From: Chelativorans multitrophicus
GTDB taxonomy: Bacteria > Pseudomonadota > Alphaproteobacteria > Rhizobiales > Rhizobiaceae
Assembly: GCF_011317445.1 (NCBI RefSeq)
Contig: NZ_JAAAPL010000003.1
Span: 186,001 to 250,000, forward strand
Direction of reading: 5' to 3'
Length of the DNA: 64,000 bases
Shown here piece by piece: positions 1 to 64,000 of the stretch; position 1 is the stretch's first letter, and the number at the start of each line of letters is the position of its first letter. A program made the translations under genes and the position numbers. The notes under the pieces are model-generated. The model was not told where the DNA came from, made no database searches, and saw nothing but the letters and a program-made list of their open reading frames with translations.

Positions 1-1023
1 GGTGAGGCGCGCCGCGAGGTGGTGGTGATCACCGGCGCATCCGCCGGGGTCGGCCGGGCGGTGGCTCACCGCTTTGCGCGGTCGGGCGCGGCTGTGGCGC
101 TTATCGCGCGGGACCAGGCCGCGCTTGAGGAAACGAAGGCGGAGGTGGAAGCTGAAGGTGGGCATGCCATGGTGCTGCCGCTGGATCTGGCCGATTCCGA
201 TGCCGTCTTCGCCGCCGCTCGTGACATTGAGGAAGAACTTGGACCCATCGATGTCTGGATCAACAACGCGATGGCCACGATCTTTTCGCCTCTCTCCGAG
301 ATAAGGCCGGAGGAGTTCCGTCGCGTTACGGAAACCACTTATCTGGGCTATGTGCATGGAACCATGGCCGCACTCCAGCACATGCGCCGGCGCAACCGCG
401 GTGTGATCGTGCAAGTCGGCTCCGCGCTCTCCTATCGCGGAATTCCCCTGCAATCGGCCTATTGCGGAGCCAAGCACGCCATTCGAGGCTTCACGGACTC
501 GCTGCGTTGCGAACTGATCCACGAAAGAAGCCGGATCAAGCTCACCACGGTGCATCTGCCTGCGGTCAACACACCGCAATTTGATTGGGCGCGCACGCAT
601 CTCGCCAACGAGCCCCGTCCGGTCGCGCCCGTCTTCCAGCCGGAAGTGGCGGCCGAAGCGATCTTCGATGCCTCCCGCAATCCTCGCCGCGAAGTGTGGC
701 TCGGTTCCAGCACGGCTCAGGTTATTCTGGGCAACGCCCTCGCGCCCTGGCTTCTCGACAGATATCTGGCGCGCGTTTGCTATGAAGGGCAGCAGCGGCA
801 GCGGCAATTGCCGCGGGGTCGCGCGGACAACCTGTTTCATCCGGTGCACGAACCGCACAGCACGCACGGATCTTTCGATAAGGAGGCTTCGTCCTCGGCC
901 CTCGCTTTTTCGGAAAACACGTTGAGAATTGCCGCTGCCGTGGCGGGATTGGGAGCGGCGATGATTGTCGGCGTTCTGGCGCGAGGCGCCCTGTCCGCCC
1001 GGTCGTTTCCGCGGAGGCGCTGA
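1..1023 (+). CDS. SDR family oxidoreductase, probably 5'-truncated by window edge
   Basis: Short-chain dehydrogenase/reductase that uses NAD(P)(H) on an unknown substrate. The reading frame is open from base 1. The first candidate start (GTG at 19) lies only two codons before the TGASAGVG dinucleotide-binding loop, so the true start may lie upstream of the window. Counting from the GTG, the NNAMA motif is near residue 82, and the catalytic Ser135, Tyr148 and Lys152 (in YCGAK) are intact. The protein is longer than a classical SDR (about 250 residues). The extra C-terminal part ends in a hydrophobic, Ala/Gly-rich stretch (about 306-325) that could anchor it to the membrane. It is followed by a SRPBCC gene, a zinc alcohol dehydrogenase and a second SDR on the same strand, which suggests a redox or stress cluster. 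The substrate cannot be told from sequence. Confidence 0.85.
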   Translation, partial: GEARREVVVITGASAGVGRAVAHRFARSGAAVALIARDQAALEETKAEVEAEGGHAMVLPLDLADSDAVFAAARDIEEELGPIDVWINNAMATIFSPLSEIRPEEFRRVTETTYLGYVHGTMAALQHMRRRNRGVIVQVGSALSYRGIPLQSAYCGAKHAIRGFTDSLRCELIHERSRIKLTTVHLPAVNTPQFDWARTHLANEPRPVAPVFQPEVAAEAIFDASRNPRREVWLGSSTAQVILGNALAPWLLDRYLARVCYEGQQRQRQLPRGRADNLFHPVHEPHSTHGSFDKEASSSALAFSENTLRIAAAVAGLGAAMIVGVLARGALSARSFPRRR

Positions 1024-1101
1024 CAGCCGGTCTGCTGGAACATTCGGAGCGGGCATGGGTTTGGGCCGCATTGCCTTTGGCCTCACTCGAGGGAGCATCC
1101 G

Positions 1102-1761
1102 ATGCGTCACAGACACCATAATCATGGCACCGGCCGTGCCATAGCAGCCGGAATGCTGGGTGCTGCAGCTGGCGCCGTCGTCCTGATGGCCGCCCGCAGC
1201 ATGATGAGAAACAACTATCCAACAGGCCCCGAGGACTCGCCGCGACACGCCTGGCGACGCGGCGCCAGCAGCCGGTGGCGCGAGGGGGCCGTGGTTGGCA
1301 GAAGCATTACGGTGAACGCGCCGCGAGAGGAGGTTTATTCCCGCTGGCGTGACTTCACGACCTTCCCGAACTTCATGGAAAATGTGGTCTCCGTGACGCC
1401 GCTCGACCAGACACGCTCGCGATGGGTGGTGGAAGGGCCGGCCGGCAGCACGATTGAATTCGAGACAAGGATCACGGAGGATCGGCCCAACGAACTGATC
1501 GCCTGGGAGTCGGACGAGGACGCCGAAGTGCGCAACAGCGGCCGCGTCACGTTCCGTGATGCGCCGGGCGGCCGCGGCACGGAGATTGAGGCGGTCATTG
1601 CCTACGATCCTCCTGGCGGCGCTGTCGGCCGTATGGCGGCGAAACTCTTCCAGAAGGAGCCTGGGATCCAGGCAAAGCGGGAGCTCCGCCGTTTCAAGCA
1701 ACTGATGGAAACGGGCGAGATCGCTACCGCCGCCTCCGGCTCAGCCGCACCCAGCACTTGA
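1102..1761 (+). CDS. SRPBCC family protein (polyketide cyclase/dehydrase-like)
   Basis: A protein of 219 residues with an N-terminal hydrophobic Ala/Gly-rich segment (about 13-32), which is either a membrane anchor or a signal sequence. It is followed by a START/Bet v1-like SRPBCC domain from about residue 65. The run starting VVGRSITVNAPREEVYSRW is the usual first strand and helix of this fold, and the FPNFMENV motif is typical of the 'cyclase/dehydrase' group. The domain binds hydrophobic ligands; no enzymatic residues can be assigned. It lies between an SDR and a zinc alcohol dehydrogenase, 11 bases before the latter, so the three are probably co-transcribed. Confidence 0.8.
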   Translation: MRHRHHNHGTGRAIAAGMLGAAAGAVVLMAARSMMRNNYPTGPEDSPRHAWRRGASSRWREGAVVGRSITVNAPREEVYSRWRDFTTFPNFMENVVSVTPLDQTRSRWVVEGPAGSTIEFETRITEDRPNELIAWESDEDAEVRNSGRVTFRDAPGGRGTEIEAVIAYDPPGGAVGRMAAKLFQKEPGIQAKRELRRFKQLMETGEIATAASGSAAPST

Positions 1762-1772
1762 GGGTGTAGCGA

Positions 1773-2966
1773 ATGCGCGCCCTCGTCTGGCATGGAAAGC
1801 ATGACGTTCGCGTGGAGACAGTTGACGATCCAAAGATCGTCAACCCGCGCGACGCGATCATAAAAATAACCTCGACTGCGATCTGCGGCTCGGATCTTCA
1901 CCTTTACGACGGCGTCATCCCCGCGATCCGTCCGGGGGATATTCTGGGCCACGAATTCATGGGCGAGGTCGTCGAGGTAGGAAAGGGCAATAGCCGGCTA
2001 AGCAAGGGTGACCGCGTCGTCGTTCCTTTTGTGATTGCCTGCGGCAAGTGCTTCTTCTGCCAGAAGCAGCAATATTCAGCCTGCGACAATTCCAATCCCG
2101 CCGAGAAGGCCGATATGTCGGAAATGCTTTACGGCCACCATATGGCCGGCCTGTTCGGCTACTCGCACTTAACGGGCGGCTATGCCGGCGGGCAGGCGGA
2201 GTATGTGCGCGTGCCCTATTCGGACATTGGCCCCATCGTAGTACCCGACGATCTCGATGACGATGAGGTCTTGTTCCTATCGGATATCCTCCCGACGGGA
2301 TGGATGGCGGCGGAAAATTGCGAGATCGAGGAGGGCGACACGGTTGCCGTCTGGGGCTGCGGACCGGTGGGGCTTTTCGCCATTCAAAGCGCGCTTATCA
2401 TGGGCGCGGCGCAGGTTATCGCCATCGATCATTATCCACACCGGCTGGAACTGGCCAGCAGGATCGGCGCAAAGGTAATCAACTATAAGAACAGCCGGGT
2501 GTACGAGGCTCTCATGGACATGACCGGCGGGATAGGGCCGGATGCCGTGATCGATGCGGTGGGCATGGAGAGCCACGGCTTTGCTCCGGACAACCTCTAC
2601 GATTACGCTAAGCAGACGCTGAAATTGGAGACTGACCGCCCGCACGTGCTGCGCCAAGCCATTTATGCCTGCCGCAAGGGCGGGCGCGTCTCGGTCCCCG
2701 GCGTTTATGGAGGCTTCGTCGACAAGTTCCCCGTGGGCGCTTTCATGCAGAAGGGCCTTACGCTCAGAACCGGGCAAACACATGTGCAGAAATACCTGTC
2801 GTCGCTGCTCGATATGATCCGTGAGCGCAAGATCGATACGACCTTTCTCATCAGCCACCGCCTGTCCTTGGAAGCAGGGCCGGAGGGCTACCGGAAATTC
2901 GCCTTTGAGCAGAATGAGACGACCAAGGTGGTTCTGAAGCCGGGATGGGAGAACGCAAATGGCTGA
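1773..2966 (+). CDS. Zinc-dependent alcohol dehydrogenase
   Basis: Medium-chain dehydrogenase of 397 residues, expected to oxidise an alcohol or aldehyde adduct with NAD(P). Catalytic zinc ligands Cys38, His60 and Glu61 (GHEF) are present, as are four structural-zinc cysteines (Cys90, Cys93, Cys96, Cys104). The Rossmann loop GCGPVGL lies near residue 195. The long insert after the structural-zinc loop and the overall length resemble the glutathione-independent formaldehyde-dehydrogenase-like branch, but substrate assignment by similarity is unreliable here. The last codons overlap the next SDR gene by 8 bases, so the two are translationally linked. Confidence 0.88.
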
Positions 2967-3744
2967 TAAGGCAGGGCTGGCCGTGATTACCGGCGCATCC
3001 ACCGGTATTGGTTACGAACTGGCGAAATGTTGCGCGGCGGCAGGTTACGACATGGTGGTGGCCGCCGACGAGCCAGAGATCGCCCGCGCAGCGGAGGAGT
3101 TCCGCGCTATGGGCGTCAATGCGGAGCCGGTGGAAGCGGATCTTGCCACGGCGGAAGGCGTGGAAAAGCTTTACGTGGCGCTCTCCGGACGCCCGGTGGA
3201 ATTGCTCTTCGCCAATGCCGGCAGGGGCTTGGGTCACGCTTTTCTCGACCAGGAGGTGGCCGAGATCAGGCACGTGATCGATACCAACATCACCGGAACC
3301 ATTCTTCTGGTGCATCGAATAGGCCGTGATATGCGGCTCAGGAATCGCGGGCGCATCCTCTTCACGGGTTCGATCGCCGGTTTCATGCCGGGCAGCTATC
3401 AGGCGGTCTACAACGCCACAAAGGCTTTCGTAGACAGTTTTTCCTGGGCGCTTCGCAACGAGCTCAAGGATACGGACATCACCGTCACCTGCCTCATGCC
3501 CGGCCCGACCGATACCGAGTTCTTCGAGCGGGCCGAAATGACGGACACAAAGGTCGGCTCGGAGAAAAAGATGAATCCCGCCAAGGTCGCGCGCATCGGG
3601 TTTGAGGCCATGATGAAGGGCGAGGCCGGTGTCGTAGCCGGCTTCTCAAACAAGATTCAGGCGGCCATGGCACACCTGATGCCTGCCGGGCTACTCGCCG
3701 AGCAGCACCGGAAAATGGCGCAGCCGGGGACCGGGGAAACGTAA
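2959..3744 (+). CDS. SDR family oxidoreductase
   Basis: Classical short-chain dehydrogenase of 261 residues. It has the cofactor loop TGASTGIG (11-18), the NAG motif near 86-88, and catalytic Ser138, Tyr151 and Lys155 (YNATK). The Asp-Glu after the second strand suggests a preference for NAD over NADP, though this is only an indication. It starts inside the end of the zinc alcohol dehydrogenase gene, so both enzymes probably act in the same conversion. Substrate unknown. Confidence 0.88.
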
Positions 3745-3860
3745 AGCCAGAGCGCTTCTCCCTGACGGCGGCCGTGGCCATCGCGGTCCTTCGGCGTGCA
3801 TCCTGGCTCGACGCATTTGCGCGGTCAGGGTTGAATCGCTTATCGAACGAGCAGTACCGC

Positions 3861-4739
3861 TCAGGCCGCGAATCTCTGGGCTTCAGCGCCATAATAGGCG
3901 ATATAGCGCTCCGAAATTGCCTCAACGGGCAACACCACCAAAACGTCCGTCGTGCGGAAATCCCTGTCGATGACACAGCCATCGCCGAACTTCGCTCCAA
4001 GCCGCAGATATCCTTTGATCAGCGGGGGCATGGCGCTGAGAGCAGCCTTTGCGTCGATCGCTTCGAGCGGCATCATGTCCATCGAGACATAGCGTTCGGT
4101 CTTTGCCCGGACAGACCACATTCCATCCGCCTGGCAGAAATGAGCGAGGAAGGAAAGCGCTTCCGCATGCGCGGCCGGAACAGTGCCATGGAACGAGGCG
4201 CACCCGGTCATTACGTTTATGCCCTTGCGGCGGCAGTAGGCCCAGATCCCCTGCCACAGAAGTTCGATGGTCCGTTTGGAGCGATACGACGGCAAAACAC
4301 AGGAGCGCCCCAGTTCAAGAAAACGGCGGTCTGGATGCTGTGCGATGAGTTTTGAAAGCTCAAACTCGTCTTCGGAATAGAAGCCGCCCGCCGCGAGCGC
4401 CTGCTCCTGCGGAAGGAGCCGGTAAGTACCGACGATTCGGTCGTGCTCGGCGCCAGGCAGAGACGTGTCGACCACCAGCAAGTGGTCGCAAAGGGCATCG
4501 AATCGATCCGCATCCCGTTCCTCATGTGCCTGAGAAGGGGATATGGCGCCCATCTCCTGGTAGAAGACGCGGAAGCGAATCGCCTGCGCCGCAGCAATCT
4601 CATCCGAATCACGCGCCAGGCGAACTTCGAGAGAACCAATCCTCCCAAGGACGGAATCATCGGAAAGTGCAGCGTTTAGAAGCGCTGCGCTATCGGCGCA
4701 ATCGCGACTGACGGTCGATTTCAGCGTCAGGCTGTGCAC
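3861..4739 (-). CDS. olsB: L-ornithine N(alpha)-acyltransferase, OlsB-like (GNAT fold)
   Basis: Transfers a 3-hydroxyacyl chain from acyl-ACP to ornithine, the first step in making ornithine lipids, which are phosphate-free membrane lipids common in rhizobia. The frame is open back to 5042, but the GTG at 4739 is preferred: it has an AAGGAG-type site nine bases upstream and gives 292 residues, close to rhizobial OlsB (about 296). Family marks include AIRFRVFYQEMGA near the start, the LGRSCV strand and GCASFHG. The OlsA partner is not adjacent. A general hemolysin-like acyltransferase is the alternative reading. Confidence 0.8.
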   Translation of the reverse strand: MHSLTLKSTVSRDCADSAALLNAALSDDSVLGRIGSLEVRLARDSDEIAAAQAIRFRVFYQEMGAISPSQAHEERDADRFDALCDHLLVVDTSLPGAEHDRIVGTYRLLPQEQALAAGGFYSEDEFELSKLIAQHPDRRFLELGRSCVLPSYRSKRTIELLWQGIWAYCRRKGINVMTGCASFHGTVPAAHAEALSFLAHFCQADGMWSVRAKTERYVSMDMMPLEAIDAKAALSAMPPLIKGYLRLGAKFGDGCVIDRDFRTTDVLVVLPVEAISERYIAYYGAEAQRFAA

Positions 4740-4842
4740 GGCTGAGGTCTCCTTCACGGCGCGACGATTGGCAATTACAGATAGGCTGCAACAGAACGAT
4801 GACAGGAAACTGGCCGGCTTACAATCTCCCAGTAAACAGTGT

Positions 4843-7077
4843 TCACGCTGGAGTGTGGACTTCGAGAGCCGAGAGAAGACGGCCGGGCTCAAGCGGCTTG
4901 GTGATAAAGCCAGTCGCACCCTGGGCAAGAGCGTTCTGGCGCGTCTTCTCCTGTCCGTCTGCCGAAAGCACCAGGATCGGGATTGGGGCAAGACCCGTAT
5001 CCTCCTCATAGCGGCGGATTTGAATAATGGCATCCAGGCCATCCATAATCGGCATATGAAGGTCCATCAGCACGATGTCGAAGTCGCGGGCGGGATGCGT
5101 GAGGACGTCCACGGCCGCACGGCCATTGGAAACCACTGCAACGGAGTGCCCCGCCTTGCTCAGCGTGGCGCGCGCCAGCATAGCATTGATCTCATTGTCT
5201 TCTGCCAACAGTACCTTGAGACCGCGGCCGTCATTCGTAGCCTTGGTGCGCGCCGTCGCTTCACCGATGGGCGCCACATTCTCCGCGGTCTGTGGGTTGA
5301 GCAGCAAGCGCAGAAGAGTGCGGTCGCGGGCGGGACGGGCGATAAAGGCATTATAGCCGTTCGTGCGGAATTTGTTCAGGCGGCCGCGATCGGTCGGCGC
5401 GATCAAGGTAAGAGCCTGGTGGACGCGAAGGCCGTTTCGGCACAGCCGCCGCAGAAGATCGCCGTTATCGTTTTCGAGTGAGGCGTCGATGATCACCGCA
5501 TCGAAGCCGGACTTGCGTCGGCGCAAAAGCGACAAAGCGCTTTTCTCGCCTTCGAACACGCGTGCCTTTCCTCCATGGGCCCGCACGGTCATGGCAAGCG
5601 CCTCGCCTTCCACGGCATGCGGTGTGAGGATGGCGACATCGAACCCCTTGAGAGCCAGGGATGTTTCGGCTGCCGAGCCTTCGGCACCCACGAGCGGTAT
5701 ATACACGGTGAACGTCGCGCCCTCGCCGGGAGCACTATCGACCGTGACCGTGCCTTCCATGGCGTCGATCAGGCGTCTCGTGATCGCAAGCCCCAGGCCA
5801 GCGCCGCCATGTTTGCGGGTGGAGCTTGTATCTGCCTGTTCGAATTCCTGGAAAATGCGCGATAGGCTGTCCTTTTCGATTCCCGGCCCCGTGTCGTCCA
5901 CCCGGAAGGCAAGCTTCGGCGCACCGTCATGGATCGTGGTCGTTACGGTCATCAGGACTCCGCCCTCGTCCGTGAATTTGATGGCGTTGCCAAGAAGGTT
6001 GAGCAGGATCTGACGTAGCCTGCCGGGGTCAGCCAGGATAGTATCGGGCACCGTAGGCGCTATATGGCAGCCGAGGCCGATCTTCTTGGTGAAAGCCCGT
6101 ACCGCCATGAGTTCAATGACGCTTTCGATCAGCTCGCGCGCGGCCATGCGCTGGGGCTCCAGCTCGAGCCGGCCGGCTTCGATCTTGGAATAATCGAGAA
6201 GGTCCTCGATAAGCGCCAGAAGTGCGCTGGCTGAGGTCGAGATCGCCGCCACATAGGTGCGTTGCTCGGACGAAAGCCTGGTATCGGACAAAAGCGTAGC
6301 CATGCCGATTATGCCGTTCATGGGCGTGCGGATTTCATGGCTGACGGTCGCAAGAAAGCGCGATTTGGCGATGCTGGCCTGCTCAGCGCGTTCCCGCGCG
6401 TTGACGAGAGCGGTTTCGGCGCGTTTCCGGGCGGTGATGTCCCGCGCGATGGCCCAGTGCGAAACCGAGCTGCTTTCCCCTTCGCGGCGCGAAATCTCGG
6501 TCCAGGAGAACCAGCGTAGTCCGTTTCTCGTGTGAATTGCGACGTCCGTCGAACTCAACCGCTCCTCTTCAGGGAAAATGCCAGCTGATGGCGGGGTAAT
6601 ATCTACGCCGAGTTGATGGAGCGTCTTTCCGAACAGGTCTTGGGGTTCGCATTCCATCAGCTCACCGAATATTCGGTTCGCATAGAGGATGCGCCCCTCA
6701 CCATCCCGATTGATCACAAGGTCGCCAAGCGTTTCCAGCAATCCGTAGAAGCGTTGTTCGGCCTCCTGCATTTGGGAGACGCGATCCGCGAGCTCCTCGA
6801 TATGCTGTTCAGCGGGGGTCTGCTCATGCGGATGTTCTTCCGGCTTTTTCTCTGAAGGGAGGGCAATCGCCGCCGCCACCGCAGCGGCGCCGGCGAATAC
6901 GAGCAGAAACGGAATCAGAGGGGCCGCTTTGGTCAGAAAGGCTGCGCCCGCGATCAGCAGATCAGCAAAGCCGAACGCAACGAGGATAGTGCCGCCGCGT
7001 GAGCTGAATCCACGGCCCGGCTGAGCAATTTCATCCCACAGCCACTTCCAAATTTGTTTGATATTGGCCAAGCCCAT
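4843..7077 (-). CDS. Hybrid sensor histidine kinase with PAS and two receiver-like domains
   Basis: Membrane-bound two-component sensor of 744 residues. Two hydrophobic segments (about 29-49 and 52-73) are followed by a coiled linker, a PAS domain (about 105-218) and a HisKA helix with phospho-acceptor His247 in [10 protein letters not shown]. The HATPase domain has N364, DTGPGI (395-400) and GGAGLGL (424-430). A degenerate receiver-like segment (about 478-590) comes next. A complete C-terminal receiver follows with Asp627, phospho-acceptor Asp672, Ser705 and Lys727. There is no periplasmic sensor domain between the two membrane helices, so sensing is probably by the PAS domain or within the membrane. 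It is followed on the same strand by olsB, 103 bases away. No partner regulator is next to it. Confidence 0.88.
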
Positions 7078-7144
7078 GCCGATACAAATAGATCGGGCAG
7101 CACTTCTGGGAAATTGCGGGCGACGGCCTTTTCCTTTTTTTGCT

Positions 7145-8134
7145 TTACATTTGGATAACCAGCCGCCCGCGCACGCGCCCGGCGACGATTTCTTCGCCGG
7201 CCTTGATGACGTCGCTGAAGGGGATCGAAGCGGAAAGCTTCGACATTTTTTCGCGATTGAGCTCCAGAGAGAGGCGTCGCCACGCTTCCAGTCTCAACGC
7301 TTTGGGGGCCATCACCGAATCAATGCCAAGGAGAGAGACCCCACGGAGAATAAGGGGAGCGACGGTGGCCGGCAGATCCATCCCCTGTGCAAGGCCGCAC
7401 GCGGCCACAGCGCCTCCGTAGCAGGTCATGGACAGCACGTTTGCAAGCGTGTGGCTGCCAACTGCATCAATGCCGCCGGCCCAACGCTCTTTGCCGAGAG
7501 GGCGGGCAGGGCCCGAAAGCTCCTCCCGCGGGATAATTTCGCGGGCACCAAGCTCCCTAAGATAACCCTCTTCCGACAGGCGGCCCGTTGAGGCGACCAC
7601 CTCGTAGCCAAGCTCTGCAAGGAGCGAAATGGCGACTGAACCGACACCGCCGCTTGCTCCCGTAACAATCACCGGGCCTCGATCGGGAGAAATTCCGTGG
7701 CGCTCCAGCGCCATCACGCAGAGCATGGCGGTATAACCAGCCGTTCCGATCGTCATCGCATCCCGTGGCGACATATCGGGGGGAAGCGGCACCAGCCAGT
7801 CTCCGCTCACGCGCGCACGTCCGGAATAGGCGCCGTAGTGTGTCTCGCCCACGCCCCAGCCATTGAGGATAACCTTGTCGCCTTCCTTCCAGCCGGGATG
7901 ACTGGAGCGCGTGACCGTGCCGGCAAAGTCCACGCCGGGAATCATGGGAAAGCGGCGCACGACCGGCGCTTTGCCGGTGATTGCCAGCCCGTCCTTGTAA
8001 TTCACAGTGCTCGCTTCGACAGCTACCGTGACGTCGCCTTCCATAAGCTCGTCTTCGCTCAATTCGACGAAGTCGACAGACTGCCTCTTTTCCTCGTCAC
8101 GGGTAATAAGAACGGCTTCGAAGCGATTGCTCAT
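7145..8134 (-). CDS. MDR-family quinone/acrylyl-CoA reductase (AcuI/YhdH type)
   Basis: NADPH-dependent medium-chain reductase without zinc ligands, 329 residues. The N-terminal part ([23 protein letters not shown]) and the cofactor loop [12 protein letters not shown] near residue 150 are typical of the YhdH/AcuI group, which reduces acrylyl-CoA or related enoyl compounds. It starts with ATG behind a TGGAGC ribosome site. The protein is close to the usual length (about 325). The reaction in this organism is inferred from the family only. Confidence 0.85.
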
Positions 8135-8197
8135 GGCGATGCTCCAGATCGAGCCACCTAAACTGCGTCACAGGAGCTTTTCGGTCAATGGAGTCAC

Positions 8198-8680
8198 TCA
8201 GGAGCCCTGCCGCTGGCGGCGAAGATTCAGCACTTCCTCCAGAACGACGAGCAGTGCGCCAACGGTGATGAAGGCGTCGGCCAAGTTGAAGATGGCGAAG
8301 GACCATACGGGTGTATGGAAATAGATATAATCCACCACATATCCGCGCGTGGCGCGGTCGATGAGGTTTCCGACAGCCCCGCCCAGGATCAGAGCGAACC
8401 CCAACCGGGCGAACAGGTGGTTCGAATCGGTACGGAACGCGAGCACTGCAATGAAAATGATCACGCCGAGCACGAGCAGGCTCAGCCAAAAGCCCCCAAC
8501 TCCTGAAAGAAAGGAGAACGCAATGCCCGTGTTTTGAGAATGGAGGAGTGCGAGAAAAGGAAGGATGTCAACTTGGTGATGAAGCGGCAGCCGCTCCTCC
8601 ACCAGGAATTTGATGATCTGGTCGAGCAAGATGGCGGCGGAAATGACTGCGGCATAGGGCGCGATCGAGCGCGATTTCAT
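8198..8680 (-). CDS. lspA: Lipoprotein signal peptidase II
   Basis: Inner-membrane aspartyl protease that removes the signal peptide of diacylated prolipoproteins. Its 160 residues contain four hydrophobic segments and both catalytic aspartates: Asp117 in the block after GNLIDR and Asp135 in FNLADAF. The ATG overlaps the stop of the upstream RNA methyltransferase gene by four bases (ATGA), so the two are translationally coupled. Length and motifs are normal for the family. Confidence 0.96.
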   Translation of the reverse strand: MKSRSIAPYAAVISAAILLDQIIKFLVEERLPLHHQVDILPFLALLHSQNTGIAFSFLSGVGGFWLSLLVLGVIIFIAVLAFRTDSNHLFARLGFALILGGAVGNLIDRATRGYVVDYIYFHTPVWSFAIFNLADAFITVGALLVVLEEVLNLRRQRQGS

Positions 8681-9537
8681 GAAGGAGTTCCGTGACTGGC
8701 TGGTAAGGCGGTCCGGCGGATCTCATAGAGCATGACGCCGGTTGCGACCGCCAGGTTGAGGGAATCGGCCCGCCCGGCCTGCGGAATGCGCACAAGGCGG
8801 TCGCAGGCTTCCGCCAGCTTATCCGGCAAACCCTGCTGTTCATTTCCCATGAGGAGAAGAACGGGGCCGCCGGAATAATCCACATTGCGGTAATCCACGG
8901 ACCCTTTGAGATGGGTCCCGACCATGAGACCGGCGAAATGCTCCCGCCAGGCTAGAAAAGCGGCCTCATCGGCGCGTGCGAGCGGCACTGAGAAAACAGA
9001 GCCCATGGTTGCCCTTACGGTTTCCACGGAAAACGGGTCGGTACATTCACCAACAAGAATCACGCCCCGCGCGCCTACTGCGTCCACGGTGCGGATTATG
9101 GTGCCAAGATTGCCGGGGTCGCGCACGCGGTCCAGCGCAACCCAGAGATCCTCGCCTTTTGGCGTGACTTCCTTCAGCGGAAGCCAGCGCTGCTCGAAAA
9201 CGCCCACCACCATCTGCGGATTGTCGCGCCGGGTAATGGCGGAAAGCACCTTTTCGCTGACCTCAAGCACGAGCCCACCGGCAGCCACGGTTCTTGCCGC
9301 GGCCTTCTCCACGGCAGCGTTGCCGCGTCCGGCCTTGGCATAGATCAGCGTACGAATCGCCCAGCCGGAATCGAGCGCATCGAGCACCAGCTTCAGGCCT
9401 TCGGCCATAAAGGCCCGCTCGCGGTCGCGAAACTTCTTGAGCGTGAGCGCTTTGATGTCCTTTACCAGCGGGTTGGAGAGGCTCGTCACCTCCTTTACCT
9501 GGCCCGGCGGGCGTGTTCCCCTCTCCCGGCCGCTCAT
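8677..9537 (-). CDS. TrmH/SpoU-family RNA methyltransferase
   Basis: SAM-dependent 2'-O-ribose RNA methyltransferase of the SPOUT (knotted) class, 286 residues. An N-terminal substrate-binding domain (about 15-110) is followed by the catalytic domain with motif 1 NLGTIIRT (143-150), motif 2 MGNEQQGLP and motif 3 LNLAVATGVMLYE near the C-terminus. The RNA target (rRNA or tRNA position) cannot be assigned. It sits between a second RNA methyltransferase and lspA with four-base overlaps on both sides, so the three form one transcription unit. Confidence 0.9.
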   Translation of the reverse strand: MSGRERGTRPPGQVKEVTSLSNPLVKDIKALTLKKFRDRERAFMAEGLKLVLDALDSGWAIRTLIYAKAGRGNAAVEKAAARTVAAGGLVLEVSEKVLSAITRRDNPQMVVGVFEQRWLPLKEVTPKGEDLWVALDRVRDPGNLGTIIRTVDAVGARGVILVGECTDPFSVETVRATMGSVFSVPLARADEAAFLAWREHFAGLMVGTHLKGSVDYRNVDYSGGPVLLLMGNEQQGLPDKLAEACDRLVRIPQAGRADSLNLAVATGVMLYEIRRTALPASHGTPS

Positions 9538-10541
9538 CGCGCCACCCAGCGGGAAAAGAGAGAGGTGGAAAGGGCTCGCCCGGCTGACTTTTCGCGGATG
9601 ACGAGTTCGCCCGATTCAACGCGCCCGCCCATCCCGGCGAACGCATCGCGCATCAGCGTATGGATGGAAAAGAAGGAAGACCGGATGGAATAGGCCGTGA
9701 GCACCACCGCGAGCGGCTTTGGTGAAAGGATTTCACGGCAGGTCTCCACCAGTTCCGGCAGGTCCTCGAACAATTGCCAGACCTCGCCTTTTGGGCCGCG
9801 GCCATAGGCGGGGGGATCAAGCAGTATGACGTCGTAGCCATTGCCGCGCCGCGCCTCGCGCTCGGCGAATTTCATCGCATCCTCGACAATCCAGCGGATC
9901 GGGCGGTCGGAAAGCCCCGCCATTTCCTGGTTCTCCCGGGCCCAGCCGATCGCCTTCTTGGAAGCGTCCACATGCGTCACCTGCGCGCCGGCCTCGGCGG
10001 CGACAAGCGAGGCCAGCCCCGTATAGCCGAAGAGATTGAGCACCTTGATGGAGCGCCGTGCTCCTTCGATAAGGCCCCGCATGTGCTCCCAATGGGTGGC
10101 CTGCTCGGGAAATACGCCGACATGCCGAAAGGACGTGAAACGGCCGAGATAGGCAATCCCGTCGTGACGCATGGGCCAAGTCTCGCCAAGGGGGATGCGC
10201 GGAAAGCGCCAGCGGCCTAGGCCCTCTTCATCCGTATCACCGGTAAAGATCGCATCTGCTTTCTCCCACTCCGCTTCCTCCCAGGCAGGTTGCCATATTG
10301 CCTGGCCCTCCGGACGGATGATGCGATAGGGACCATATTGCTCGAGTTTCCGGCCGTTTCCGGAGTCCAGCAGCGCGTAATTTTCGTTCGGCAAAACCTC
10401 AAGGATCACCGGCAGGCGCTCGTCGGGCAGTGAGCCCGTCCGGCGGGCCGAGGGCCGGAGAGCCTTTGCCGGCTCCTGCCTCTCCCGGCCTTCATTGCGC
10501 GGCTGGTACCGTCGGTTCTTCTCCCGTGAAGGCTTCAACAA
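9534..10541 (-). CDS. Class I SAM-dependent rRNA methyltransferase (RlmI-like)
   Basis: Rossmann-fold methyltransferase of 335 residues. The SAM-binding motif I is VLNLFGYTG (about 167-175), an acidic strand end is at HVDASKKA, and motif IV DPPAYGRGP (242-250) matches the 23S rRNA (cytosine-C5) methyltransferase group. The basic N-terminal ~37 residues have low-complexity character, so translation may begin further inside, but no better-supported start is evident. It overlaps the following TrmH-type gene by four bases, which links two RNA-modification enzymes with lspA. Confidence 0.85.
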   Translation of the reverse strand: MLKPSREKNRRYQPRNEGRERQEPAKALRPSARRTGSLPDERLPVILEVLPNENYALLDSGNGRKLEQYGPYRIIRPEGQAIWQPAWEEAEWEKADAIFTGDTDEEGLGRWRFPRIPLGETWPMRHDGIAYLGRFTSFRHVGVFPEQATHWEHMRGLIEGARRSIKVLNLFGYTGLASLVAAEAGAQVTHVDASKKAIGWARENQEMAGLSDRPIRWIVEDAMKFAEREARRGNGYDVILLDPPAYGRGPKGEVWQLFEDLPELVETCREILSPKPLAVVLTAYSIRSSFFSIHTLMRDAFAGMGGRVESGELVIREKSAGRALSTSLFSRWVAR

Positions 10542-10607
10542 AGGCTCCGAAATCGATCTGCTTCAGCGCTTCTGCCATAGCGGGGAGGAGCACGCAACAC
10601 GACAGCC

Positions 10608-11105
10608 TCAGCGTGGTTTTTCGCGGCGCATCAGAAGCGTGGCTGAAGCCAGCAGTGCGAAGCCGAGGAGTTTTACGCAGGCGATGATGATGTGCCCAGT
10701 TTCCCAGCGCAGGCGCACGGCGCTGAAATTTTCCGGCAACGGGCCAAGCCGCCACGTGGCGAGTTCCGCATTGGCCGGAGCTACGACAGTCAGCCAGATA
10801 ACGAGGCTTGCGAGATACAGAAGGCTGCCTGATAACGCCAGCCGGAATGCCCTGCGCTCACCGCGCCCGATAAGCCAGGTTACGACGAAGCCGAGCAGGA
10901 TGGCGCTGAGATCGATCGGGCCGCCCAGGATCCCAAAAAGGAGGAACTGGGCGTGAAACACGGTCGCTTCACGCCAAAGCTCGGGCGGCCAAATCAAGAG
11001 TCGGGGTGGCGCCTCCATCAAATGCGCGAAGGAAAGGCCGAGGCTGAGCGCCATTACGGTCAGCGTCAGCAGCGAAAAGATGAAGCCTGAGCGAGACAGC
11101 GGCAT
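10608..11105 (-). CDS. Small integral membrane protein (DUF1772/anthrone-oxygenase-like)
   Basis: A 165-residue protein with four predicted membrane helices (about 7-27, 50-73, 83-107 and 137-158). The layout, including a conserved-looking first helix followed by HLMEAPPRL, resembles DUF1772/anthrone oxygenase-like membrane proteins. No catalytic function can be assigned. It is preceded by the broken ornithine cyclodeaminase remnant and so lies at a likely rearrangement point in an otherwise conserved core region. Confidence 0.65.
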   Translation of the reverse strand: MPLSRSGFIFSLLTLTVMALSLGLSFAHLMEAPPRLLIWPPELWREATVFHAQFLLFGILGGPIDLSAILLGFVVTWLIGRGERRAFRLALSGSLLYLASLVIWLTVVAPANAELATWRLGPLPENFSAVRLRWETGHIIIACVKLLGFALLASATLLMRREKPR

Positions 11106-11159
11106 CAGATTCCCAAGCCAGTATCGGACCGGATTGTTCCCGATTCTGGACGGCGACGC

Positions 11160-11453
11160 TCAGCGCCTGTCGTCCATCAGCAGGTAAAGGCCCATGACGG
11201 CCGGTTTGCCGATGCTGTTGTTATCCGGCGAGACGGTGACGATCTTCACGCCGATATGACCGTCCTGCTCGGCCGAAAAATCTGTCCAGGCGGGCATCAG
11301 GAGCAGCGTCAGGTCGTTCCCCTGCGGATGCGAAATCGTATGGTGGTGCCGCACCGGTTGCACAGCGCCGTTGGCAAAAGCGTTGCGCAAGGTCTCCACC
11401 AAGCCCCGATAGGTGAGGCACCGGTCGATATCTGCCGCAGAAATCGTGATCAT
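11160..11453 (-). pseudogene. Truncated ornithine cyclodeaminase N-terminal fragment
   Basis: An open frame of 97 residues that resembles the first third of an ornithine cyclodeaminase/mu-crystallin family protein (about 315 residues). It shows the N-terminal helix ITISAADIDRCLTYRGLVE and the strand VKIVTVSPDNN followed by GLYLLMDD, where the family continues with the substrate and NAD domains. Here it stops after MDDRR. The next bases do not continue the family in another frame, so this looks like a deletion end point rather than a simple frameshift. It lies ten bases before lapA's stop in the sppA-ihfB-lapA row. It is probably non-functional. Confidence 0.7.
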
Positions 11454-11462
11454 AGGGCGGAT

Positions 11463-11786
11463 CTATGCATCCGTCCTGACAATGGCGGTCGGGCTTGTCT
11501 CCGGCATCGTCCTGACGCGCAGCCGTTCAATCTCCTGCCCGCGCTCTCGGGCGAGTTTGCGATAACGCCCCTGCCGGAACCAGGTGATGGCAGCGCCGAC
11601 AATCATGCCCAGAATGAGGGTAAGGAAAAGATAAACGAAAAGCGGCAATTCCACCGTGAGGGCGGGGTTACCTGGATTGAACGGATCGATCGTAAAGGGT
11701 GCAACGGCCCGGTTTGCCACTGCAAGTGCGATCAGGATGATCGCCAAGGGCAAAATGATGAGCACGAGCACGGCCCGATTGAGCAT
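11463..11786 (-). CDS. lapA: LapA/DUF1049 family membrane protein
   Basis: A 107-residue protein with two membrane helices (about 5-25 and 45-66) and a basic, Arg-rich cytoplasmic tail with coiled-coil character (about 70-95). This is the LapA (lipopolysaccharide assembly protein A, DUF1049) pattern. In enterobacteria LapA helps regulate LpxC turnover; in rhizobia the role is untested. It lies directly behind ihfB and sppA on the same strand, a common alphaproteobacterial order. Confidence 0.85.
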   Translation of the reverse strand: MLNRAVLVLIILPLAIILIALAVANRAVAPFTIDPFNPGNPALTVELPLFVYLFLTLILGMIVGAAITWFRQGRYRKLARERGQEIERLRVRTMPETSPTAIVRTDA

Positions 11787-11822
11787 TCGAGGGTATCCTT
11801 CGATTCGACGCCAGAAAGAGCG

Positions 11823-12107
11823 CTACTCGTCCGCGTTCAGACGTTCCCTCAGTTCCTTCCCGGTTTTGAAGAAGGGAACCCATTTTTCCTCCACATGCAC
11901 GGATTCCCCGGTACGTGGATTGCGCCCCGTTCGTGCGGGGCGGTTTTTCACCGAAAACGCGCCGAAGCCACGCAGTTCGACGCGGTTGCCCTGCGCCAGC
12001 GCCTCCGTGATCTCATCAAAAATGGCATTGACGATGTTTTCGACATCACGAAGAAACAGGTGCGGATTGCGATTGGCAATTGTTTGCACGAGTTCGGACT
12101 TGATCAT
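11823..12107 (-). CDS. ihfB: Integration host factor subunit beta
   Basis: DNA-bending architectural protein of the HU/IHF family, 94 residues, the usual size. The N-terminal helices begin [29 protein letters not shown] is the beta-arm sequence with the conserved Pro that intercalates in the minor groove, and [14 protein letters not shown] forms the last helix. It acts as a heterodimer with IhfA encoded elsewhere and often assists sigma-54 promoters, which is of note because rpoN lies 3.5 kb away. Flanked by sppA and lapA. Confidence 0.95.
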
Positions 12108-12160
12108 GTTTATAACCGCCGCTCCGATTGACCTGATATTCCCCTGAATTTATTCTCTTT

Positions 12161-13129
12161 TTAATCCCGCAACCCCGCATTTTCAGGTTGCCAGAGCGAC
12201 AGGAGACCGTCAAGGAAGATGTGTTCCATTCCGAGACGGTCAAGCAGCATTGTTGCCTGAGGCAGGCCGAGCGCGTTTGCCAGCCACGCCGCCACGGAGG
12301 TTGGGAGGAAAATCGACCCGCTTGAACTCCGCGGCTTCCACTCGACGACGTTCAGCTCCGCACTAAGCCCTTGGTCGACAAGCCAGGCCTGCGCCTCGTC
12401 CTCTCCACCGAGAGCGTCGACCAGCTTCCGCTCGAGCGCCTGCCGGCCGGTGAAAATTGATCCGTCGGCGAGTGCCACCACCTCGTTGCGCGGCAGCTTG
12501 CGCCTTTGACTGATGAGATCCACGAACCAGTTATAGCTGTCGTTGATCATGCCCGCGAGCATCTGCCGCTCTTGATCCGTTGTGGGATTGAACGGGGATG
12601 GCTCCGCCTTGAGTGGGGAGGACTTCACCTCTTCCACCTTGACGCCCAGCTTGCTCAAGAGGTCAGTCACATCAGGATATTGAATGATGACGCCGATCGA
12701 GCCGACGATCGACGTCTGGCGCGCAACGATATGATCCGCCGCGCTTGCGACCATGTAGCCGGCCGAAGCGGCCAACGTGCCCACCTGGGCGACCACCGGC
12801 TTGGCCTCGGCGAGCTGACGGATCGCCTCGTAGATCGCTTCCCCTCCCGCCGTCGTGCCGCCGGGAGAATCGACGGTGACGATCACGCCCTGGACAGCGC
12901 TCGATTCGCGCACGTCCTCAAGGACATCCAGAAGATCCTTGTCTTCTAGAATCGTGCCCTCGATTCGGACCTGAGCAATATGCGGGCCGGCTGCCAAGGT
13001 ATCGCCGTACAGCCAGCGTGCGGACGCGATGACTGCCAGGGCAAGTACCAGGAATGCTGCGGCCCGCCAGAAGGTGAGTTTGCGCCGCAGGCGCCTGCGG
13101 TCGATGAGATCGTCGGCTCGGGTGGACAT
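12161..13129 (-). CDS. sppA: Signal peptide peptidase SppA (short form)
   Basis: Inner-membrane serine protease that degrades cleaved signal peptides. The 322-residue length matches the single-domain (36K) form. A membrane anchor is at about 18-40. The S49-family fold follows, with VTVDSPGGTTAGGEAIYEA, the YMVASAADHIV segment carrying the nucleophilic serine region, and GSIGVIIQYP. The catalytic Lys lies in the region after ISQRRKLPRNEV. It is the first gene of the row sppA-ihfB-lapA and is divergent from lptC. Confidence 0.92.
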   Translation of the reverse strand: MSTRADDLIDRRRLRRKLTFWRAAAFLVLALAVIASARWLYGDTLAAGPHIAQVRIEGTILEDKDLLDVLEDVRESSAVQGVIVTVDSPGGTTAGGEAIYEAIRQLAEAKPVVAQVGTLAASAGYMVASAADHIVARQTSIVGSIGVIIQYPDVTDLLSKLGVKVEEVKSSPLKAEPSPFNPTTDQERQMLAGMINDSYNWFVDLISQRRKLPRNEVVALADGSIFTGRQALERKLVDALGGEDEAQAWLVDQGLSAELNVVEWKPRSSSGSIFLPTSVAAWLANALGLPQATMLLDRLGMEHIFLDGLLSLWQPENAGLRD

Positions 13130-13246
13130 TGGAGGCTCTTGCGCTCACATAAAGGATCACTTGCCTTTTAGACGAAGCTGCGCATATGAGCTACCCATGT
13201 TCGCTCTGTGTGCGCCCAATGCTCAGTTCTATTCGCGGCTAAGCCT

Positions 13247-13274
13247 TTGAAGGCGACCTGAAATCGGCCATAAT
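13247..13274 (+). promoter_or_regulatory. Likely sigma-70-type promoter for lptC operon
   Basis: TTGAAG (13247-13252) and CATAAT (13269-13274) are separated by 16 bases. Both are five-of-six matches to the -35 and -10 consensus. The promoter lies in the 285-base divergent gap between sppA and lptC and would give a leader of about 130 bases. No other clear element was seen in that gap. Confidence 0.5.
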
Positions 13275-13414
13275 GCGGTGGCACGGCTAAAAGGGGTGGG
13301 ACAGCACATGCAGGGTGCGATAGGAAGCGGCGAGAGCAGCAGTGCTGCGGAGGGCGCGGATAGGCCGGGGGTGGATAGTCGCAAAGCGCCCTTTCGTTCG
13401 TCAGGAGTAGAGCG

Positions 13415-14122
13415 TTGAACAGCATCGCCAAGGCGGAAACCAGCGGCATCGCCGCGCAGGCAGTTAAACGCAGCGAACGCGGAGCGGAGGCTTTTGCCCG
13501 TGCCGCCCGTCACTCCCGCCGCGTCCGTGTGCTCAAATTTGTGTTGCCGGCGGTAGCGGTGGCGATCTCCGGCCTGTTTCTGGGCTATTCCCTTATTGCG
13601 CCGACCGGAATTCATGCACTAAATCTCGATTCAGCGACGATCGAGGGCGGCAGCCTGGTGATGCACAATCCTTCCCTCAATGGCTTCACCAGCGGAAACC
13701 TTCCCTACAGCGTTACCGCTGCGCTGGCGCGTCAGGAAGTTGGCGCCGATTCAGGACCAATCGAACTCGAGAAGATCCAGGCGACGCTTCCGATCGATTC
13801 CGGGCGTCAGGCGTTGGTCACGGCTGGCGGCGGTGTGTTCAATCAGGCGACGAACCAGCTTTTGCTGAACAATGCGATCACCGTGGAGTCGAACGCCGGC
13901 ATATCTGCGCAGTTGAAATCCGCCGCTGTCGATATGTCATCCGGCAATCTCAGCACCGATGAGCCGGTCGACATCGAAGTGAACGGCATGCGGGTCCGCG
14001 CCAAAAGCTTTCATACCGTTGACGGTCTCGAAAGACTTGTGTTCGAAAATGGAGTGCGCCTGGAGATTGATCCGGCTAGCGTGAGAAGAGCACAGGAAGA
14101 AGGGACCGCAGGTGATGGGTAG
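13415..14122 (+). CDS. lptC: LPS export system periplasmic protein LptC
   Basis: Bitopic inner-membrane protein of the lipopolysaccharide transport bridge; it receives LPS from LptB2FG and passes it to LptA. Its 235 residues have a membrane anchor at about 44-66 and a beta-jellyroll periplasmic part. The start is TTG at 13415 with AGGAG eight bases upstream. The stop overlaps the start of lptA. The order lptC-lptA-lptB-rpoN is standard in this group; lptF and lptG are not in the window. Confidence 0.9.
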   Translation: MNSIAKAETSGIAAQAVKRSERGAEAFARAARHSRRVRVLKFVLPAVAVAISGLFLGYSLIAPTGIHALNLDSATIEGGSLVMHNPSLNGFTSGNLPYSVTAALARQEVGADSGPIELEKIQATLPIDSGRQALVTAGGGVFNQATNQLLLNNAITVESNAGISAQLKSAAVDMSSGNLSTDEPVDIEVNGMRVRAKSFHTVDGLERLVFENGVRLEIDPASVRRAQEEGTAGDG

Positions 14123-14672
14123 GGTTCATGGCTTGGCTTTTGCGATGGGCCTTTTGATGCTCTGGCCCGCAGGGGGGCTTGCGCAGACCAGCGAATCAAG
14201 GCCCAGCCAGCTTGGCCTTAATCTCTCGAGTGATGAGCCTATCCAGATCGACGGTGCGCGCGTCGAGGTGGACCAGACGCAAAATCTCGCAACCCTGACC
14301 GGCGATGTCCAAGTTGTGCAGGGGCCGACCCTGCTGAAGACCGCCCGCCTGAAGATCTTTTACGCCGAAGGCAGCGGACTGCCTACGAGCGGGGCCGCCA
14401 ATATCAAGCGGCTTGAAGCCGATGGCGGTGTGTATGTGAAGTCGGAAACTCAAGTCGCCACCGGCGACCAGGGTACCTTCGATATGGGTACGGAGGTGCT
14501 CGTTCTTTCCGGCAAGGAAGTTGTCCTTACCGAGGGTGAAAACGTCATCGTCGGGTGCAAACTCACCGTGCAGATGAAGACAGGTCAGGCCACCTTGGAG
14601 AGCTGCAAGGACGGAGGTTCCGGCGGGCGTGTTCGCATGCTGCTCACCCCCAGCTCCCAAAACCGACAGTAA
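14115..14672 (+). CDS. lptA: LPS export system periplasmic bridge protein LptA
   Basis: Periplasmic OstA-domain protein that polymerises head-to-tail to carry LPS to the outer membrane. Its 185 residues carry a signal peptide (about 1-24, ending GGLAQ). Repeated beta strands follow: [42 protein letters not shown] and [11 protein letters not shown]. The ATG at 14115 is chosen over the adjoining GTG at 14112; AGGGA lies nine bases before it. The gene overlaps lptC. Confidence 0.9.
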
Positions 14673-14680
14673 GAACGCCC

Positions 14681-15466
14681 GTGGCATTTCTCCAGTCGCG
14701 CGCTTCCGGAAAGCCAGATCCCAATTCGGTGCCCGAGCCTTACAAGGGCACTTTGATCGCCCGTGGCCTCACGAAATCCTATAAGAACCGGCAGGTCGTA
14801 AGCGGCGTTTCCCTCGGGGTGCGCGCGGGCGAGGCCGTGGGCCTTCTTGGGCCGAATGGCGCGGGAAAAACCACCTGCTTCTATATGGTCACGGGGCTTG
14901 TGCCGGTCGATCAAGGCACGATCCACATAGACGGATATGACGTTACCTCCATGCCCATGTATCGCCGGGCGCGGTTGGGCATCGGCTATCTGCCGCAAGA
15001 GGCCTCGATTTTTCGAGGCTTGAGCGTCGAAGCGAATATCCGCGCCATCCTTGAAGTGGTCGAGCGGAGCCGCAAGGAGCGCGAGCGCACGCTCGATGCG
15101 CTGCTTGAGGAGTTTCATATCAGCCATTTGCGCAAGTCGTCGGCCATCTCGCTGTCAGGCGGCGAGCGGCGCCGCCTCGAAATCGCCCGCGCATTGGCCA
15201 GCAAACCGAATTTCATGTTGCTCGATGAACCCTTTGCCGGGATCGATCCTATCGCGGTTACGGATATCCAGCAGCTGGTGCGGCATCTGACCGCGCGCGG
15301 CATCGGGGTGCTCATCACGGACCACAATGTCCGCGAAACACTGGGTTTGATCGACCGGGCCTATATTATCCATGCCGGCCAGGTGCTTACCCATGGGCGG
15401 CCGGACGATATCGTCGGCAACCCCGACGTGCGTCGCCTCTATCTTGGCGAGGGCTTCACGCTCTAA
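14681..15466 (+). CDS. lptB: LPS export ABC transporter ATP-binding protein LptB
   Basis: Cytoplasmic ATPase that powers LPS extraction from the inner membrane as LptB2FG. The 261-residue protein has Walker [10 protein letters not shown], the Q-loop in [10 protein letters not shown], signature [15 protein letters not shown], Walker [13 protein letters not shown] and H-loop [12 protein letters not shown] at 14681, nine bases after the lptA stop, gives the normal family length with a short N-terminal tail. An upstream ATG in the same frame lies inside lptA and would add non-family sequence. Confidence 0.93.
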
Positions 15467-15507
15467 CCACAAATACTGCCGTCCCGCGCTGCAAAAGCAA
15501 TCCAACA

Positions 15508-15524
15508 TTGGCCCGGTGCTTGAC
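15508..15524 (+). promoter_or_regulatory. Sigma-54-like (-24/-12) sequence upstream of rpoN
   Basis: TTGGCCCGGTGCTTGAC matches the sigma-54 consensus YTGGCACGNNNNTTGC with correct spacing, but GA replaces the key GC at -12. It overlaps the TTGACA of the sigma-70-type promoter. Binding by RpoN here would therefore block rather than start transcription; this is inference. Confidence 0.35.
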
Positions 15525-15548
15525 AAGCAAATATCGGGCCAGTTTTAT
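15520..15548 (+). promoter_or_regulatory. Likely sigma-70-type promoter for rpoN
   Basis: TTGACA (15520-15525, perfect) is followed after 17 bases by TTTTAT (15543-15548, four of six). It lies 42 bases before the rpoN start codon in the 123-base gap after lptB, so rpoN can be expressed independently of the lpt genes. Confidence 0.55.
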
Positions 15549-15589
15549 CGCCATAAGCAGAAAAGCCCGTGAAGTGGGTAAAGGACGGA

Positions 15590-17071
15590 ATGGCGCTTTC
15601 AACCGGCATACAGTTGCGGCAGTCCCAATCGCTGGTCATGACGCCCCAGCTGCTGCAGTCTATCCGGCTGCTGCAGCTGACACATATCGAGTTGGAGCTG
15701 TTCATATCCGAGGAGATCGAGCGCAATCCGCTCCTCGATCTTGTCGATGCGAGCGAGGAGGTGCCCGCAAGCGTCCTTGAGGAGAGATTTGCCTCGCCGG
15801 ACAGCGCCGCGGATATTGCCGAGCGGCTGGACACCTCGCCCGAAGATCTGTTTCCAGATGACCCGGACGTGCGGGACACAATAGGGCCGGATCTCATGGC
15901 CCAGTGGCGCTCCGCCGCCGGAAATGGGCTCGTCGCGACGGGCGAGGATTGGAATCTGGAGGAGACGACGGCCGCGCCGGCTACCTTGCGCGACCATGTT
16001 CGCGAGCAGATCGTTCTCGCCTTTCCCGATCCGGTCTTGAAGCTGATCGCCGAGGAGCTGCTGGATGGACTGGACGATGCCGGCTATTTCACGGGCGACC
16101 TGAACGAGATCGCCGAACGCTTGGCTGCCGAGACGGTGCTGGTGGAGCGGGTGCTTTCGATCTGCCAGACCTTTGATCCCCCCGGCCTGTTCGCCCGCAC
16201 GCTTGCCGAATGCCTTGCGCTGCAATTGAAGGCGCGGGATCGTCTGGATCCTGCCATGCAGGCGATGCTTTCGCGTCTTGATCTGCTTTCAAGGCGCGAT
16301 TTTGCTTCTTTGAAGAAAGTCTGCGGCGTGGACGAGGAGGACCTCGTGGAGATGCTGGCGGAAATCCGCTCGCTCGATCCCAAGCCCGGCACGGCCTTCT
16401 CGTCGGCACCCGCCGAACCTGTCCTGCCGGATGTGATCGTGCGGCCCTCCGCCGGGGGAGCATGGGCGATCGAGCTCAATCCGGAAGTGCTGCCACGCGT
16501 GCTCGTTAACGAGACATATTTCACGGCCGTTTCCACGCGGGCCGGCAAAGAGGAGAAAGCCTTTCTTTCCGAGTGCCTTCAAAGTGCCAACTGGCTGACT
16601 CGCAGCCTGGAGCAGCGGGCAAGGACCATCCTGAAAGTTGCCTCCGAGATCGTGCGCCAGCAGGATGCGTTTTTCGTGAATGGCGTTCGGCACCTGCGTC
16701 CGCTGACGCTGAAAATGGTGGCTGATGCGATCGAAATGCACGAATCGACCATCAGCCGCGTCGCCACCAACAAATACATGATGACGCCTCGCGGTCTCTT
16801 CGAACTGCGCTACTTCTTCACGACTGCCATTGCCGCCGCCGACGGAGGCGATGCGCATTCGGCGGAGGCGGTGCGTGACCGGATCCGGCAGCTTGTGGAG
16901 GCGGAAGACCCCAACGAAGTGCTTTCCGACGATACGATTGTCGAGGTTCTGCGAAAGGACGGAATTGATATCGCCCGCAGGACGATAGCAAAATACCGGG
17001 AGGCGATGAACATCCCGTCGTCGGTTCAGCGCAGGCGCGAGAAGAGGGTGCTCGCCCGAGCCGGCGCATGA
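15590..17071 (+). CDS. rpoN: RNA polymerase sigma-54 factor RpoN
   Basis: Alternative sigma factor for enhancer-dependent promoters (nitrogen, dicarboxylate and other functions). Region I is Gln/Leu-rich (LRQSQSLVMTPQLLQSI, then RLLQLTHIELELF) and contacts the activator. An acidic region II follows, then the core-binding and DNA-binding domains. The RpoN box ARRTIAKYREAM lies near the C-terminus. ATG at 15590 with AAAGGA upstream gives 493 residues; an in-frame GTG at 15569 is less likely. The gene is followed by hpf and ptsN as in most Proteobacteria, where PtsN often modulates RpoN-linked functions. Confidence 0.96.
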   Translation: MALSTGIQLRQSQSLVMTPQLLQSIRLLQLTHIELELFISEEIERNPLLDLVDASEEVPASVLEERFASPDSAADIAERLDTSPEDLFPDDPDVRDTIGPDLMAQWRSAAGNGLVATGEDWNLEETTAAPATLRDHVREQIVLAFPDPVLKLIAEELLDGLDDAGYFTGDLNEIAERLAAETVLVERVLSICQTFDPPGLFARTLAECLALQLKARDRLDPAMQAMLSRLDLLSRRDFASLKKVCGVDEEDLVEMLAEIRSLDPKPGTAFSSAPAEPVLPDVIVRPSAGGAWAIELNPEVLPRVLVNETYFTAVSTRAGKEEKAFLSECLQSANWLTRSLEQRARTILKVASEIVRQQDAFFVNGVRHLRPLTLKMVADAIEMHESTISRVATNKYMMTPRGLFELRYFFTTAIAAADGGDAHSAEAVRDRIRQLVEAEDPNEVLSDDTIVEVLRKDGIDIARRTIAKYREAMNIPSSVQRRREKRVLARAGA

Positions 17072-17076
17072 CCGCA

Positions 17077-17103
17077 TCGAGGCTCGACTTCGTGCCTCGA
17101 TTT
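17077..17103 (+). terminator. Possible weak terminator after rpoN
   Basis: TCGAGGC (17077-17083) and GCCTCGA (17094-17100) form a 7-bp stem with a 10-base loop, followed by only three T residues six bases after the rpoN stop. It is a weak intrinsic terminator at best and may allow read-through to hpf. Confidence 0.4.
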
Positions 17104-17130
17104 GACAAGAGTCGGCGAAACCACTAGAAG
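17102..17130 (+). promoter_or_regulatory. Possible promoter for hpf-ptsN
   Basis: TTGACA (17102-17107) is followed after 17 bases by TAGAAG (17125-17130, four of six). It lies just behind the rpoN stem-loop and would give a leader of about 170 bases before hpf. Confidence 0.4.
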
Positions 17131-17303
17131 CCCGCCGCCAGAGGACGGCAGGATCGGTCATCTATCCTTCTTCCGGGTTAAGCGGGGTAAAATCGAATCT
17201 CCACTGGACGGACTTTAATTTGCTGCCGCAGAACCTTGTATGCGCGGGCCACGGGTATAAACTCGGATCTGTTGGTATCCTGACCAGGAAAGGTCGTTCT
17301 CTC

Positions 17304-17864
17304 ATGGGCCTCCGCATTTCTGGCAAACATATGGACATCGGCGCGGCGTTTCGCACACGGATCGAAAGCCGGATCGTCGAAGCGATGGAGAAATATTTCG
17401 ACGGCGGTTTTTCAGGGCGTGTGGCGGTGGAAAAATCGCGCGGACGCTTCACCGCCGACTGCTCTGTCCACCTCGATACGGGCGTGGTCCTGCAGTCCAC
17501 AGGCGAGGCCCACGATCCTCAACTCGCCTTTGGGACAGCTGCCGAGCGCATAGAGAAGCAGCTTAGGAGATACAAGCGAAAGCTGAAATCGCATGCGGCC
17601 GGCCAGAATGGGAACGGCCGTTTGGCAGAAGATCGGGTGGTGGAACCGGCCCAGGAAGATCGGGAGGATTTCGCCGATGATCTTGCACCGGCGGTGGCTG
17701 CCGAATTCCTCGCGCCGTTCAAAGCCTCCGCTGCAATGGAACTAGATATGAAGGACAGCCCTGTTTTTGTTTTCCGCATTTCAGGCAGCAATGCCGGGAA
17801 AACCGTCTATCGGCGTGCCGATGGCAATATCGGATGGATCGATCCTTCCGCTACAAACGGATAG
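17304..17864 (+). CDS. hpf: Ribosome hibernation-promoting factor, long form
   Basis: Binds the 30S subunit and promotes 100S ribosome dimers in stationary phase. The protein has 186 residues with an N-terminal RaiA/YfiA domain (about 1-100; MGLRISGKHMDIGAAF) and a C-terminal dimerisation domain (about 125-186; SPVFVFRISGSNAGKTVYRR), so it is the long type that dimerises ribosomes without RMF. The frame is open upstream, but ATG 17304 matches the family start and has GGAAAGG about ten bases before it. Confidence 0.93.
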   Translation: MGLRISGKHMDIGAAFRTRIESRIVEAMEKYFDGGFSGRVAVEKSRGRFTADCSVHLDTGVVLQSTGEAHDPQLAFGTAAERIEKQLRRYKRKLKSHAAGQNGNGRLAEDRVVEPAQEDREDFADDLAPAVAAEFLAPFKASAAMELDMKDSPVFVFRISGSNAGKTVYRRADGNIGWIDPSATNG

Positions 17865-17912
17865 GCTGGGCCGCCGGCCCGTCAAAGGGAATGGCAAGCA
17901 GGGGAATATGAA

Positions 17913-18377
17913 ATGGATCTGAGCGATCTTATCGAGCCTTCGGCGATCCTGCCTGCCTTGAAGGCGAATTCCAAAAAGCAGGTGTTGCAGCTGCTGGCGG
18001 AGAAAGCCGCTGAGCGAACCGGTCTGCCGGAACGCGAAATCTTCGAAACCATCCTGCAACGGGAAAAACTTGGCTCCACCGGGGTCGGCAACGGTATTGC
18101 CATCCCGCATGGGAAGCTTCCCGGCATCAAGCAAATCACCGGCGTTTTCGCCAGGCTGGAAACGCCGGTGGAATTCGATTCGCTCGACGATCTTCCCGTC
18201 GATCTGGTGTTCCTGCTGCTTGCGCCGGAGGGCGCAGGAGCCGATCATTTGAAGGCACTTTCGCGCATTGCCCGTGTGCTGCGCGACGCGGATACGACCG
18301 CTAAGATACGCGGCACGCGCGACGCCGCCGCCATCCACACCTTCTTGTCGGAAGCTCCCGCCTCGAACGCTGCCTGA
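17913..18377 (+). CDS. ptsN: PTS IIA-like nitrogen regulatory protein PtsN
   Basis: EIIA-Ntr of the nitrogen phosphotransferase system, a cytoplasmic phospho-relay protein not used for sugar import. Its 154 residues are normal length. His66 in IAIPHGKLP is the phosphorylation site, preceded by GSTGVGNG. Its donor chain (PtsP, NPr) is not in the window. It is the third gene of the rpoN-hpf-ptsN block, 48 bases after hpf, with GGGGAA upstream of the ATG. Confidence 0.95.
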   Translation: MDLSDLIEPSAILPALKANSKKQVLQLLAEKAAERTGLPEREIFETILQREKLGSTGVGNGIAIPHGKLPGIKQITGVFARLETPVEFDSLDDLPVDLVFLLLAPEGAGADHLKALSRIARVLRDADTTAKIRGTRDAAAIHTFLSEAPASNAA

Positions 18378-18391
18378 ATTCGGAGTCCTTT

Positions 18392-18416
18392 CGCCACGCA
18401 AACCGCTTGCGTGGCG
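18392..18416. terminator. Strong stem-loop between convergent genes
   Basis: CGCCACGCAA and TTGCGTGGCG form a perfect 10-bp stem with a 5-base loop, 15 bases after the ptsN stop and 22 bases from the end of the convergent DUF1150 gene. There is no T-run on either strand, so it may act in transcript stabilisation or with Rho rather than as a simple intrinsic terminator. Confidence 0.55.
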
Positions 18417-18437
18417 CGTCATCCCATAGTTTGCCGT

Positions 18438-18695
18438 CTAGTGAAGACTGACGGGCTTGAGATCGTTCTGGAAAGCACCTGCAAGCGCCGCGTCGCGCTG
18501 GTCGGCCAGCAGAATCGGCTGCCCGTTGGCCGCGAAGAGCGCCCATAGCTTCGTGCCGGGAGTCATGTCGGGCATTCCCGGGAACTTCACCTTGAGCTCA
18601 TCGGCGTCCATCTCCCGCATGTAAGCGATTGCGCCTTCACCCAAATTGGCCAGCTGCTGCTGGGTAACTGTGAACTTGGTTCCATTGTTGGTCAT
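18438..18695 (-). CDS. DUF1150 family protein
   Basis: Small acidic protein of 85 residues with no signal peptide or membrane helix. The segment LANLGEGAIAYMREMDADEL, followed by TKLWALFAANGQPILLADQRDAALA, is the DUF1150 pattern known from Rhizobiales and other alphaproteobacteria. Function unknown. It lies 91 bases downstream of the small heat-shock gene on the same strand, a pairing frequent in this order that suggests a heat- or stress-related role. Confidence 0.8.
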   Translation of the reverse strand: MTNNGTKFTVTQQQLANLGEGAIAYMREMDADELKVKFPGMPDMTPGTKLWALFAANGQPILLADQRDAALAGAFQNDLKPVSLH

Positions 18696-18786
18696 TTCAG
18701 CCTCCTATTTGGCGGGCCGTCTTTCAAGACCAACCCACTCAAGAGCTTTGTGGTTCCGGTGGAAATGATAGAACCGGCCCGGATCA

Positions 18787-19212
18787 TCACTCCTTCACCG
18801 AAATGTTGATTTTGCGCACCAGCCGCTCCGGCTCGGGCCTGTCCAGATCGACGGAGAGCAGGCCGTTCTTGAGCTCCGCGCCGAGAACCCGCATTCCATC
18901 CGCAAGGACAAAAACCCGCTGGAACTGCCTTGAGGCAATGCCGCGATGCAAATATTCGCGCTCAGCCTCGTCATTCTGGCGCCCGCGTACCACGAGCTGG
19001 CTTTCCTCCGTGGTCACTTCGAGGTCCTGCTCCGAAAAGCCGGCAACAGCAAGCGTGATGCGCAGACGTTCGCCTCGCCCGTCTTCGTTGCGGATCCGCT
19101 CGATATTGTAGGGAGGATAACTGTCACCCGATTTCGCGATGCGTTCGAGCGTCTTTTCCATAGTGTCGAACCCCAGCAAAAGCGGGTTCGAAAACGGCGT
19201 CATACGCGTCAT
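18787..19212 (-). CDS. Hsp20 family small heat-shock protein
   Basis: ATP-independent chaperone that holds unfolding proteins. The 141 residues comprise an N-terminal arm (MTRMTPFSNPLLLGFDTMEK), an alpha-crystallin domain (about 35-130, with LAVAGFSEQDLEV and FVLADGMRVLGAELKNGLL) and a C-terminal INI motif of the I-x-I type used for oligomer assembly. The open frame extends upstream to 19398, but ATG 19212 has AGGAAGG four bases before it and matches the family. Likely heat-regulated through the leader; see the RNA-thermometer candidate. Confidence 0.9.
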   Translation of the reverse strand: MTRMTPFSNPLLLGFDTMEKTLERIAKSGDSYPPYNIERIRNEDGRGERLRITLAVAGFSEQDLEVTTEESQLVVRGRQNDEAEREYLHRGIASRQFQRVFVLADGMRVLGAELKNGLLSVDLDRPEPERLVRKINISVKE

Positions 19213-19320
19213 GTCCTTCCTGTCCTCAAAGAGCGACCCGGATAGGCGAAAACCCGAACTGGCGTTTCCACCCATGCCGTTGATATGGTCGATCCGGTCA
19301 ACAAGTTCAAGAAGGCAGCC
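19213..19320 (-). promoter_or_regulatory. Candidate ROSE-like RNA thermometer in sHSP leader
   Basis: Just before the heat-shock start, the transcript can form GUC-G-CUC / UUU / GAG-GAC (19222-19237), a short hairpin with one bulged G that hides the purine-rich GAGGA. The sequence UCGCU matches the U[U/C]GCU signature of ROSE elements, which control small heat-shock genes in rhizobia. The upstream limit of the element is a guess. A second ribosome site (AGGAAGG) lies outside the hairpin, which weakens the case. Confidence 0.4.
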
Positions 19321-19480
19321 CTTTGTGGGCGTGATCACCCTATTGGCGCCAAACGCGTTAATATCTCCCGCGATCGCAAAAAGCTTCCGCTGGAACAAAG
19401 CCGCGCATAGTTTTCCGCGACGGGTTCGTTAATTTGTCACGCAAATCACCTAGTCCAATCGCGGTCTGCAGGGATGGAAC

Positions 19481-20188
19481 ATGAGATACGCGATCTATTT
19501 TACGCCGGATAAGGACGACCCGCTCTCCCGGGTGGCAGAGCGATGGCTGGGGCGCAGCGCCTTCGGCGGCCAGATGGCAGCGCCCATTGCCGCAGGGTCG
19601 TTTTCCGCCGCCGAGATCGCCTTCCACACTGCAGCCGCCCGCCGCTACGGCTTTCACGCCACGCTGAAGGCGCCCTTTCAGCTGGCGGAGGGGAAAAGCG
19701 AGGCTGAGCTGATCGCAGCGCTTTCCAAGTTTGCCTCCGAGCGCAAGCCCTTCAGCGTCGAGCGGATCAAGCTTGCCCGGCTCGACGGCTTCTTTGCTCT
19801 GGTGCCTGCGGCCCCTGCCCCCGAGCTTGATGAGCTTGCTGCGGATGTGGTCACGGAGTTTGAGCCCTTCAGGGCGCCTTTGACGCCGGAGGAAGTGGAA
19901 CGGCGAAATCCCGACAGCCTCACGCCCACGCAGCTGAAAAATCTCTACAAATGGGGCTACCCCCATGTATTTGACGAATTTCGCTTCCATATGACGCTCA
20001 CGGGGCGGGTGCCTGCCGCCGAAGCTGCCCGGATGGAAGCCGCAATAGGCGACTTCTTCGGGCCGCTTCTCCTGGAACCGTTGGAGGTTTCCCGCCTTGC
20101 GCTGTTTGCCGAGCCGGACACTGGCGCGCCGTTCCACATCAAGTCCCTGCACGCCATTGGCGGCGAGAGGGAAAGGAAATTTGCCTGA
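19481..20188 (+). CDS. DUF1045 family 2H phosphoesterase-like phosphonate-locus protein
   Basis: A 235-residue protein of the DUF1045 group associated with phosphonate operons (TIGR03223-type). Two short HxT motifs, HATL near residue 53 and HMTL near residue 170, are the catalytic pair of 2H phosphoesterases, which open cyclic or 2',5'/2',3'-linked phosphates. It is followed one base later by phnM, and a role in processing the cyclic phosphate product of C-P lyase is plausible but unproven. ATG 19481 has AGGGA upstream. It is divergent from the heat-shock gene. Confidence 0.8.
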   Translation: MRYAIYFTPDKDDPLSRVAERWLGRSAFGGQMAAPIAAGSFSAAEIAFHTAAARRYGFHATLKAPFQLAEGKSEAELIAALSKFASERKPFSVERIKLARLDGFFALVPAAPAPELDELAADVVTEFEPFRAPLTPEEVERRNPDSLTPTQLKNLYKWGYPHVFDEFRFHMTLTGRVPAAEAARMEAAIGDFFGPLLLEPLEVSRLALFAEPDTGAPFHIKSLHAIGGERERKFA

Positions 20189-20189
20189 A

Positions 20190-21329
20190 ATGCCCAGTGA
20201 ACTGATCTTGAAAAATGCCCGCATCGTTCTTGCCGACGAGGTGGTGAGCGGCAACATCCTCGTCCGCGATGGGCACATCGCTGACGTGTCCCGCGGCAGC
20301 ACCGGCGCCGGCGAGGACATGGAGGGCGATTTCCTGATTCCGGGCCTCGTTGAGCTTCACACTGATCACCTGGAGCGGCACTATTCTCCGCGGCCTAAGG
20401 TTCGATGGAACCCGGTGGCCTCGGTGCTCGCCCATGACGCTCAGATCGCGGCATCCGGTATTACGACCGTCTTCGACGCGCTGCGCGTCGGCATGGACGA
20501 GGATGCGGATATGGAATCCGGCGAAATGCGCCGCCTGGCGGATGCCATCGAGGAAAGCGTAGCGGCCGGCCGTCTGCGCGCCGACCATTTCCTGCACCTG
20601 CGCTGCGAGGTTTCGGCGCCCGACTGCCTTGCGGGCTTCGCGCTCTTCGCCAGTGATCCGCATCTGAAGCTCGCCTCGCTGATGGATCATTCGCCGGGCC
20701 AGCGGCAGTTCACGAATCTCGACGCCTATGCGAGCTATTACAAGGTCGCGTTGAAACTCGATGACCAGGAGTTTCGGCGTTTCTGCGATCGGCGCATCGC
20801 CGAATCCGACAAAAACTCCGGCCCGAACCGGCGCGCCATCTCCGAAGTGTGCCGGGCGCACGGCATCATCCTTGCAAGCCATGATGATGCGACGGTCGAA
20901 CATGTCAGCGAAGCGGCGGCTGACGGCGTTCGGGTGGCCGAATTCCCGACCACCATGGCTGCTGCGCGTGCCTCCAAGGAGGCGGGCATGGCCGTGCTCA
21001 TGGGCGCTCCCAACGTGGTGCGCGGCAGCTCCCATTCCGGCAATGTCTCGGCGCGGGAGCTTGCCGAGGCGGGCGATCTCGACATACTCTCCTCCGACTA
21101 TATTCCCTTCAGCCTTGTGCAGGCGGCCTTCCATCTTGGCGAGGTGGTCGACGGCATCAGCCTGCCCGAGGCAGTGGCGAAGGTATCCAAAAATCCCGCG
21201 GAAGCCGTAGGACTTACCGACCGCGGGGTAATCGAGCCGGGCCGCCGGGCCGATCTGGTGCGGGTGCGGCTGGATGACGGCATCCCTGTCGTTCGCACCG
21301 TTTGGCGCGAGGGACGGCGCGTCGCCTGA
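20190..21329 (+). CDS. phnM: Alpha-D-ribose 1-methylphosphonate 5-triphosphate diphosphatase PhnM
   Basis: Amidohydrolase-fold enzyme of the C-P lyase pathway; it removes pyrophosphate from ribosyl phosphonate triphosphate. The 379-residue protein starts MPSELILKN. It has the metal-binding HTDHLERH near residue 55, further ligands in the LRCEV, ASHDDATVEH and SSDYIPFSL segments, and GVIEPGRRADLV near the end. It lies between the 2H phosphoesterase gene and phnN. The core C-P lyase genes phnGHIJKL are not in this window. Confidence 0.92.
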   Translation: MPSELILKNARIVLADEVVSGNILVRDGHIADVSRGSTGAGEDMEGDFLIPGLVELHTDHLERHYSPRPKVRWNPVASVLAHDAQIAASGITTVFDALRVGMDEDADMESGEMRRLADAIEESVAAGRLRADHFLHLRCEVSAPDCLAGFALFASDPHLKLASLMDHSPGQRQFTNLDAYASYYKVALKLDDQEFRRFCDRRIAESDKNSGPNRRAISEVCRAHGIILASHDDATVEHVSEAAADGVRVAEFPTTMAAARASKEAGMAVLMGAPNVVRGSSHSGNVSARELAEAGDLDILSSDYIPFSLVQAAFHLGEVVDGISLPEAVAKVSKNPAEAVGLTDRGVIEPGRRADLVRVRLDDGIPVVRTVWREGRRVA

Positions 21330-21958
21330 TGTTCTCGGCCAGCATAGAACGCGCGCAGAACGAGGCGCCCTTTCCCATCCGGCAGGGCGTTTTCGTTGCC
21401 GTGGCTGGCCCATCTGGCGGCGGCAAGGATTCGGTGATGGCCTATGCTCGCGAGCGGCTGGGAAATCTTGCCGGCGAGATCGTCTTCGCGCGCCGGATCA
21501 TTACGCGGCCTTTTGCGCCCGGCGGCGAAGAGCACGATACCCGGGACGTGCCGACCTTCGAGCGTGAAGAGGCGGCCGGCGCTTTCGCGCTGTCCTGGCG
21601 TGCCAACGGGCTGTGCTATGCCCTTCCGGCGGCGCTCGACGAGGAGATGCGTTCGGGCGGCGTGGTTGTGGCCAATGTGTCGCGGGCGATCATCCCTGCG
21701 CTCGGGGAGCGCTACGCCCACATTTTTCCCGTTATTGTGACAGCCCCCCGCGGGGTGCTGGCGGAGCGCTTGTCGCGTCGCGGTCGTGAGACGCGCGACG
21801 AGGTGCTGTCCCGCCTTGCCCGGAGCGAGGCGGGCGAGCTGGACGTGCCCGGCGCCCTCGTCATCGACAATTCCGGTCCGCTGGAACAGGCGGGAGAGCG
21901 CTTTCTAGAGGCGCTGCGCAAGGCGGCTGCCTGGAGCGACGTTTGTGATATGGTCTGA
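21329..21958 (+). CDS. phnN: Ribose 1,5-bisphosphate phosphokinase PhnN
   Basis: Makes PRPP from ribose 1,5-bisphosphate, the last step of carbon recovery in C-P lyase phosphonate use. The 209-residue guanylate-kinase-like fold has Walker [10 protein letters not shown] and the [17 protein letters not shown] segment typical of PhnN. ATG at 21329 shares one base with the phnM stop (TGATG), showing translational coupling. PRPP made here could feed the uracil phosphoribosyltransferase encoded 1.1 kb downstream. Confidence 0.92.
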
Positions 21959-21978
21959 TCCCAGAACGGGACAGGACC

Positions 21979-22956
21979 ATGCTGCTCAAAGCCGAATTGC
22001 ATTGCCATATAGAAGGCGCGGCTTCGCCCGCATTGGTGAAAGCCCAGGCACGCAAATACGGCGCCGACATCTCCTCCTTCATCCGGGGCGGTGCATATTA
22101 TTGGCAAGACTTCACCACCTTTCTTCTCGCCTATGATCAGGCAGCGAGCCTCTTCCGTACGCAGGAGGACTATGCGCTTCTGGCCGAGACTTATCTGAAG
22201 GAGCTTGCCGCCGGGGGCGCGATCTATTCGGAGTTTTTCACATCGCCGGACCACGCGGAGCGAGCGGGGCTCTCTCCTCAGGCCTATACGGATGGGCTGG
22301 CCGAGGGCATGGTCCAGGCAAAGGCTGCAACCGGCATCGAATCCCGCATGATCGTCACCGGCGTGCGCCATTTCGGGCCGGAAGCCGTGGAGAAAGCTGC
22401 GCGCTTCGCCGCCTCGTGCGAGCACCCTCTGGTGACGGGCTTCGGCATGGCGGGCGACGAACGCGCCGGCCATCCCCGTGACTTCGCCTACGCCTTCGAT
22501 ATCGCCCGCGAAGCGGGGCTCGGCATCAGCATCCATGCCGGTGAGTTCGGCGGGGCGGAAAGCGTGGAAGCCGCGCTGGACCATATCCGCCCCTCGCGCA
22601 TCGGCCATGGCGTGCGGGCAATCGAAAATCCCGATCTCGTGCGCCGGATTGCCGATGAAGGCGTGGTGCTGGAAGTCTGCCCTGTCTCCAATGTGGTGCT
22701 TAAGGTCTTTCCCGAGTTCGCGCGTCATCCCTTTCCTCAGCTTGTGGCCGCGGGCTGCCGGGTGACGCTTAACTCCGACGATCCGCCGCATTTCCATACC
22801 AGCCTCGCGCGGGAATATGCGGTGGCGGCCGAATATTTCGGGCTCGATGAAACCACTCTCAACGCGATCACGAGCACGGCTATCGAGGCCGCATTCGTGG
22901 ATGAGAAGACCCGCGCGGCGCTATTTGCCCGCTTGAAGCCGGTGGTGGAGTCGTGA
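21979..22956 (+). CDS. add: Adenosine deaminase
   Basis: Zinc enzyme converting (deoxy)adenosine to (deoxy)inosine, 325 residues. Metal and substrate residues are visible in HCHIEGAA (residues 8-15), [11 protein letters not shown] near 190, RIGHGVRA near 213 and [11 protein letters not shown] near 270. Length and motifs suit the bacterial Add group, though adenine deaminase is a close alternative. It begins the nucleoside-salvage block (add, upp, then deoA-pnp-cdd and an ABC importer on the other strand). Confidence 0.88.
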
Positions 22957-23054
22957 CCTGAGCACAAATCTGTGGCAGGGGCGCGCCGCCGTCTGGCGGC
23001 GGGCGGCATAAGCGCTATTGTTGCCGGTCGAAAAGAGTTTTGCGGAGAGTAGCA

Positions 23055-23684
23055 ATGCAGGGCGTAACCGTCGTCGATCACCCGCTTGTCCAGCACAAGC
23101 TGACCATCATGCGCGATAAGGAGACGTCGACGGCTGGCTTCCGCAGGCTGCTGCGCGAGATCTCGCTGCTGCTTTGCTATGAGGTCACGCGCGACCTGGA
23201 GCTGACCACGCGCATCATCGAAACCCCGCTCACCACCATGGAAGCGCCGACGCTGGAGGGCAAGAAGCTGGTCTTCGCCTCGGTGCTGCGCGCCGGCAAC
23301 GGCCTCCTCGACGGCATGCTGGACCTGGTGCCGGCCGCCCGCGTGGCCCATATTGGCCTCTACCGTGACCAGGAGACCCTGGAGGCGGTGGAATATTTCT
23401 TCAAGTCGCCGAGCGATCTGGAAAACCGGCTGGTGATCGTGGTCGACCCCATGCTGGCCACCGCCAATTCGGCTGTTGCGGCGGTCGACAAGCTCAAATC
23501 GCGCGGCGCCACCAACATCCGCTTCCTCTGCCTGCTTGCCGCCCCCGAGGGGATCCAGCATTTCCGGGAAATGCACCCGGACGTGCCGGTCTTCACCGCC
23601 TCGATCGATGAGCGGCTCAACGAGCATGGCTATATCCTGCCGGGGCTGGGGGATGCCGGCGACCGGATGTACGGCACGAAATGA
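23055..23684 (+). CDS. upp: Uracil phosphoribosyltransferase
   Basis: Salvages uracil to UMP with PRPP. ATG at 23055 (GGAGAG upstream) gives 209 residues, the standard size; an earlier in-frame start is less likely. The PRPP loop [12 protein letters not shown] and the C-terminal uracil-binding [17 protein letters not shown] are both intact. It faces deoA, which is convergent. Confidence 0.96.
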
Positions 23685-23796
23685 GTGCAGCCGCGGGGAG
23701 TTGCGCAGCTCTGCGGGCGCGTGGGCGCGAAGGATGAAGCGAAGACGCTAACAACCCACACGTCGGAAGAGAGGGGGTGCTTAGCTTCGGCGCTTC

Positions 23797-25113
23797 TCAG
23801 CCCGCGATCTTCTCCAGCACAGGCGATTGCGTGGAAAGCCGCTCATCGGCGATGCGGTAGGCGCGGCGGACCGCTTCGGCTGCCCGTTCGGCATCGGCGG
23901 GCGTGCGGGCATGGACCACGGCCAGCGGATCGTCGCGGCGGACTTCCCTGCCGATGGGCAATGTGGCTGTGAGGCCGACGGCGTGGTCGATTGGATCTTC
24001 CGGCCTGCGCCGGCCGCCGCCGAGTTCGACCACGACAATTCCCAGCGCCCGCGTGTCTATGCTGGCGACGAATCCCGCCCGCTCGGCTTTCACAGCACGC
24101 GTTTCGGGCGCGCGAGGGAGATATTGGTCCATCTTCTCAACGAAATCGGCGGGGCCGCCAAGCGCGGCGACCATCCGGCTAAAGCGCTCGGCCGCACCGC
24201 CGCTTTCGAGCGCCGTGCGGGCGCGTTTCAACGCATTCTCCCCACCGGATGCGATGCCCGTGGCTACGAGCATCTCGGCCGCCAGCGCCAGCGTCACCTC
24301 CTCAAGGCGCTCATCCCGTGTTTCTCCCGTGAGAAAATCGACGGCGTTTCGCACCTCGACAGCATTGCCCGCGGCCGTGGCGAGCGGCTCGTTCATGTCC
24401 GTGATAAGCGCGCTGGCAGATAGCCCCGCGCCCTGCGCCACCTGCACGAGGCTGGTCGCGAGCGCCTGAGCCTCGCTCCTCTCGGCCATGAAGGCGCCGT
24501 TGCCCGATTTTACGTCGAGGACCAACGACTGCAGGCCGGCGGCAAGTTTTTTGGAAAGAATCGACGCCGTGATGAGAGGGATGGATTCCACCGTGCCGGT
24601 CACGTCTCTGATGGCGTAGAAGCGGCGGTCCGCGGGCGCAAGGTCTCCCGTCTGGCCGATGATGGCGCAGCCGGCGGCGCGCACGGTTCGCTCGAACTCT
24701 TCCCGCGTCGGCTGGCTGCGATAGCCGGGAATGGAGTCCATCTTGTCGAGCGTGCCGCCCGTATGCCCGAGCCCGCGCCCCGATATCATGGGCACATAGG
24801 CGCCGCAGGCGGCGACGATGGGCGCCAGCATCAGCGAGACATTATCGCCCACGCCGCCCGTGGAATGCTTGTCGGTGACCGGGGCGGGAAGTGACAACCA
24901 GTCGAGCACGTCGCCGGAATCGCGCATTGCAAGAGTGAGCGCGACGGTTTCATCGCGCTCCATGCCGTTGAGCAGGACCGCCATGGCGAGGGCGGCCACC
25001 TGCCCTTCGCTCCAGGCGCCGGAGGCAAGACCGGCCGCAAAATCAGCGATATCGGCCGGCGACAGAGCCTTGCCGTCGCGTTTCCTGCGGATGATTTCCT
25101 GGGGGAGCGGCAT
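23797..25113 (-). CDS. deoA: Thymidine phosphorylase
   Basis: Splits thymidine or deoxyuridine with phosphate to the base and deoxyribose 1-phosphate. The 438 residues are the usual size for DeoA. The signature KHSTGGVGDNVSL, the phosphate-binding STGG loop, SGRGLGHTGGTLDK and KSGNGAFM are intact. The open frame continues upstream to 25272, but ATG 25113 matches the family start MPLPQEIIRRKRDG. It lies five bases behind the purine nucleoside phosphorylase gene. Confidence 0.95.
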   Translation of the reverse strand: MPLPQEIIRRKRDGKALSPADIADFAAGLASGAWSEGQVAALAMAVLLNGMERDETVALTLAMRDSGDVLDWLSLPAPVTDKHSTGGVGDNVSLMLAPIVAACGAYVPMISGRGLGHTGGTLDKMDSIPGYRSQPTREEFERTVRAAGCAIIGQTGDLAPADRRFYAIRDVTGTVESIPLITASILSKKLAAGLQSLVLDVKSGNGAFMAERSEAQALATSLVQVAQGAGLSASALITDMNEPLATAAGNAVEVRNAVDFLTGETRDERLEEVTLALAAEMLVATGIASGGENALKRARTALESGGAAERFSRMVAALGGPADFVEKMDQYLPRAPETRAVKAERAGFVASIDTRALGIVVVELGGGRRRPEDPIDHAVGLTATLPIGREVRRDDPLAVVHARTPADAERAAEAVRRAYRIADERLSTQSPVLEKIAG

Positions 25114-25117
25114 GGGG

Positions 25118-25924
25118 TCAGATCTCTGCGGCGCTGTCGCGCATGAACTGGGTAAGGATTTTCGCCAGCTTCCCACCGCCCACCGGCGCCATGTCCTTGG
25201 TCTCGTCATGCGAGAGCTCGCCCGCGCCGAGGCCAGCGGCCAGATTGGTAATGACCGAGCAGGCGGCGACACGCAGGCCTAAAAAGCGGGCGAGGATCAC
25301 CTCGGGCACGGTGGACATGCCGACGGCATCCGCGCCGAGCATACGCGCCATGCGGATTTCGGCCGGCGTCTCGAAGCTTGGGCCGGAGAACCACATATAA
25401 ACGCCCTTGTGCAGCGTCTCGCCGGCTTTGCTTGCCGCGCGCTCAAGCGCGTCGCGAAGGTCGCGGTCATAAGCCGCGCTCATGCCTACGAAGCGTGCTT
25501 CCGACTGCTCGCCGATCAGGGGATTCATACCGGAATAATTGATGTGATCTTCAACGAGCATCACTGAGCCAGCCGGCATGTCCACCTGAAGCGAGCCAGC
25601 GGCATTGGTAAGGATAATGGCGGTGACACCAATCCCAGCCAGCACTTCCAGAGCCGGACGCATGGCGGCGGCATTTCCGTGCTCGTAATAATGCGACCGG
25701 CCGGCGAGCATAATTACCGGAACGCTGCCGAAATAGCCGGCGACCAGCTCGCCCGCATGGCCGCTGACGCCGCTTAGCGGGAAGCCGGGCAGGTCCGCGT
25801 AGGGGATGTGCACGGGCTTTGTCAGCTCATCCGCCAATGCGCCCAGTCCCGAACCGAGCACGATGGCAAGCCGCGGCGCGAGCCCGTTCAGCCGCTCGAT
25901 CAGAATGTCGATCGTATTTCTCAT
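25118..25924 (-). CDS. Purine-nucleoside phosphorylase (trimeric, class II type)
   Basis: Phosphorolysis of inosine and guanosine (and deoxy forms) to the base and (deoxy)ribose 1-phosphate. The 268 residues carry LAIVLGSGLG near residue 18, the phosphate-binding LAGRSHYYEHG, TNAAGSLQ, and the base-binding region EVILARFLGL followed by VITNLAAG. These belong to the PunA/XapA (human PNP-like) class rather than hexameric DeoD. Its ATG overlaps the cdd stop by four bases. Together with Add it could process deoxyadenosine through deoxyinosine. Confidence 0.92.
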   Translation of the reverse strand: MRNTIDILIERLNGLAPRLAIVLGSGLGALADELTKPVHIPYADLPGFPLSGVSGHAGELVAGYFGSVPVIMLAGRSHYYEHGNAAAMRPALEVLAGIGVTAIILTNAAGSLQVDMPAGSVMLVEDHINYSGMNPLIGEQSEARFVGMSAAYDRDLRDALERAASKAGETLHKGVYMWFSGPSFETPAEIRMARMLGADAVGMSTVPEVILARFLGLRVAACSVITNLAAGLGAGELSHDETKDMAPVGGGKLAKILTQFMRDSAAEI

Positions 25925-26316
25925 GCGCCGGGCTCCAGATCGAAGGCACGCGGGAAGACGGAGGAGAAGGGAATTGTTTCCACAACACCGGTCGGACTGC
26001 AAAGGTGCAGCTTCGCGTCCGCCGTCACGAATTCCGACAGACGCTGACGGCAGCCGCCGCAAGGCACTATCTTCGGCATCTTCTCCGCCACGACGGCGAT
26101 CTCGCTGACGCGGCCGCCGCCGGCCATCACCATATGACCGAGCGCGGTGGTTTCCGCGCACCAGCCTTCGGGATAGGAGGCGTTCTCAATATTGCATCCG
26201 GCATGGATCGCGCCTGCATCGGTTCGAATCGCCGCTCCCACTGGAAAACGCGAATAGGGCGCATAGGCCCGTTCCATCGCCGCTTTCGCGGCGGCGAAGA
26301 GTTCGTCGGTACTCAT
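25921..26316 (-). CDS. cdd: Cytidine deaminase
   Basis: Zinc enzyme deaminating (deoxy)cytidine to (deoxy)uridine. The 131-residue homotetrameric type has zinc ligands Cys53 (CAE, with catalytic Glu55), Cys86 and Cys89 (PCGGC), and substrate residues in NIENASYPEGW. ATG 26316 shares a base with the stop of the upstream permease gene (TGATG), so it is translationally coupled to the transporter. Confidence 0.95.
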   Translation of the reverse strand: MSTDELFAAAKAAMERAYAPYSRFPVGAAIRTDAGAIHAGCNIENASYPEGWCAETTALGHMVMAGGGRVSEIAVVAEKMPKIVPCGGCRQRLSEFVTADAKLHLCSPTGVVETIPFSSVFPRAFDLEPGA

Positions 26317-27287
26317 CAACGCTCCTTCACATAGGGTATTCCGCCGGCGCGCGGTGGCTCGGCTCTGCCGATGAAGCCCGCAAGCAGGATGACGGTGAGG
26401 ATATACGGCAGGGCCTGCATGAACTGCACCGGGAGCTGCCCAAGGAGCGGCAAGGCCGTGCCCTGAATGCGAATGGCGAAAGCATCGAGAAAGCCGAAGA
26501 GCAGGCAGGCGAACATCACCGGGACGGGCCGCCATTTGGCGAAGATGAGGGCTGCCAGGGCAATATAGCCGCGGCCGGCGGTCATGTCCTTCACGAAGCC
26601 TGCATTCTGGGAAAGCGCCAGATAGGTGCCGGCAAGACCGGTAAGAATCCCGGTGCAGATGAGCGCGCGATAGCGCAGCCACGCGACGGAGATGCCGGCG
26701 GTATCCACTGCGGCAGGGTTCTCGCCGACCGCCCTGAGCCTCAGACCGAAGCGGGTGCGGAAGAGCACCCACCAGGTGAAAGGCACCAGCAGGAAGGCAA
26801 TGTAGACGATAAGGGAGTGACCGGAGAGCAGGTCCGAATAGAGTTCGCCGATGATCGGCACATCGCTCAGCGACCCCGCGAAGGGGAGCTGGATTGCGCC
26901 GAAACGTGCATCGCCGCCGAGCAGCGGCGTGCGCCCACCCTGGCTGAACCAGGCCTGGCCGAGAATGATGGTGGAGCCTGCGGCGATGAAGTTGATCGCC
27001 ACGCCCGAGACGATCTGGTTGCCGCGATGGGTGATGGAGGCAAAGCCGTGGACGAGCGAGAGGAAGACGGCGATTGCTACGGCTGCGGAAAGGCCGATCC
27101 AGGGGGATCCCGTGACGGCAGCCGCCGCCCCGGCGGCGAAGGCGCCCCCGAGCATCTTGCCTTCGAGCCCTATATCGAAAACGCCGGAACGTTCCGAATA
27201 AAGGCCGGCGAGCGCGGCTAGAAGCAGCGGCACCGAGACGCGGATGGTGGAATCGAGCAGGAAGACAAGCGTGCTAAAGAAATCCAT
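26316..27287 (-). CDS. Nucleoside-type ABC transporter permease
   Basis: Integral membrane subunit of 323 residues with about eight to nine helices, in the branched-chain/ribose-type (BPD_transp_2) permease family, close to NupQ/YufQ nucleoside permeases. The ERSGVFDIGLEGKMLGGAFA region near residue 35 and GENPAAVDTAGI near residue 205 are characteristic. Translational coupling to cdd and the neighbouring salvage genes indicate nucleoside uptake; this is inference from family and context. Confidence 0.88.
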   Translation of the reverse strand: MDFFSTLVFLLDSTIRVSVPLLLAALAGLYSERSGVFDIGLEGKMLGGAFAAGAAAAVTGSPWIGLSAAVAIAVFLSLVHGFASITHRGNQIVSGVAINFIAAGSTIILGQAWFSQGGRTPLLGGDARFGAIQLPFAGSLSDVPIIGELYSDLLSGHSLIVYIAFLLVPFTWWVLFRTRFGLRLRAVGENPAAVDTAGISVAWLRYRALICTGILTGLAGTYLALSQNAGFVKDMTAGRGYIALAALIFAKWRPVPVMFACLLFGFLDAFAIRIQGTALPLLGQLPVQFMQALPYILTVILLAGFIGRAEPPRAGGIPYVKER

Positions 27288-28426
27288 CAGACCCGCTCCC
27301 CCTGCTTCGCCTCGATTCCGACCGGGGCAGGGCGGATGCCCGCGAAGAGCGCCTGCAGGCTAGGCCGGAACAGGTTTTCGAGCGCTCCCGCGAAGAGGAT
27401 GACGAGGCCCTGGATGATAACGATCATGTCTCTGGATATGCCGGGCATCTCGAAGGCAAGCTCGGCGCCGCCCTGATAGAGGATGCCGAACAGGATAGAA
27501 GCCGGGACGATGCCCGCCGGATGCGAGCGGCCCATCAGCGCCACGGCGATGCCGACAAAGCCTGCGCCGGTGACAAAGTCGATCTGTAGCCGGTTCTGGT
27601 CGCCCATGACCGGGTTGAGCGCCATCATTCCGGCAAGCGCACCGGAGATCAGCATGGTGATTATGATAATGCGGGTTTCGCTGACGCCCGCATAGCGCGC
27701 CGCCTTCGGGCTGTGGCCGCGCATGCGGATTTCATAGCCAAGGCGCGTGCGCCAGATGAGCACCCAGACGAGGAAGGCCGCCAAAAGCGCCAGTAGGAAT
27801 GACAGGTTGAAGGGCGAGGAGCGCACCGAAAGCCCGACCGCATCAAGCAGGAAATTGAGTTTCGGGAGCCGCCCTCCCTCCAGAAAGGTGCGCGTTTGCG
27901 GCGCCTGGCTGGCGGCGGGCTTCAAAACGTTCACCAGCAGATAGACCATCAGGCTCGCGGCGATGAAATTGAACATGATGGTGGTGATGACGATATGGGA
28001 ACCGCGCCGGGCCTGTAGATAAGCCGGAATGAAGGCCCAGGCCGCGCCGAAGGCTGCCGCGCCGATAATGGCGAGCGGGAATGTTAGCCACCAGGGCAGC
28101 ACGCTGTCGAAGGCGAGGCAGACGAGCCCAACGCCCAGGCCCCCGACATAGGCCTGTCCTTCACCGCCAATGTTGAAAAGGCTGCAATGAAAAGCGACCG
28201 CGACGGCAAGCCCCGTAAAGATAAAGCTCGTCGCATAATAGAGCGTGTAGGCGATGGCCTGCCCGCGCCCCAGCGCGCCGTCGACCAAAATGACGGCGGC
28301 GCGGAACGGGTTTTCACCGATGAGCAGGACGACGAGGCCGGCGACGATGAAGGCAACCGTGACATTGATGAGGGGAATCAGCCCGTAATCGGCCCAGGCC
28401 GGCAGCTTTGCGTATGGCGCGCTCAC
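27287..28426 (-). CDS. Nucleoside-type ABC transporter permease
   Basis: Second integral membrane subunit, 379 residues, close to NupP/YufP. It has about ten hydrophobic segments and the hallmark FNIGGEGQAYVGGLG near residue 85 and GHSPKAARYAGVSE near residue 235. It shares one base with the next permease gene and four with the upstream ATPase gene. The three make one importer whose periplasmic binding protein is not encoded here. Confidence 0.88.
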   Translation of the reverse strand: MSAPYAKLPAWADYGLIPLINVTVAFIVAGLVVLLIGENPFRAAVILVDGALGRGQAIAYTLYYATSFIFTGLAVAVAFHCSLFNIGGEGQAYVGGLGVGLVCLAFDSVLPWWLTFPLAIIGAAAFGAAWAFIPAYLQARRGSHIVITTIMFNFIAASLMVYLLVNVLKPAASQAPQTRTFLEGGRLPKLNFLLDAVGLSVRSSPFNLSFLLALLAAFLVWVLIWRTRLGYEIRMRGHSPKAARYAGVSETRIIIITMLISGALAGMMALNPVMGDQNRLQIDFVTGAGFVGIAVALMGRSHPAGIVPASILFGILYQGGAELAFEMPGISRDMIVIIQGLVILFAGALENLFRPSLQALFAGIRPAPVGIEAKQGERV

Positions 28427-29970
28427 TCGGCGGCCTCCTTCTCATCCACGCCCGCCATGAGTAGGCCGAGCTCACCTTCGGTGGCGGTCGCGTCGCGCTC
28501 GCCGACGATGCGGCCACCGCACATCACCAGTATGCGGTCCGACAGGGAGCGGATCTCGTCGAGTTCCACGGAGACAAGCAGCACGGCTTTCCCCCGGTCT
28601 CGCATCTCGATTAGCCGCTTGTGAATGAATTCGATTGCGCCGACATCGACACCGCGCGTGGGCTGGCCGACGATCAGCACCTTTGGGTCCTGCTCCATCT
28701 CGCGCGCCAGCACAATCTTCTGCTGGTTGCCACCGGAGAAATTGGCGGTCCTTAGCCGCGGATCGGGCGGGCGGATGTCGTATTTCCCGATCTTCTCGAC
28801 GGCGTCGTCGCGGATCGCGTCCATGTCGAGGAACAGGCCCTTGGCATATTTCGGCTGGCGGTGATAGCCGAGGATGGAATTCTCGCTTTCGTCGAAGGGT
28901 AGCACGAGGCCCATATGGTGCCGGTCTTCCGGCACATGGGCGAGGCCGCGGGCGCGAAGTTCGGAAGGGTCCGCCGCGCCGGTCAGGTCTATCGGCCGGC
29001 CGTCGAGCGTCACCGTGCCGGAGACGGCCTTGCGGATGCCGGTGATGGTTTCGAGGAGTTCCGACTGGCCGTTTCCCGCCACGCCGGCAATGCCGACGAT
29101 CTCGCCGGCTCGCAGGTCGAAGGAAATGTCATCGACCATCGTCACGCCGCGCGAATCTTTTACGGAAAGGTTCGTCACCGAAAGGAGCACCTCGCCGGGA
29201 GCGGACGGCCCCTTCTCCACGCGCAGCAGGACGCGGCGGCCCACCATCAGCTCCGCCAGTTCCTCGACGGTGGTCTCGCCGGTCTTTAGAGTCGCGACCA
29301 GAGCGCCCTGCCGCATGACAGAGACATTGTCCGTGACGGCCATGATCTCGCGCAGCTTGTGCGTGATGAGGACGATTGTCTTACCCTCTTCCTTGAGCTG
29401 ACGGAGGATGCGGAAGAGATGGTCGGCTTCGGCCGGCGTGAGCACGCCCGTGGGCTCGTCCAGGATGAGGATTTCGGCGCCGCGGTAGAGCGCCTTCAGG
29501 ATTTCCACGCGCTGCTGAAGCCCGACGGGCAGGTCTTCCACGACTGCGTCGGGATCGACTTCAAGCCCGTAATCGCGCTCCAGGCGCTGGAGCTCGGAGC
29601 GGGCTTTGGAGATCGAGGACCCGAGCAGGGAATGACCCTCGACCCCGAGGATGATGTTTTCAAGCACCGTGAAATTGTGCACGAGCATGAAATGCTGGTG
29701 CACCATTCCGATACCGAGCGCGATAGCATCGCTGGGAGTCTCGATCTTCGCCTTCTCGCCGCGCACGCAGACCCGCCCCCTGTCGGCCTGATAGAAGCCG
29801 TAGAGAATGGACATCAGCGTGGATTTCCCCGCGCCGTTCTCGCCGATGATGCCGTGGATCGTTCCCGCGGGGATCTTGAGGCTGATGTTCCGGTTGGCAT
29901 GGCCCGAGCCGAAACTCTTGTCGATACCGATCAGCTCGATCGCAGCATTCCCCATGGGCCGGCCTGCCAT
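28423..29970 (-). CDS. Nucleoside-type ABC transporter ATP-binding protein (double ATPase)
   Basis: Ribose/nucleoside-type ATPase of 515 residues made of two nucleotide-binding domains. The N-terminal domain has Walker A GENGAGKST, Walker B ILILDEPTGVLTP and a less canonical signature VGLQQRVEIL. The C-terminal domain has a degenerate P-loop (GVAGNGQSE) with signature SGGNQQKIVLARE and VLIVGQPTRGVD, the usual asymmetric arrangement. The start may be 29970 or the ATG at 29955. It is the first gene of the minus-strand unit ATPase-permease-permease-cdd-pnp-deoA. Confidence 0.9.
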   Translation of the reverse strand: MAGRPMGNAAIELIGIDKSFGSGHANRNISLKIPAGTIHGIIGENGAGKSTLMSILYGFYQADRGRVCVRGEKAKIETPSDAIALGIGMVHQHFMLVHNFTVLENIILGVEGHSLLGSSISKARSELQRLERDYGLEVDPDAVVEDLPVGLQQRVEILKALYRGAEILILDEPTGVLTPAEADHLFRILRQLKEEGKTIVLITHKLREIMAVTDNVSVMRQGALVATLKTGETTVEELAELMVGRRVLLRVEKGPSAPGEVLLSVTNLSVKDSRGVTMVDDISFDLRAGEIVGIAGVAGNGQSELLETITGIRKAVSGTVTLDGRPIDLTGAADPSELRARGLAHVPEDRHHMGLVLPFDESENSILGYHRQPKYAKGLFLDMDAIRDDAVEKIGKYDIRPPDPRLRTANFSGGNQQKIVLAREMEQDPKVLIVGQPTRGVDVGAIEFIHKRLIEMRDRGKAVLLVSVELDEIRSLSDRILVMCGGRIVGERDATATEGELGLLMAGVDEKEAAE

Positions 29971-30110
29971 TTTATCTTTTGGTCAACAGGTACCACGCGG
30001 TCTTGAGGCTGCCAACCGGGCACGCCGCCTGGCCAATGCCGATAGGGGCGGGAACAAGCCGGCTGGGGGCGTGGTTGGTGGAAAGAGCCCCAAGCCGATG
30101 GAGAATCCCG

Positions 30111-30590
30111 ATGGCAGAAATGGATAAGGAAGAACGTGTATGGGAGCTGATCCGAAAGATCGGCATTTGCATGCTTGGAAGCCGTGACGGCGAGGCGCTG
30201 CGCAGCCGCCCGATGGCCGCCTATTTCGATCGCGCAGCCCATATTATCTATTTCCTGACAGACGCGGACAGTCATAAAAAGGAGGAGCTGGGCCGGGATC
30301 CGCATGTGGTCCTCGCCTTCGCCGACACGAGCAGCCAGACCTATCTTTCGGTGAGCGGCATCGCCGAGGTCATGGATGATCGCGACAAGGTCCGCGAGCT
30401 ATGGTCGACACCGGCAAAGGCATGGTGGAAAAGTCCCGATGACCCGAACATCCGTATTCTCAAGGTCGTGCCTCAGGACGCGCAATATTGGGATAGTCCC
30501 GGCACCATCATCAGCTATGTGAAAATGGCCGCAGCCGCCATGTCCAGCGCCCGACCGGCAATGGGCGAAAATGCCAAAGTGAATTTCTGA
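30111..30590 (+). CDS. Pyridoxamine 5'-phosphate oxidase family (general stress protein) FMN-binding protein
   Basis: A 159-residue split-barrel flavin-binding protein of the general stress protein 26 type. The segments IGICMLGSRDGEALRSRPMA and IIYFLTDADSHKKEELGRDPHVVLAF match the FMN-binding half barrel. It is too small and lacks the C-terminal PLP-binding part needed for true PNPO activity, so a role in FMN-linked redox or stress response is more likely. ATG 30111 fits the family; the open frame upstream is non-family. It is divergent from the nucleoside ATPase gene. Confidence 0.82.
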   Translation: MAEMDKEERVWELIRKIGICMLGSRDGEALRSRPMAAYFDRAAHIIYFLTDADSHKKEELGRDPHVVLAFADTSSQTYLSVSGIAEVMDDRDKVRELWSTPAKAWWKSPDDPNIRILKVVPQDAQYWDSPGTIISYVKMAAAAMSSARPAMGENAKVNF

Positions 30591-30613
30591 GCGATTGGAT
30601 CAGCCGAGGCTGA

Positions 30614-30636
30614 GCAGGGTGCGATCAGCACCCTGC
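30614..30636 (+). terminator. Stem-loop after the PNPO-family gene
   Basis: GCAGGGTGC and GCACCCTGC form a perfect 9-bp stem with the loop GATCA, 23 bases after the stop codon. There is no T-run, so terminator strength is uncertain; it may also mark the end of the transcript by Rho. Confidence 0.5.
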
Positions 30637-30667
30637 GTTGGTCCGTTAGGAGACCATCCCCGCTTGA

Positions 30668-30699
30668 CCAAACCGGCAAAAATGGTTTTGCTGGTTTGG
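30668..30699 (+). promoter_or_regulatory. Large inverted repeat before the CGNR regulator gene
   Basis: CCAAACCGGCAAAA and TTTTGCTGGTTTGG form a 14-bp stem with one G-T pair and the loop ATGG. It ends 20 bases before the likely start of the CGNR zinc-finger gene and overlaps a TTGACC that could be a -35 box. It could be an operator for autoregulation or a leader hairpin. Confidence 0.5.
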
Positions 30700-30719
30700 C
30701 TCTGCGGACAAGATGCTCC

Positions 30720-31352
30720 ATGTCTCCTTCACCGGCGGAAACCTCAGACGGTCCCGTGCCGTTCTTCTTCGGAGGGCGGCCCGCTCTCGACTTCGTCAAC
30801 ACTGTCGACAACCGCGCCAGACCGGCGAAGCGGGATTATCTGGCCGGCTTCCCTGAAATCCTGGGCTGGTGCGGGCAGACACGGCTCTTCGCTCCTGCTG
30901 CCCTGGAGCGCCTTGCAGCGCGGGCTCTCGCCGCCCCTGAGGAGTCGGCGCAAATGCATCGCGCCGCAATCGTCTTGCGTGAGGCGCTTTACCGGATTTT
31001 CCGCAGCGCCATTGAGAAAACGCCTGTGCCGGAGGCCGATTTGTGCCTTCTCAATGATTGGCTGCGCGAGGCTCGCGGGCGGCAAATTCTGGCTGCAACA
31101 GGCGGGAACTTCCGATGGGTAGAAGACGAAACGAGGCTCGACCTCAGGTCTCCGGCTTTGGCGGTCGCGCTTTCCGCCGCAGATATGCTGACGCGGGAAG
31201 ACGTGAAGCGACTGAAGGAGTGCCCCGCGCCCTATGGCTGCGGCTGGCTTTTCTATGACGAAACGAAGAATGCTTCGCGCCGCTGGTGCAGCATGGAGCA
31301 TTGCGGCGCAGCCGCCAAGGCGCGACGCTATGCCGAGCGCCACCGCCGCTGA
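30720..31352 (+). CDS. CGNR zinc-finger (ABATE domain) regulator
   Basis: A putative stress-linked transcription regulator of 210 residues. An N-terminal ABATE domain (FFFGGRPALDFVNTVDNR near the start) is followed by a C-terminal CGNR-type zinc finger with CPAPYGCGWLFYDETKNASR and WCSMEHCG, which supplies four Cys ligands (CxxxxxC and CxxxxC). ATG 30720 is preferred over the TTG at 30696. A strong inverted repeat just upstream suggests self-control. A membrane-anchored hypothetical protein follows 11 bases after the stop. Confidence 0.85.
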   Translation: MSPSPAETSDGPVPFFFGGRPALDFVNTVDNRARPAKRDYLAGFPEILGWCGQTRLFAPAALERLAARALAAPEESAQMHRAAIVLREALYRIFRSAIEKTPVPEADLCLLNDWLREARGRQILAATGGNFRWVEDETRLDLRSPALAVALSAADMLTREDVKRLKECPAPYGCGWLFYDETKNASRRWCSMEHCGAAAKARRYAERHRR

Positions 31353-31363
31353 GGGAGGAGGGC

Positions 31364-31882
31364 ATGCGCTGGAAATGGTCGGAAAAGACGGTTCTCGGCG
31401 TGGCCCTTGCGCTTTGCGCCGCGCTTTTCTTGGCTGGATGGCTTACCCGCGAGGATCTGTCCGATCAGCCTTATCTTGATATCGTGGGCGGCGGCTTCAT
31501 GTTCAACTACCGGAACGCGGACGTCTATTACGGCTTCACGGCGCAGGTAAAACGACCGCTGGCAAGCGGATCGATCATCGAGGCGAGCTTTGAGGATCCC
31601 GAAGGCGGACCTGCGCACATTGTCTCCGAACGGGTGAGCACGATGACGGATCGCTATGCCCTGCGCTCTCCCTCGATCCGTGGCGTGGAGGCTGGCAAGC
31701 CCTATGATGTGGCCATCAAAGTCTATGACCGGGAACGCAAAAATCTGCTCTGGGAGACGGAGCGGACCTATCGGAGTCAGATCAGCGACACGATCGTTCC
31801 CGACCGGCCATTGACCGTCGGCCCCGGCTATCATCGCAATCCTGAAGAGATGAAGGCGCTGGGCGGGGCTCCCGGAGATTGA
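31364..31882 (+). CDS. Membrane-anchored protein of unknown function
   Basis: I do not recognise a named family. The 172 residues comprise a short basic N-terminus, one hydrophobic segment (about 10-28) and a mostly beta-strand periplasmic-looking domain. The segments GGGFMFNYRNADVYYGFTAQ and SGSIIEASFEDPEGGPAHIV could be an immunoglobulin-like or C2-like fold. ATG 31364 follows GGGAGGAGGG, a strong ribosome site. It is probably co-transcribed with the CGNR regulator. No cysteine or catalytic motif is visible. Confidence 0.7.
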   Translation: MRWKWSEKTVLGVALALCAALFLAGWLTREDLSDQPYLDIVGGGFMFNYRNADVYYGFTAQVKRPLASGSIIEASFEDPEGGPAHIVSERVSTMTDRYALRSPSIRGVEAGKPYDVAIKVYDRERKNLLWETERTYRSQISDTIVPDRPLTVGPGYHRNPEEMKALGGAPGD

Positions 31883-31974
31883 TATTCCTGCGGCGGATCA
31901 TCGCGTGGTGGTAATAATGGGGCCACCCGGCCGACCGGGCGCTTCGCCGGGAGATCGGGTTCGATTTCTGGCTG

Positions 31975-32184
31975 CTACCGGCCCAGTGCCTGCTTGGCGA
32001 GCGCGGTCAGCTCATTTTCGTCGGTAATCCCCGCCAGATAATAACCAAGTATTCGCGAAGCGCGTGCCTCGCGGTCATGTTCGGTTTCGCCCGGCATCGC
32101 CGTATTGTCGAAAACACGGCCGAGGAGTTTTACTTCGGAGGGATTTAGAATGCCGGCTTCTTTTGCTTTGCGACGGTAAGGCAT
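31975..32184 (-). CDS. Small conserved-looking hypothetical protein
   Basis: A 69-residue basic protein without membrane helix or signal peptide. The sequence MPYRRKAKEAGILNPSEV, followed by KLLGRVFDNT and a helical SRILGYYLAGITDENEL segment, looks coding and resembles small hypothetical proteins of Rhizobiales, but no function is known. There is no convincing ribosome site before ATG 32184, which lowers confidence. It lies at the edge between the core region and the catabolic island. Confidence 0.5.
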   Translation of the reverse strand: MPYRRKAKEAGILNPSEVKLLGRVFDNTAMPGETEHDREARASRILGYYLAGITDENELTALAKQALGR

Positions 32185-32202
32185 GAGCGAAGCTAGCGGA
32201 TC

Positions 32203-32230
32203 GACGCTTCGAGCGTCAATATTTTTTATT
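32203..32230 (+). terminator. Intrinsic terminator at core/island boundary
   Basis: GACGCT-TCG-AGCGTC forms a perfect 6-bp stem with a 3-base loop, followed by AATATTTTTTATT. This is the best classical intrinsic terminator in the window and reads on the plus strand. It ends plus-strand transcripts before the island. Confidence 0.65.
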
Positions 32231-32567
32231 CGGCGAGATTGCCGTCGCGACGATGGTCTTTCGCCGGTTCGTTTTCCCTGTGCTCAACTCTGACTTTAAT
32301 TCGTGCTTTGTTTACTCCTGGCTGACGCGGCGAACCTCTGATCAACACCCGCAATCCCGTCGATTTGATCCCGGTCAATTCGGTCTGGCTGGCCATGCCC
32401 CTTTCAACACCGAATTTCCCACCGCTGATGCAGGTCACCAGTGGCTCGACGCTGTTCAGCCTGACCTGTCAAGGTGAGCGGCAGTAGGAACCGGCTCTTG
32501 TCTGGTCCACGCTCGGCCTTGCGGTTCTGTTGCAAGCTGTGCTTCACAGGCGTTCTTTGGCTGGCCC
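32231..32567. other. 337-base intergenic stretch with no supported gene
   Basis: Only short, overlapping open frames without ribosome sites or recognisable protein sequence occur here. Local base composition is less G+C-rich and lacks the codon rhythm seen on either side. It separates the nucleoside and stress block from the island ATPase gene and is probably decayed sequence at a join. No tRNA, integrase or direct repeat was seen. Confidence 0.5.
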
Positions 32568-34397
<1,830 letters not shown>

Positions 34398-34520
34398 GTG
34401 CAGTCTATCCCTGTGCGTCCCTTCCGTCGCAGAATTCGAGATCACTGCCCCCGAGGAATGCGGAAGCCGGTGAAAAACGTCTCGCAAGCCTCTTCCATAG
34501 CCTGCCGCGACGCGCTATTG

Positions 34521-34532
34521 CGTATTGCAATG
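34521..34532 (-). promoter_or_regulatory. Island motif CAWTGCAATWCG, copy 1
   Basis: The minus strand reads CATTGCAATACG. It lies in the 251-base divergent gap between the double-ATPase gene and the IclR gene. It shares the 12-bp consensus with copies at 36768 and 40418. Confidence 0.5.
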
Positions 34533-34558
34533 AGAAACTTCATATTGGATATTAGTCC

Positions 34559-34573
34559 GATGGATTTTCCATC
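34559..34573 (+). promoter_or_regulatory. Palindrome GATGGATTTTCCATC, possible IclR operator
   Basis: Perfect 6-bp arms (GATGGA/TCCATC) around TTT. The TGGA...TCCA form resembles known IclR-family operators. It sits in the divergent gap 76 bases before the IclR start, so autoregulation is plausible. Confidence 0.5.
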
Positions 34574-34648
34574 TGTCAACTCGAAATCAGCCGGTCCTCA
34601 GCCCTGCCTTATGGCATTTCCGCACCGTCAACCCAATCGGGGGGCGTC

Positions 34649-35446
34649 TTGAGCGCTCGCGATCCATTGATGGTGAAGTCGGTCGAGAAAGCGGTGCGCA
34701 TTCTCGGCGCCTTCAGCAACGGACAACCGACAATGAGCCTGGCCGATGTGGCTGCGCTGACGGGGTTAGACAAGAGCGGATCTCAGCGCTTTACGCACAC
34801 GCTGGTGCAGCTTGGCTTGCTGCGCAAGGATCCGGACACGAAGCGGTTCGAGCTGACCGCTCGCGTGCTTGAGTTCGGCGCCAACTTCACGCGCAGCAAC
34901 GAACTCGTGCGCGCGGCGGCCCCCCACCTGCTGAACCTGTCCAAGACGACGGAAGAGGCCGTCAGCTTGACCGTCCTGGACGATACCGACATCGTGTACA
35001 TCCAGCGGCTTGTGAGCCGCAACATGCTTACAACCGACGTCATCACTGGCACGCGCCTGCCGGCTTACTGCACGGCGCCGGGGTTGGCCCTGCTTTCCGG
35101 CATGCCGCGCGCCGAAGCACTGGCGATCATCCAACGCTCCGACCGCAAGCCGATCACGCCGAAGACGAAATGGGCGATGGACGAGATCGTCGAACAGCTG
35201 GAGCTGACGGCGGAGCACGGCTATGCGCTGGTCGTCGATCAGATCTACCTCAACGACATTTCCGTCGCGGCGCCCGTATATGGTGTGAATGGCCGGTCGA
35301 TCGCGGCGGTGAGCATCGGCGTGAGCAAGCTTCGCTGTACACCTGAGGAAGCCCGCAAGCGCTTCGCGCCGCTGCTGATCACGGTTGCGGAGGCACTTTC
35401 CCACGGCCGACCGCAACCGCGAGACTTAAAAAGGCCGCAGGCATAG
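34649..35446 (+). CDS. IclR family transcriptional regulator
   Basis: A 265-residue regulator with an N-terminal winged helix-turn-helix (about 8-70; KSVEKAVRILGAFSNG, MSLADVAALTGLDKSGSQRFTHTL) and a C-terminal effector-binding IclR domain. The TTG at 34649 has a run of G residues seven bases upstream; the ATG at 34670 is an alternative. It is divergent from the transporter ATPase gene, nine bases before an NAD(P)-binding protein gene, and is the best candidate to control the repeated motif found at three island promoters. Effector unknown. Confidence 0.9.
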   Translation: MSARDPLMVKSVEKAVRILGAFSNGQPTMSLADVAALTGLDKSGSQRFTHTLVQLGLLRKDPDTKRFELTARVLEFGANFTRSNELVRAAAPHLLNLSKTTEEAVSLTVLDDTDIVYIQRLVSRNMLTTDVITGTRLPAYCTAPGLALLSGMPRAEALAIIQRSDRKPITPKTKWAMDEIVEQLELTAEHGYALVVDQIYLNDISVAAPVYGVNGRSIAAVSIGVSKLRCTPEEARKRFAPLLITVAEALSHGRPQPRDLKRPQA

Positions 35447-35454
35447 GAACATCG

Positions 35455-36540
35455 ATGACCAGCCAGGTTGACATCGCCGTCTTCGGCGCGGGCCAGTTTG
35501 CCGAGCGGATCGTCACCGATCTCGGCGCGATAGCGCCCGGTCCGATCCGCGTCCTCATCGCGGCGCGCAACAGAGAACGGCTGGACTGGCTGGTCACCGC
35601 AGCGAATGCGCGCGCCTTCATGTTCGGCCGTCCAGCCGTGTTCGAGCCGGTCGTCCTCGACGCCTCAGACAAGCCGTCGGTCACCCGGATGCTGGCCGAA
35701 CGCCGCCCGCGCCTGGTGGTGCAGACCGCATCGTCGCAGCCGTCCGCCGTGATCGGTCACGAGGATACCAGATGGAGCCGCCTCATCGCCCGCGCCGGGT
35801 TGAGCGCGACCGCAGCCACGCAGTCGCTGCTGACGCTTAACGTTGGCGAGGCCATCCGGGACGCCGGCGTCGAGAGCGCATTGATAAACTGCTGCTTTCC
35901 CGACGTGGTGAATGCGCTGCTCGAAGCGCGTGGCATTCCCGTGCTGTGCGGCACGGGTAACGTCGCCATTCTGTCCAACGCCTTCAGTGGCGCGCTTTCC
36001 GACCGCACGCTTAAGCTGCAGGTGCTTGCGCACTACCAGCAACTGGTCGCCTGGCGAATGCCCGCGGAAAGTCGCGGCGGCGTGCCGCCGCGCGTCTGGA
36101 TAAACGGCGAGGAGTTGGAGGACGTCTTCGTCCGTTTCCGTAATATCAAGCTCACGGTCGCACCCGCGATCGAGATCTCAGGCGCAAGCGGCGTCTCGCT
36201 GATGTCGGCCTTCGTGCTCGGCCTGCCCTGGACCGGGCATGTCCCCGGACCTTCCGGACGGCCGGGAGGCTACCCGGTACGGCTTGCCGGCGGGCGCTTG
36301 GAGTTGGATCTTCCCACCCAGGTATCCGAAGCGGAGGCGATCGCTTGGAATGCCCGTTTTGAGACCGAGATGGGATTGGTCGTCGACGGCAGCGGCCATG
36401 CCCGCTTTACCGGCTTACTGCGCGAGTCACTCGCGGCGGAAGGCTTTCCTTTTGCTGATGGCTTCGAGGTCGCTCAGATCGAGCAGGTCGCCGCGGAGCA
36501 GATGAAGCTGCGCGCAAGGCTGGAAGCCATCCCCGCTTGA
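35455..36540 (+). CDS. NAD(P)-binding protein of unknown function (saccharopine-dehydrogenase-like N-terminus)
   Basis: A 361-residue cytoplasmic protein. A Rossmann start (VDIAVFGAGQFAERIV) and a second strand ending in AARNRERL are followed by a VVLDASDKPSVTRML segment, as in saccharopine dehydrogenase-like proteins. The rest (GISGASGVSLMSAF-like and PGPSGRPGGYPVRLAGG segments) does not point to a defined family. It lies directly behind the IclR gene and before the ABC operon, so it probably acts on the imported substrate. A link to lysine-type chemistry is tempting given the genes at 55-59 kb but is not shown. Confidence 0.7.
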   Translation: MTSQVDIAVFGAGQFAERIVTDLGAIAPGPIRVLIAARNRERLDWLVTAANARAFMFGRPAVFEPVVLDASDKPSVTRMLAERRPRLVVQTASSQPSAVIGHEDTRWSRLIARAGLSATAATQSLLTLNVGEAIRDAGVESALINCCFPDVVNALLEARGIPVLCGTGNVAILSNAFSGALSDRTLKLQVLAHYQQLVAWRMPAESRGGVPPRVWINGEELEDVFVRFRNIKLTVAPAIEISGASGVSLMSAFVLGLPWTGHVPGPSGRPGGYPVRLAGGRLELDLPTQVSEAEAIAWNARFETEMGLVVDGSGHARFTGLLRESLAAEGFPFADGFEVAQIEQVAAEQMKLRARLEAIPA

Positions 36541-36723
36541 AGTTGCGTCGCCGCAGTGCCGGCCTGAACCCATTCAGGTTGAAGCGGTTCTGAGGACGCT
36601 GACCAACTGCGCCCATATCGCCGGCATGCCGGCGATAACGCCTCTTTGCGACCTCCACGATCCCGATGCGGGCGCATGCAGACCGTCCAGCACGAAATGT
36701 CTAGAATTCAAGGAATAAGTCCG

Positions 36724-36751
36724 TTGACACAAAAATTTCATGTAGCATAAT
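36724..36751 (+). promoter_or_regulatory. Promoter of first island ABC operon
   Basis: TTGACA (36724-36729, perfect) is followed after 16 bases by CATAAT (36746-36751, five of six). A 32-base block shared with the promoter at 40373 begins inside the -10 box. The surrounding 294-base gap has no gene. Confidence 0.65.
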
Positions 36752-36767
36752 TCGATATAGAAAATTA

Positions 36768-36779
36768 CAATGCAATTCG
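36768..36779 (+). promoter_or_regulatory. Island motif CAWTGCAATWCG, copy 2
   Basis: Reads CAATGCAATTCG, 17-28 bases downstream of the -10 box and so just past the expected transcription start. This position suits a repressor. It is the 3' end of the 32-base block (36748-36779) shared with 40398-40429 at 26 of 32 positions. Confidence 0.55.
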
Positions 36780-36834
36780 CCTGAATGAGTAGCAATATCG
36801 CGTGGGCGTCTTTGCAAAAATAAGGGGAACCAGC

Positions 36835-38436
36835 ATGACACTCTCGAGACGAGGATTTTTGTGCCGCTCCGCCGCCGCAGGCGCCCTTCTTTCCATGCCG
36901 CTCAAGGCGTTCGCCCAGTCGGGAGAAATGGGCATGCTGCGAGTGGCGGTTTACACGGACATGGTGGGTTACGACCCGATCGTGACCACGTCGAACATCG
37001 CGGCCTATCATGGTGCGCTCGTGTACGACATGCTTTTCGGCAACGATGAAAACCAGATGCCGCATCCACAAATGGTCGGCGACTACACGATATCCGAGGA
37101 CAAGCTGACCTGGACGATGACGCTGCGAGACGGTCTGACCTTCTCCGACGGCAGCCCTGTGACGACGGCCGACGTGATACCATCCATCCTGCGCTGGCAG
37201 GCGCGTGCCAGCCAGAACGGCAAGCTGCTGGCGGCGGCTACGCAGGAGCTGGTGGCCTTGGACGACCGCACCTTCCAATTCAAGCTCAAGGAGCCGTTCC
37301 CGTTGTTGGCGGCAATGCTGGGCAGCCCGGCAACGCCACTGTGCTTCATCATGCGCAAGCGCGAGGCGGAAATGGATCCGGCTCAGGCGGTCGACGTCTG
37401 CATCGGCTCCGGCCCCTATGTGCTCAACACGCAGGAAACCCGTCCAGGTATCGACTACGTTTACGATCGTAATCCGAACTATGTGCCCCGCGAGGAGCCC
37501 GCGAGCGGGCTTTCGGGCGCCAAGATTGCGAATTTCGAGCGCGTCATTCTGGTGAACATGCCGGACGCTCAAACTGCGATCGCGGCGCTGCAGGCCGGTG
37601 AGATCGACTTCTACGAAATTCCGCCGATCGATTTCCTCCCCGTTCTGGAAAGCGATTCAAATCTCAAGGTCGCCGACATCATGAAGTCCGGCACCGAGGG
37701 CTCCATCATTCTCAACTGGCTGCAGCCGCCCTTCGATAACCTGAAGGTGCGGCAGGCCATGCTGTATGCCATTGACCAGGAGGCGGTCCTGAAGGGCCTC
37801 TTCGGCGATCCGAACTGGTTTAACGCGCATCCGAGCTGGTTCACCTACGGTTCGCCGCTTTACAACGAAGCGAACTCCGAGTGGTTCAGGATAGCGCCGG
37901 ATCCGGAGAAGGCGAAGCAACTGCTGGCCGAGGGCGGCTACGACGGAACCCCGGTCGTGCTTCTCCAGGCGACCGACCGCCAGGTCAATGCCGACGCCGT
38001 GACAATCATCGCGCAGCAGATGCGGGCGGCCGGCTTCAACGTGCAGATCGACGCCATCGACTGGGCGACTCTGCTGCAGCGCAGGCCGAACAAGGGACCG
38101 GTTTCGGAGGGCGGCTGGAATGCCTTCGTCTCCACCTTCAACGGCTTTATAAGCTCGAACCCCTACACATTCGGTCACATGGCCACGATCGGGGAGAACG
38201 GGTGGTTCGGATGGCCTTCGGACGAACGCAACGAGGAACTGAAGGCCGCCTGGATGAAGGCCGAAACGCCTGAGGAGCGGGTGGCGATTGCGGCGGAAAT
38301 CCAGGAGAACGCCTGGAATATCGTGCCGCGCGTATCCTACGGGCATTGGGTGCAACCGGTCGCATATCGCAGCAACCTGGACGGCTTCGTTAGCATTCCC
38401 GGCGTACTTGCCTTCTGGAACGTCAAGCGAGTCTGA
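36835..38436 (+). CDS. ABC transporter substrate-binding protein (peptide/opine type, Tat signal)
   Basis: Periplasmic binding protein of the DppA/OppA class (SBP family 5), 533 residues. The N-terminus SRRGFLCRSAAAGALL with a cleavage region after KAFAQ is a twin-arginine signal, so the protein is probably exported folded. ATG 36835 has AAGGGGA six bases upstream. Typical motifs include LRDGLTFSDGSPVTTADV and a C-terminal region with VQPVAYRSNLDGF. It is the first gene of the operon with two permease genes; the ligand is unknown (dipeptide, opine or modified amino acid are typical). Confidence 0.9.
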   Translation: MTLSRRGFLCRSAAAGALLSMPLKAFAQSGEMGMLRVAVYTDMVGYDPIVTTSNIAAYHGALVYDMLFGNDENQMPHPQMVGDYTISEDKLTWTMTLRDGLTFSDGSPVTTADVIPSILRWQARASQNGKLLAAATQELVALDDRTFQFKLKEPFPLLAAMLGSPATPLCFIMRKREAEMDPAQAVDVCIGSGPYVLNTQETRPGIDYVYDRNPNYVPREEPASGLSGAKIANFERVILVNMPDAQTAIAALQAGEIDFYEIPPIDFLPVLESDSNLKVADIMKSGTEGSIILNWLQPPFDNLKVRQAMLYAIDQEAVLKGLFGDPNWFNAHPSWFTYGSPLYNEANSEWFRIAPDPEKAKQLLAEGGYDGTPVVLLQATDRQVNADAVTIIAQQMRAAGFNVQIDAIDWATLLQRRPNKGPVSEGGWNAFVSTFNGFISSNPYTFGHMATIGENGWFGWPSDERNEELKAAWMKAETPEERVAIAAEIQENAWNIVPRVSYGHWVQPVAYRSNLDGFVSIPGVLAFWNVKRV

Positions 38437-38444
38437 ACACGCCG

Positions 38445-39386
38445 ATGCTCGGCCATTTCATCAAGGGACTGACCACCGCCATCCCCGTGATGGCGGTGGT
38501 CGCGATCATCGTCTTCCTGCTGCTGTTCCTCGCGCCCGGAGATCCCGCCGCCATCATGGCGGGCGAAAATGCGACGGCCGATACGATCGCGCAGCTTCGC
38601 GTTGCGCTAGGCGTGGATCAACCGATCCATCTCCGCTTCTGGAATTGGCTCAGCCCGATCCTGCACGGCGATCTGGGCAACTCCATCTATTGGCGTCAGA
38701 GTGTCGTGTCGCTGATCGGACAACGTGCCGGTCCCACCATATCGCTGGCGGTGACAACGTTGTTCGTTTCAGTCTGCACTGCGGTCACTCTTGGCGTCAT
38801 TGCTGCGGCGCGCGTCAACTCACGGCTCGACCGCGCCATCATGGGTTTTGCCGTCATCGCCTTCTCGGTGCCTACATTCGTCGTCGGCTATCTGCTGATG
38901 TTCGTCTTCGCGGTCCGGCTCGGCTATCTGCCTGTGCAAGGATACAAGCCCATAAGCGCCGGTTTCTGGCCGTGGCTCAGCCATCTCATCCTGCCGTCGC
39001 TGACCCTCGGCACCGTCTATGTCGCACTGATCGCCCGCATCACACGCGCCTCTATGCTGGAGGTGCTCTCGGAGGATTATATCCGTACCGCGCGTGCCAA
39101 AGGCGTACCGCGCCGGAGCATCCTTTTCCGGCACGCGCTGAAGAATGCCGCTGTGCCGATCGCCACCATAGTCGGCAACGGCATCGCGATCCTCATTAGC
39201 GGCGTGGTGATCACCGAGACCGTGTTCAACGTGCCGGGGATCGGACGGCTCGTGGTCGACGCCATCGCGCGGCGCGACTATCCGATCATCCAAGGCGTGA
39301 CGCTGCTGTTTGCCGGCGTCTATGTCTGCATCAACCTGCTGGTCGACATCTCCTATCGGCTCTTTGACCCGAGGATTCGCTACTGA
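38445..39386 (+). CDS. ABC transporter permease, DppB type
   Basis: Integral membrane subunit of 313 residues with six helices. It has the DppB-type periplasmic loop after the first helix (LRVALGVDQPIHLRFWNWL) and the EAA motif SEDYIRTARAKGVPRRSILFRHALKNA that docks on the ATPase. It starts eight bases after the binding-protein gene and shares one base with the next permease gene. Confidence 0.92.
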   Translation: MLGHFIKGLTTAIPVMAVVAIIVFLLLFLAPGDPAAIMAGENATADTIAQLRVALGVDQPIHLRFWNWLSPILHGDLGNSIYWRQSVVSLIGQRAGPTISLAVTTLFVSVCTAVTLGVIAAARVNSRLDRAIMGFAVIAFSVPTFVVGYLLMFVFAVRLGYLPVQGYKPISAGFWPWLSHLILPSLTLGTVYVALIARITRASMLEVLSEDYIRTARAKGVPRRSILFRHALKNAAVPIATIVGNGIAILISGVVITETVFNVPGIGRLVVDAIARRDYPIIQGVTLLFAGVYVCINLLVDISYRLFDPRIRY

Positions 39387-40204
39387 TGCTCCGCCTCAGC
39401 AGATCGCCTGGGCTGTTCCTGTGCGTTGGGTTGCTGTCTGTCTGCTTGGCCGGCGCGCTGTTTGCGCCCTTTCTCGCGAATGACCCGCTGATGACCACGC
39501 CGGCGAACCGGCTGATGCCTCCGGGACCGGATGCCTGGTTCGGCACCGATCACCTGGGACGCGACATCTTCGCGCGCTCGCTCTACGGCGCGCGCGTCTC
39601 GCTCAGTGTCGGCTTCGCAGTGGCCATGCTGGCGGTCGGTATCGGTCTGACGCTGGGCGTCCTGGCAGGATACTGGCGCTGGCTTGATCGGCTTCTCATG
39701 CGCGTCATGGACGGCGTAATGGCCATTCCCTCCATCCTGCTGGCCATCGCGCTCGTGGCGCTGCACGAGCCGGGGCTGGGAATCATGGTCATCGCCATCG
39801 CTATACCCGAGATACCGCGCGTGGCGCGACTGGCGCGTGCGGTGATCCTTTCCGTCCGCGAGCTGCCCTATGTCGAGGCGGCTACGGCATCCGGCATCCG
39901 GACTCCCCGCGTCCTGTTGCGCTACATCATGCCCAGTACCTATGCGCCGCTGATGGTGCAGGGCACCTACATCGTCGCGTCGGCGATCATCATCGAGTCG
40001 AGCCTGTCCTTCCTCGGCGCAGGCCTACCCCCCGAGGTTCCGACCTGGGGCAACATGATCGCCTCAAGCCGGCTCTACATATCGACGGCGCCCTGGACGG
40101 TGTTCGTGCCCGGCTCCTTCCTGGCGGTTGTCATCTACTCGATCAATCTCATCGGTGACGCATTACGCGATCACCTGGACGTGCGCATGGCCGGCCCCGG
40201 CTAG
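39386..40204 (+). CDS. ABC transporter permease, DppC type
   Basis: Second membrane subunit, 272 residues. FGTDHLGRDIFARSLYGARVSL near residue 52 is the DppC/OppC hallmark. The EAA motif is in LPYVEAATASGIRTPRVLLRYIMP. There are six predicted helices. It pairs with the DppB-type permease; no ATPase gene follows, so the fused ATPase at 32568-34397 is the likely energy subunit. Confidence 0.92.
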   Translation: MLRLSRSPGLFLCVGLLSVCLAGALFAPFLANDPLMTTPANRLMPPGPDAWFGTDHLGRDIFARSLYGARVSLSVGFAVAMLAVGIGLTLGVLAGYWRWLDRLLMRVMDGVMAIPSILLAIALVALHEPGLGIMVIAIAIPEIPRVARLARAVILSVRELPYVEAATASGIRTPRVLLRYIMPSTYAPLMVQGTYIVASAIIIESSLSFLGAGLPPEVPTWGNMIASSRLYISTAPWTVFVPGSFLAVVIYSINLIGDALRDHLDVRMAGPG

Positions 40205-40273
40205 TGGAGCCGGCACCGGAGGGAAAGTTCCGGAGCTTGGACGAGCGTCTCGTAAGACCCCCGCTTCTTCCAG

Positions 40274-40307
40274 AGTCGCCGGCACCTGTCTGGTGCGACT
40301 TTCGCGG
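40274..40307 (+). terminator. Possible weak terminator after first ABC operon
   Basis: AGTCG/CGACT with an inner CACC/GGTG stem separated by a 4-base bulge, followed by TTT, 70 bases behind the permease stop. It is weak by structure; the following gene has its own promoter, which is the better argument for a transcript end here. Confidence 0.3.
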
Positions 40308-40372
40308 TTCGCGACGCAGACCGAATATGTGCCGGCTTACAGCGAATCTTACGAAGGAGGCCACCTTGGCGG

Positions 40373-40401
40373 TTGACAGCGGCGCACAAACATAGCGTAA
40401 T
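40373..40401 (+). promoter_or_regulatory. Promoter of crotonase/flavoprotein operon
   Basis: TTGACA (40373-40378, perfect) is followed after 17 bases by CGTAAT (40396-40401, four of six). As at 36724, the 32-base conserved block starts inside the -10 box. Transcription would begin about 31 bases before the ATG at 40439. Confidence 0.6.
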
Positions 40402-40417
40402 GTGATATGTAAAATTG

Positions 40418-40429
40418 CAATGCAATACG
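40418..40429 (+). promoter_or_regulatory. Island motif CAWTGCAATWCG, copy 3
   Basis: Reads CAATGCAATACG and lies 10 bases before the crotonase start codon. It overlaps a perfect small palindrome, ATTGCA-A-TGCAAT (40414-40426). In this position a bound regulator would block both transcription and access to the leader. Confidence 0.55.
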
Positions 40430-40438
40430 GAATGCAAA

Positions 40439-41209
40439 ATGGATGATTTCGTCCTTCTCGAGCGCCGTGGAACCATCGCGGTCCTGACTCTTAACCGTCC
40501 GCAAATCCTCAACGCGTGGCATAGACCGATGCGGGAGCAGCTTCATGCCCATCTTGACGCGCTTGACGGGGAGGAAAGCTGCCGCGCGATCGTGCTGACG
40601 GGAGCCGGCGACCGGGCGTTCGGCGCCGGCCAAGACCTCAACGAAACGAAGACCTTCGACGAGGACCGTGCCGAAGAGTGGATCGAGGAGTGGCGGCGCC
40701 TCTACCTGCGCATCCGCACCTTGACCAAGCCGCTGGTCTGCGCGCTCAACGGGCTGGCCGCCGGCTCGGCATTCCAGGTTGCGCTTCTGTGCGACATCCG
40801 CGTCGGGCACGAGGGTTCGAAGATGGGCCAGCCGGAAATCAACTCCGGCATCGCCAGTTCGCTCGGGCCGTGGATCATGCGCGAAATGCTCGGCCTTTCG
40901 CGCACGACGGAACTGGTCCTGACCGGCCGCATGATGTCCGGCGCGGAGGCGCATCAGATCGGCCTCATCCATCATCTCGTGCCCGCTAGTGAGGTTCTGC
41001 CCAAGGCTCTTGAGATCGCTGCGGAATTGGCGCTGAAGGCGCCGCTGGCGATGCGGCTGAACAAAGCGCGGCTGCACGAGATGACTGTCGACGGCCTGCT
41101 CGACGGGCTCAACGCCGGCATTGCCATGCAGCGCCAGAGCTACGGCAGCGGCGAGCCTGCCGTGATGATGGAGAACTTTCTCAAGCGAAACAACAAGGCA
41201 TCGGCGTGA
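40439..41209 (+). CDS. Enoyl-CoA hydratase/isomerase (crotonase) family protein
   Basis: Crotonase-fold enzyme of 256 residues acting on a CoA thioester. The oxyanion-hole segments FGAGQDLNET and NGLAAGSAFQVALLCDIRVG are present. The Glu of QPEINSGIASSLG is near the position of one catalytic acid in hydratases, while the second usual Glu is not obvious, so the exact reaction (hydration, isomerisation, carnitinyl-CoA dehydration) is open. ATG 40439 (GGAA upstream) is chosen over 40415, which lies within the motif block. The ligase gene overlaps its stop, so the pair probably activates and then converts one acid. Confidence 0.85.
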   Translation: MDDFVLLERRGTIAVLTLNRPQILNAWHRPMREQLHAHLDALDGEESCRAIVLTGAGDRAFGAGQDLNETKTFDEDRAEEWIEEWRRLYLRIRTLTKPLVCALNGLAAGSAFQVALLCDIRVGHEGSKMGQPEINSGIASSLGPWIMREMLGLSRTTELVLTGRMMSGAEAHQIGLIHHLVPASEVLPKALEIAAELALKAPLAMRLNKARLHEMTVDGLLDGLNAGIAMQRQSYGSGEPAVMMENFLKRNNKASA

Positions 41210-42765
41210 GCGCGGAGCAGCCCTGCATGACCTCTCCGTTTCTCCGAATCTTCGACCTTGCGCAGATGGACCCAGAGCGCCTCTATGCACGCTTCGGAGA
41301 ACGCGACATCACCATAGGGGACGTTGCGAGAAATTCCGAAGCCGTCGCACGGATCCTGCTTGCTTCTGGACTCACGCCCGGTGCCCGCGTCGCGGTGATG
41401 ATGGAGAACCGCCCCCTTACAATCTCACTGATCTTCGGCATCGCGCGGGCCGGCATGGTCTGGGTGCCGATCAACACGCGCCAGCAAGGCGATTCCCTTG
41501 CTTATCAACTGGGCCATTGCAGACCCGCATTGCTAATCGTTGACGAGGCGCTACTGGCGAAAGTGCGCGATTGCGGGGCGGACGACGGCCACCTGGCGAT
41601 CCATTCCCTGGCCGACGATGCAGACACGCTCGACCTCCCGAATAATGGCCGCGCCGATGCCTTGCCTGCCCCTGTGGAAGCCGGCGAGACCTTCGCGATT
41701 ATGTATACGTCCGGCACCACCGGAGCGCCGAAAGGCGTACAGGTTACGCACCGCATGTTCGACTACGCCGCCAGGGCAGTCTCGATCGCCGGCGGGATCG
41801 AGGACGGCGACGTCATGTTCGTGTGGGAGCCGCTCTACCACATCGGCGGCAGTCAGCTTCTCCTTCTACCGCTGATGCACCGCGTGCACCTTCATCTCGT
41901 GCGGCGATTCAGCGCTTCCGGCTTCTGGGGCGACGTGCATGCCAGCGGCGCCACCCACATTCATTTCCTCGGTGGGATTCTGCAGATCCTGCTGCGCAAT
42001 CCTCCCTCACCGAACGACAGGGGACACCGCGTGCGTGTCGCCTGGGGCGGCGGCTGCGCGAGGGACGATTGGCAGGCGTTCGAACACCGCTTCGGTGTCG
42101 ACATCCGCGAAGCCTATGGGATGACCGAGGCTTCGAGCATAACGACAATCAATGTCGGCGGCCCGGTCGGATCGGTCGGCAAGCCGGTGCCTTGGTTCAA
42201 GGTCGAACTGCTCGACGAGGCAGGACAGCCGGTGCCGCCTGGCGAGCGCGGCGAGATTGTCGTGAGCGAACTCGAAGAAGGCGCGCTCTTCAAAGGCTAT
42301 CTCGACGCGCCCGAGGCAAACGCGCGCGTGCTGCGCGGCGGCCGGCTCTTCACGGGCGATGTCGGCATTTTCTCCGAGGATGGCTGGCTGACATTCCAGG
42401 GGCGGCTGAACGACTCGATCCGCCGCCGCGGAGAGAACATCTCCGCATGGGAGATCGAAAGCGCCGCCCTCAAACATCCAGCCATAGCAGAGGTGGCGAT
42501 GATCGGCGTGAAAGCCGACATCGGCGAGCAGGAGATAAAGCTGTTCGTCCGACCGGCCGACGGACACTCCATCGATGCTCCGCAGCTGCACGGCTGGCTG
42601 ACGGAACAGCTCGGCCGCTATCGCGCTCCACGCTACATCGCCTTCGTGGATAGTTTTCCGAAAACACCCAGCGAGCGCATCCGAAAGGGATTGCTCCCCC
42701 AAACCACGGACGATTGCTGGGATGCCGAATCGCACGCCCGCACCCTCCTGACGAGGACCGCATGA
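41206..42765 (+). CDS. AMP-binding acyl-CoA ligase (CaiC-like)
   Basis: ATP-dependent acid:CoA ligase of 519 residues in the ANL superfamily. The P-loop-like motif IMYTSGTTGAPKGV, EAYGMTEASS and the C-terminal hinge LTFQGRLNDSIRRRGENIS are intact, and a Lys near KTPSERIRKG serves adenylation. Similarity is to carnitine/crotonobetaine-CoA ligases, but the substrate is not provable. The GTG at 41206 overlaps the crotonase stop; the ATG at 41227 is an alternative start. Confidence 0.85.
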   Translation: MSAEQPCMTSPFLRIFDLAQMDPERLYARFGERDITIGDVARNSEAVARILLASGLTPGARVAVMMENRPLTISLIFGIARAGMVWVPINTRQQGDSLAYQLGHCRPALLIVDEALLAKVRDCGADDGHLAIHSLADDADTLDLPNNGRADALPAPVEAGETFAIMYTSGTTGAPKGVQVTHRMFDYAARAVSIAGGIEDGDVMFVWEPLYHIGGSQLLLLPLMHRVHLHLVRRFSASGFWGDVHASGATHIHFLGGILQILLRNPPSPNDRGHRVRVAWGGGCARDDWQAFEHRFGVDIREAYGMTEASSITTINVGGPVGSVGKPVPWFKVELLDEAGQPVPPGERGEIVVSELEEGALFKGYLDAPEANARVLRGGRLFTGDVGIFSEDGWLTFQGRLNDSIRRRGENISAWEIESAALKHPAIAEVAMIGVKADIGEQEIKLFVRPADGHSIDAPQLHGWLTEQLGRYRAPRYIAFVDSFPKTPSERIRKGLLPQTTDDCWDAESHARTLLTRTA

Positions 42766-43109
42766 TGAACCGATCGCAGGCACAGAAACAGCTACAGGGC
42801 AAGAGCGTCGAGGCGGGAGGCACACTGCATCGCCTGTGTGTTCGACAGTCGGTGCCGGTCACGATCTATCTCGACGGCAGCCCCATCGAGGCGCGCACCG
42901 GCGACAGCCTTCTCGCAGCGGTCATGAGCGCCGCGGCACGTCTGCGTATTAACGAGTTCGATGGCAGCCCGCGCGGCGGTTTCTGCGCGATGGGTGCGTG
43001 CCAGGATTGCTGGATCTGGGTCGAAGGCCGCCAGCGCGTGCGCGCCTGCACGACGCTTGTCGAGGAGGGCATGCGCCTTTCCACCACCGCAACCGTGATG
43101 GGCTGTTGA
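42762..43109 (+). CDS. (2Fe-2S)-binding subunit of opine-oxidase/HcnABC-type dehydrogenase
   Basis: Small ferredoxin-like subunit of 115 residues (HcnA / OoxA-OoxB gamma type). Cys75, Cys80, Cys83 and Cys96 give the C-x4-C-x2-C-x12-C pattern that binds one [2Fe-2S] cluster. The IYLDGSPIEARTGDSLLAAV segment is the usual beta-grasp start. ATG 42762 overlaps the ligase stop by four bases. It pairs with the next two flavoprotein genes to form a three-part membrane-linked amino-acid or opine dehydrogenase. Confidence 0.88.
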   Translation: MMNRSQAQKQLQGKSVEAGGTLHRLCVRQSVPVTIYLDGSPIEARTGDSLLAAVMSAAARLRINEFDGSPRGGFCAMGACQDCWIWVEGRQRVRACTTLVEEGMRLSTTATVMGC

Positions 43110-43113
43110 CGCC

Positions 43114-44490
43114 ATGACCGACCAGAACAACACACCTGTCGTCATTGTCGGAGCCGGGCCCGCTGGCATTGGCGCGGCGGCTGTGCTCGTTGCAGCGGGT
43201 CTGCGCCCCATTCTCCTCGATGAGGGGCGTGCGCCAGGCGGTCAGGGATACCGCAAGAGCGACCCCGCCCTGGGGCTTAATCTCGCCTATGCGCAGGAGC
43301 CGGAATACAAGGCCATACACGCGTTGTTCGAACGCCTGAGGGACAAGATCGACTACCGGCCCGAGACGCTTGCCTGGTCGGTCGACGCCGGCAGCGTGTT
43401 CACCGCTTTTCGCGGCAGCGTTGCCTCGGAAGGCATCCCGTTCGGCAGGCTGATCCTGGCTACTGGAGCGACCGACAAGGTGGCGCCGGTGCCAGGCTGG
43501 ACCCTGCCCGGCGTCTACTCGCTTGGCGGCGCACAGGTTCTGCTGAAGGACCAGGGCTGCGCCATCGGTCAGGATGTAGTCTTCTACGGATCGTCACCGC
43601 TGCTCTACCTCGCGGCCTGGCAGTATCTCGAGGCGGGGGCCCTCAAAGTCACCGTCCTCGACACCACGCCCTTTTCCGCGAAGATGAAGGCTAGCGCAGC
43701 GATCGCGTCCGTCCCAAAGCTGCTGCGTCAGGGCTTGGGCCTGATAGCGCGCCTGCGGATGCGAGGCATAACGATGCGCCACGGCGTGACCGACATGGCG
43801 ATCCACGGCGACGGCCGGGTCGAAGGCATATCCTACAGCTGGAAAGGTCGGCGGGAGACCAGGGCCTGCGACGGCGTCGCCATCGGGCACGGCCTTCGCT
43901 CCGAGATCCAGCTTGCTGAGCTGGCGGGCTGCGGCCTTGCCTATAACGCGCTCTTCGACCAGTGGCAGCCCGTTGTCGATGCCGACGGGCGTGGCGGCAG
44001 CGGTGTCTATCTCGCCGGCGACGGCACGCGCATCGGCGGGGCGGTGGCGGCCGAGCTCGCCGGGCGGATCGCAGCCAGCGCGTGCCTCGCCGATTTAGGG
44101 CACGCAGTAGATGCCGCCGAGGTCGCCGAGCTCAAGCGCCGCCGCGATGCGCACTGGCGAGCTCAGGACGGGCTGGCGAGGGCGTTCGCTTGGCCGAGGA
44201 AAGGCTTCGCCGAACTGCCGGACGCAACCGTACTCTGCCGCTGCGAGAACGTGACTGCAGGGCAAGTTCGCGGCATTGCAAAGACGATGACCGGCATTCC
44301 CGACATCAATCGGGTGAAGGCGTTGAGCCGCTGCGGCATGGGGCGCTGCCAGTCGCGCATGTGCGGCTTGGCGGCGATCGAGGTGGCGGCCGCTGCGCGT
44401 GGCGAGGCGCCCGCGAACCTCACCCACTACCGCGCCCAGCCCCCGATCAAGCCGGTCGCCATTCCGACTTCCTCGCAAGAGGTGGCGTGA
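43114..44490 (+). CDS. NAD(P)/FAD-dependent oxidoreductase subunit (OoxA/HcnB type)
   Basis: A 458-residue flavoprotein with FAD loop GAGPAGIG (13-20), a second dinucleotide-binding region around VVFYGSSPLLYLA and the FAD-closing GVYLAGDGTRIGGAVAA. The C-terminal domain has Cys375, Cys377, Cys407 and Cys412, a BFD-like [2Fe-2S] module as in the B subunits of hydrogen cyanide synthase, octopine/nopaline oxidase and D-hydroxyproline dehydrogenase. It lies four bases after the small ferredoxin-type gene. Confidence 0.88.
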   Translation: MTDQNNTPVVIVGAGPAGIGAAAVLVAAGLRPILLDEGRAPGGQGYRKSDPALGLNLAYAQEPEYKAIHALFERLRDKIDYRPETLAWSVDAGSVFTAFRGSVASEGIPFGRLILATGATDKVAPVPGWTLPGVYSLGGAQVLLKDQGCAIGQDVVFYGSSPLLYLAAWQYLEAGALKVTVLDTTPFSAKMKASAAIASVPKLLRQGLGLIARLRMRGITMRHGVTDMAIHGDGRVEGISYSWKGRRETRACDGVAIGHGLRSEIQLAELAGCGLAYNALFDQWQPVVDADGRGGSGVYLAGDGTRIGGAVAAELAGRIAASACLADLGHAVDAAEVAELKRRRDAHWRAQDGLARAFAWPRKGFAELPDATVLCRCENVTAGQVRGIAKTMTGIPDINRVKALSRCGMGRCQSRMCGLAAIEVAAAARGEAPANLTHYRAQPPIKPVAIPTSSQEVA

Positions 44491-44491
44491 C

Positions 44492-45676
44492 ATGGCGCGG
44501 CGCGAAAGCACACAGATCGCCATCATCGGCGCCGGCGCGATGGGCGCATGGACCGCGTTCCACATGGCCAGGCGCGGCGCGAGGGTGACGGTGATCGAGC
44601 GAAGTTTTCCTGGCGCCCAGGCGAGCGGCGTCAACTACGGCAACATGCGCATCCAGGGCCGTTTTCTGCCGCAGCTTCCGCTGTCGCTGCGCGCGCAGAA
44701 TATCTGGCAGCAGACGGAGGAGCTGGTCGGCGTCGATGTCGAGTTCCGCCAGTCCGGCCATATGCTGCTGGCGATGACGGCCGAGCATATGGCAAAGAAC
44801 GAGGCCTATGCGCGCGAGGCCGCCACCTACGACTACCATCTGGAACTCCTCGACGCCGCGGAGGTGCGCCGCCGATGGCCCTGGATCGCGCCGAAAGCGG
44901 TCGGTGCGTCCTTCTCTCCCATAGACGGTGCGGTCAACCCGCGCCTCGTTACTCCTGCCGTCGCGGCCGCGATCACACGTTTCGGCGTCACCATCGTCGA
45001 GGGCGAGAAAGTCGTCGCGGCCGAGCGGTGCGGGAGCGGATTTCGAATTACGACCGAGCCGGGCAGGATCATTGACGCCGAACTGCTGCTCAATTGCGCG
45101 GGCGCCTGGGCGCCAGAAGTCGCGTCTTGGTTCGGCGAAACGGTGCCGCTCTTCGTCGCCGGCCCGACGGAGATGGTTACCGAGCCCCTGCCCTACTTCA
45201 TGGTGCCGACCCTGCAGACGGTCGACGCCTCGATTGTCATTCGGCAGGTCGAACGCGGAAACATCATTGTCGCGGGCCACCCGCGCGGCCCTGCCGATGC
45301 GGTTAAAATGCGCTCGCGCATGGCCGGGGCGAAGACACTGGTCAATCTGCAGAAGGTTGCCGATATGGTCCCCAGCCTCGCGGGCGTGTCGGTCATCCGC
45401 ACCTGGTCCGGCATCGAGGGTTACCTTCCCGACCTGATCCCCGTGATGGGAGCAAGCGGCACGACGCCCGGCCTCTTTCATGCCTTTGGCTTCTCCGGCG
45501 GCGGCATGCAGCTTTCGCCTGCCGTCGGTGCGGTCATGTCCGAGCTGATGCTGGACGGCCGCTCGGAGACGCCGGTGGAGCCCTTCGGCATAGGCCGCTT
45601 CCAGGATGGCGCACGCCCCAGGGCCGCTCATGTCGACAACGCCGAGGAATTCGACGCGGGGGTGGTCAAGGTCTGA
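44492..45676 (+). CDS. FAD-dependent amine/amino-acid dehydrogenase subunit (DAO fold, OoxB/HcnC type)
   Basis: The likely catalytic subunit of the three-part dehydrogenase, 394 residues in the D-amino-acid-oxidase/sarcosine-oxidase fold. FAD loop IIGAGAMGAWTAFHMA (about 10-25) is followed by the VTVIER strand end, and the C-terminal substrate and FAD cap is at IPVMGASGTTPGLFHAFG with GFSGGGMQLSPAVG. Substrates in this family include octopine, nopaline, hydroxyproline, glycine and pipecolate-like imino acids; none can be chosen from sequence alone. ATG 44492 fits the family start. Confidence 0.88.
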   Translation: MARRESTQIAIIGAGAMGAWTAFHMARRGARVTVIERSFPGAQASGVNYGNMRIQGRFLPQLPLSLRAQNIWQQTEELVGVDVEFRQSGHMLLAMTAEHMAKNEAYAREAATYDYHLELLDAAEVRRRWPWIAPKAVGASFSPIDGAVNPRLVTPAVAAAITRFGVTIVEGEKVVAAERCGSGFRITTEPGRIIDAELLLNCAGAWAPEVASWFGETVPLFVAGPTEMVTEPLPYFMVPTLQTVDASIVIRQVERGNIIVAGHPRGPADAVKMRSRMAGAKTLVNLQKVADMVPSLAGVSVIRTWSGIEGYLPDLIPVMGASGTTPGLFHAFGFSGGGMQLSPAVGAVMSELMLDGRSETPVEPFGIGRFQDGARPRAAHVDNAEEFDAGVVKV

Positions 45677-45760
45677 TTTGCACTGCCGGGAGTACGCTCC
45701 CCAATCACCTGAAGAAGCCGGTAAAAACCGGTCGCGGCATCCAAATCCAGAGGTGTGACG

Positions 45761-47308
45761 ATGACAGAATTATATAAAATGAGAGGGCGCCGGGACATTT
45801 CACGTCGAGCCGTCCTGGCAGGCTCCGGCGGCCTCATTGGAGCTCTACTCGCAACCCGGTTCGCAGCCGCGCAAAGCGAGCCGAAGCGCGGCGGAACGCT
45901 GCGCGTCGCCTTCTCCTCCACCCCCGACAGCCTCGACCCGCAGCGGACCCTCGCGGCGGCCGGGCAGCAAATCTCGAGCCTCGTCTTCGATAACCTGACC
46001 CGCCTCGACGAAAACGGGATCGCCCAGCCCATGCTGGCCACGGCCTGGACCCCAGAGGCAGGAGGGGTTGAATGGGTGTTCGAGCTGCGCCAGGGCGTCA
46101 AGTTCCATCACGGCACCGAGTTCACGTCGGCGGACGTAGTAGCGACCATCGAGCGCGCCTATGCGCCGGACTCCACCTTCCGCTCAAAGGGGGCCTTTGG
46201 GCCGATCAAGGAGGTAAAGGCTGAGGGCCCGTACAAGGTCCGTTTCGTTCTCACGCAAGCCTTCGGCGAAATTCCGGTGGTGGTGGCCGGGCGCTGGTCG
46301 CGCATTATCGCCGCGGATGCGATCGATACGCTGGAGACCGCGCCCTCGGGCACCGGGCCGTTCCTCTTCAAGTCGTTCGAAGCGGGCGCCAGTGTGAACG
46401 TCGTGCGGAACCCCAGCTACTGGATCGAAGGCCAACCCTACCTCGACGGTGTGGAACTCGTCGGCATCAAGGAATCGATCGCGCAGCAAGCGGCGATCCG
46501 CGGCGGCAACGTCGACGTTCTTACGCAGATCCCGGTCGAGACATTCCTGTCGCTGCGCAATGCCGATGGCATCAAGGTTTTCTCGAAGGTCACCGGCGCC
46601 TACCAAGTGATCATGATGCAGTCCAACATGGCGCCTTTCGATAACCCGAAGGTGCGCGAGGCGTTCCGCTACGTGCTGGACCGCGACCTGCTGGTGGCCT
46701 CGGCGCTGCTCGGTCAGGGTCTCGTCGGCAACGACATGCCATTCCCGCCCGGCAGCGAATACCTGCCCGAAGTACCGCAATACAAGCAGGATCTCGATAA
46801 GGCCAAAGCGCTTCTCAAGGAGGCCGGCCACGAGACAATGGACATCGAGCTCTTCACCAGCTCGGAACGTCCACCCACCCCGAAGATCGCGCTCGCCTTC
46901 AAGGAGGCAGCGGCCAAGATCGGCGTCAACGTCACCATCACCGACGTTCCCTATGCCGAATACGCGGCCAACGTGGCGCGCAAGAAACCCTTCTACACGA
47001 CGCAGTGGAGCGCCTATCCGACGATCTACGAGCGGCTGTACAACATGTACCGCAGCGGGGCGAACTTTAAGTACGGCGCCGTCGAGGACGCCGACGGTCT
47101 GGACGCGCTGCTCGACCAGATCATTTCCGAACTCGACGACGACAAGCGCAAGGAGCTTATCAAGGAAGCGCTGATCAAGATCCACAAGCATGGTGAGCGG
47201 ATCATCCCCTACTTCACCATGTATGTCGGAGCCGCCAGCGAGCGGGTGCAGGCTTACACGCCGCCGACCTACGACATCATCGACTTCCGCGAAGTCTGGC
47301 TGTCGTAA
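45761..47308 (+). CDS. ABC transporter substrate-binding protein (peptide/opine type, Tat signal)
   Basis: Second family-5 binding protein in the island, 515 residues. The signal DISRRAVLAGSGGLIGALLA with cleavage after RFAAAQ is of twin-arginine type. GGTLRVAFSSTPDSLDPQRT opens the mature protein, and LRQGVKFHHGTEFTSADVV is the family signature. ATG 45761 has GAGG close upstream. It begins the tight seven-gene unit that runs to 55232. It is not a recent copy of the binding protein at 36835; the two differ widely. Confidence 0.9.
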   Translation: MTELYKMRGRRDISRRAVLAGSGGLIGALLATRFAAAQSEPKRGGTLRVAFSSTPDSLDPQRTLAAAGQQISSLVFDNLTRLDENGIAQPMLATAWTPEAGGVEWVFELRQGVKFHHGTEFTSADVVATIERAYAPDSTFRSKGAFGPIKEVKAEGPYKVRFVLTQAFGEIPVVVAGRWSRIIAADAIDTLETAPSGTGPFLFKSFEAGASVNVVRNPSYWIEGQPYLDGVELVGIKESIAQQAAIRGGNVDVLTQIPVETFLSLRNADGIKVFSKVTGAYQVIMMQSNMAPFDNPKVREAFRYVLDRDLLVASALLGQGLVGNDMPFPPGSEYLPEVPQYKQDLDKAKALLKEAGHETMDIELFTSSERPPTPKIALAFKEAAAKIGVNVTITDVPYAEYAANVARKKPFYTTQWSAYPTIYERLYNMYRSGANFKYGAVEDADGLDALLDQIISELDDDKRKELIKEALIKIHKHGERIIPYFTMYVGAASERVQAYTPPTYDIIDFREVWLS

Positions 47309-47338
47309 CTCGATGCCATCCTGTTCCGGGCCGATGTC

Positions 47339-48280
47339 ATGACGGAGATGATCATCCGCAGGGTCGGGCTCCTCGCCCTCATCCTGTTTGCCGTGTCGTT
47401 CATGACGTTCATGATCGTGAACGTGCTGCCTGGTGACGTGGCGGCGGTCGTTCTCGGCGACGGTGCGAGTCCGGAACAGGTCCATCTCCTGCGCGAGAAG
47501 CTCGGGCTCAACGAGCCCGTGCTTACCCGTTTCGTCAGTTGGCTGGGCGACATGCTGCGCGGCGACTTCGGCGTGTCGCTGCTCTACGGCCAGCCCATAA
47601 AGCCTATGCTGGCGACGCGCCTCTACAACTCGCTCGTACTCGCCTTCCTGGCCCTGGTCCTTTCAGTGCCGGTCGCAATCCTGCTCGGCACGGTCACCGC
47701 GATGAAGCGCGGTTCCTGGATCGACAGGATCATCTCGTCGCTGACGGCGGTCACCTTCGCGCTGCCGGAATTCGTCAAGGGCCTCGCGCTGATTCTGGTC
47801 TTCGGCATCTGGCTGGAGGTGCTGCCCGGCTCGAGCCTGATCGAGGCCGGCCGCCACCCCTTGTCGCAGCCGCTGATCCTGGTGTTGCCGGTGCTCACCG
47901 TGGCCATCGGCATGCAACCCTATTTCGTGCAGATCACCCGCGCGGGCATGATTGAGGCCTTCCGGAGCGACTATGTGCGTACTGCGGTGCTCAAGGGCCT
48001 GCCGCCACATGTGGTGGCGCTCAAGCACGCACTGCGCAATGGCGTGCTGCCCGCCGTCGCCGTCATTGGCATGACGCTGGGCAACGCACTTGGAGGGCTC
48101 GTCGTCGTCGAGACGGTCTTCTCCTACCCCGGCATCGGACAGCTCATGGTCAGCGCCATATCGGCGCGCGACGTGCCTATCATTCAGTCGACGGTGATGA
48201 TTGTCGCGGCCGCCTACGCCGTCGGCAACCTTCTGGCCGACATCGTCTCCATCGCGCTCAACCCGCGACTGCGATACTGA
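47339..48280 (+). CDS. ABC transporter permease, DppB type
   Basis: Membrane subunit of 313 residues with six helices. GDGASPEQVHLLREKLGLNEP is the usual loop after the first helix, and the EAA motif is in FRSDYVRTAVLKGLPPHVVALKH. It partners the binding protein encoded before it and the DppC-type permease after it. The start may be 47339 or the ATG at 47348. Confidence 0.92.
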   Translation: MTEMIIRRVGLLALILFAVSFMTFMIVNVLPGDVAAVVLGDGASPEQVHLLREKLGLNEPVLTRFVSWLGDMLRGDFGVSLLYGQPIKPMLATRLYNSLVLAFLALVLSVPVAILLGTVTAMKRGSWIDRIISSLTAVTFALPEFVKGLALILVFGIWLEVLPGSSLIEAGRHPLSQPLILVLPVLTVAIGMQPYFVQITRAGMIEAFRSDYVRTAVLKGLPPHVVALKHALRNGVLPAVAVIGMTLGNALGGLVVVETVFSYPGIGQLMVSAISARDVPIIQSTVMIVAAAYAVGNLLADIVSIALNPRLRY

Positions 48281-48295
48281 CCGAGGACGCAGATC

Positions 48296-49162
48296 ATGCA
48301 AAACGCTTCTGCCAGCGCTTCCAGCCAGATCCCTCCCCTCCGCCGCTATCGGCTGCGCCCGGTTGACCTTGTGCTCGGGCCGGTCATCCTGGTGGTGTTC
48401 TTGATGCTGCTGGTGCCCGGCTGGATCGCCCCCGGCAGTCCGACCGAGTTCGACCCGATGGCATCGCTCATCCCCCCGGGCGGGGATTACCTCCTCGGCA
48501 CCGACGAGTTCGGCCGAGACGTGTACACGCGCATAGTCCACGGCGCCCGCCCGACGCTCATCGTCGCTTTCGCCGGCGCGGTGGTCGGCGTCATCCTGGG
48601 CACACTCACCGGCATGCTCGCGGGCTATGCCGGCGGACGAGTCGACGAGACATTGATGCGCTTTATGGATGCGTTGATGTCGTTTCCAACACTGATCCTC
48701 GCCACGCTCATCGTCGTGATGCTCGGTTCGAACCCGGTCAACGTGGTCGCCGCCCTGGCGGTGGTATTCTGGCCCCGCTCGGCGCGCATCGTACGGGCGG
48801 TGGCGATGGACGTCGCGCGGCGCGCTTTCATCGAGGCCGCCTGGGTGCGCGGCGAGAGCCATCTGTTCATCCTGTTTCGGGAGCTTCTGCCGAGCGTGAT
48901 GAACGTTGCGGTAATCGATCTCAGCCTGCGCATCACCTATGCGACCATGCTCTCGGCTTCGCTGTCCTATCTCGGTGTGGGCGTCCATCCCCCGACACCG
49001 GCCTGGGGCCTCATGGTCAAGGAGGGGCAGCAATTCATCCAGTTCGCCAGCTGGCTGGTGGTGGTGCCCTGCACGACGATCGCGATCGTGGCGGTGACTT
49101 GCGTGCTGCTCGGCGAACGCTTGCGCGAGCTGCTCGCGCCCGCCCACCGGGGGGAACAATGA
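48296..49162 (+). CDS. ABC transporter permease, DppC type
   Basis: Membrane subunit of 288 residues. The LLGTDEFGRDVYTRIVHGARPTL hallmark lies near residue 66, the EAA motif near RRAFIEAAWVRGESHLFILFRELLP, and the cytoplasmic N-terminus is extended and Arg-rich. The stop overlaps the start of the fused ATPase gene (four bases). Confidence 0.92.
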   Translation: MQNASASASSQIPPLRRYRLRPVDLVLGPVILVVFLMLLVPGWIAPGSPTEFDPMASLIPPGGDYLLGTDEFGRDVYTRIVHGARPTLIVAFAGAVVGVILGTLTGMLAGYAGGRVDETLMRFMDALMSFPTLILATLIVVMLGSNPVNVVAALAVVFWPRSARIVRAVAMDVARRAFIEAAWVRGESHLFILFRELLPSVMNVAVIDLSLRITYATMLSASLSYLGVGVHPPTPAWGLMVKEGQQFIQFASWLVVVPCTTIAIVAVTCVLLGERLRELLAPAHRGEQ

Positions 49163-51234
49163 TACAGCAGCGCCTGCCAACCGGCACGCCGATCCCCCTG
49201 CCCGACGCCACCCTTTGCGTGGACGGGCTCAGCATCAGCTATGGCGCCGCCAAGGTCGTCAGGGACGTGACGCTGCGCATCGCCCCCGGCGAGGCTTATG
49301 GCCTAATTGGTGAAAGCGGGTCGGGCAAGTCGACCATCGCATTCTCCGTGATGGGATATCTTAACGGCGGCACCGCGTCCGCCGGGCGCATCACGATTGC
49401 CGGCCACGATATCCTGACGCTGCCGGACCGTAAGCTGCGAAGACTTCGCGGCCCGGTCGTATCGATGGTCTTCCAGGACCCCATGAACGCGCTCAACCCG
49501 TCGATACGAGTGGGCGAGCAGATCGCCGAGGGAATCCGCTACCACACGGGAGCCGGAAAGGCGGAGGCCGAAGCACGCGCCATTGAGCTGATCGACCAAG
49601 TCAAGCTGCCGGAGCCCGAGGACATCGTTCGGCGCTACCCGCACCAGCTGTCCGGCGGTCAGCAGCAGCGTATCGTCATCGCAATGGCGCTGGCGCTGGA
49701 GCCCGCCTTGCTGATTCTCGACGAGCCGACCACTGGGCTGGACGTCACCACCGAAGCGACGATCCTCGATCTCATCACCGAGATAAAGCAACGCTCGAAT
49801 GTGGCGTTGCTTTTCATCAGCCACAATCTCGGCGTTGTGGCGCGCATGTGCGACCGCGTCGGCGTGCTCTATGCTGGCGACCTGATCGAGGAAGGACCGA
49901 CAGCGGAGGTTCTGCAACGGCCGAGTCACCCCTACACGCGCGGCCTCATCAGCGCGGTGCCCAGCATCGCCGGCGAATTGGAGATGGTAGGGATTCCCGG
50001 CAGCCTGCCGGATCTCACCGAGGTGCCCAAGGGCTGCATCTTCCGCGCCCGCTGCAGCATCGCCATTGCGGCGTGCGGCGAAGCGCCGGTCCCGATGGAG
50101 ACCGTGCGTCCAGGTCATGCCAGCCGCTGCCTGCGTTGGCGCGACTGCCTGGCCGAGCTGAACCCGCCACAGGCTGCGGCTGTGCGCGCGCCGCTCGACG
50201 GGGAGAAACGGCTGGAGATAGACTCGGTAATCCGCAGCTTCCCCGGAGCGCGGCGGCTGCCATTTCTTAAGCCCCGCCCGGCCGTCCAAGCGCTGCGTGG
50301 CGTGTCGCTCGATATCCGGGCCGGCGAGACGTTAGCCGTCGTAGGCGAAAGCGGCTCCGGTAAAAGCACCCTCGGGCGTCTGGTCGCCGGCCTTGACCGG
50401 CCAGCCGGTGGCACGATCCGCTTCGAAGGACGGGACGTCACCGCGCTGTCGCGCGAGCGCACTGTAGACGACCAGCGCGCCGTGCAATTTATCTTCCAGA
50501 ATCCGCATTCGGCACTCAACCCGCACCATACGGTGGAGGAGATCGTAGGCCGGCCCCTGCGCCTCTATCTCGGCCTACAGGGCACGGAGCTGCGCCGTCG
50601 GATCGTCGAGATCCTTCGCGCTGTGCGGCTCGGGGAACGTTACATGACCCGGGCGCCGCACGAGCTCTCAGGCGGCGAGAAGCAGCGCGTCTGCATTGCG
50701 CGCGCCTTTGCGGCCGAGCCTCGCCTCGTCGTCTGCGACGAGCCGACTTCGGCGCTCGACATCTCGGTTCAGGCTGCGATCCTCCAGGAGTTGCAGACGC
50801 TCCAGCGCGAATCCGCCCATCGCACGGCATACATGTTCATCACCCACGACCTCGGCGTCGTCCGGCAGATCGCCGACAGGGTCGCGGTGATGTACCTGGG
50901 CGAGATCGTCGAACTCGGCGCGACGCGCGACATCTTCAGCCGGCCTCAGCACCCCTACACGGAGGCCCTGCTCGCGGCCGTGCCGGAGCTGCGTCCCACG
51001 CGCGCCTCGCGCATGCGGCTGCAAGGCGTTGTGCCCCGACCGACCAATCCGCCCTCGGGATGCTCCTTCCACACACGCTGCCCCCGGCTCAAGGGCGACA
51101 TTTGCAGCCAGAAGGCGCCGCCGACCCGCTCGAAGGCGAGCGGGCACGCTATGCGCTGCCATCACGATATCAACACACTCAAGGCTCTGCAGAGTGCTGA
51201 GCTAGAAAACAGGACGGAGCCAGCGAGACCATGA
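49159..51234 (+). CDS. Fused dipeptide/opine-type ABC transporter double ATPase
   Basis: A 691-residue protein with two complete ATPase halves. The first has GESGSGKST, LSGGQQQRIVIAMAL and LLILDEPTTGLDV, and an oligopeptide C-extension with the CIFRARCSIA cysteines. The second (from about residue 350) has GESGSGKST, LSGGEKQRVCIARAF and LVVCDEPTSALD, with CSFHTRCP near the end. It serves the permeases encoded just before it. GGGGGGAA precedes ATG 49159. Its stop overlaps the next gene (ATGA). Confidence 0.92.
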   Translation: MIQQRLPTGTPIPLPDATLCVDGLSISYGAAKVVRDVTLRIAPGEAYGLIGESGSGKSTIAFSVMGYLNGGTASAGRITIAGHDILTLPDRKLRRLRGPVVSMVFQDPMNALNPSIRVGEQIAEGIRYHTGAGKAEAEARAIELIDQVKLPEPEDIVRRYPHQLSGGQQQRIVIAMALALEPALLILDEPTTGLDVTTEATILDLITEIKQRSNVALLFISHNLGVVARMCDRVGVLYAGDLIEEGPTAEVLQRPSHPYTRGLISAVPSIAGELEMVGIPGSLPDLTEVPKGCIFRARCSIAIAACGEAPVPMETVRPGHASRCLRWRDCLAELNPPQAAAVRAPLDGEKRLEIDSVIRSFPGARRLPFLKPRPAVQALRGVSLDIRAGETLAVVGESGSGKSTLGRLVAGLDRPAGGTIRFEGRDVTALSRERTVDDQRAVQFIFQNPHSALNPHHTVEEIVGRPLRLYLGLQGTELRRRIVEILRAVRLGERYMTRAPHELSGGEKQRVCIARAFAAEPRLVVCDEPTSALDISVQAAILQELQTLQRESAHRTAYMFITHDLGVVRQIADRVAVMYLGEIVELGATRDIFSRPQHPYTEALLAAVPELRPTRASRMRLQGVVPRPTNPPSGCSFHTRCPRLKGDICSQKAPPTRSKASGHAMRCHHDINTLKALQSAELENRTEPARP

Positions 51235-53183
51235 CCTCCGCATTCAAGCATCTCCTCTCGCCGATCCGGATCGGCAACAACCTCGTCCGCAACCGCTCCA
51301 TGTCGACAGCGCACGGCACTGGCTACGCCGTCGACGGAAAGATCTCGGACCAGCTGATAGAATACCACATGGCCCGGGCCAGGGGCGGTATCGGCCTGAT
51401 CGTGTTGGAAGCGACGGGCGTCAACGCCGCGCCAATCGGCGCCAAGGGCGGCTCCTATCTGCGCAATTCGGACGACAGCGTCCTTCCCGGCTACCGCAAG
51501 CTGTCGAAGGCGCTGCACGAGGAGGGAGTCGTGGTCTACACGATGCTCTCGCACTCCGGCCGCAATACTACGATGGGGATTAACGGCACACCGCCCCGCG
51601 CTCCCTCGCCGATCCCCTTCGATCGCGCGCGCGACATTCCGCGCCCGCTCGAAATCGAGGAGATCAAAGGTATCGTGAAAGCGTTCGCCGACGCCGCGTG
51701 CCGAGCGCGCGAGGGCGGGCTGGACGGCGTCGAACTCTCCTACACCCACGGCAATCTGGTGCAGCAGTTCCTGTCACCGCTGACCAACATCCGCGAGGAC
51801 GAATATGGCGGCTCGGAGGAGAACCGCCTGCGCCTGGCGCGCGAGATCCTGGAAGCGGTGCGCACGGCGCTCGGCGACGATTACACGCTCGGCATACGCT
51901 TCTCCGCCGATGAACTGGTTCCCGGCGGCTACACGATCGATGATGGCGAGCGCTATGCCCGCATGATGGTTGAGTGGGGCAAGCTCGACTACGTATCCGT
52001 CTCGGCCGGCACCAACGGCTCGATGTGGAGCCGCTCCATCCACTATCCGAGCATCTCGATGCCGGAAAAGGTGCTCATCCCTTATTCGAAGCGGGTGAAG
52101 CAGGCCGTCGACGTGCCGGTCTTCTGCATCGGCAAGATCACCGATCCCGCCGAGGCGGAGGGCATACTTGCGCAAGGCGAGGCCGACATTGTCGGCATGA
52201 CCCGCGCCCACATTGCCGAGCCCGCCATCATCCGCAAGCTGATGGATGACCGGATCGAGGATATCCGGCCCTGCATCCACTGGAACGAGGGGTGCTTCGC
52301 ACGCAAGCAGCGCGGTGGCGATCTCGGCTGCGTCTTCAATCCCCGTACCGGCCGAGAGGCCGATTGGGACCCGATAGTGCCGGTTGAAGACTACAAGACG
52401 GTGATGATCATCGGCGGCGGTCCCGCCGGCCTCGAGGCGGGCCGCGTTGCAGCCAAGCGCGGGCACGACGTCGTCCTGCACGAAAAGCTGGACGTTCTCG
52501 GCGGCCAGGTTCGCCAGCTGGCGCTGACGCCCCATCGCCGCGACTACCGCATCCTGACGGACTGGCTGGAGAGGCAGGCGCGCAAGGCGGGCGTGCTGAT
52601 CCGCACCGGCAGCGAGATGACTGCGGAGAAGGTGCTCGAAGCTGCGCCGGATGTCGTCATAATCGCCACGGGGGCAAAAGACACGCTACCGCGCATCAAG
52701 GGCGCGGATCGTCCGGGTGTCATAACGGCCCGGCAGCTGCTGGACGGCGCGAATGTCGGCAAGAGGGTGGTGGTTGGCGACTGGGACGGCCGAAACATGG
52801 GCATGTCGATCGCCGAGCACCTCGCCGTACGCGGCCACGAGGTCGAGATCGTCTCGACCACCATGTATATCGGTGAGGACGCCGAGCTGATGACCTGGCA
52901 CCCGGCCTATGAACGGCTGCAGAATCTCGGGGTGAAGCTTACCGCCCTTGCCGAGCTGGTGGAGGTGCGTGATGGCGCCGCCGTCGTGCGCGCGCTCAAC
53001 GGTGCGCTGACCGAGGTGGCGTGCGACAACGTCGTCACCTGCACGCGCGGCAGCGCCGCCGAGGACCTTTATCTCGGCCTCAAAGGCAAGGTGCCGCACC
53101 TCTATACAATCGGCGACGCCTTCACGCCGCGGCAGCTGGAACAAGCCGTCTACGAAGGAGCGAAAGTTGCCCGCCAGATATAG
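51231..53183 (+). CDS. NADH:flavin oxidoreductase, TMADH/2,4-dienoyl-CoA reductase/StcD-like
   Basis: Two-part flavoprotein of 650 residues. An N-terminal old-yellow-enzyme TIM barrel (about 1-370; FMN; active-site stretch YTHGNLVQQFLSP) is followed by an FAD/NAD(P) domain (MIIGGGPAGLEAGRVAAKRG near residue 390). The cluster-binding segment has Cys348, Cys355 and Cys367 but Trp351 where 2,4-dienoyl-CoA reductases and trimethylamine dehydrogenase have the second Cys, so the [4Fe-4S] site is altered. Relatives demethylate N-methylated compounds (N-methylproline, dimethylglycine, trimethylamine) or reduce enoyl thioesters. Co-transcription with an opine-type importer favours an N-substituted amino-acid substrate. 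Confidence 0.85.
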   Translation: MTSAFKHLLSPIRIGNNLVRNRSMSTAHGTGYAVDGKISDQLIEYHMARARGGIGLIVLEATGVNAAPIGAKGGSYLRNSDDSVLPGYRKLSKALHEEGVVVYTMLSHSGRNTTMGINGTPPRAPSPIPFDRARDIPRPLEIEEIKGIVKAFADAACRAREGGLDGVELSYTHGNLVQQFLSPLTNIREDEYGGSEENRLRLAREILEAVRTALGDDYTLGIRFSADELVPGGYTIDDGERYARMMVEWGKLDYVSVSAGTNGSMWSRSIHYPSISMPEKVLIPYSKRVKQAVDVPVFCIGKITDPAEAEGILAQGEADIVGMTRAHIAEPAIIRKLMDDRIEDIRPCIHWNEGCFARKQRGGDLGCVFNPRTGREADWDPIVPVEDYKTVMIIGGGPAGLEAGRVAAKRGHDVVLHEKLDVLGGQVRQLALTPHRRDYRILTDWLERQARKAGVLIRTGSEMTAEKVLEAAPDVVIIATGAKDTLPRIKGADRPGVITARQLLDGANVGKRVVVGDWDGRNMGMSIAEHLAVRGHEVEIVSTTMYIGEDAELMTWHPAYERLQNLGVKLTALAELVEVRDGAAVVRALNGALTEVACDNVVTCTRGSAAEDLYLGLKGKVPHLYTIGDAFTPRQLEQAVYEGAKVARQI

Positions 53184-53224
53184 ACCGGGGGCATATCTGG
53201 CGGAAACAGCTGAAGGAGGCCATC

Positions 53225-54073
53225 ATGACTGATCCGCTTGTCGACCCCGCCTGGCTCACCGCACGGCTGGACGATCCGCTGGTCGTGCCGCTCGACTGCA
53301 CCTGGTACGTGCCGGAGGTGGGAATTTCGGGCCGTGCTCGCTTCGAAGAAGGCCATGTCCCCGGCGCGGTCTATGTCGATCTCGACGAAATCTCCGACTC
53401 CGCCTCGCCCTATGTCAACATGATGTGCACGTCCGAGACCTTCGAACGCGTCATGAGCGCGCTCGGCATCGGCAGCGACACCCATGTCGTGGTCTACAAC
53501 GCCAACTACGTCTCCGCGCGCCTGTGGTGGATGTTCAGGCATTTCGGCCACGAGGAGGTGTCGATCCTCGACGGCGGCTGGGCGCGCTGGCTGGCGGAGA
53601 GACGCCCCGTCGAGACCGGCCCTGCACGGCCACGGCCGCTCCGCCGGTTCGTCGCCGGAAAGCCCAAGAATGACATTGTAACAGCAGAGATCGTCCTCAA
53701 CGCTCTCCGGTCAGGCGATGCGCAGGTGGTCGACGTTCGCCCCAGGGGCAAGTTCGACGGCACCGAACCGACCGGCTATCCCGGCGTTTTGCCTGGCCAC
53801 ATGCCCGGCGCGGTGAATATCCCCTGGGCCGAGCTCTTCACCGCCGATGCCGAGCGGCGCTTCATTGCGCCCGACCGGTTCGAGGCGCTTCTGGCCGAAA
53901 GAGGCGTTGACGCGGACAGGCCGATCATCGCCACCTGCGGCTCCGGCGTCACGGCCGCTATCCTGGCGTTCCACCTCGAACGCATCGGCAGGCATGGCTG
54001 GCACATCTATGACGGCTCCTGGCACGAGTGGGGCCAGCGGGACGATCTACCCAAGGAGACGTCGAATGGCTGA
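53225..54073 (+). CDS. 3-mercaptopyruvate/thiosulfate sulfurtransferase (two rhodanese domains)
   Basis: A tandem rhodanese enzyme of 282 residues that moves sulfane sulfur from 3-mercaptopyruvate or thiosulfate to a thiol or cyanide. The second domain has the active-site loop CGSGVTA with Cys238, the form typical of mercaptopyruvate sulfurtransferases; the first domain (PLDCTWYVPEVG) is inactive as usual. ATG 53225 has GAAGGAGG close by. The stop overlaps the start of the following PLP enzyme gene. Context suggests sulfur handling linked to that lyase. Confidence 0.9.
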   Translation: MTDPLVDPAWLTARLDDPLVVPLDCTWYVPEVGISGRARFEEGHVPGAVYVDLDEISDSASPYVNMMCTSETFERVMSALGIGSDTHVVVYNANYVSARLWWMFRHFGHEEVSILDGGWARWLAERRPVETGPARPRPLRRFVAGKPKNDIVTAEIVLNALRSGDAQVVDVRPRGKFDGTEPTGYPGVLPGHMPGAVNIPWAELFTADAERRFIAPDRFEALLAERGVDADRPIIATCGSGVTAAILAFHLERIGRHGWHIYDGSWHEWGQRDDLPKETSNG

Positions 54074-55232
54074 GAACAACGAGGACATGCGCACGACGCT
54101 GGTCCATGCGGGGCGAGGTCCGCAATACCGGGGAAACACGGTCAGCCCGCCCGTGCACCGCGCGTCGACCTTCCTGTTCGACACTCTCGCTGAGATGGAC
54201 CAGGCATCGAAGACGCCCTTCCGCGGCGTCTTCTACGGCCGCAACGGCACGCCAACATCGGTGGCGTTCGAGGATGCCATGGCCAAAATCTCCAACGCCC
54301 ACGGCGCGATTGCGACGGCCTCGGGCGTATCCGCCATCATGGGGGTCATGCTCGGCCTGCTGAACAGCGGCGACCATGTGCTGATACCTGACAGCGTCTA
54401 TGACATCGTTCGGCGTTCGGCCGACGGCATGCTGGCCCGCATGGGTATTGAATACGAGTATTACGACCCAGTGGTAGGCGCGGGCATCGAGAGCCTGCTG
54501 CGGCCGAACACCCGGCTCATCTATCTGGAATCGCCCGGCTCCGGCACCTTCGAGGTGCAGGACGTTCCTGCTATCGTCGCGGTTGCGAAGGCGCGCAACA
54601 TCCGTACCGCCATCGACAACACCTGGGCGACACCCGTCTTCTTCCGCCCGCTCGAGCTCGGCGTCGACGCCGTCATCGAAGCAGGCACGAAATACATCGT
54701 CGGACATTCCGATGCGATGCTGGGCGTCGTCGCTGCCAACGAACTGACCTATGGCCCGATCCGTCAGGCGATTCGCGATTTCGGCGCGGTCGTCGGTACC
54801 GAGGAAGCCAATCTGGGCCTGCGCGGGTTGCGCACCATGGAAGTGCGGCTGCAGCGCCATTTCGCCGCCGCGCTGGAGATAGCCACATGGCTGGAAGGTC
54901 AGCCCGGCGTTGCGCGGGTGATGCACCCGGCGCTACCCTCCTTCCCCGGCCACACATTGTGGAAGCGCGACTTCAGCGGCGCCTCCGGCCTCTTTTCGAT
55001 CGAGCTTGCGAACCGCGACCCGGCGGCGATGACACGATTCGTTGACAGCCTTAAGCTTTTCAAGATCGGCTTCAGCTGGGGCGGCTTCGAAAGCCTCGTG
55101 CTTCCCGCCCATCCCGAAAGGCGGAAGGTAGCGGTGTGGACGGGCGGTCCAGTCGTGCGCTTTCATATCGGGCTGGAAGCAATTGACGACCTCAAGGCCG
55201 ACCTCGCCGCAGCGCTGCCGCTGATCGCCTGA
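54066..55232 (+). CDS. Cystathionine beta-lyase-type PLP enzyme
   Basis: Cys/Met-metabolism PLP enzyme, 388 residues. Lys209 (in EAGTKYIVGHSD) is the PLP Schiff-base residue, and YGRNGTPT (58-65) and SGVSA bind the phosphate. The form is like MetC beta-lyases that cleave C-S bonds to pyruvate, ammonia and a thiol; gamma-lyases are a close alternative. Being last in a transporter operon and next to a sulfurtransferase, it may act on an imported thioether amino acid rather than in methionine synthesis. AAGGAG precedes ATG 54066. Confidence 0.88.
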   Translation: MAENNEDMRTTLVHAGRGPQYRGNTVSPPVHRASTFLFDTLAEMDQASKTPFRGVFYGRNGTPTSVAFEDAMAKISNAHGAIATASGVSAIMGVMLGLLNSGDHVLIPDSVYDIVRRSADGMLARMGIEYEYYDPVVGAGIESLLRPNTRLIYLESPGSGTFEVQDVPAIVAVAKARNIRTAIDNTWATPVFFRPLELGVDAVIEAGTKYIVGHSDAMLGVVAANELTYGPIRQAIRDFGAVVGTEEANLGLRGLRTMEVRLQRHFAAALEIATWLEGQPGVARVMHPALPSFPGHTLWKRDFSGASGLFSIELANRDPAAMTRFVDSLKLFKIGFSWGGFESLVLPAHPERRKVAVWTGGPVVRFHIGLEAIDDLKADLAAALPLIA

Positions 55233-55334
55233 TTTCGCGTGTTTTCAACGCGCTGCTAATCAGCCGGTAGAGGGCGGCCGTTGCGAGGAAAAAGGCGCGC
55301 TACGCAATCTTCGGGATCCCCTTATTAGAGCGGA

Positions 55335-56783
55335 ATGACAACTTCAGGCGAGTCTGACTTTGATGGAACCAGAAAAGCATTGGACATGGTGAGCAAGGAC
55401 AGCTTCCTCCCCGCAGACGAAATCCGCAGCGCATTCTCTGCGGCCATGTCCGCGATGTACCGCACGGAAGTGCCTGCCTATGGTACTCTCCTGTCGCTCG
55501 TCGCCGAAGTAAACCAACGCACCCTCGCCGAGAATCCAGAGCTGCGCGAGCGACTCGAGGTGACGGATTCGCTCGACCGCATCTCAGAGGAGCGGCACGG
55601 CGCCATCCGGCTCGGGCGCGCAGACGAGCTTTCCATGATGCGACGGGCATTCGCGGTCATGGGAATGTTTCCAGTTGGGTATTACGATCTCAGCGAAGCG
55701 GGCGTCCCTGTTCATTCCACGGCGTTCCGGCCCTTCGACGGAGCTGCGCTGAGCATCAATCCGTTCCGGGTCTTTACGTCGCTGCTGCGGCTCGACCTGA
55801 TCGAAGACGCAGAGCTGCGTGAGGATGCGCGGGCGATCCTCGAGCGGCGCCAGATTTTCACGCCGCGCGCAATGGAGCTGATCGAGAAGGCCGAGGCTGG
55901 AGGCGGGCTTGAGGCTGACGACGCCACGCTCTTCGTGACTGAACTGCTGGAGACCTTCCAGTGGCACTCCCAAGCCAGCGTGGATCATCAACTCTATAGG
56001 CGACTTCATTCCGCCCATCGGCTGATTGCAGATGTGGTTTCCTTCCGCGGCCCGCATATCAACCACCTGACGCCCCGCACCCTCGACATCGATGAAGTTC
56101 AGCGGCTTATGCCGGAGCGTGGCATCGTACCGAAGGCCGTCATCGAAGGGCCGCCGTCGCGTGCCTGCCCCATCCTGCTGCGCCAGACGTCTTTCAAGGC
56201 GCTGGAGGAGCCTGTCGCCTTCCTCCAGCAGGGTAGCGGACGGGTAGCAGGCTCTCACACGGCCCGGTTCGGCGAGATCGAGCAGCGCGGCGTCGCGCTC
56301 ACGCCGAAAGGGCGCAAGCTCTACGACCGGCTCCTAGGCGAGGCACGGAAAAATGCCCGCCCGGCCGCCGACGGCTCCAACGCAGCGGACTACCGGAGCG
56401 CGCTGGAGATCGCCTTCCTGAACTTCCCCGATACTTGGGACGAGATCAGGCGGCAGGGCCTGGGATATTTCACCTATCGTGTGGAAGAGCCCGTCCTGGG
56501 AACGGCCTTGCATGCTACCGGAAAATCGTTCGACGAACTCGTAGAAGCCGGAGCCGTCGCGTGCGATCCGATCGTATATGAAGATTTCCTCCCGGTCAGC
56601 GCGGCAGGCATCTTCCAGTCGAATCTTGGCGACGACGATGCTCAGGAGTTCTCGCCCAGCCCGAACCAGAGGACGTTCGAGGAAGCGCTCGGCGTCAATG
56701 TGCTCAACGAGTTCGAGCACTATGCGGAGCTTGAGAGGCGTTCGATCGAACGCTGTCTGTTGCGGTTGTCGGCGGCGGCATGA
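55335..56783 (+). CDS. hglS: 2-oxoadipate dioxygenase/decarboxylase family protein (HglS/YdcJ, DUF1338)
   Basis: Fe(II) enzyme of the DUF1338 family; the Pseudomonas putida member HglS turns 2-oxoadipate into 2-hydroxyglutarate in D-lysine breakdown. His88, Arg92, His244 and Glu314 lie at positions that fit the recalled HglS metal and substrate residues (H70, R74, H226, E294) after an N-terminal offset. ATG 55335 gives 482 residues; the ATG at 55386 would give 465, nearer the family length. The aldehyde dehydrogenase and aminotransferase genes that follow supply the preceding steps, which supports the assignment. Confidence 0.85.
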   Translation: MTTSGESDFDGTRKALDMVSKDSFLPADEIRSAFSAAMSAMYRTEVPAYGTLLSLVAEVNQRTLAENPELRERLEVTDSLDRISEERHGAIRLGRADELSMMRRAFAVMGMFPVGYYDLSEAGVPVHSTAFRPFDGAALSINPFRVFTSLLRLDLIEDAELREDARAILERRQIFTPRAMELIEKAEAGGGLEADDATLFVTELLETFQWHSQASVDHQLYRRLHSAHRLIADVVSFRGPHINHLTPRTLDIDEVQRLMPERGIVPKAVIEGPPSRACPILLRQTSFKALEEPVAFLQQGSGRVAGSHTARFGEIEQRGVALTPKGRKLYDRLLGEARKNARPAADGSNAADYRSALEIAFLNFPDTWDEIRRQGLGYFTYRVEEPVLGTALHATGKSFDELVEAGAVACDPIVYEDFLPVSAAGIFQSNLGDDDAQEFSPSPNQRTFEEALGVNVLNEFEHYAELERRSIERCLLRLSAAA

Positions 56784-56900
56784 GCCGGATCGCGCCTTTG
56801 CACCTTGAGGCGTTGGGCCGCTTGCTCGGCCCGAGCCAGCGTGTTCAAGAAGCATACCTCACGGCAGCTATCGGAACAATCAGACTCGAAGGAACTGACA

Positions 56901-58412
56901 ATGGCTTTGAAACAGGAAACGCTTGAAATCCTTTCCCGGCTAGGCGTGGCGGCCGAGTTACTTACGGGCGGCGATCTCGTGGTCCGCAGCCCGGTGACGG
57001 GCGAGGAGATCGCGGCGCTGCGGACCGTCTCGGCGGCTGAGGCGAACGCGGCGATCGAAAAGGCCGACGTGGCATTCCGCGAATGGCGCATGGTGCCGGC
57101 CCCCAAGCGCGGCGAGCTGGTGCGGCTTTTGGGCGAAGAGCTGCGCGCCGCCAAGGCAGACCTGGGGCGGCTGGTCTCGATCGAGGTGGGCAAGATCCCG
57201 TCCGAAGGGCTGGGCGAGGTGCAGGAAATGATCGACATCTGCGATTTCGCCGTGGGCCTCTCGCGCCAGCTCTACGGCCTCACAATCGCCACCGAGCGGC
57301 CTGGCCATCGCATGATGGAGACCTGGCATCCGCTCGGCGTGGTGGGCGTCATCTCCGCCTTCAACTTCCCAGTCGCGGTCTGGTCTTGGAACGCCGCGCT
57401 CGCCTTGGTCTGCGGCGACGCCGTGGTGTGGAAGCCGTCGGAGAAGACGCCGTTGACGGCGCTCGCCTGCAGGGCAATCTTCGAGAAAGCGGCTGCGCGG
57501 GCGGGAGGCGTGCCTGAGGGGCTGCTCGCCGTGCTGGTCGGCGCCCGCGATGTCGGCGAGGCGCTGGTCGACCATCCGAAGGTCCCGCTCGTGTCGGCCA
57601 CGGGCTCGACCCGCATGGGCCGCGACGTCGGCCCGCGTCTGGCGAAGCGCTTCGCCCGCGCGATCCTCGAGCTTGGCGGCAACAATGCCGGCATCGTCTG
57701 CCCCACGGCCGATCTCGACATGGCGCTGCGCGCCATAGCCTTCGGCGCCATGGGCACCGCCGGCCAGCGCTGCACCACGCTGCGGCGGTTGTTCGTGCAT
57801 GAGAGCGTCTATGGGCAGCTCGTGCCGCGGCTGCGGAAGGCATATGAGAGCGTGTCAGTCGGCAGCCCGCTCACGACGAACGCCCTTGTCGGTCCGCTGA
57901 TCGACAAGGCGGCCTATGACGGCATGTTGAAGGCCCTTGAAGCCGCAAGGGCGCTGGGCGGCAAAGTGGTGGGAGGACAGCGCGTCGAGAACGGCCATGC
58001 GGACGCCTATTACGTGCGACCGGCACTGGTCGAAATGCCGGAGCAGGCAGGCCCGGTGCTGGAGGAAACCTTCGCGCCCATCCTCTACGTGATGAAATAC
58101 TCTGATTTCAACGAGGCGCTGCGGCTGCACAACGCCGTCGGCGCAGGCCTCTCCTCCTCGATCTTCACGCGGGACATCCAGGAATCGGAGCGGTTCCTCT
58201 CGGTCGAGGGCTCCGACTGCGGGATCGCCAATGTCAATATCGGCACCTCGGGCGCGGAGATCGGCGGCGCGTTCGGCGGCGAGAAGGAGACGGGCGGCGG
58301 CCGTGAGTCGGGCTCAGACGCCTGGAAGGCCTATATGCGCCGCGCCACCAACACGGTGAACTATTCGACCGCGCTGCCGCTGGCGCAGGGCGTCAGCTTC
58401 GATATCGAGTGA
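56901..58412 (+). CDS. amaB: ALDH7-type aldehyde dehydrogenase (aminoadipate-semialdehyde dehydrogenase, AmaB-like)
   Basis: NAD-dependent aldehyde dehydrogenase of 503 residues, antiquitin (ALDH7) type. Asn155 (SAFNFP), Glu257 (LELGG) and nucleophile Cys291 (GQRCTT) are intact. The ETGGGRESGSDAWKAYMRR end is characteristic of the group acting on 2-aminoadipate 6-semialdehyde. GAAGGAA precedes ATG 56901. It lies between hglS and an aminotransferase gene, which matches the pipecolate/lysine route in Pseudomonas. Other ALDH7 substrates (betaine aldehyde) are possible. Confidence 0.88.
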   Translation: MALKQETLEILSRLGVAAELLTGGDLVVRSPVTGEEIAALRTVSAAEANAAIEKADVAFREWRMVPAPKRGELVRLLGEELRAAKADLGRLVSIEVGKIPSEGLGEVQEMIDICDFAVGLSRQLYGLTIATERPGHRMMETWHPLGVVGVISAFNFPVAVWSWNAALALVCGDAVVWKPSEKTPLTALACRAIFEKAAARAGGVPEGLLAVLVGARDVGEALVDHPKVPLVSATGSTRMGRDVGPRLAKRFARAILELGGNNAGIVCPTADLDMALRAIAFGAMGTAGQRCTTLRRLFVHESVYGQLVPRLRKAYESVSVGSPLTTNALVGPLIDKAAYDGMLKALEAARALGGKVVGGQRVENGHADAYYVRPALVEMPEQAGPVLEETFAPILYVMKYSDFNEALRLHNAVGAGLSSSIFTRDIQESERFLSVEGSDCGIANVNIGTSGAEIGGAFGGEKETGGGRESGSDAWKAYMRRATNTVNYSTALPLAQGVSFDIE

Positions 58413-58422
58413 GAGCTGGCTG

Positions 58423-59658
58423 ATGGACACGCAGACGGCTATCTCCGACGCATCGTTCCGGCCCGCAACGCGGGTCGCCTCGCTCGGGGTATCTGAGATC
58501 CTGCAGATCGGCGCACGTGCCGCGCAGATGAAGCGCGCAGGCGAGGACGTCATCGTGCTGGGCGCCGGCGAGCCTGACTTCGACACGCCGGAAAATGTGA
58601 AGGACGCCGCCACGCGCGCAATGGCGCGCGGGGAGACCAAGTACACCCATCTCGACGGCTCGCCGGCAATGAAGGAGGCGGTGCGGCACAAATTTCTCTC
58701 CGAGAACAGGCTCGACTTCACCACCGATGAGATCACCGTATCGGCCGGCGCCAAGCAGATCATCTACAACGCCTTCATGGCCACGCTCGATCCCGGCGAC
58801 GAGGTCATCCTGCCGGCGCCTTACTGGACCTCTTATATGGATGTCGTGCGTATCTGCGGCGCAACGCCGGTCGTAGTCGCGTGCGATGCGGAAAACGGCT
58901 TCCGTGCGACCGCTGAGCAGATTGAACGTGCTATCACGCCGCGCACCCGATGGCTTCTTCTCAATTCACCCTCGAATCCCAGCGGCGCGGCCTATGGCGC
59001 GGAAGATTATCGTCCTATCCTCGATATGCTTATGCGGAACCCGCATGTCTGGCTGATGGCGGACGATATCTACGAGCATATCGTCTATGACGGGTTCGAA
59101 TTCGTCACGCCCCTAGCGCTCGAGCCACGGCTCCGCGGCCGCACGCTGACGATCAACGGTGTCTCGAAAGCCTATGCCATGACCGGCTGGCGGATCGGCT
59201 ATGGCGCAGGACCGCAGCCGCTCGTCAAAGCGATGTCGGTCATTCAGAGCCAGAGCACCTCCAACCCATGTTCCATCAGTCAGGCTGCCGCCATAGAGGC
59301 GCTCACCGGCCCGCAAGAGTTCCTTGCCGAACGCCGCGAGAGCTTCCGCGAGCGACGTGACCTCGTCGTCACTGGCCTGAATACCATCGAAGGTATCGAA
59401 TGCCGCGTGCCGGAAGGTGCATTCTACGCCTTCGCGGGCTGCGGCGGCCTGCTCGGACGTCGAACTTCGGACGGCAGTGAAATCGTGAGCGACCGCGATC
59501 TGGCGAACTACCTTCTCAAAGACGCCAAAGTGGCGGTCGTCCCGGGCTCCGCCTTTGGGCTCTCACCCTTCTTCCGCATCTCTTATGCCACCTCCAAATC
59601 AGAATTGACGGAAGCATTGCGGAGAATTGGGGAGGCCTGCCGACGGCTCGTGAGCTAA
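58423..59658 (+). CDS. Class I/II aminotransferase (aspartate-aminotransferase fold)
   Basis: PLP enzyme of 411 residues in subfamily Igamma. Lys249 (NGVSKAYAMTGWR) holds the cofactor, LNSPSNPSG binds it, and an Arg near FRISYATSK binds the alpha-carboxylate. Aspartate is the default substrate of this subfamily, but the operon position behind hglS and amaB suggests 2-aminoadipate to 2-oxoadipate transamination. It starts ten bases after amaB, so co-transcription is likely. Confidence 0.88.
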   Translation: MDTQTAISDASFRPATRVASLGVSEILQIGARAAQMKRAGEDVIVLGAGEPDFDTPENVKDAATRAMARGETKYTHLDGSPAMKEAVRHKFLSENRLDFTTDEITVSAGAKQIIYNAFMATLDPGDEVILPAPYWTSYMDVVRICGATPVVVACDAENGFRATAEQIERAITPRTRWLLLNSPSNPSGAAYGAEDYRPILDMLMRNPHVWLMADDIYEHIVYDGFEFVTPLALEPRLRGRTLTINGVSKAYAMTGWRIGYGAGPQPLVKAMSVIQSQSTSNPCSISQAAAIEALTGPQEFLAERRESFRERRDLVVTGLNTIEGIECRVPEGAFYAFAGCGGLLGRRTSDGSEIVSDRDLANYLLKDAKVAVVPGSAFGLSPFFRISYATSKSELTEALRRIGEACRRLVS

Positions 59659-59812
59659 CCCGGTATGGCGAAGCCAGCCGCGCATGCTCTTGGGCTGTCT
59701 GCACCAAGTGCTCGGGCGAAACCTCCCGCTATTCCCGGCTCGGGGGGACGTAGTCCACAGGCGGACCATGCTCTTGCCTGCGGTCCGGGTCCGGAACCGG
59801 CCGGAAAACAGA

Positions 59813-60532
59813 TCAGCGCCGCCTAAGTGACATTCGATAGCTGAAGCGGTCTCCGGGGTGCTGCGAGACAGAGATATAGATTGGGCTACCCGCCGATTGG
59901 TAGCGCCTTACGATCTCCAGCGCGGGGCTTTTGGCAACGCTTTTCAGGGCGTCGGCCTTTTTGTCGTCAAGCAGAATCGGACGGATCGTCTGGACGACCT
60001 CGTCGACGATCACGCCGTATTGATCTGCTATAAGGTCGGCGATGAGTCCGCGTTGGCCGGGCAACGACCTCGCTACCTCGGCATATTCGGGAGAGATGAA
60101 GTTGTCCGTCCAGCAGATGGGCGGCGCGGCCGAGCCCGGCTCAATGCGCATGACGCTAACGAGATACCATCGCTTGCCCGGGGCGCACCCCATTCGCCGC
60201 GCCAGCTCCTCATCGGCAACGATGTCTCGCTGGTCGATAATGATCCGTTCCGTCGCTGCTCCAAAATGCGCGAGTTCCTCGATCGATGCTGTCGATGCGT
60301 TGTACCCGCGCGGGTTGGCGGCGATGACCCGGGTACCGACGCCCTTCTGGCACGTGACGAACCCCATCGACTCAATGCGATCGAGCGCCGAGCGGACCGT
60401 AGCGCGGCTCACCCCACGTTCGGCGGCGATCTCGAGTTCAGTCGGCATTAGTGAACCGACCGCGTAGTCGCCGTTCTTGATCGCCTGAACCAGATTCTCC
60501 GATAGCTCCGCATAAATGGGACGCTTGCGCAT
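59813..60532 (-). CDS. GntR family transcriptional regulator (HutC/UTRA type)
   Basis: A 239-residue regulator with an N-terminal winged helix (about 8-72; LMPTELEIAAERGVSRATVR, GVGTRVIA) and a C-terminal UTRA ligand-binding domain (about 95-235). It is divergent from the TRAP transporter genes, and a perfect inverted repeat lies between them, so it most likely controls both itself and the transporter. The aminotransferase gene faces it from the other side. Confidence 0.9.
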   Translation of the reverse strand: MRKRPIYAELSENLVQAIKNGDYAVGSLMPTELEIAAERGVSRATVRSALDRIESMGFVTCQKGVGTRVIAANPRGYNASTASIEELAHFGAATERIIIDQRDIVADEELARRMGCAPGKRWYLVSVMRIEPGSAAPPICWTDNFISPEYAEVARSLPGQRGLIADLIADQYGVIVDEVVQTIRPILLDDKKADALKSVAKSPALEIVRRYQSAGSPIYISVSQHPGDRFSYRMSLRRR

Positions 60533-60589
60533 TCAGACACCCTCCCCTGGAGTTTATCCCTAGCAACGTCGTTGACTCGCCGCAATTGC

Positions 60590-60618
60590 TTGACTAGGTA
60601 CGTACTAGAAAATATGTA
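60590..60618 (+). promoter_or_regulatory. Likely TRAP operon promoter overlapped by GntR operator
   Basis: TTGACT (60590-60595) is followed after 17 bases by TATGTA (60613-60618, three of six). The -35 box is good and the -10 box weak. The spacer is almost filled by the inverted repeat, so a bound regulator would occlude polymerase. Confidence 0.4.
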
Positions 60619-60625
60619 CGTACCT
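60596..60625. promoter_or_regulatory. Perfect inverted repeat, GntR operator candidate
   Basis: AGGTACGTAC (60596-60605) and GTACGTACCT (60616-60625) are perfect 10-base arms around a 10-base A/T-rich centre. Each arm itself contains the palindrome GTAC-GTAC, so the site could hold two dimers. It lies between the GntR gene and the TTG start of the TRAP permease. Confidence 0.75.
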
Positions 60626-60648
60626 GATTTGGCGAATGGGAGGAAGCC

Positions 60649-62760
60649 TTGTCTGGCGACACCGAGCACAAATTTATCGACGCTGCGGTCGAAGATGCCG
60701 AGAAGTTCGATTTCGGCTCAAAGCACAGAAATTTAAACGGCTGGCAGAAAGCTACGATCGGCGCGCTGTGCGTGCTTTATGCGGTGTTCCACCTCATGGT
60801 GCTGAACTTCGTGCAGCTCGATGCCTGGGTCTTCCGCGCGGTCCACGTCAATATCGCCGCGGTCATCGCTTTCGCCATGTATGCGCCCTTCGGTCGGCCG
60901 GGCGAAAAAGTCCCCGCGATGGACATGCTGCTCTCCGTCGTCGCGATCGTAGCCACGGGCTATATCTGGTGGAACCTCAACGCGCTGATCCTGCGCACCG
61001 GGGTCCTGATGACCACCACCGACGTCCTGGTAGCCACGGCCGGCATCGTCGTGGTCATTGAGTTCACCCGCCGCACCTCCGGCCTCGCGCTGCCGATCCT
61101 CGCCGGAATCTTTATCCTATACGGCTTCGTCGGGCCGTGGCTTCCGGGAGTCCTGTTTCATCGGGGATACAGCTTCGGCGAGTTCACGACCTTCGTTTAC
61201 TCGATGGAAGGCATCTTTGGCATCACCACCGCCGCCGCGGCACTCTATATCGTTCTCTTCGTGCTGTTCGCCGCCTTCCTCCAGGTTTCCAAGGTCGGCG
61301 ACTTTTTCATGAACCTGGCCTTCGGCGCCTTCGGCTGGCTGCGCGGCGGCCCGGCCAAGGTCTCGCTGTTCGGTTCAATTCTCTTCGGCATGATCTCCGG
61401 CTCGGGTGTGGCCAACGTCGTCGCGTCCGGAACCTTCACCATCCCCGTCATGAAGCGGGTGGGGTACAAGCCGTCGAGCGCAGGCGCGATCGAGGCTGCG
61501 GCCTCAACGGGCGGGCAACTCACGCCACCGATCATGGGTGCCGGCGCATTTATCATGGCGGAAGTAACGGGTATTCCCTACACCACGATCATCGTCGCGG
61601 CTCTCATACCCTGCCTCCTCTATTATTTCGCCGTCTACGTGCACATCGATCTGGAAGCGCGCAAGGAAGGCATCGAGGGCCTGCCCCGCGCAGACCTGCC
61701 GCCGCTGAAGCCGATGATGCGCGACGCCTTCGTGCTTGCTCCTCTCGCAGTGCTTCTCATCTTTCTCTTTGCCGGTTTCTCGATCATTTCGGCCGGCTCC
61801 TGGGGCATTGCGATCTCCGTTCTTGTGATGCTGCAGCAACGACTCGGCATCGACACGCGGGTTCACGCCGCGCCGATCCTGTGTGCGCTGGCGACGGTCG
61901 TGCTTCTGCCCGGCGTGCCTGCCAGCACGCATGGCGGCATCGCCTTTGCGGTCGGTCTCATCGCCATCCTGGCGGCCGCGATCGTCGGGCGGCATGCCGC
62001 ACTGGCCGATGCGCTGAAAGGAACGGGCGTTGATATTCTCGAGGCGCTTTCCATCGGCACGCGCCAATCGCTTCAATTGGCAGCCGTCTGCGCATGTGCC
62101 GGCATCGTCGTTGGCGTGATCGGTCTGACCGGGCTTGGCGGGCGGTTTTCGGCGCTGCTTTTGGGCGTTGCCGGCCAGAGCGAAATGCTGGCGCTCGCCT
62201 TCGCCATGATCATCGCCCTGATCCTCGGCATGGGTATGCCGACCACCGCAGCCTACGCCATCGCAGCCAGCGTGGTCGCGCCCGCCTTGCAGCGCATGGG
62301 GCTGCCAGTGCTGCCGGTGCATCTCTTTATCTTCTACTACGCGGTGATTTCGACGATCACGCCGCCGATCGCGCTTTCCGCCTTCGCGGGTGCTGCGCTG
62401 GCGGGCGCCGATCCATGGAAGACGGCGTTCAAGTCGGTGCGCTACGGCATCGCCGCCTTCATCGTCCCGTTTCTGTTCATCCACAATCAGGGCATCCTGT
62501 TGGAAGGCAGCGTCATCGACATCGTCAGGACGACGTTGACCGCGCTCATCGGGATCTGGGGCATCGCAACCGCCTCGGAAGGTTGGTTTGCCGGTCGTCT
62601 TTCGGCATTCCTGCGGATTGCCCTTGCAGCGGCGGCCCTGCTGCTCATCGCCGGCGACATTTACACCGACATCGCCGGCCTAGTCCTGATCGCGGCATTC
62701 GTCGCCTACAGGACGCTTCGCGCACGTTCGCGCGCAGTTCACCACCCATCCGGAATTTGA
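60649..62760 (+). CDS. TAXI-type TRAP transporter fused permease (DctQ-DctM)
   Basis: A 703-residue membrane protein with about 17-19 helices, in which the small (DctQ) and large (DctM) subunits are one chain, as in TAXI-TRAP systems. GSILFGMISGSGVANVVASGTFTIP and GMGMPTTAAYAIAASVVAPAL are the family segments. The TTG start at 60649 has GGGAGGAA five bases before it, clearly better than any ATG nearby. It imports a carboxylate or amino-acid-like solute by ion gradient together with the TAXI protein encoded next. Confidence 0.92.
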   Translation: MSGDTEHKFIDAAVEDAEKFDFGSKHRNLNGWQKATIGALCVLYAVFHLMVLNFVQLDAWVFRAVHVNIAAVIAFAMYAPFGRPGEKVPAMDMLLSVVAIVATGYIWWNLNALILRTGVLMTTTDVLVATAGIVVVIEFTRRTSGLALPILAGIFILYGFVGPWLPGVLFHRGYSFGEFTTFVYSMEGIFGITTAAAALYIVLFVLFAAFLQVSKVGDFFMNLAFGAFGWLRGGPAKVSLFGSILFGMISGSGVANVVASGTFTIPVMKRVGYKPSSAGAIEAAASTGGQLTPPIMGAGAFIMAEVTGIPYTTIIVAALIPCLLYYFAVYVHIDLEARKEGIEGLPRADLPPLKPMMRDAFVLAPLAVLLIFLFAGFSIISAGSWGIAISVLVMLQQRLGIDTRVHAAPILCALATVVLLPGVPASTHGGIAFAVGLIAILAAAIVGRHAALADALKGTGVDILEALSIGTRQSLQLAAVCACAGIVVGVIGLTGLGGRFSALLLGVAGQSEMLALAFAMIIALILGMGMPTTAAYAIAASVVAPALQRMGLPVLPVHLFIFYYAVISTITPPIALSAFAGAALAGADPWKTAFKSVRYGIAAFIVPFLFIHNQGILLEGSVIDIVRTTLTALIGIWGIATASEGWFAGRLSAFLRIALAAAALLLIAGDIYTDIAGLVLIAAFVAYRTLRARSRAVHHPSGI

Positions 62761-62775
62761 TCAGAGGAGGACAAA

Positions 62776-63765
62776 ATGATCAGATCGATTATCTGCATAC
62801 TCGGTATGGCGGCGATCCTGCCGGCCTCGGCCCAGGAGGCCGACCGGAGCGACTGGCCCAACACCGTGGTGATCGGAACCGCGTCGCCCGGCGGCACCCA
62901 TGCGATCTACGGCCAGGGTGTGGCCAGCATCATCTCCAACCATGTCGGCGTGTCGGCTTCCACGCAGCAGACGCAGGGTCCGACGCAAAACCTCGTGCTG
63001 GTCCATTCCGACCGCATCAATGTCGGCCTGACCACCATGGGGCCCGCTTATGAGGCCATGCAGGGCGAACTGGATCTCGATCCAGGCACCGAATACAGCG
63101 ACGTCCGCGCTTTGTTTCCCATGTATATCACACCGTTCCAGGCCGCGGCGCTTGAGCGCAGCGGGATTAGCTCAGTTTCCGATCTGGCTGGTCGCACCAT
63201 CGGTGCCGGTCCGCGAGGCGGCACCGGCGGCACGTACTGGGCCCGCTGGCTCGAGACGCTAGGCGTCGACGCCTCCATCCAGAACGGCCCGCTGGGCGAC
63301 CAAACCTCGCAGCTCGCCGACGGCCGGCTTGATGCCGTGACCACCGCGGCAGGGTTGCCTATCGCGGCGTTCTCCGAGCTCGAGACGCTGGCGCCGACCG
63401 TCTTCTTCGGTCTGTCGCAGGAAGAGATCGATACGCTTCGCGATACGGTCCCCTATGCGGTCGAATTCACAATCCCTGCGAACACATACAGCTCTCAGCC
63501 GGAAGACATCCAAACGCTGGCGATGTGGAACGTGGCTTTCACCAACGAACGTATGCCCGAATCGCTCGCCTACGAGATCGTGAAGGCCGTATTCGAAAAT
63601 CAGGAAGAGCTGGTCGCCACGCACGCGTCGGCCAAGGAGACGCTGCTCGAGAACGTCGCCGCCGCGAACGACTTCATGCCCTATCACCCAGGTGCCGTAC
63701 GCTACTACCGCGAGCAGGGGATCGAGCTCCCCGAAGCAGTCATCCCCGCTGAAATGGCTGAATGA
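62776..63765 (+). CDS. TAXI family TRAP transporter solute-binding protein
   Basis: Periplasmic receptor of 329 residues with a signal peptide (MIRSIICILGMAAILPASAQ). VVIGTASPGGTHAIYGQGVASII and GAGPRGGTGGTYWARWL are typical TAXI segments that line the ligand site. It starts 15 bases after the permease gene behind GAGGAGG. The few TAXI proteins studied bind glutamate-like ligands; the ligand here is unknown. Its stop overlaps or abuts the next gene. Confidence 0.92.
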   Translation: MIRSIICILGMAAILPASAQEADRSDWPNTVVIGTASPGGTHAIYGQGVASIISNHVGVSASTQQTQGPTQNLVLVHSDRINVGLTTMGPAYEAMQGELDLDPGTEYSDVRALFPMYITPFQAAALERSGISSVSDLAGRTIGAGPRGGTGGTYWARWLETLGVDASIQNGPLGDQTSQLADGRLDAVTTAAGLPIAAFSELETLAPTVFFGLSQEEIDTLRDTVPYAVEFTIPANTYSSQPEDIQTLAMWNVAFTNERMPESLAYEIVKAVFENQEELVATHASAKETLLENVAAANDFMPYHPGAVRYYREQGIELPEAVIPAEMAE

Positions 63766-63773
63766 GAATATCG

Positions 63774-64000
63774 ATGGCGACCTTCTTTCCTCAATCAGTG
63801 ACGGCACTCGACTCCCCGCTTTACGGGCGTAGCTTCGCCGATGACAAAATGCGCGAGCTCTTTTCCGCGCAAAGCTTCATTTCTCGCTGTGTAGAAACGG
63901 AGGTCGCCCTCGCCAGGGCGCAGGCGCGCCTCGGCATTATTCCCGAAGACGCAGCGGCGGGCATCACCGCCGCTGCCAGAACCTTCGCGCCTGAGATGGA
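63774..64000 (+). CDS. Fumarase-superfamily lyase, 3-carboxy-cis,cis-muconate cycloisomerase-like (3' end outside window)
   Basis: The first 75 codons of a protein that runs off the window. TALDSPLYGRSFADDKMREL, then FISRCVETEVALARAQARLG and IIPEDAAAGI, match the N-terminal domain of PcaB/adenylosuccinate-lyase-type enzymes. The ATG at 63774 has GAGAA five bases upstream; the in-frame ATG at 63762, which overlaps the TAXI stop, is the alternative. The signature loop of the superfamily (GSSxMPxKxN) would lie beyond the edge. Coupled to a TAXI transporter, it may split an imported succinyl-type compound rather than act in the protocatechuate pathway. Confidence 0.75.
   Translation, partial: MATFFPQSVTALDSPLYGRSFADDKMRELFSAQSFISRCVETEVALARAQARLGIIPEDAAAGITAAARTFAPEM

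Follow-up and report, generated by a model that had tools for sequence, protein, structure and literature searches.

Whether the uptake and degradation genes of a catabolic island in Chelativorans multitrophicus answer to one switch, and which protein would operate it, is the question raised by a 64,000-nucleotide stretch of contig NZ_JAAAPL010000003.1, called the window here. Judging from comparative sequence evidence, three promoters of the island carry one switch, and its regulator is most likely the IclR-family protein encoded between them. The switch recurs before related pathways in many bacteria, which suggests a genuine regulon of a familiar type whose operator sequence is its own.

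Genes and promoters of the island

The genes concerned are the following, in coordinates of the window.

32568..34397, minus strand: fused double ATPase, nearest GsiA, with two ABC_tran and two oligo_HPY stretches
34649..35446, plus strand: IclR-family regulator, HTH_IclR and IclR_C above cut-off
34670, plus strand: ATG, the probable iclR start, where the conserved MVxSVEKAFRVL begins
35455..36540, plus strand: dehydrogenase-like protein (the name is a guess), part of the conserved cluster; its counterparts in relatives are at 48-54%
36835..40204, plus strand: Dpp/Gsi-type transporter (SBP_bac_5 protein 36835-38436; permeases 38445-39386 and 39386-40204)
40439..45676, plus strand: catabolic operon (crotonase 40439-41209; AMP-ligase 41206-42765; 2Fe-2S protein 42729-43109; FAD protein 43114-44490; DAO-type flavoprotein 44489-45676)

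The regulator belongs to the IclR family by both of its domains (PF09339, 55.1 bits against a cut-off of 22; PF01614, 124.6 against 24). The fused ATPase scores 801.9 bits with the GsiA model, under the cut-off of 1077, and is presumed to be the partner of the 36835-40204 transporter, since no ATPase is encoded within that operon. The catabolic genes overlap or are closely spaced and are for this reason treated as a single operon, and the same gene set is also found beside relatives of the IclR protein. The substrate of the pathway was not found; the ligase and the crotonase fall below the cut-offs of the many families that they match, and they match many solved structures with different substrates. 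The dehydrogenase-like protein has no sequence relative in Pfam, NCBIfam or PDB, and its model, built with three sequences, is poor (pLDDT 55.9).

Three promoters stand before these genes.

34549..34579, minus strand: ATPase-gene promoter, by sequence, with TTGACA at 34579 to 34574 and as -10 box either TAATAT at 34554 to 34549 (19-base spacer) or ACTAAT at 34556 to 34551 (17)
36724..36751, plus strand: promoter of the first ABC operon, TTGACA-N16-CATAAT, 11/12 in the consensus scan
40373..40401, plus strand: catabolic operon promoter, by sequence, TTGACA-N17-CGTAAT

The perfect TTGACA reported in a preliminary description of this DNA is present at 36724-36729 and 40373-40378, and another precedes the ATPase gene (minus strand, 34579-34574). 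Only the promoter at 36724 was listed by the consensus scan, which gave 2 promoter-like sites in the region versus 1.4 in shuffles, and the sequences at 40396-40401 and 34549-34556 make poor -10 boxes.

A three-box element at the three promoters

The preliminary description took a 12-mer, CAWTGCAATWCG, as the motif shared by these promoters, and exact copies do lie at 34521-34532 (minus strand), 36768-36779 and 40418-40429, on the strands given there. A fourth exact copy (21993-22004, minus strand) is found within an adenosine deaminase gene (21979-22956, PF00962), matches with at most 2 mismatches number 9 in the window against 16.4 expected, and the genome-wide count is 7 exact copies versus 1 when the motif is reversed as a control. 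The three that lie beyond the window (L001, L002 and L007) sit in open frames that run, from stop to stop, for 492, 694 and 641 codons. The 12-mer was ruled out as the operator, because it turns up in coding sequence as well and shows no enrichment in the window. Its sequence and places were borne out, but it is too short and off-centre: it forms the right-hand part of a longer element, which begins at the -10 box and is far above chance; in the random-frequency comparison named at the outset, the 12-mer alone fares badly and the full element passes. The 32-base blocks at 36748-36779 and 40398-40429 are, as had been noted, identical at 26 of 32 positions, and they are reciprocal best matches among the 32-mers of both strands, with the next best at 19 and 20.

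The full element consists of three boxes of alternating direction, TGCAATAA>-N3-<TTATTGCA-N1-TGCAATA>, and spans the -10 box to about +20, the transcription start being estimated. Boxes 1 and 3 lie 20 bases, or two turns, apart, and within the element is a 13-bp palindrome, ATTGCAWTGCAAT. The three alternating half-sites are seen in the alignment of relatives' promoters, where the middle box is common to a palindrome with spacer 1 (score 56) and one with spacer 7 (TGCAAT-N7-ATTGCA, score 46). An RNA hairpin formed by the element was judged unlikely by eye, as its loop would have one base. The window sites are as follows.

34522..34549, minus strand: ATPase-gene operator, with box 1 containing CAATA at 34549 to 34542, a weak box 2 at 34538 to 34531 and a perfect box 3 at 34529 to 34522; core at 34536 to 34524
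36751..36778, plus strand: operator of the first ABC operon, core ATTACAATGCAAT at 36764-36776
40401..40428, plus strand: catabolic operon operator, core ATTGCAATGCAAT at 40414-40426, a perfect palindrome; the genome has no second exact copy of this 13-mer

At every site one box is weak: box 2 at 34524-34536, and box 1 in the operators of the ABC and catabolic operons. The computation shows the position of the element and finds no further copy of the window type in the genome: the three sites share a 27-base element, matching it by construction, and nowhere else in the 4.8 Mb does a sequence come within 3 mismatches of it. The 13-mer palindrome is exact in 48 of 297 genomes of the family; it was dropped as a genome marker in its own right because 25 of the 29 exact places fetched in the family search (L082-L110) have no adjoining IclR relative, and 4 have one.

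Recurrence of the element beside IclR relatives

Relatives of the IclR protein, about 42-54% identical, adjoin a conserved cluster in alphaproteobacteria and some betaproteobacteria, comprising a crotonase, an AMP-ligase, often an ABC transporter, the dehydrogenase-like protein and a 2Fe-2S/FAD/DAO enzyme. Across genera, the element recurs before operons of this cluster, both the crotonase operon and the 2Fe-2S/FAD operon. A de novo palindrome search of 21 divergent iclR-crotonase regions of relatives, from which the window was excluded, gave scores of 56 for ATTGCA-N1-TGCAAT and 60 for TATTGC-N3-GCAATA, against a maximum over spacers 0-3 of 14 in 20 dinucleotide-shuffled sets. Of 18 aligned promoters from relatives, 16 have a TTGAC 40-43 bases ahead of the core; the distances in the window are 41, 40 and 43 bases.

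A matrix scan had been proposed as a check in the preliminary description, and the 32-base matrix used was built from 15 relatives only and scored over ~128,000 window positions on both strands. It placed the three claimed sites at ranks 1-3, with 25.3 for the catabolic operon, 23.5 for the ATPase gene and 12.8 for the first ABC operon; the last scored 22.9, again rank 3, with a matrix from plasmid loci. The best score not overlapping an operator was -0.5, the coding copy at 21996 scored -2.7, and none of 300 column-permuted matrices brought all three sites into the first ten ranks. Among the best 14 matrix matches of the window there is none that would mark a further operator ahead of the second transporter (45755).

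The 12-mer does not exceed its random frequency in the window, which would fit chance, a promoter-like base composition or the recent duplication of a promoter, devoid of regulatory meaning, and the ABC and crotonase promoters may indeed be copies, as they are identical at 30 of 37 positions whereas either agrees with any of 16 relatives at 25 at most. However, the permuted controls and the recurrence of the element across families and classes speak against chance, and the ATPase-gene site, only 21/37 identical to each of the other two, still fits the relatives' matrix, so that we consider these explanations extremely improbable. A bulk duplication of the two promoters is disfavoured, since their likeness ends near -21 and +16 of the core (3/19 and 2/11 beyond); confined as it is to a short stretch, it points to a short copy or a shared constraint.

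The conservation of the element with the regulator and the pathway is evident from loci not in the matrix, scored for a match of at least 15 within 450 bases of iclR. With an IclR of 44.5% identity or more, 18 of 21 loci pass (15/18 without L057, L132 and L133, which had been seen in the alignment step, and 14/17 also without L145, whose site letters are those of L038). The three that fail near iclR are L147, on plasmid pJP4 with a different cluster and no match of 5 or more at all, and L146 and L154, with sites before the crotonase ~6.5 kb off (13.0 and 19.6). At 40-44.5% identity only 4 of 9 loci reach 15, though all have SxxQRF, and below 40% 1 of 12 does, compared with 5 of 285 background windows; L052 has an IclR below 40% yet a site of 19.6. 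The recognition-helix stretch SxxQRF is found in 45/45 loci with an IclR of at least 42% and in 0/12 below. In four annotated plasmid clusters with the 2Fe-2S/FAD operon beside iclR (L144, L149, L150 and L153), a further site lies directly before that operon.

These results bear on whether the element belongs to a regulator encoded elsewhere, with IclR merely its neighbour, as the 25 of 29 fetched family 13-mers lacking an adjoining IclR relative might suggest. We regard this as very unlikely, because the element tracks the IclR clade through divergent, same-direction iclR-crotonase-ligase and iclR-at-far-end layouts, no site of at least 15 lies beside 11 of the 12 IclRs below 40% identity, and the IclR family binds palindromic or three-box sites (PMC8222616). 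That one regulator, probably IclR, acts at or just past the transcription start, as first suggested, is thus supported by the element accompanying IclR relatives across genera, and comparative genomics likewise favours the proposed single regulon of transporter, distant ATPase and degradative operon.

Proposed regulation and known systems

The best explanation, which we hold with high confidence, is that IclR is a local repressor acting through three-box operators at the three promoters and released by an intermediate. The IclR protein (34649-35446) would bind the operator from the -10 box to ~+20 at three sigma-70-type promoters and, as a dimer or tetramer, would block RNA polymerase at the Dpp/Gsi-type ABC operon, the ATPase gene across iclR and the crotonase/ligase/2Fe-2S/FAD/DAO operon. 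IclR may then be released when its C-terminal domain takes up a substrate or CoA-thioester intermediate, and uptake and degradation would be switched on together. Binding by IclR, its role as a repressor and not an activator, the inducer, autoregulation and the transcription starts are our inferences.

The same IclR at the same sites could instead be an activator or dual regulator helping polymerase at weak -10 boxes. The closest named subfamily model, NCBIfam PcaR/PcaU/PobR (TIGR02431), is matched at 198.5 bits, short of its cut-off of 284.75, and PcaU, PobR and PcaR are activators or dual regulators; the poor -10 boxes at 40396-40401 and 34549-34556, absent from the consensus scan list, also make such a role possible. 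However, the element lies on the -10 box and downstream of it, a typical repressor place, and the 11/12 promoter at 36724-36751 should need no activator, so that we consider activation rather unlikely and repression the preferred reading. Among the island genes scanned, no protocatechuate or 4-hydroxybenzoate enzyme was named above cut-off.

The regulon, the operator sequence and the placing of a Dpp/Gsi-type transporter under an operator that in relatives stands before a Pot-like one are new. We suggest tentatively, with the odds somewhat against it, that TGCAATA is a third IclR box type, outside both published consensus groups, and that the operator moved from a Pot-like operon to the Dpp/Gsi transporter and the separate ATPase gene, a rewiring by operator capture, perhaps through a copy of the catabolic promoter given the 30/37 identity. 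The predicted operator stands before transporters of two different types. The predicted operator and regulon would serve an IclR clade in Microvirga, Bosea, Chelatococcus, Azospirillum, Shinella, Salipiger, Sagittula, Aureimonas and Ensifer, extending more weakly to Caballeronia and Paraburkholderia, and they make a CoA-linked pathway testable through promoter response.

None of the papers found describes this operator in its title or abstract, and it may be among the 181 groups of PMC8222616; in PMC6050381 the matching letters are PCR primers. Three-box IclR operators are described for PcaU, PobR and HmgR, with 32 orthologous groups of this type (Suvorova and Gelfand 2021, PMC8222616), and the system here resembles them in its three alternating boxes, its IclR protein and the adjoining catabolic operon. 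The earlier statement that the motif matches no known IclR operator is right about the sequence, whereas the architecture is of the known three-box type: neither the group 1 nor the group 2 consensus of that paper (GKTYCRY... and TGRAACA-N1-2-TGTTYCA) fits the TGCAATA box, and by eye TATTGCA-N-TGCAATA agrees with the latter at 3/7 per box. Among enzymes, the 2Fe-2S, FAD and DAO-type proteins of the island are likened by description to OdhABC, a flavin-containing opine dehydrogenase whose three different subunits, encoded side by side, carry FAD, FMN and 2Fe-2S (PMC4575208); unlike OdhABC as described there, the island also has a crotonase and an AMP-ligase.

The repeated motif and the predicted operator of relatives

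The preliminary description had placed exact copies of the 12-mer CAWTGCAATWCG at three promoters (34521-34532 minus, 36768-36779 and 40418-40429), and it was correct in this, as it was in reporting 32-base blocks that match each other at 26 of 32 positions; these blocks are also mutually best matches in the window. As a marker in its own right, the 12-mer did not hold up. It proves nothing alone, because copies fall in coding sequence and because the window holds 9 instances with at most two mismatches vs a shuffled expectation of 16.4, making it rarer than expected. A fourth exact window copy, at 21993-22004 (minus) within an adenosine deaminase gene (PF00962), is probably a chance copy, as it scores -2.7 with the 32-base relatives' matrix, and the three further copies in the genome beyond the window each lie inside a long open frame.

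Leaving out the window, we searched 21 divergent iclR-crotonase regions of relatives exhaustively for palindromes with 6-base arms. This returned ATTGCA-N1-TGCAAT (score 56; 0, 1, 2 and 3 mismatches in 5, 8, 4 and 4 regions, respectively) and TATTGC-N3-GCAATA (score 60), whereas 20 shuffles reached at most 14 (spacers 0-3). The promoters of 18 relatives were then aligned and a consensus built on the 16 full-length rows; L138-L140, discovery regions whose best cores carry three mismatches, were excluded from this alignment. An extra box lies ~13 bases upstream of the 13-bp palindromic core, and the element is therefore TGCAATAA>-N3-<TTATTGCA-N1-TGCAATA>. TTGAC is found 40-43 bases upstream of the core in 16/18 aligned relatives.

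Matches in the window, the genome and loci outside the matrix

The 32-base matrix was built from 15 relatives; the window was excluded, as were L132, a shorter row, and L057 and L133, which are near-duplicates. On both strands of the window, it ranks these sites highest:

40414 (+), rank 1 (25.3), before the catabolic operon 40439-45676 (+)
34536 (-), rank 2 (23.5), before the ATPase gene 32568-34397 (-)
36764 (+), rank 3 (12.8), before the ABC operon 36835-40204 (+)

The next scores (7.5, 7.3 and 1.6) overlap the same three operators, and the best score elsewhere is -0.5. When the matrix columns were permuted (300 times), the three sites never appeared together in the top 10, and a second matrix, from 13 sites of named plasmid loci selected with the first, left their ranks unchanged (26.7, 26.3 and 22.9). 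The case for the ATPase site depends on the longer element, as with the 13-base core alone this site comes eighth (10.5) and the adenosine deaminase copy scores higher (18.1). No further genomic position matches the shared 27-base element of the three sites at up to 3 mismatches; the 13-mer with at most one mismatch occurs at nine genomic places, two being promoters of these three and six falling within ORFs, while the one in L075 directly borders the end of a tRNA-Leu gene.

Outside the matrix, a site scoring 15 or more lay no further than 450 bases from iclR at 18/21 loci with IclR identity of at least 44.5% (15/18 without L057, L132 and L133, already seen in the alignment), 4/9 at 40-44.5% (a group including L138-L140, already seen in discovery) and 1/12 below 40%, with 5/285 among background windows. 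The L145 site has the same letters as that of L038, and the iclR upstream regions of some other tested loci had been inspected earlier. At 11 of the 12 plasmid loci, the best or second-best match precedes the crotonase or ligase operon, the L146 site being weak (13.0); L147 (pJP4), alone among the 12, has none. All four plasmid loci with an annotated 2Fe-2S operon beside iclR carry an extra site directly upstream of it. In the window, the 2Fe-2S/FAD/DAO genes lie downstream of the ligase, apparently in the same operon, and a single operator would therefore serve them.

Several further sites were observed. Extra sites scoring 26-33, ~2-5 kb from iclR, in L048 (4984), L131 (7845), L132 (6171) and L133 (13347) are perhaps further regulon members there. 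An exact 13-mer at L098:1501-1513, between the gene of a distant IclR protein (36%) and a divergent SBP_bac_5-like gene, possibly reflects wider use of the same box. On a Shinella plasmid (L152, 226-234), a site scoring 19.6 lies between FAD-binding oxidoreductase and alpha-hydroxy acid oxidase genes, near another IclR gene.

Distribution of the regulator and its gene cluster

Within the genus, the IclR protein (34649-35446, plus) has at best a weak match in the four other sampled genomes (E ~1e-42 to 1e-32), and other genera hold relatives of up to 54% identity. At E <= 1e-55, relatives occur in 14/297 genomes of the family sample, 11/397 of the order sample and 8/385 of the class sample, each count taking in the window's own genome. 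Plasmids of Azospirillum, Chelatococcus, Ensifer, Shinella, Bosea and others also carry relatives of up to 54% identity, and 70 plasmid records have one at E <= 1e-40. The loci fetched were 18 from the family, 16 from order and class, 11 from genome_contigs and 12 of the 70 plasmid records.

A crotonase (52-67%) recurs near the closer IclR relatives, usually divergent. Fuller clusters add an ABC transporter, an AMP-ligase and a dehydrogenase-like protein, with the 2Fe-2S/FAD/DAO operon behind iclR; a smaller form (L042-L044, L130) has iclR, crotonase and ligase only. The window's dehydrogenase-like protein (35455-36540) is conserved in the cluster, has no sequence match in Pfam, NCBIfam or PDB, and shows a Rossmann-like N-terminus in a poor predicted model. 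The window transporter is of SBP_bac_5 type and has Opp/Gsi-like permeases; its presumed partner is a fused ATPase, GsiA-like, whose gene lies across iclR from the transporter operon. Directly downstream of the catabolic genes lies another Dpp/Opp-type transporter that includes a double ATPase (45755-51234). It has no operator among the best matrix hits of the window, and transcription from the 40373 promoter may run on into it.

Proposed mode of action and comparison with known operators

The three-box element spans the -10 box and, judged from the predicted start, the beginning of the transcript. The promoter at 36724-36751 matches the consensus at 11/12, and the crotonase starts at ATG 40439, 12 bases from the core. 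The coverage of the -10/start region, together with the 11/12 promoter, favors repression, which at the three promoters would operate by exclusion of polymerase. The IclR protein may instead activate, as its nearest named subfamily is PcaR/PcaU/PobR, for which it scores below the cut-off. Repression is the reading favored by the position of the element.

The window's ABC and crotonase promoters agree at 30/37 positions, and because this exceeds the agreement of either with any of 16 relatives, the sequences suggest operator copying between the two. The operator would also serve a transporter of a different type from that of Bosea (L149), the only relative whose transporter was scanned. The Bosea transporter is Pot/Phn-like: it has SBP_bac_8, a TOBE_2 ATPase most similar to PhnT2 and PotA, and a fused permease most similar to PotH/PotB and PotC, none of these reaching the NCBIfam cut-offs. 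BPD_transp_1 permeases are found in both transporters. Our literature search found no description of a TGCAATA three-box operator, the supplement of PMC8222616 lying outside the comparison. Three-box IclR operators and tandem IclR sites two turns apart are on record (PMC8222616), and the predicted box TGCAATA, compared by eye, differs from both of the published IclR consensuses.
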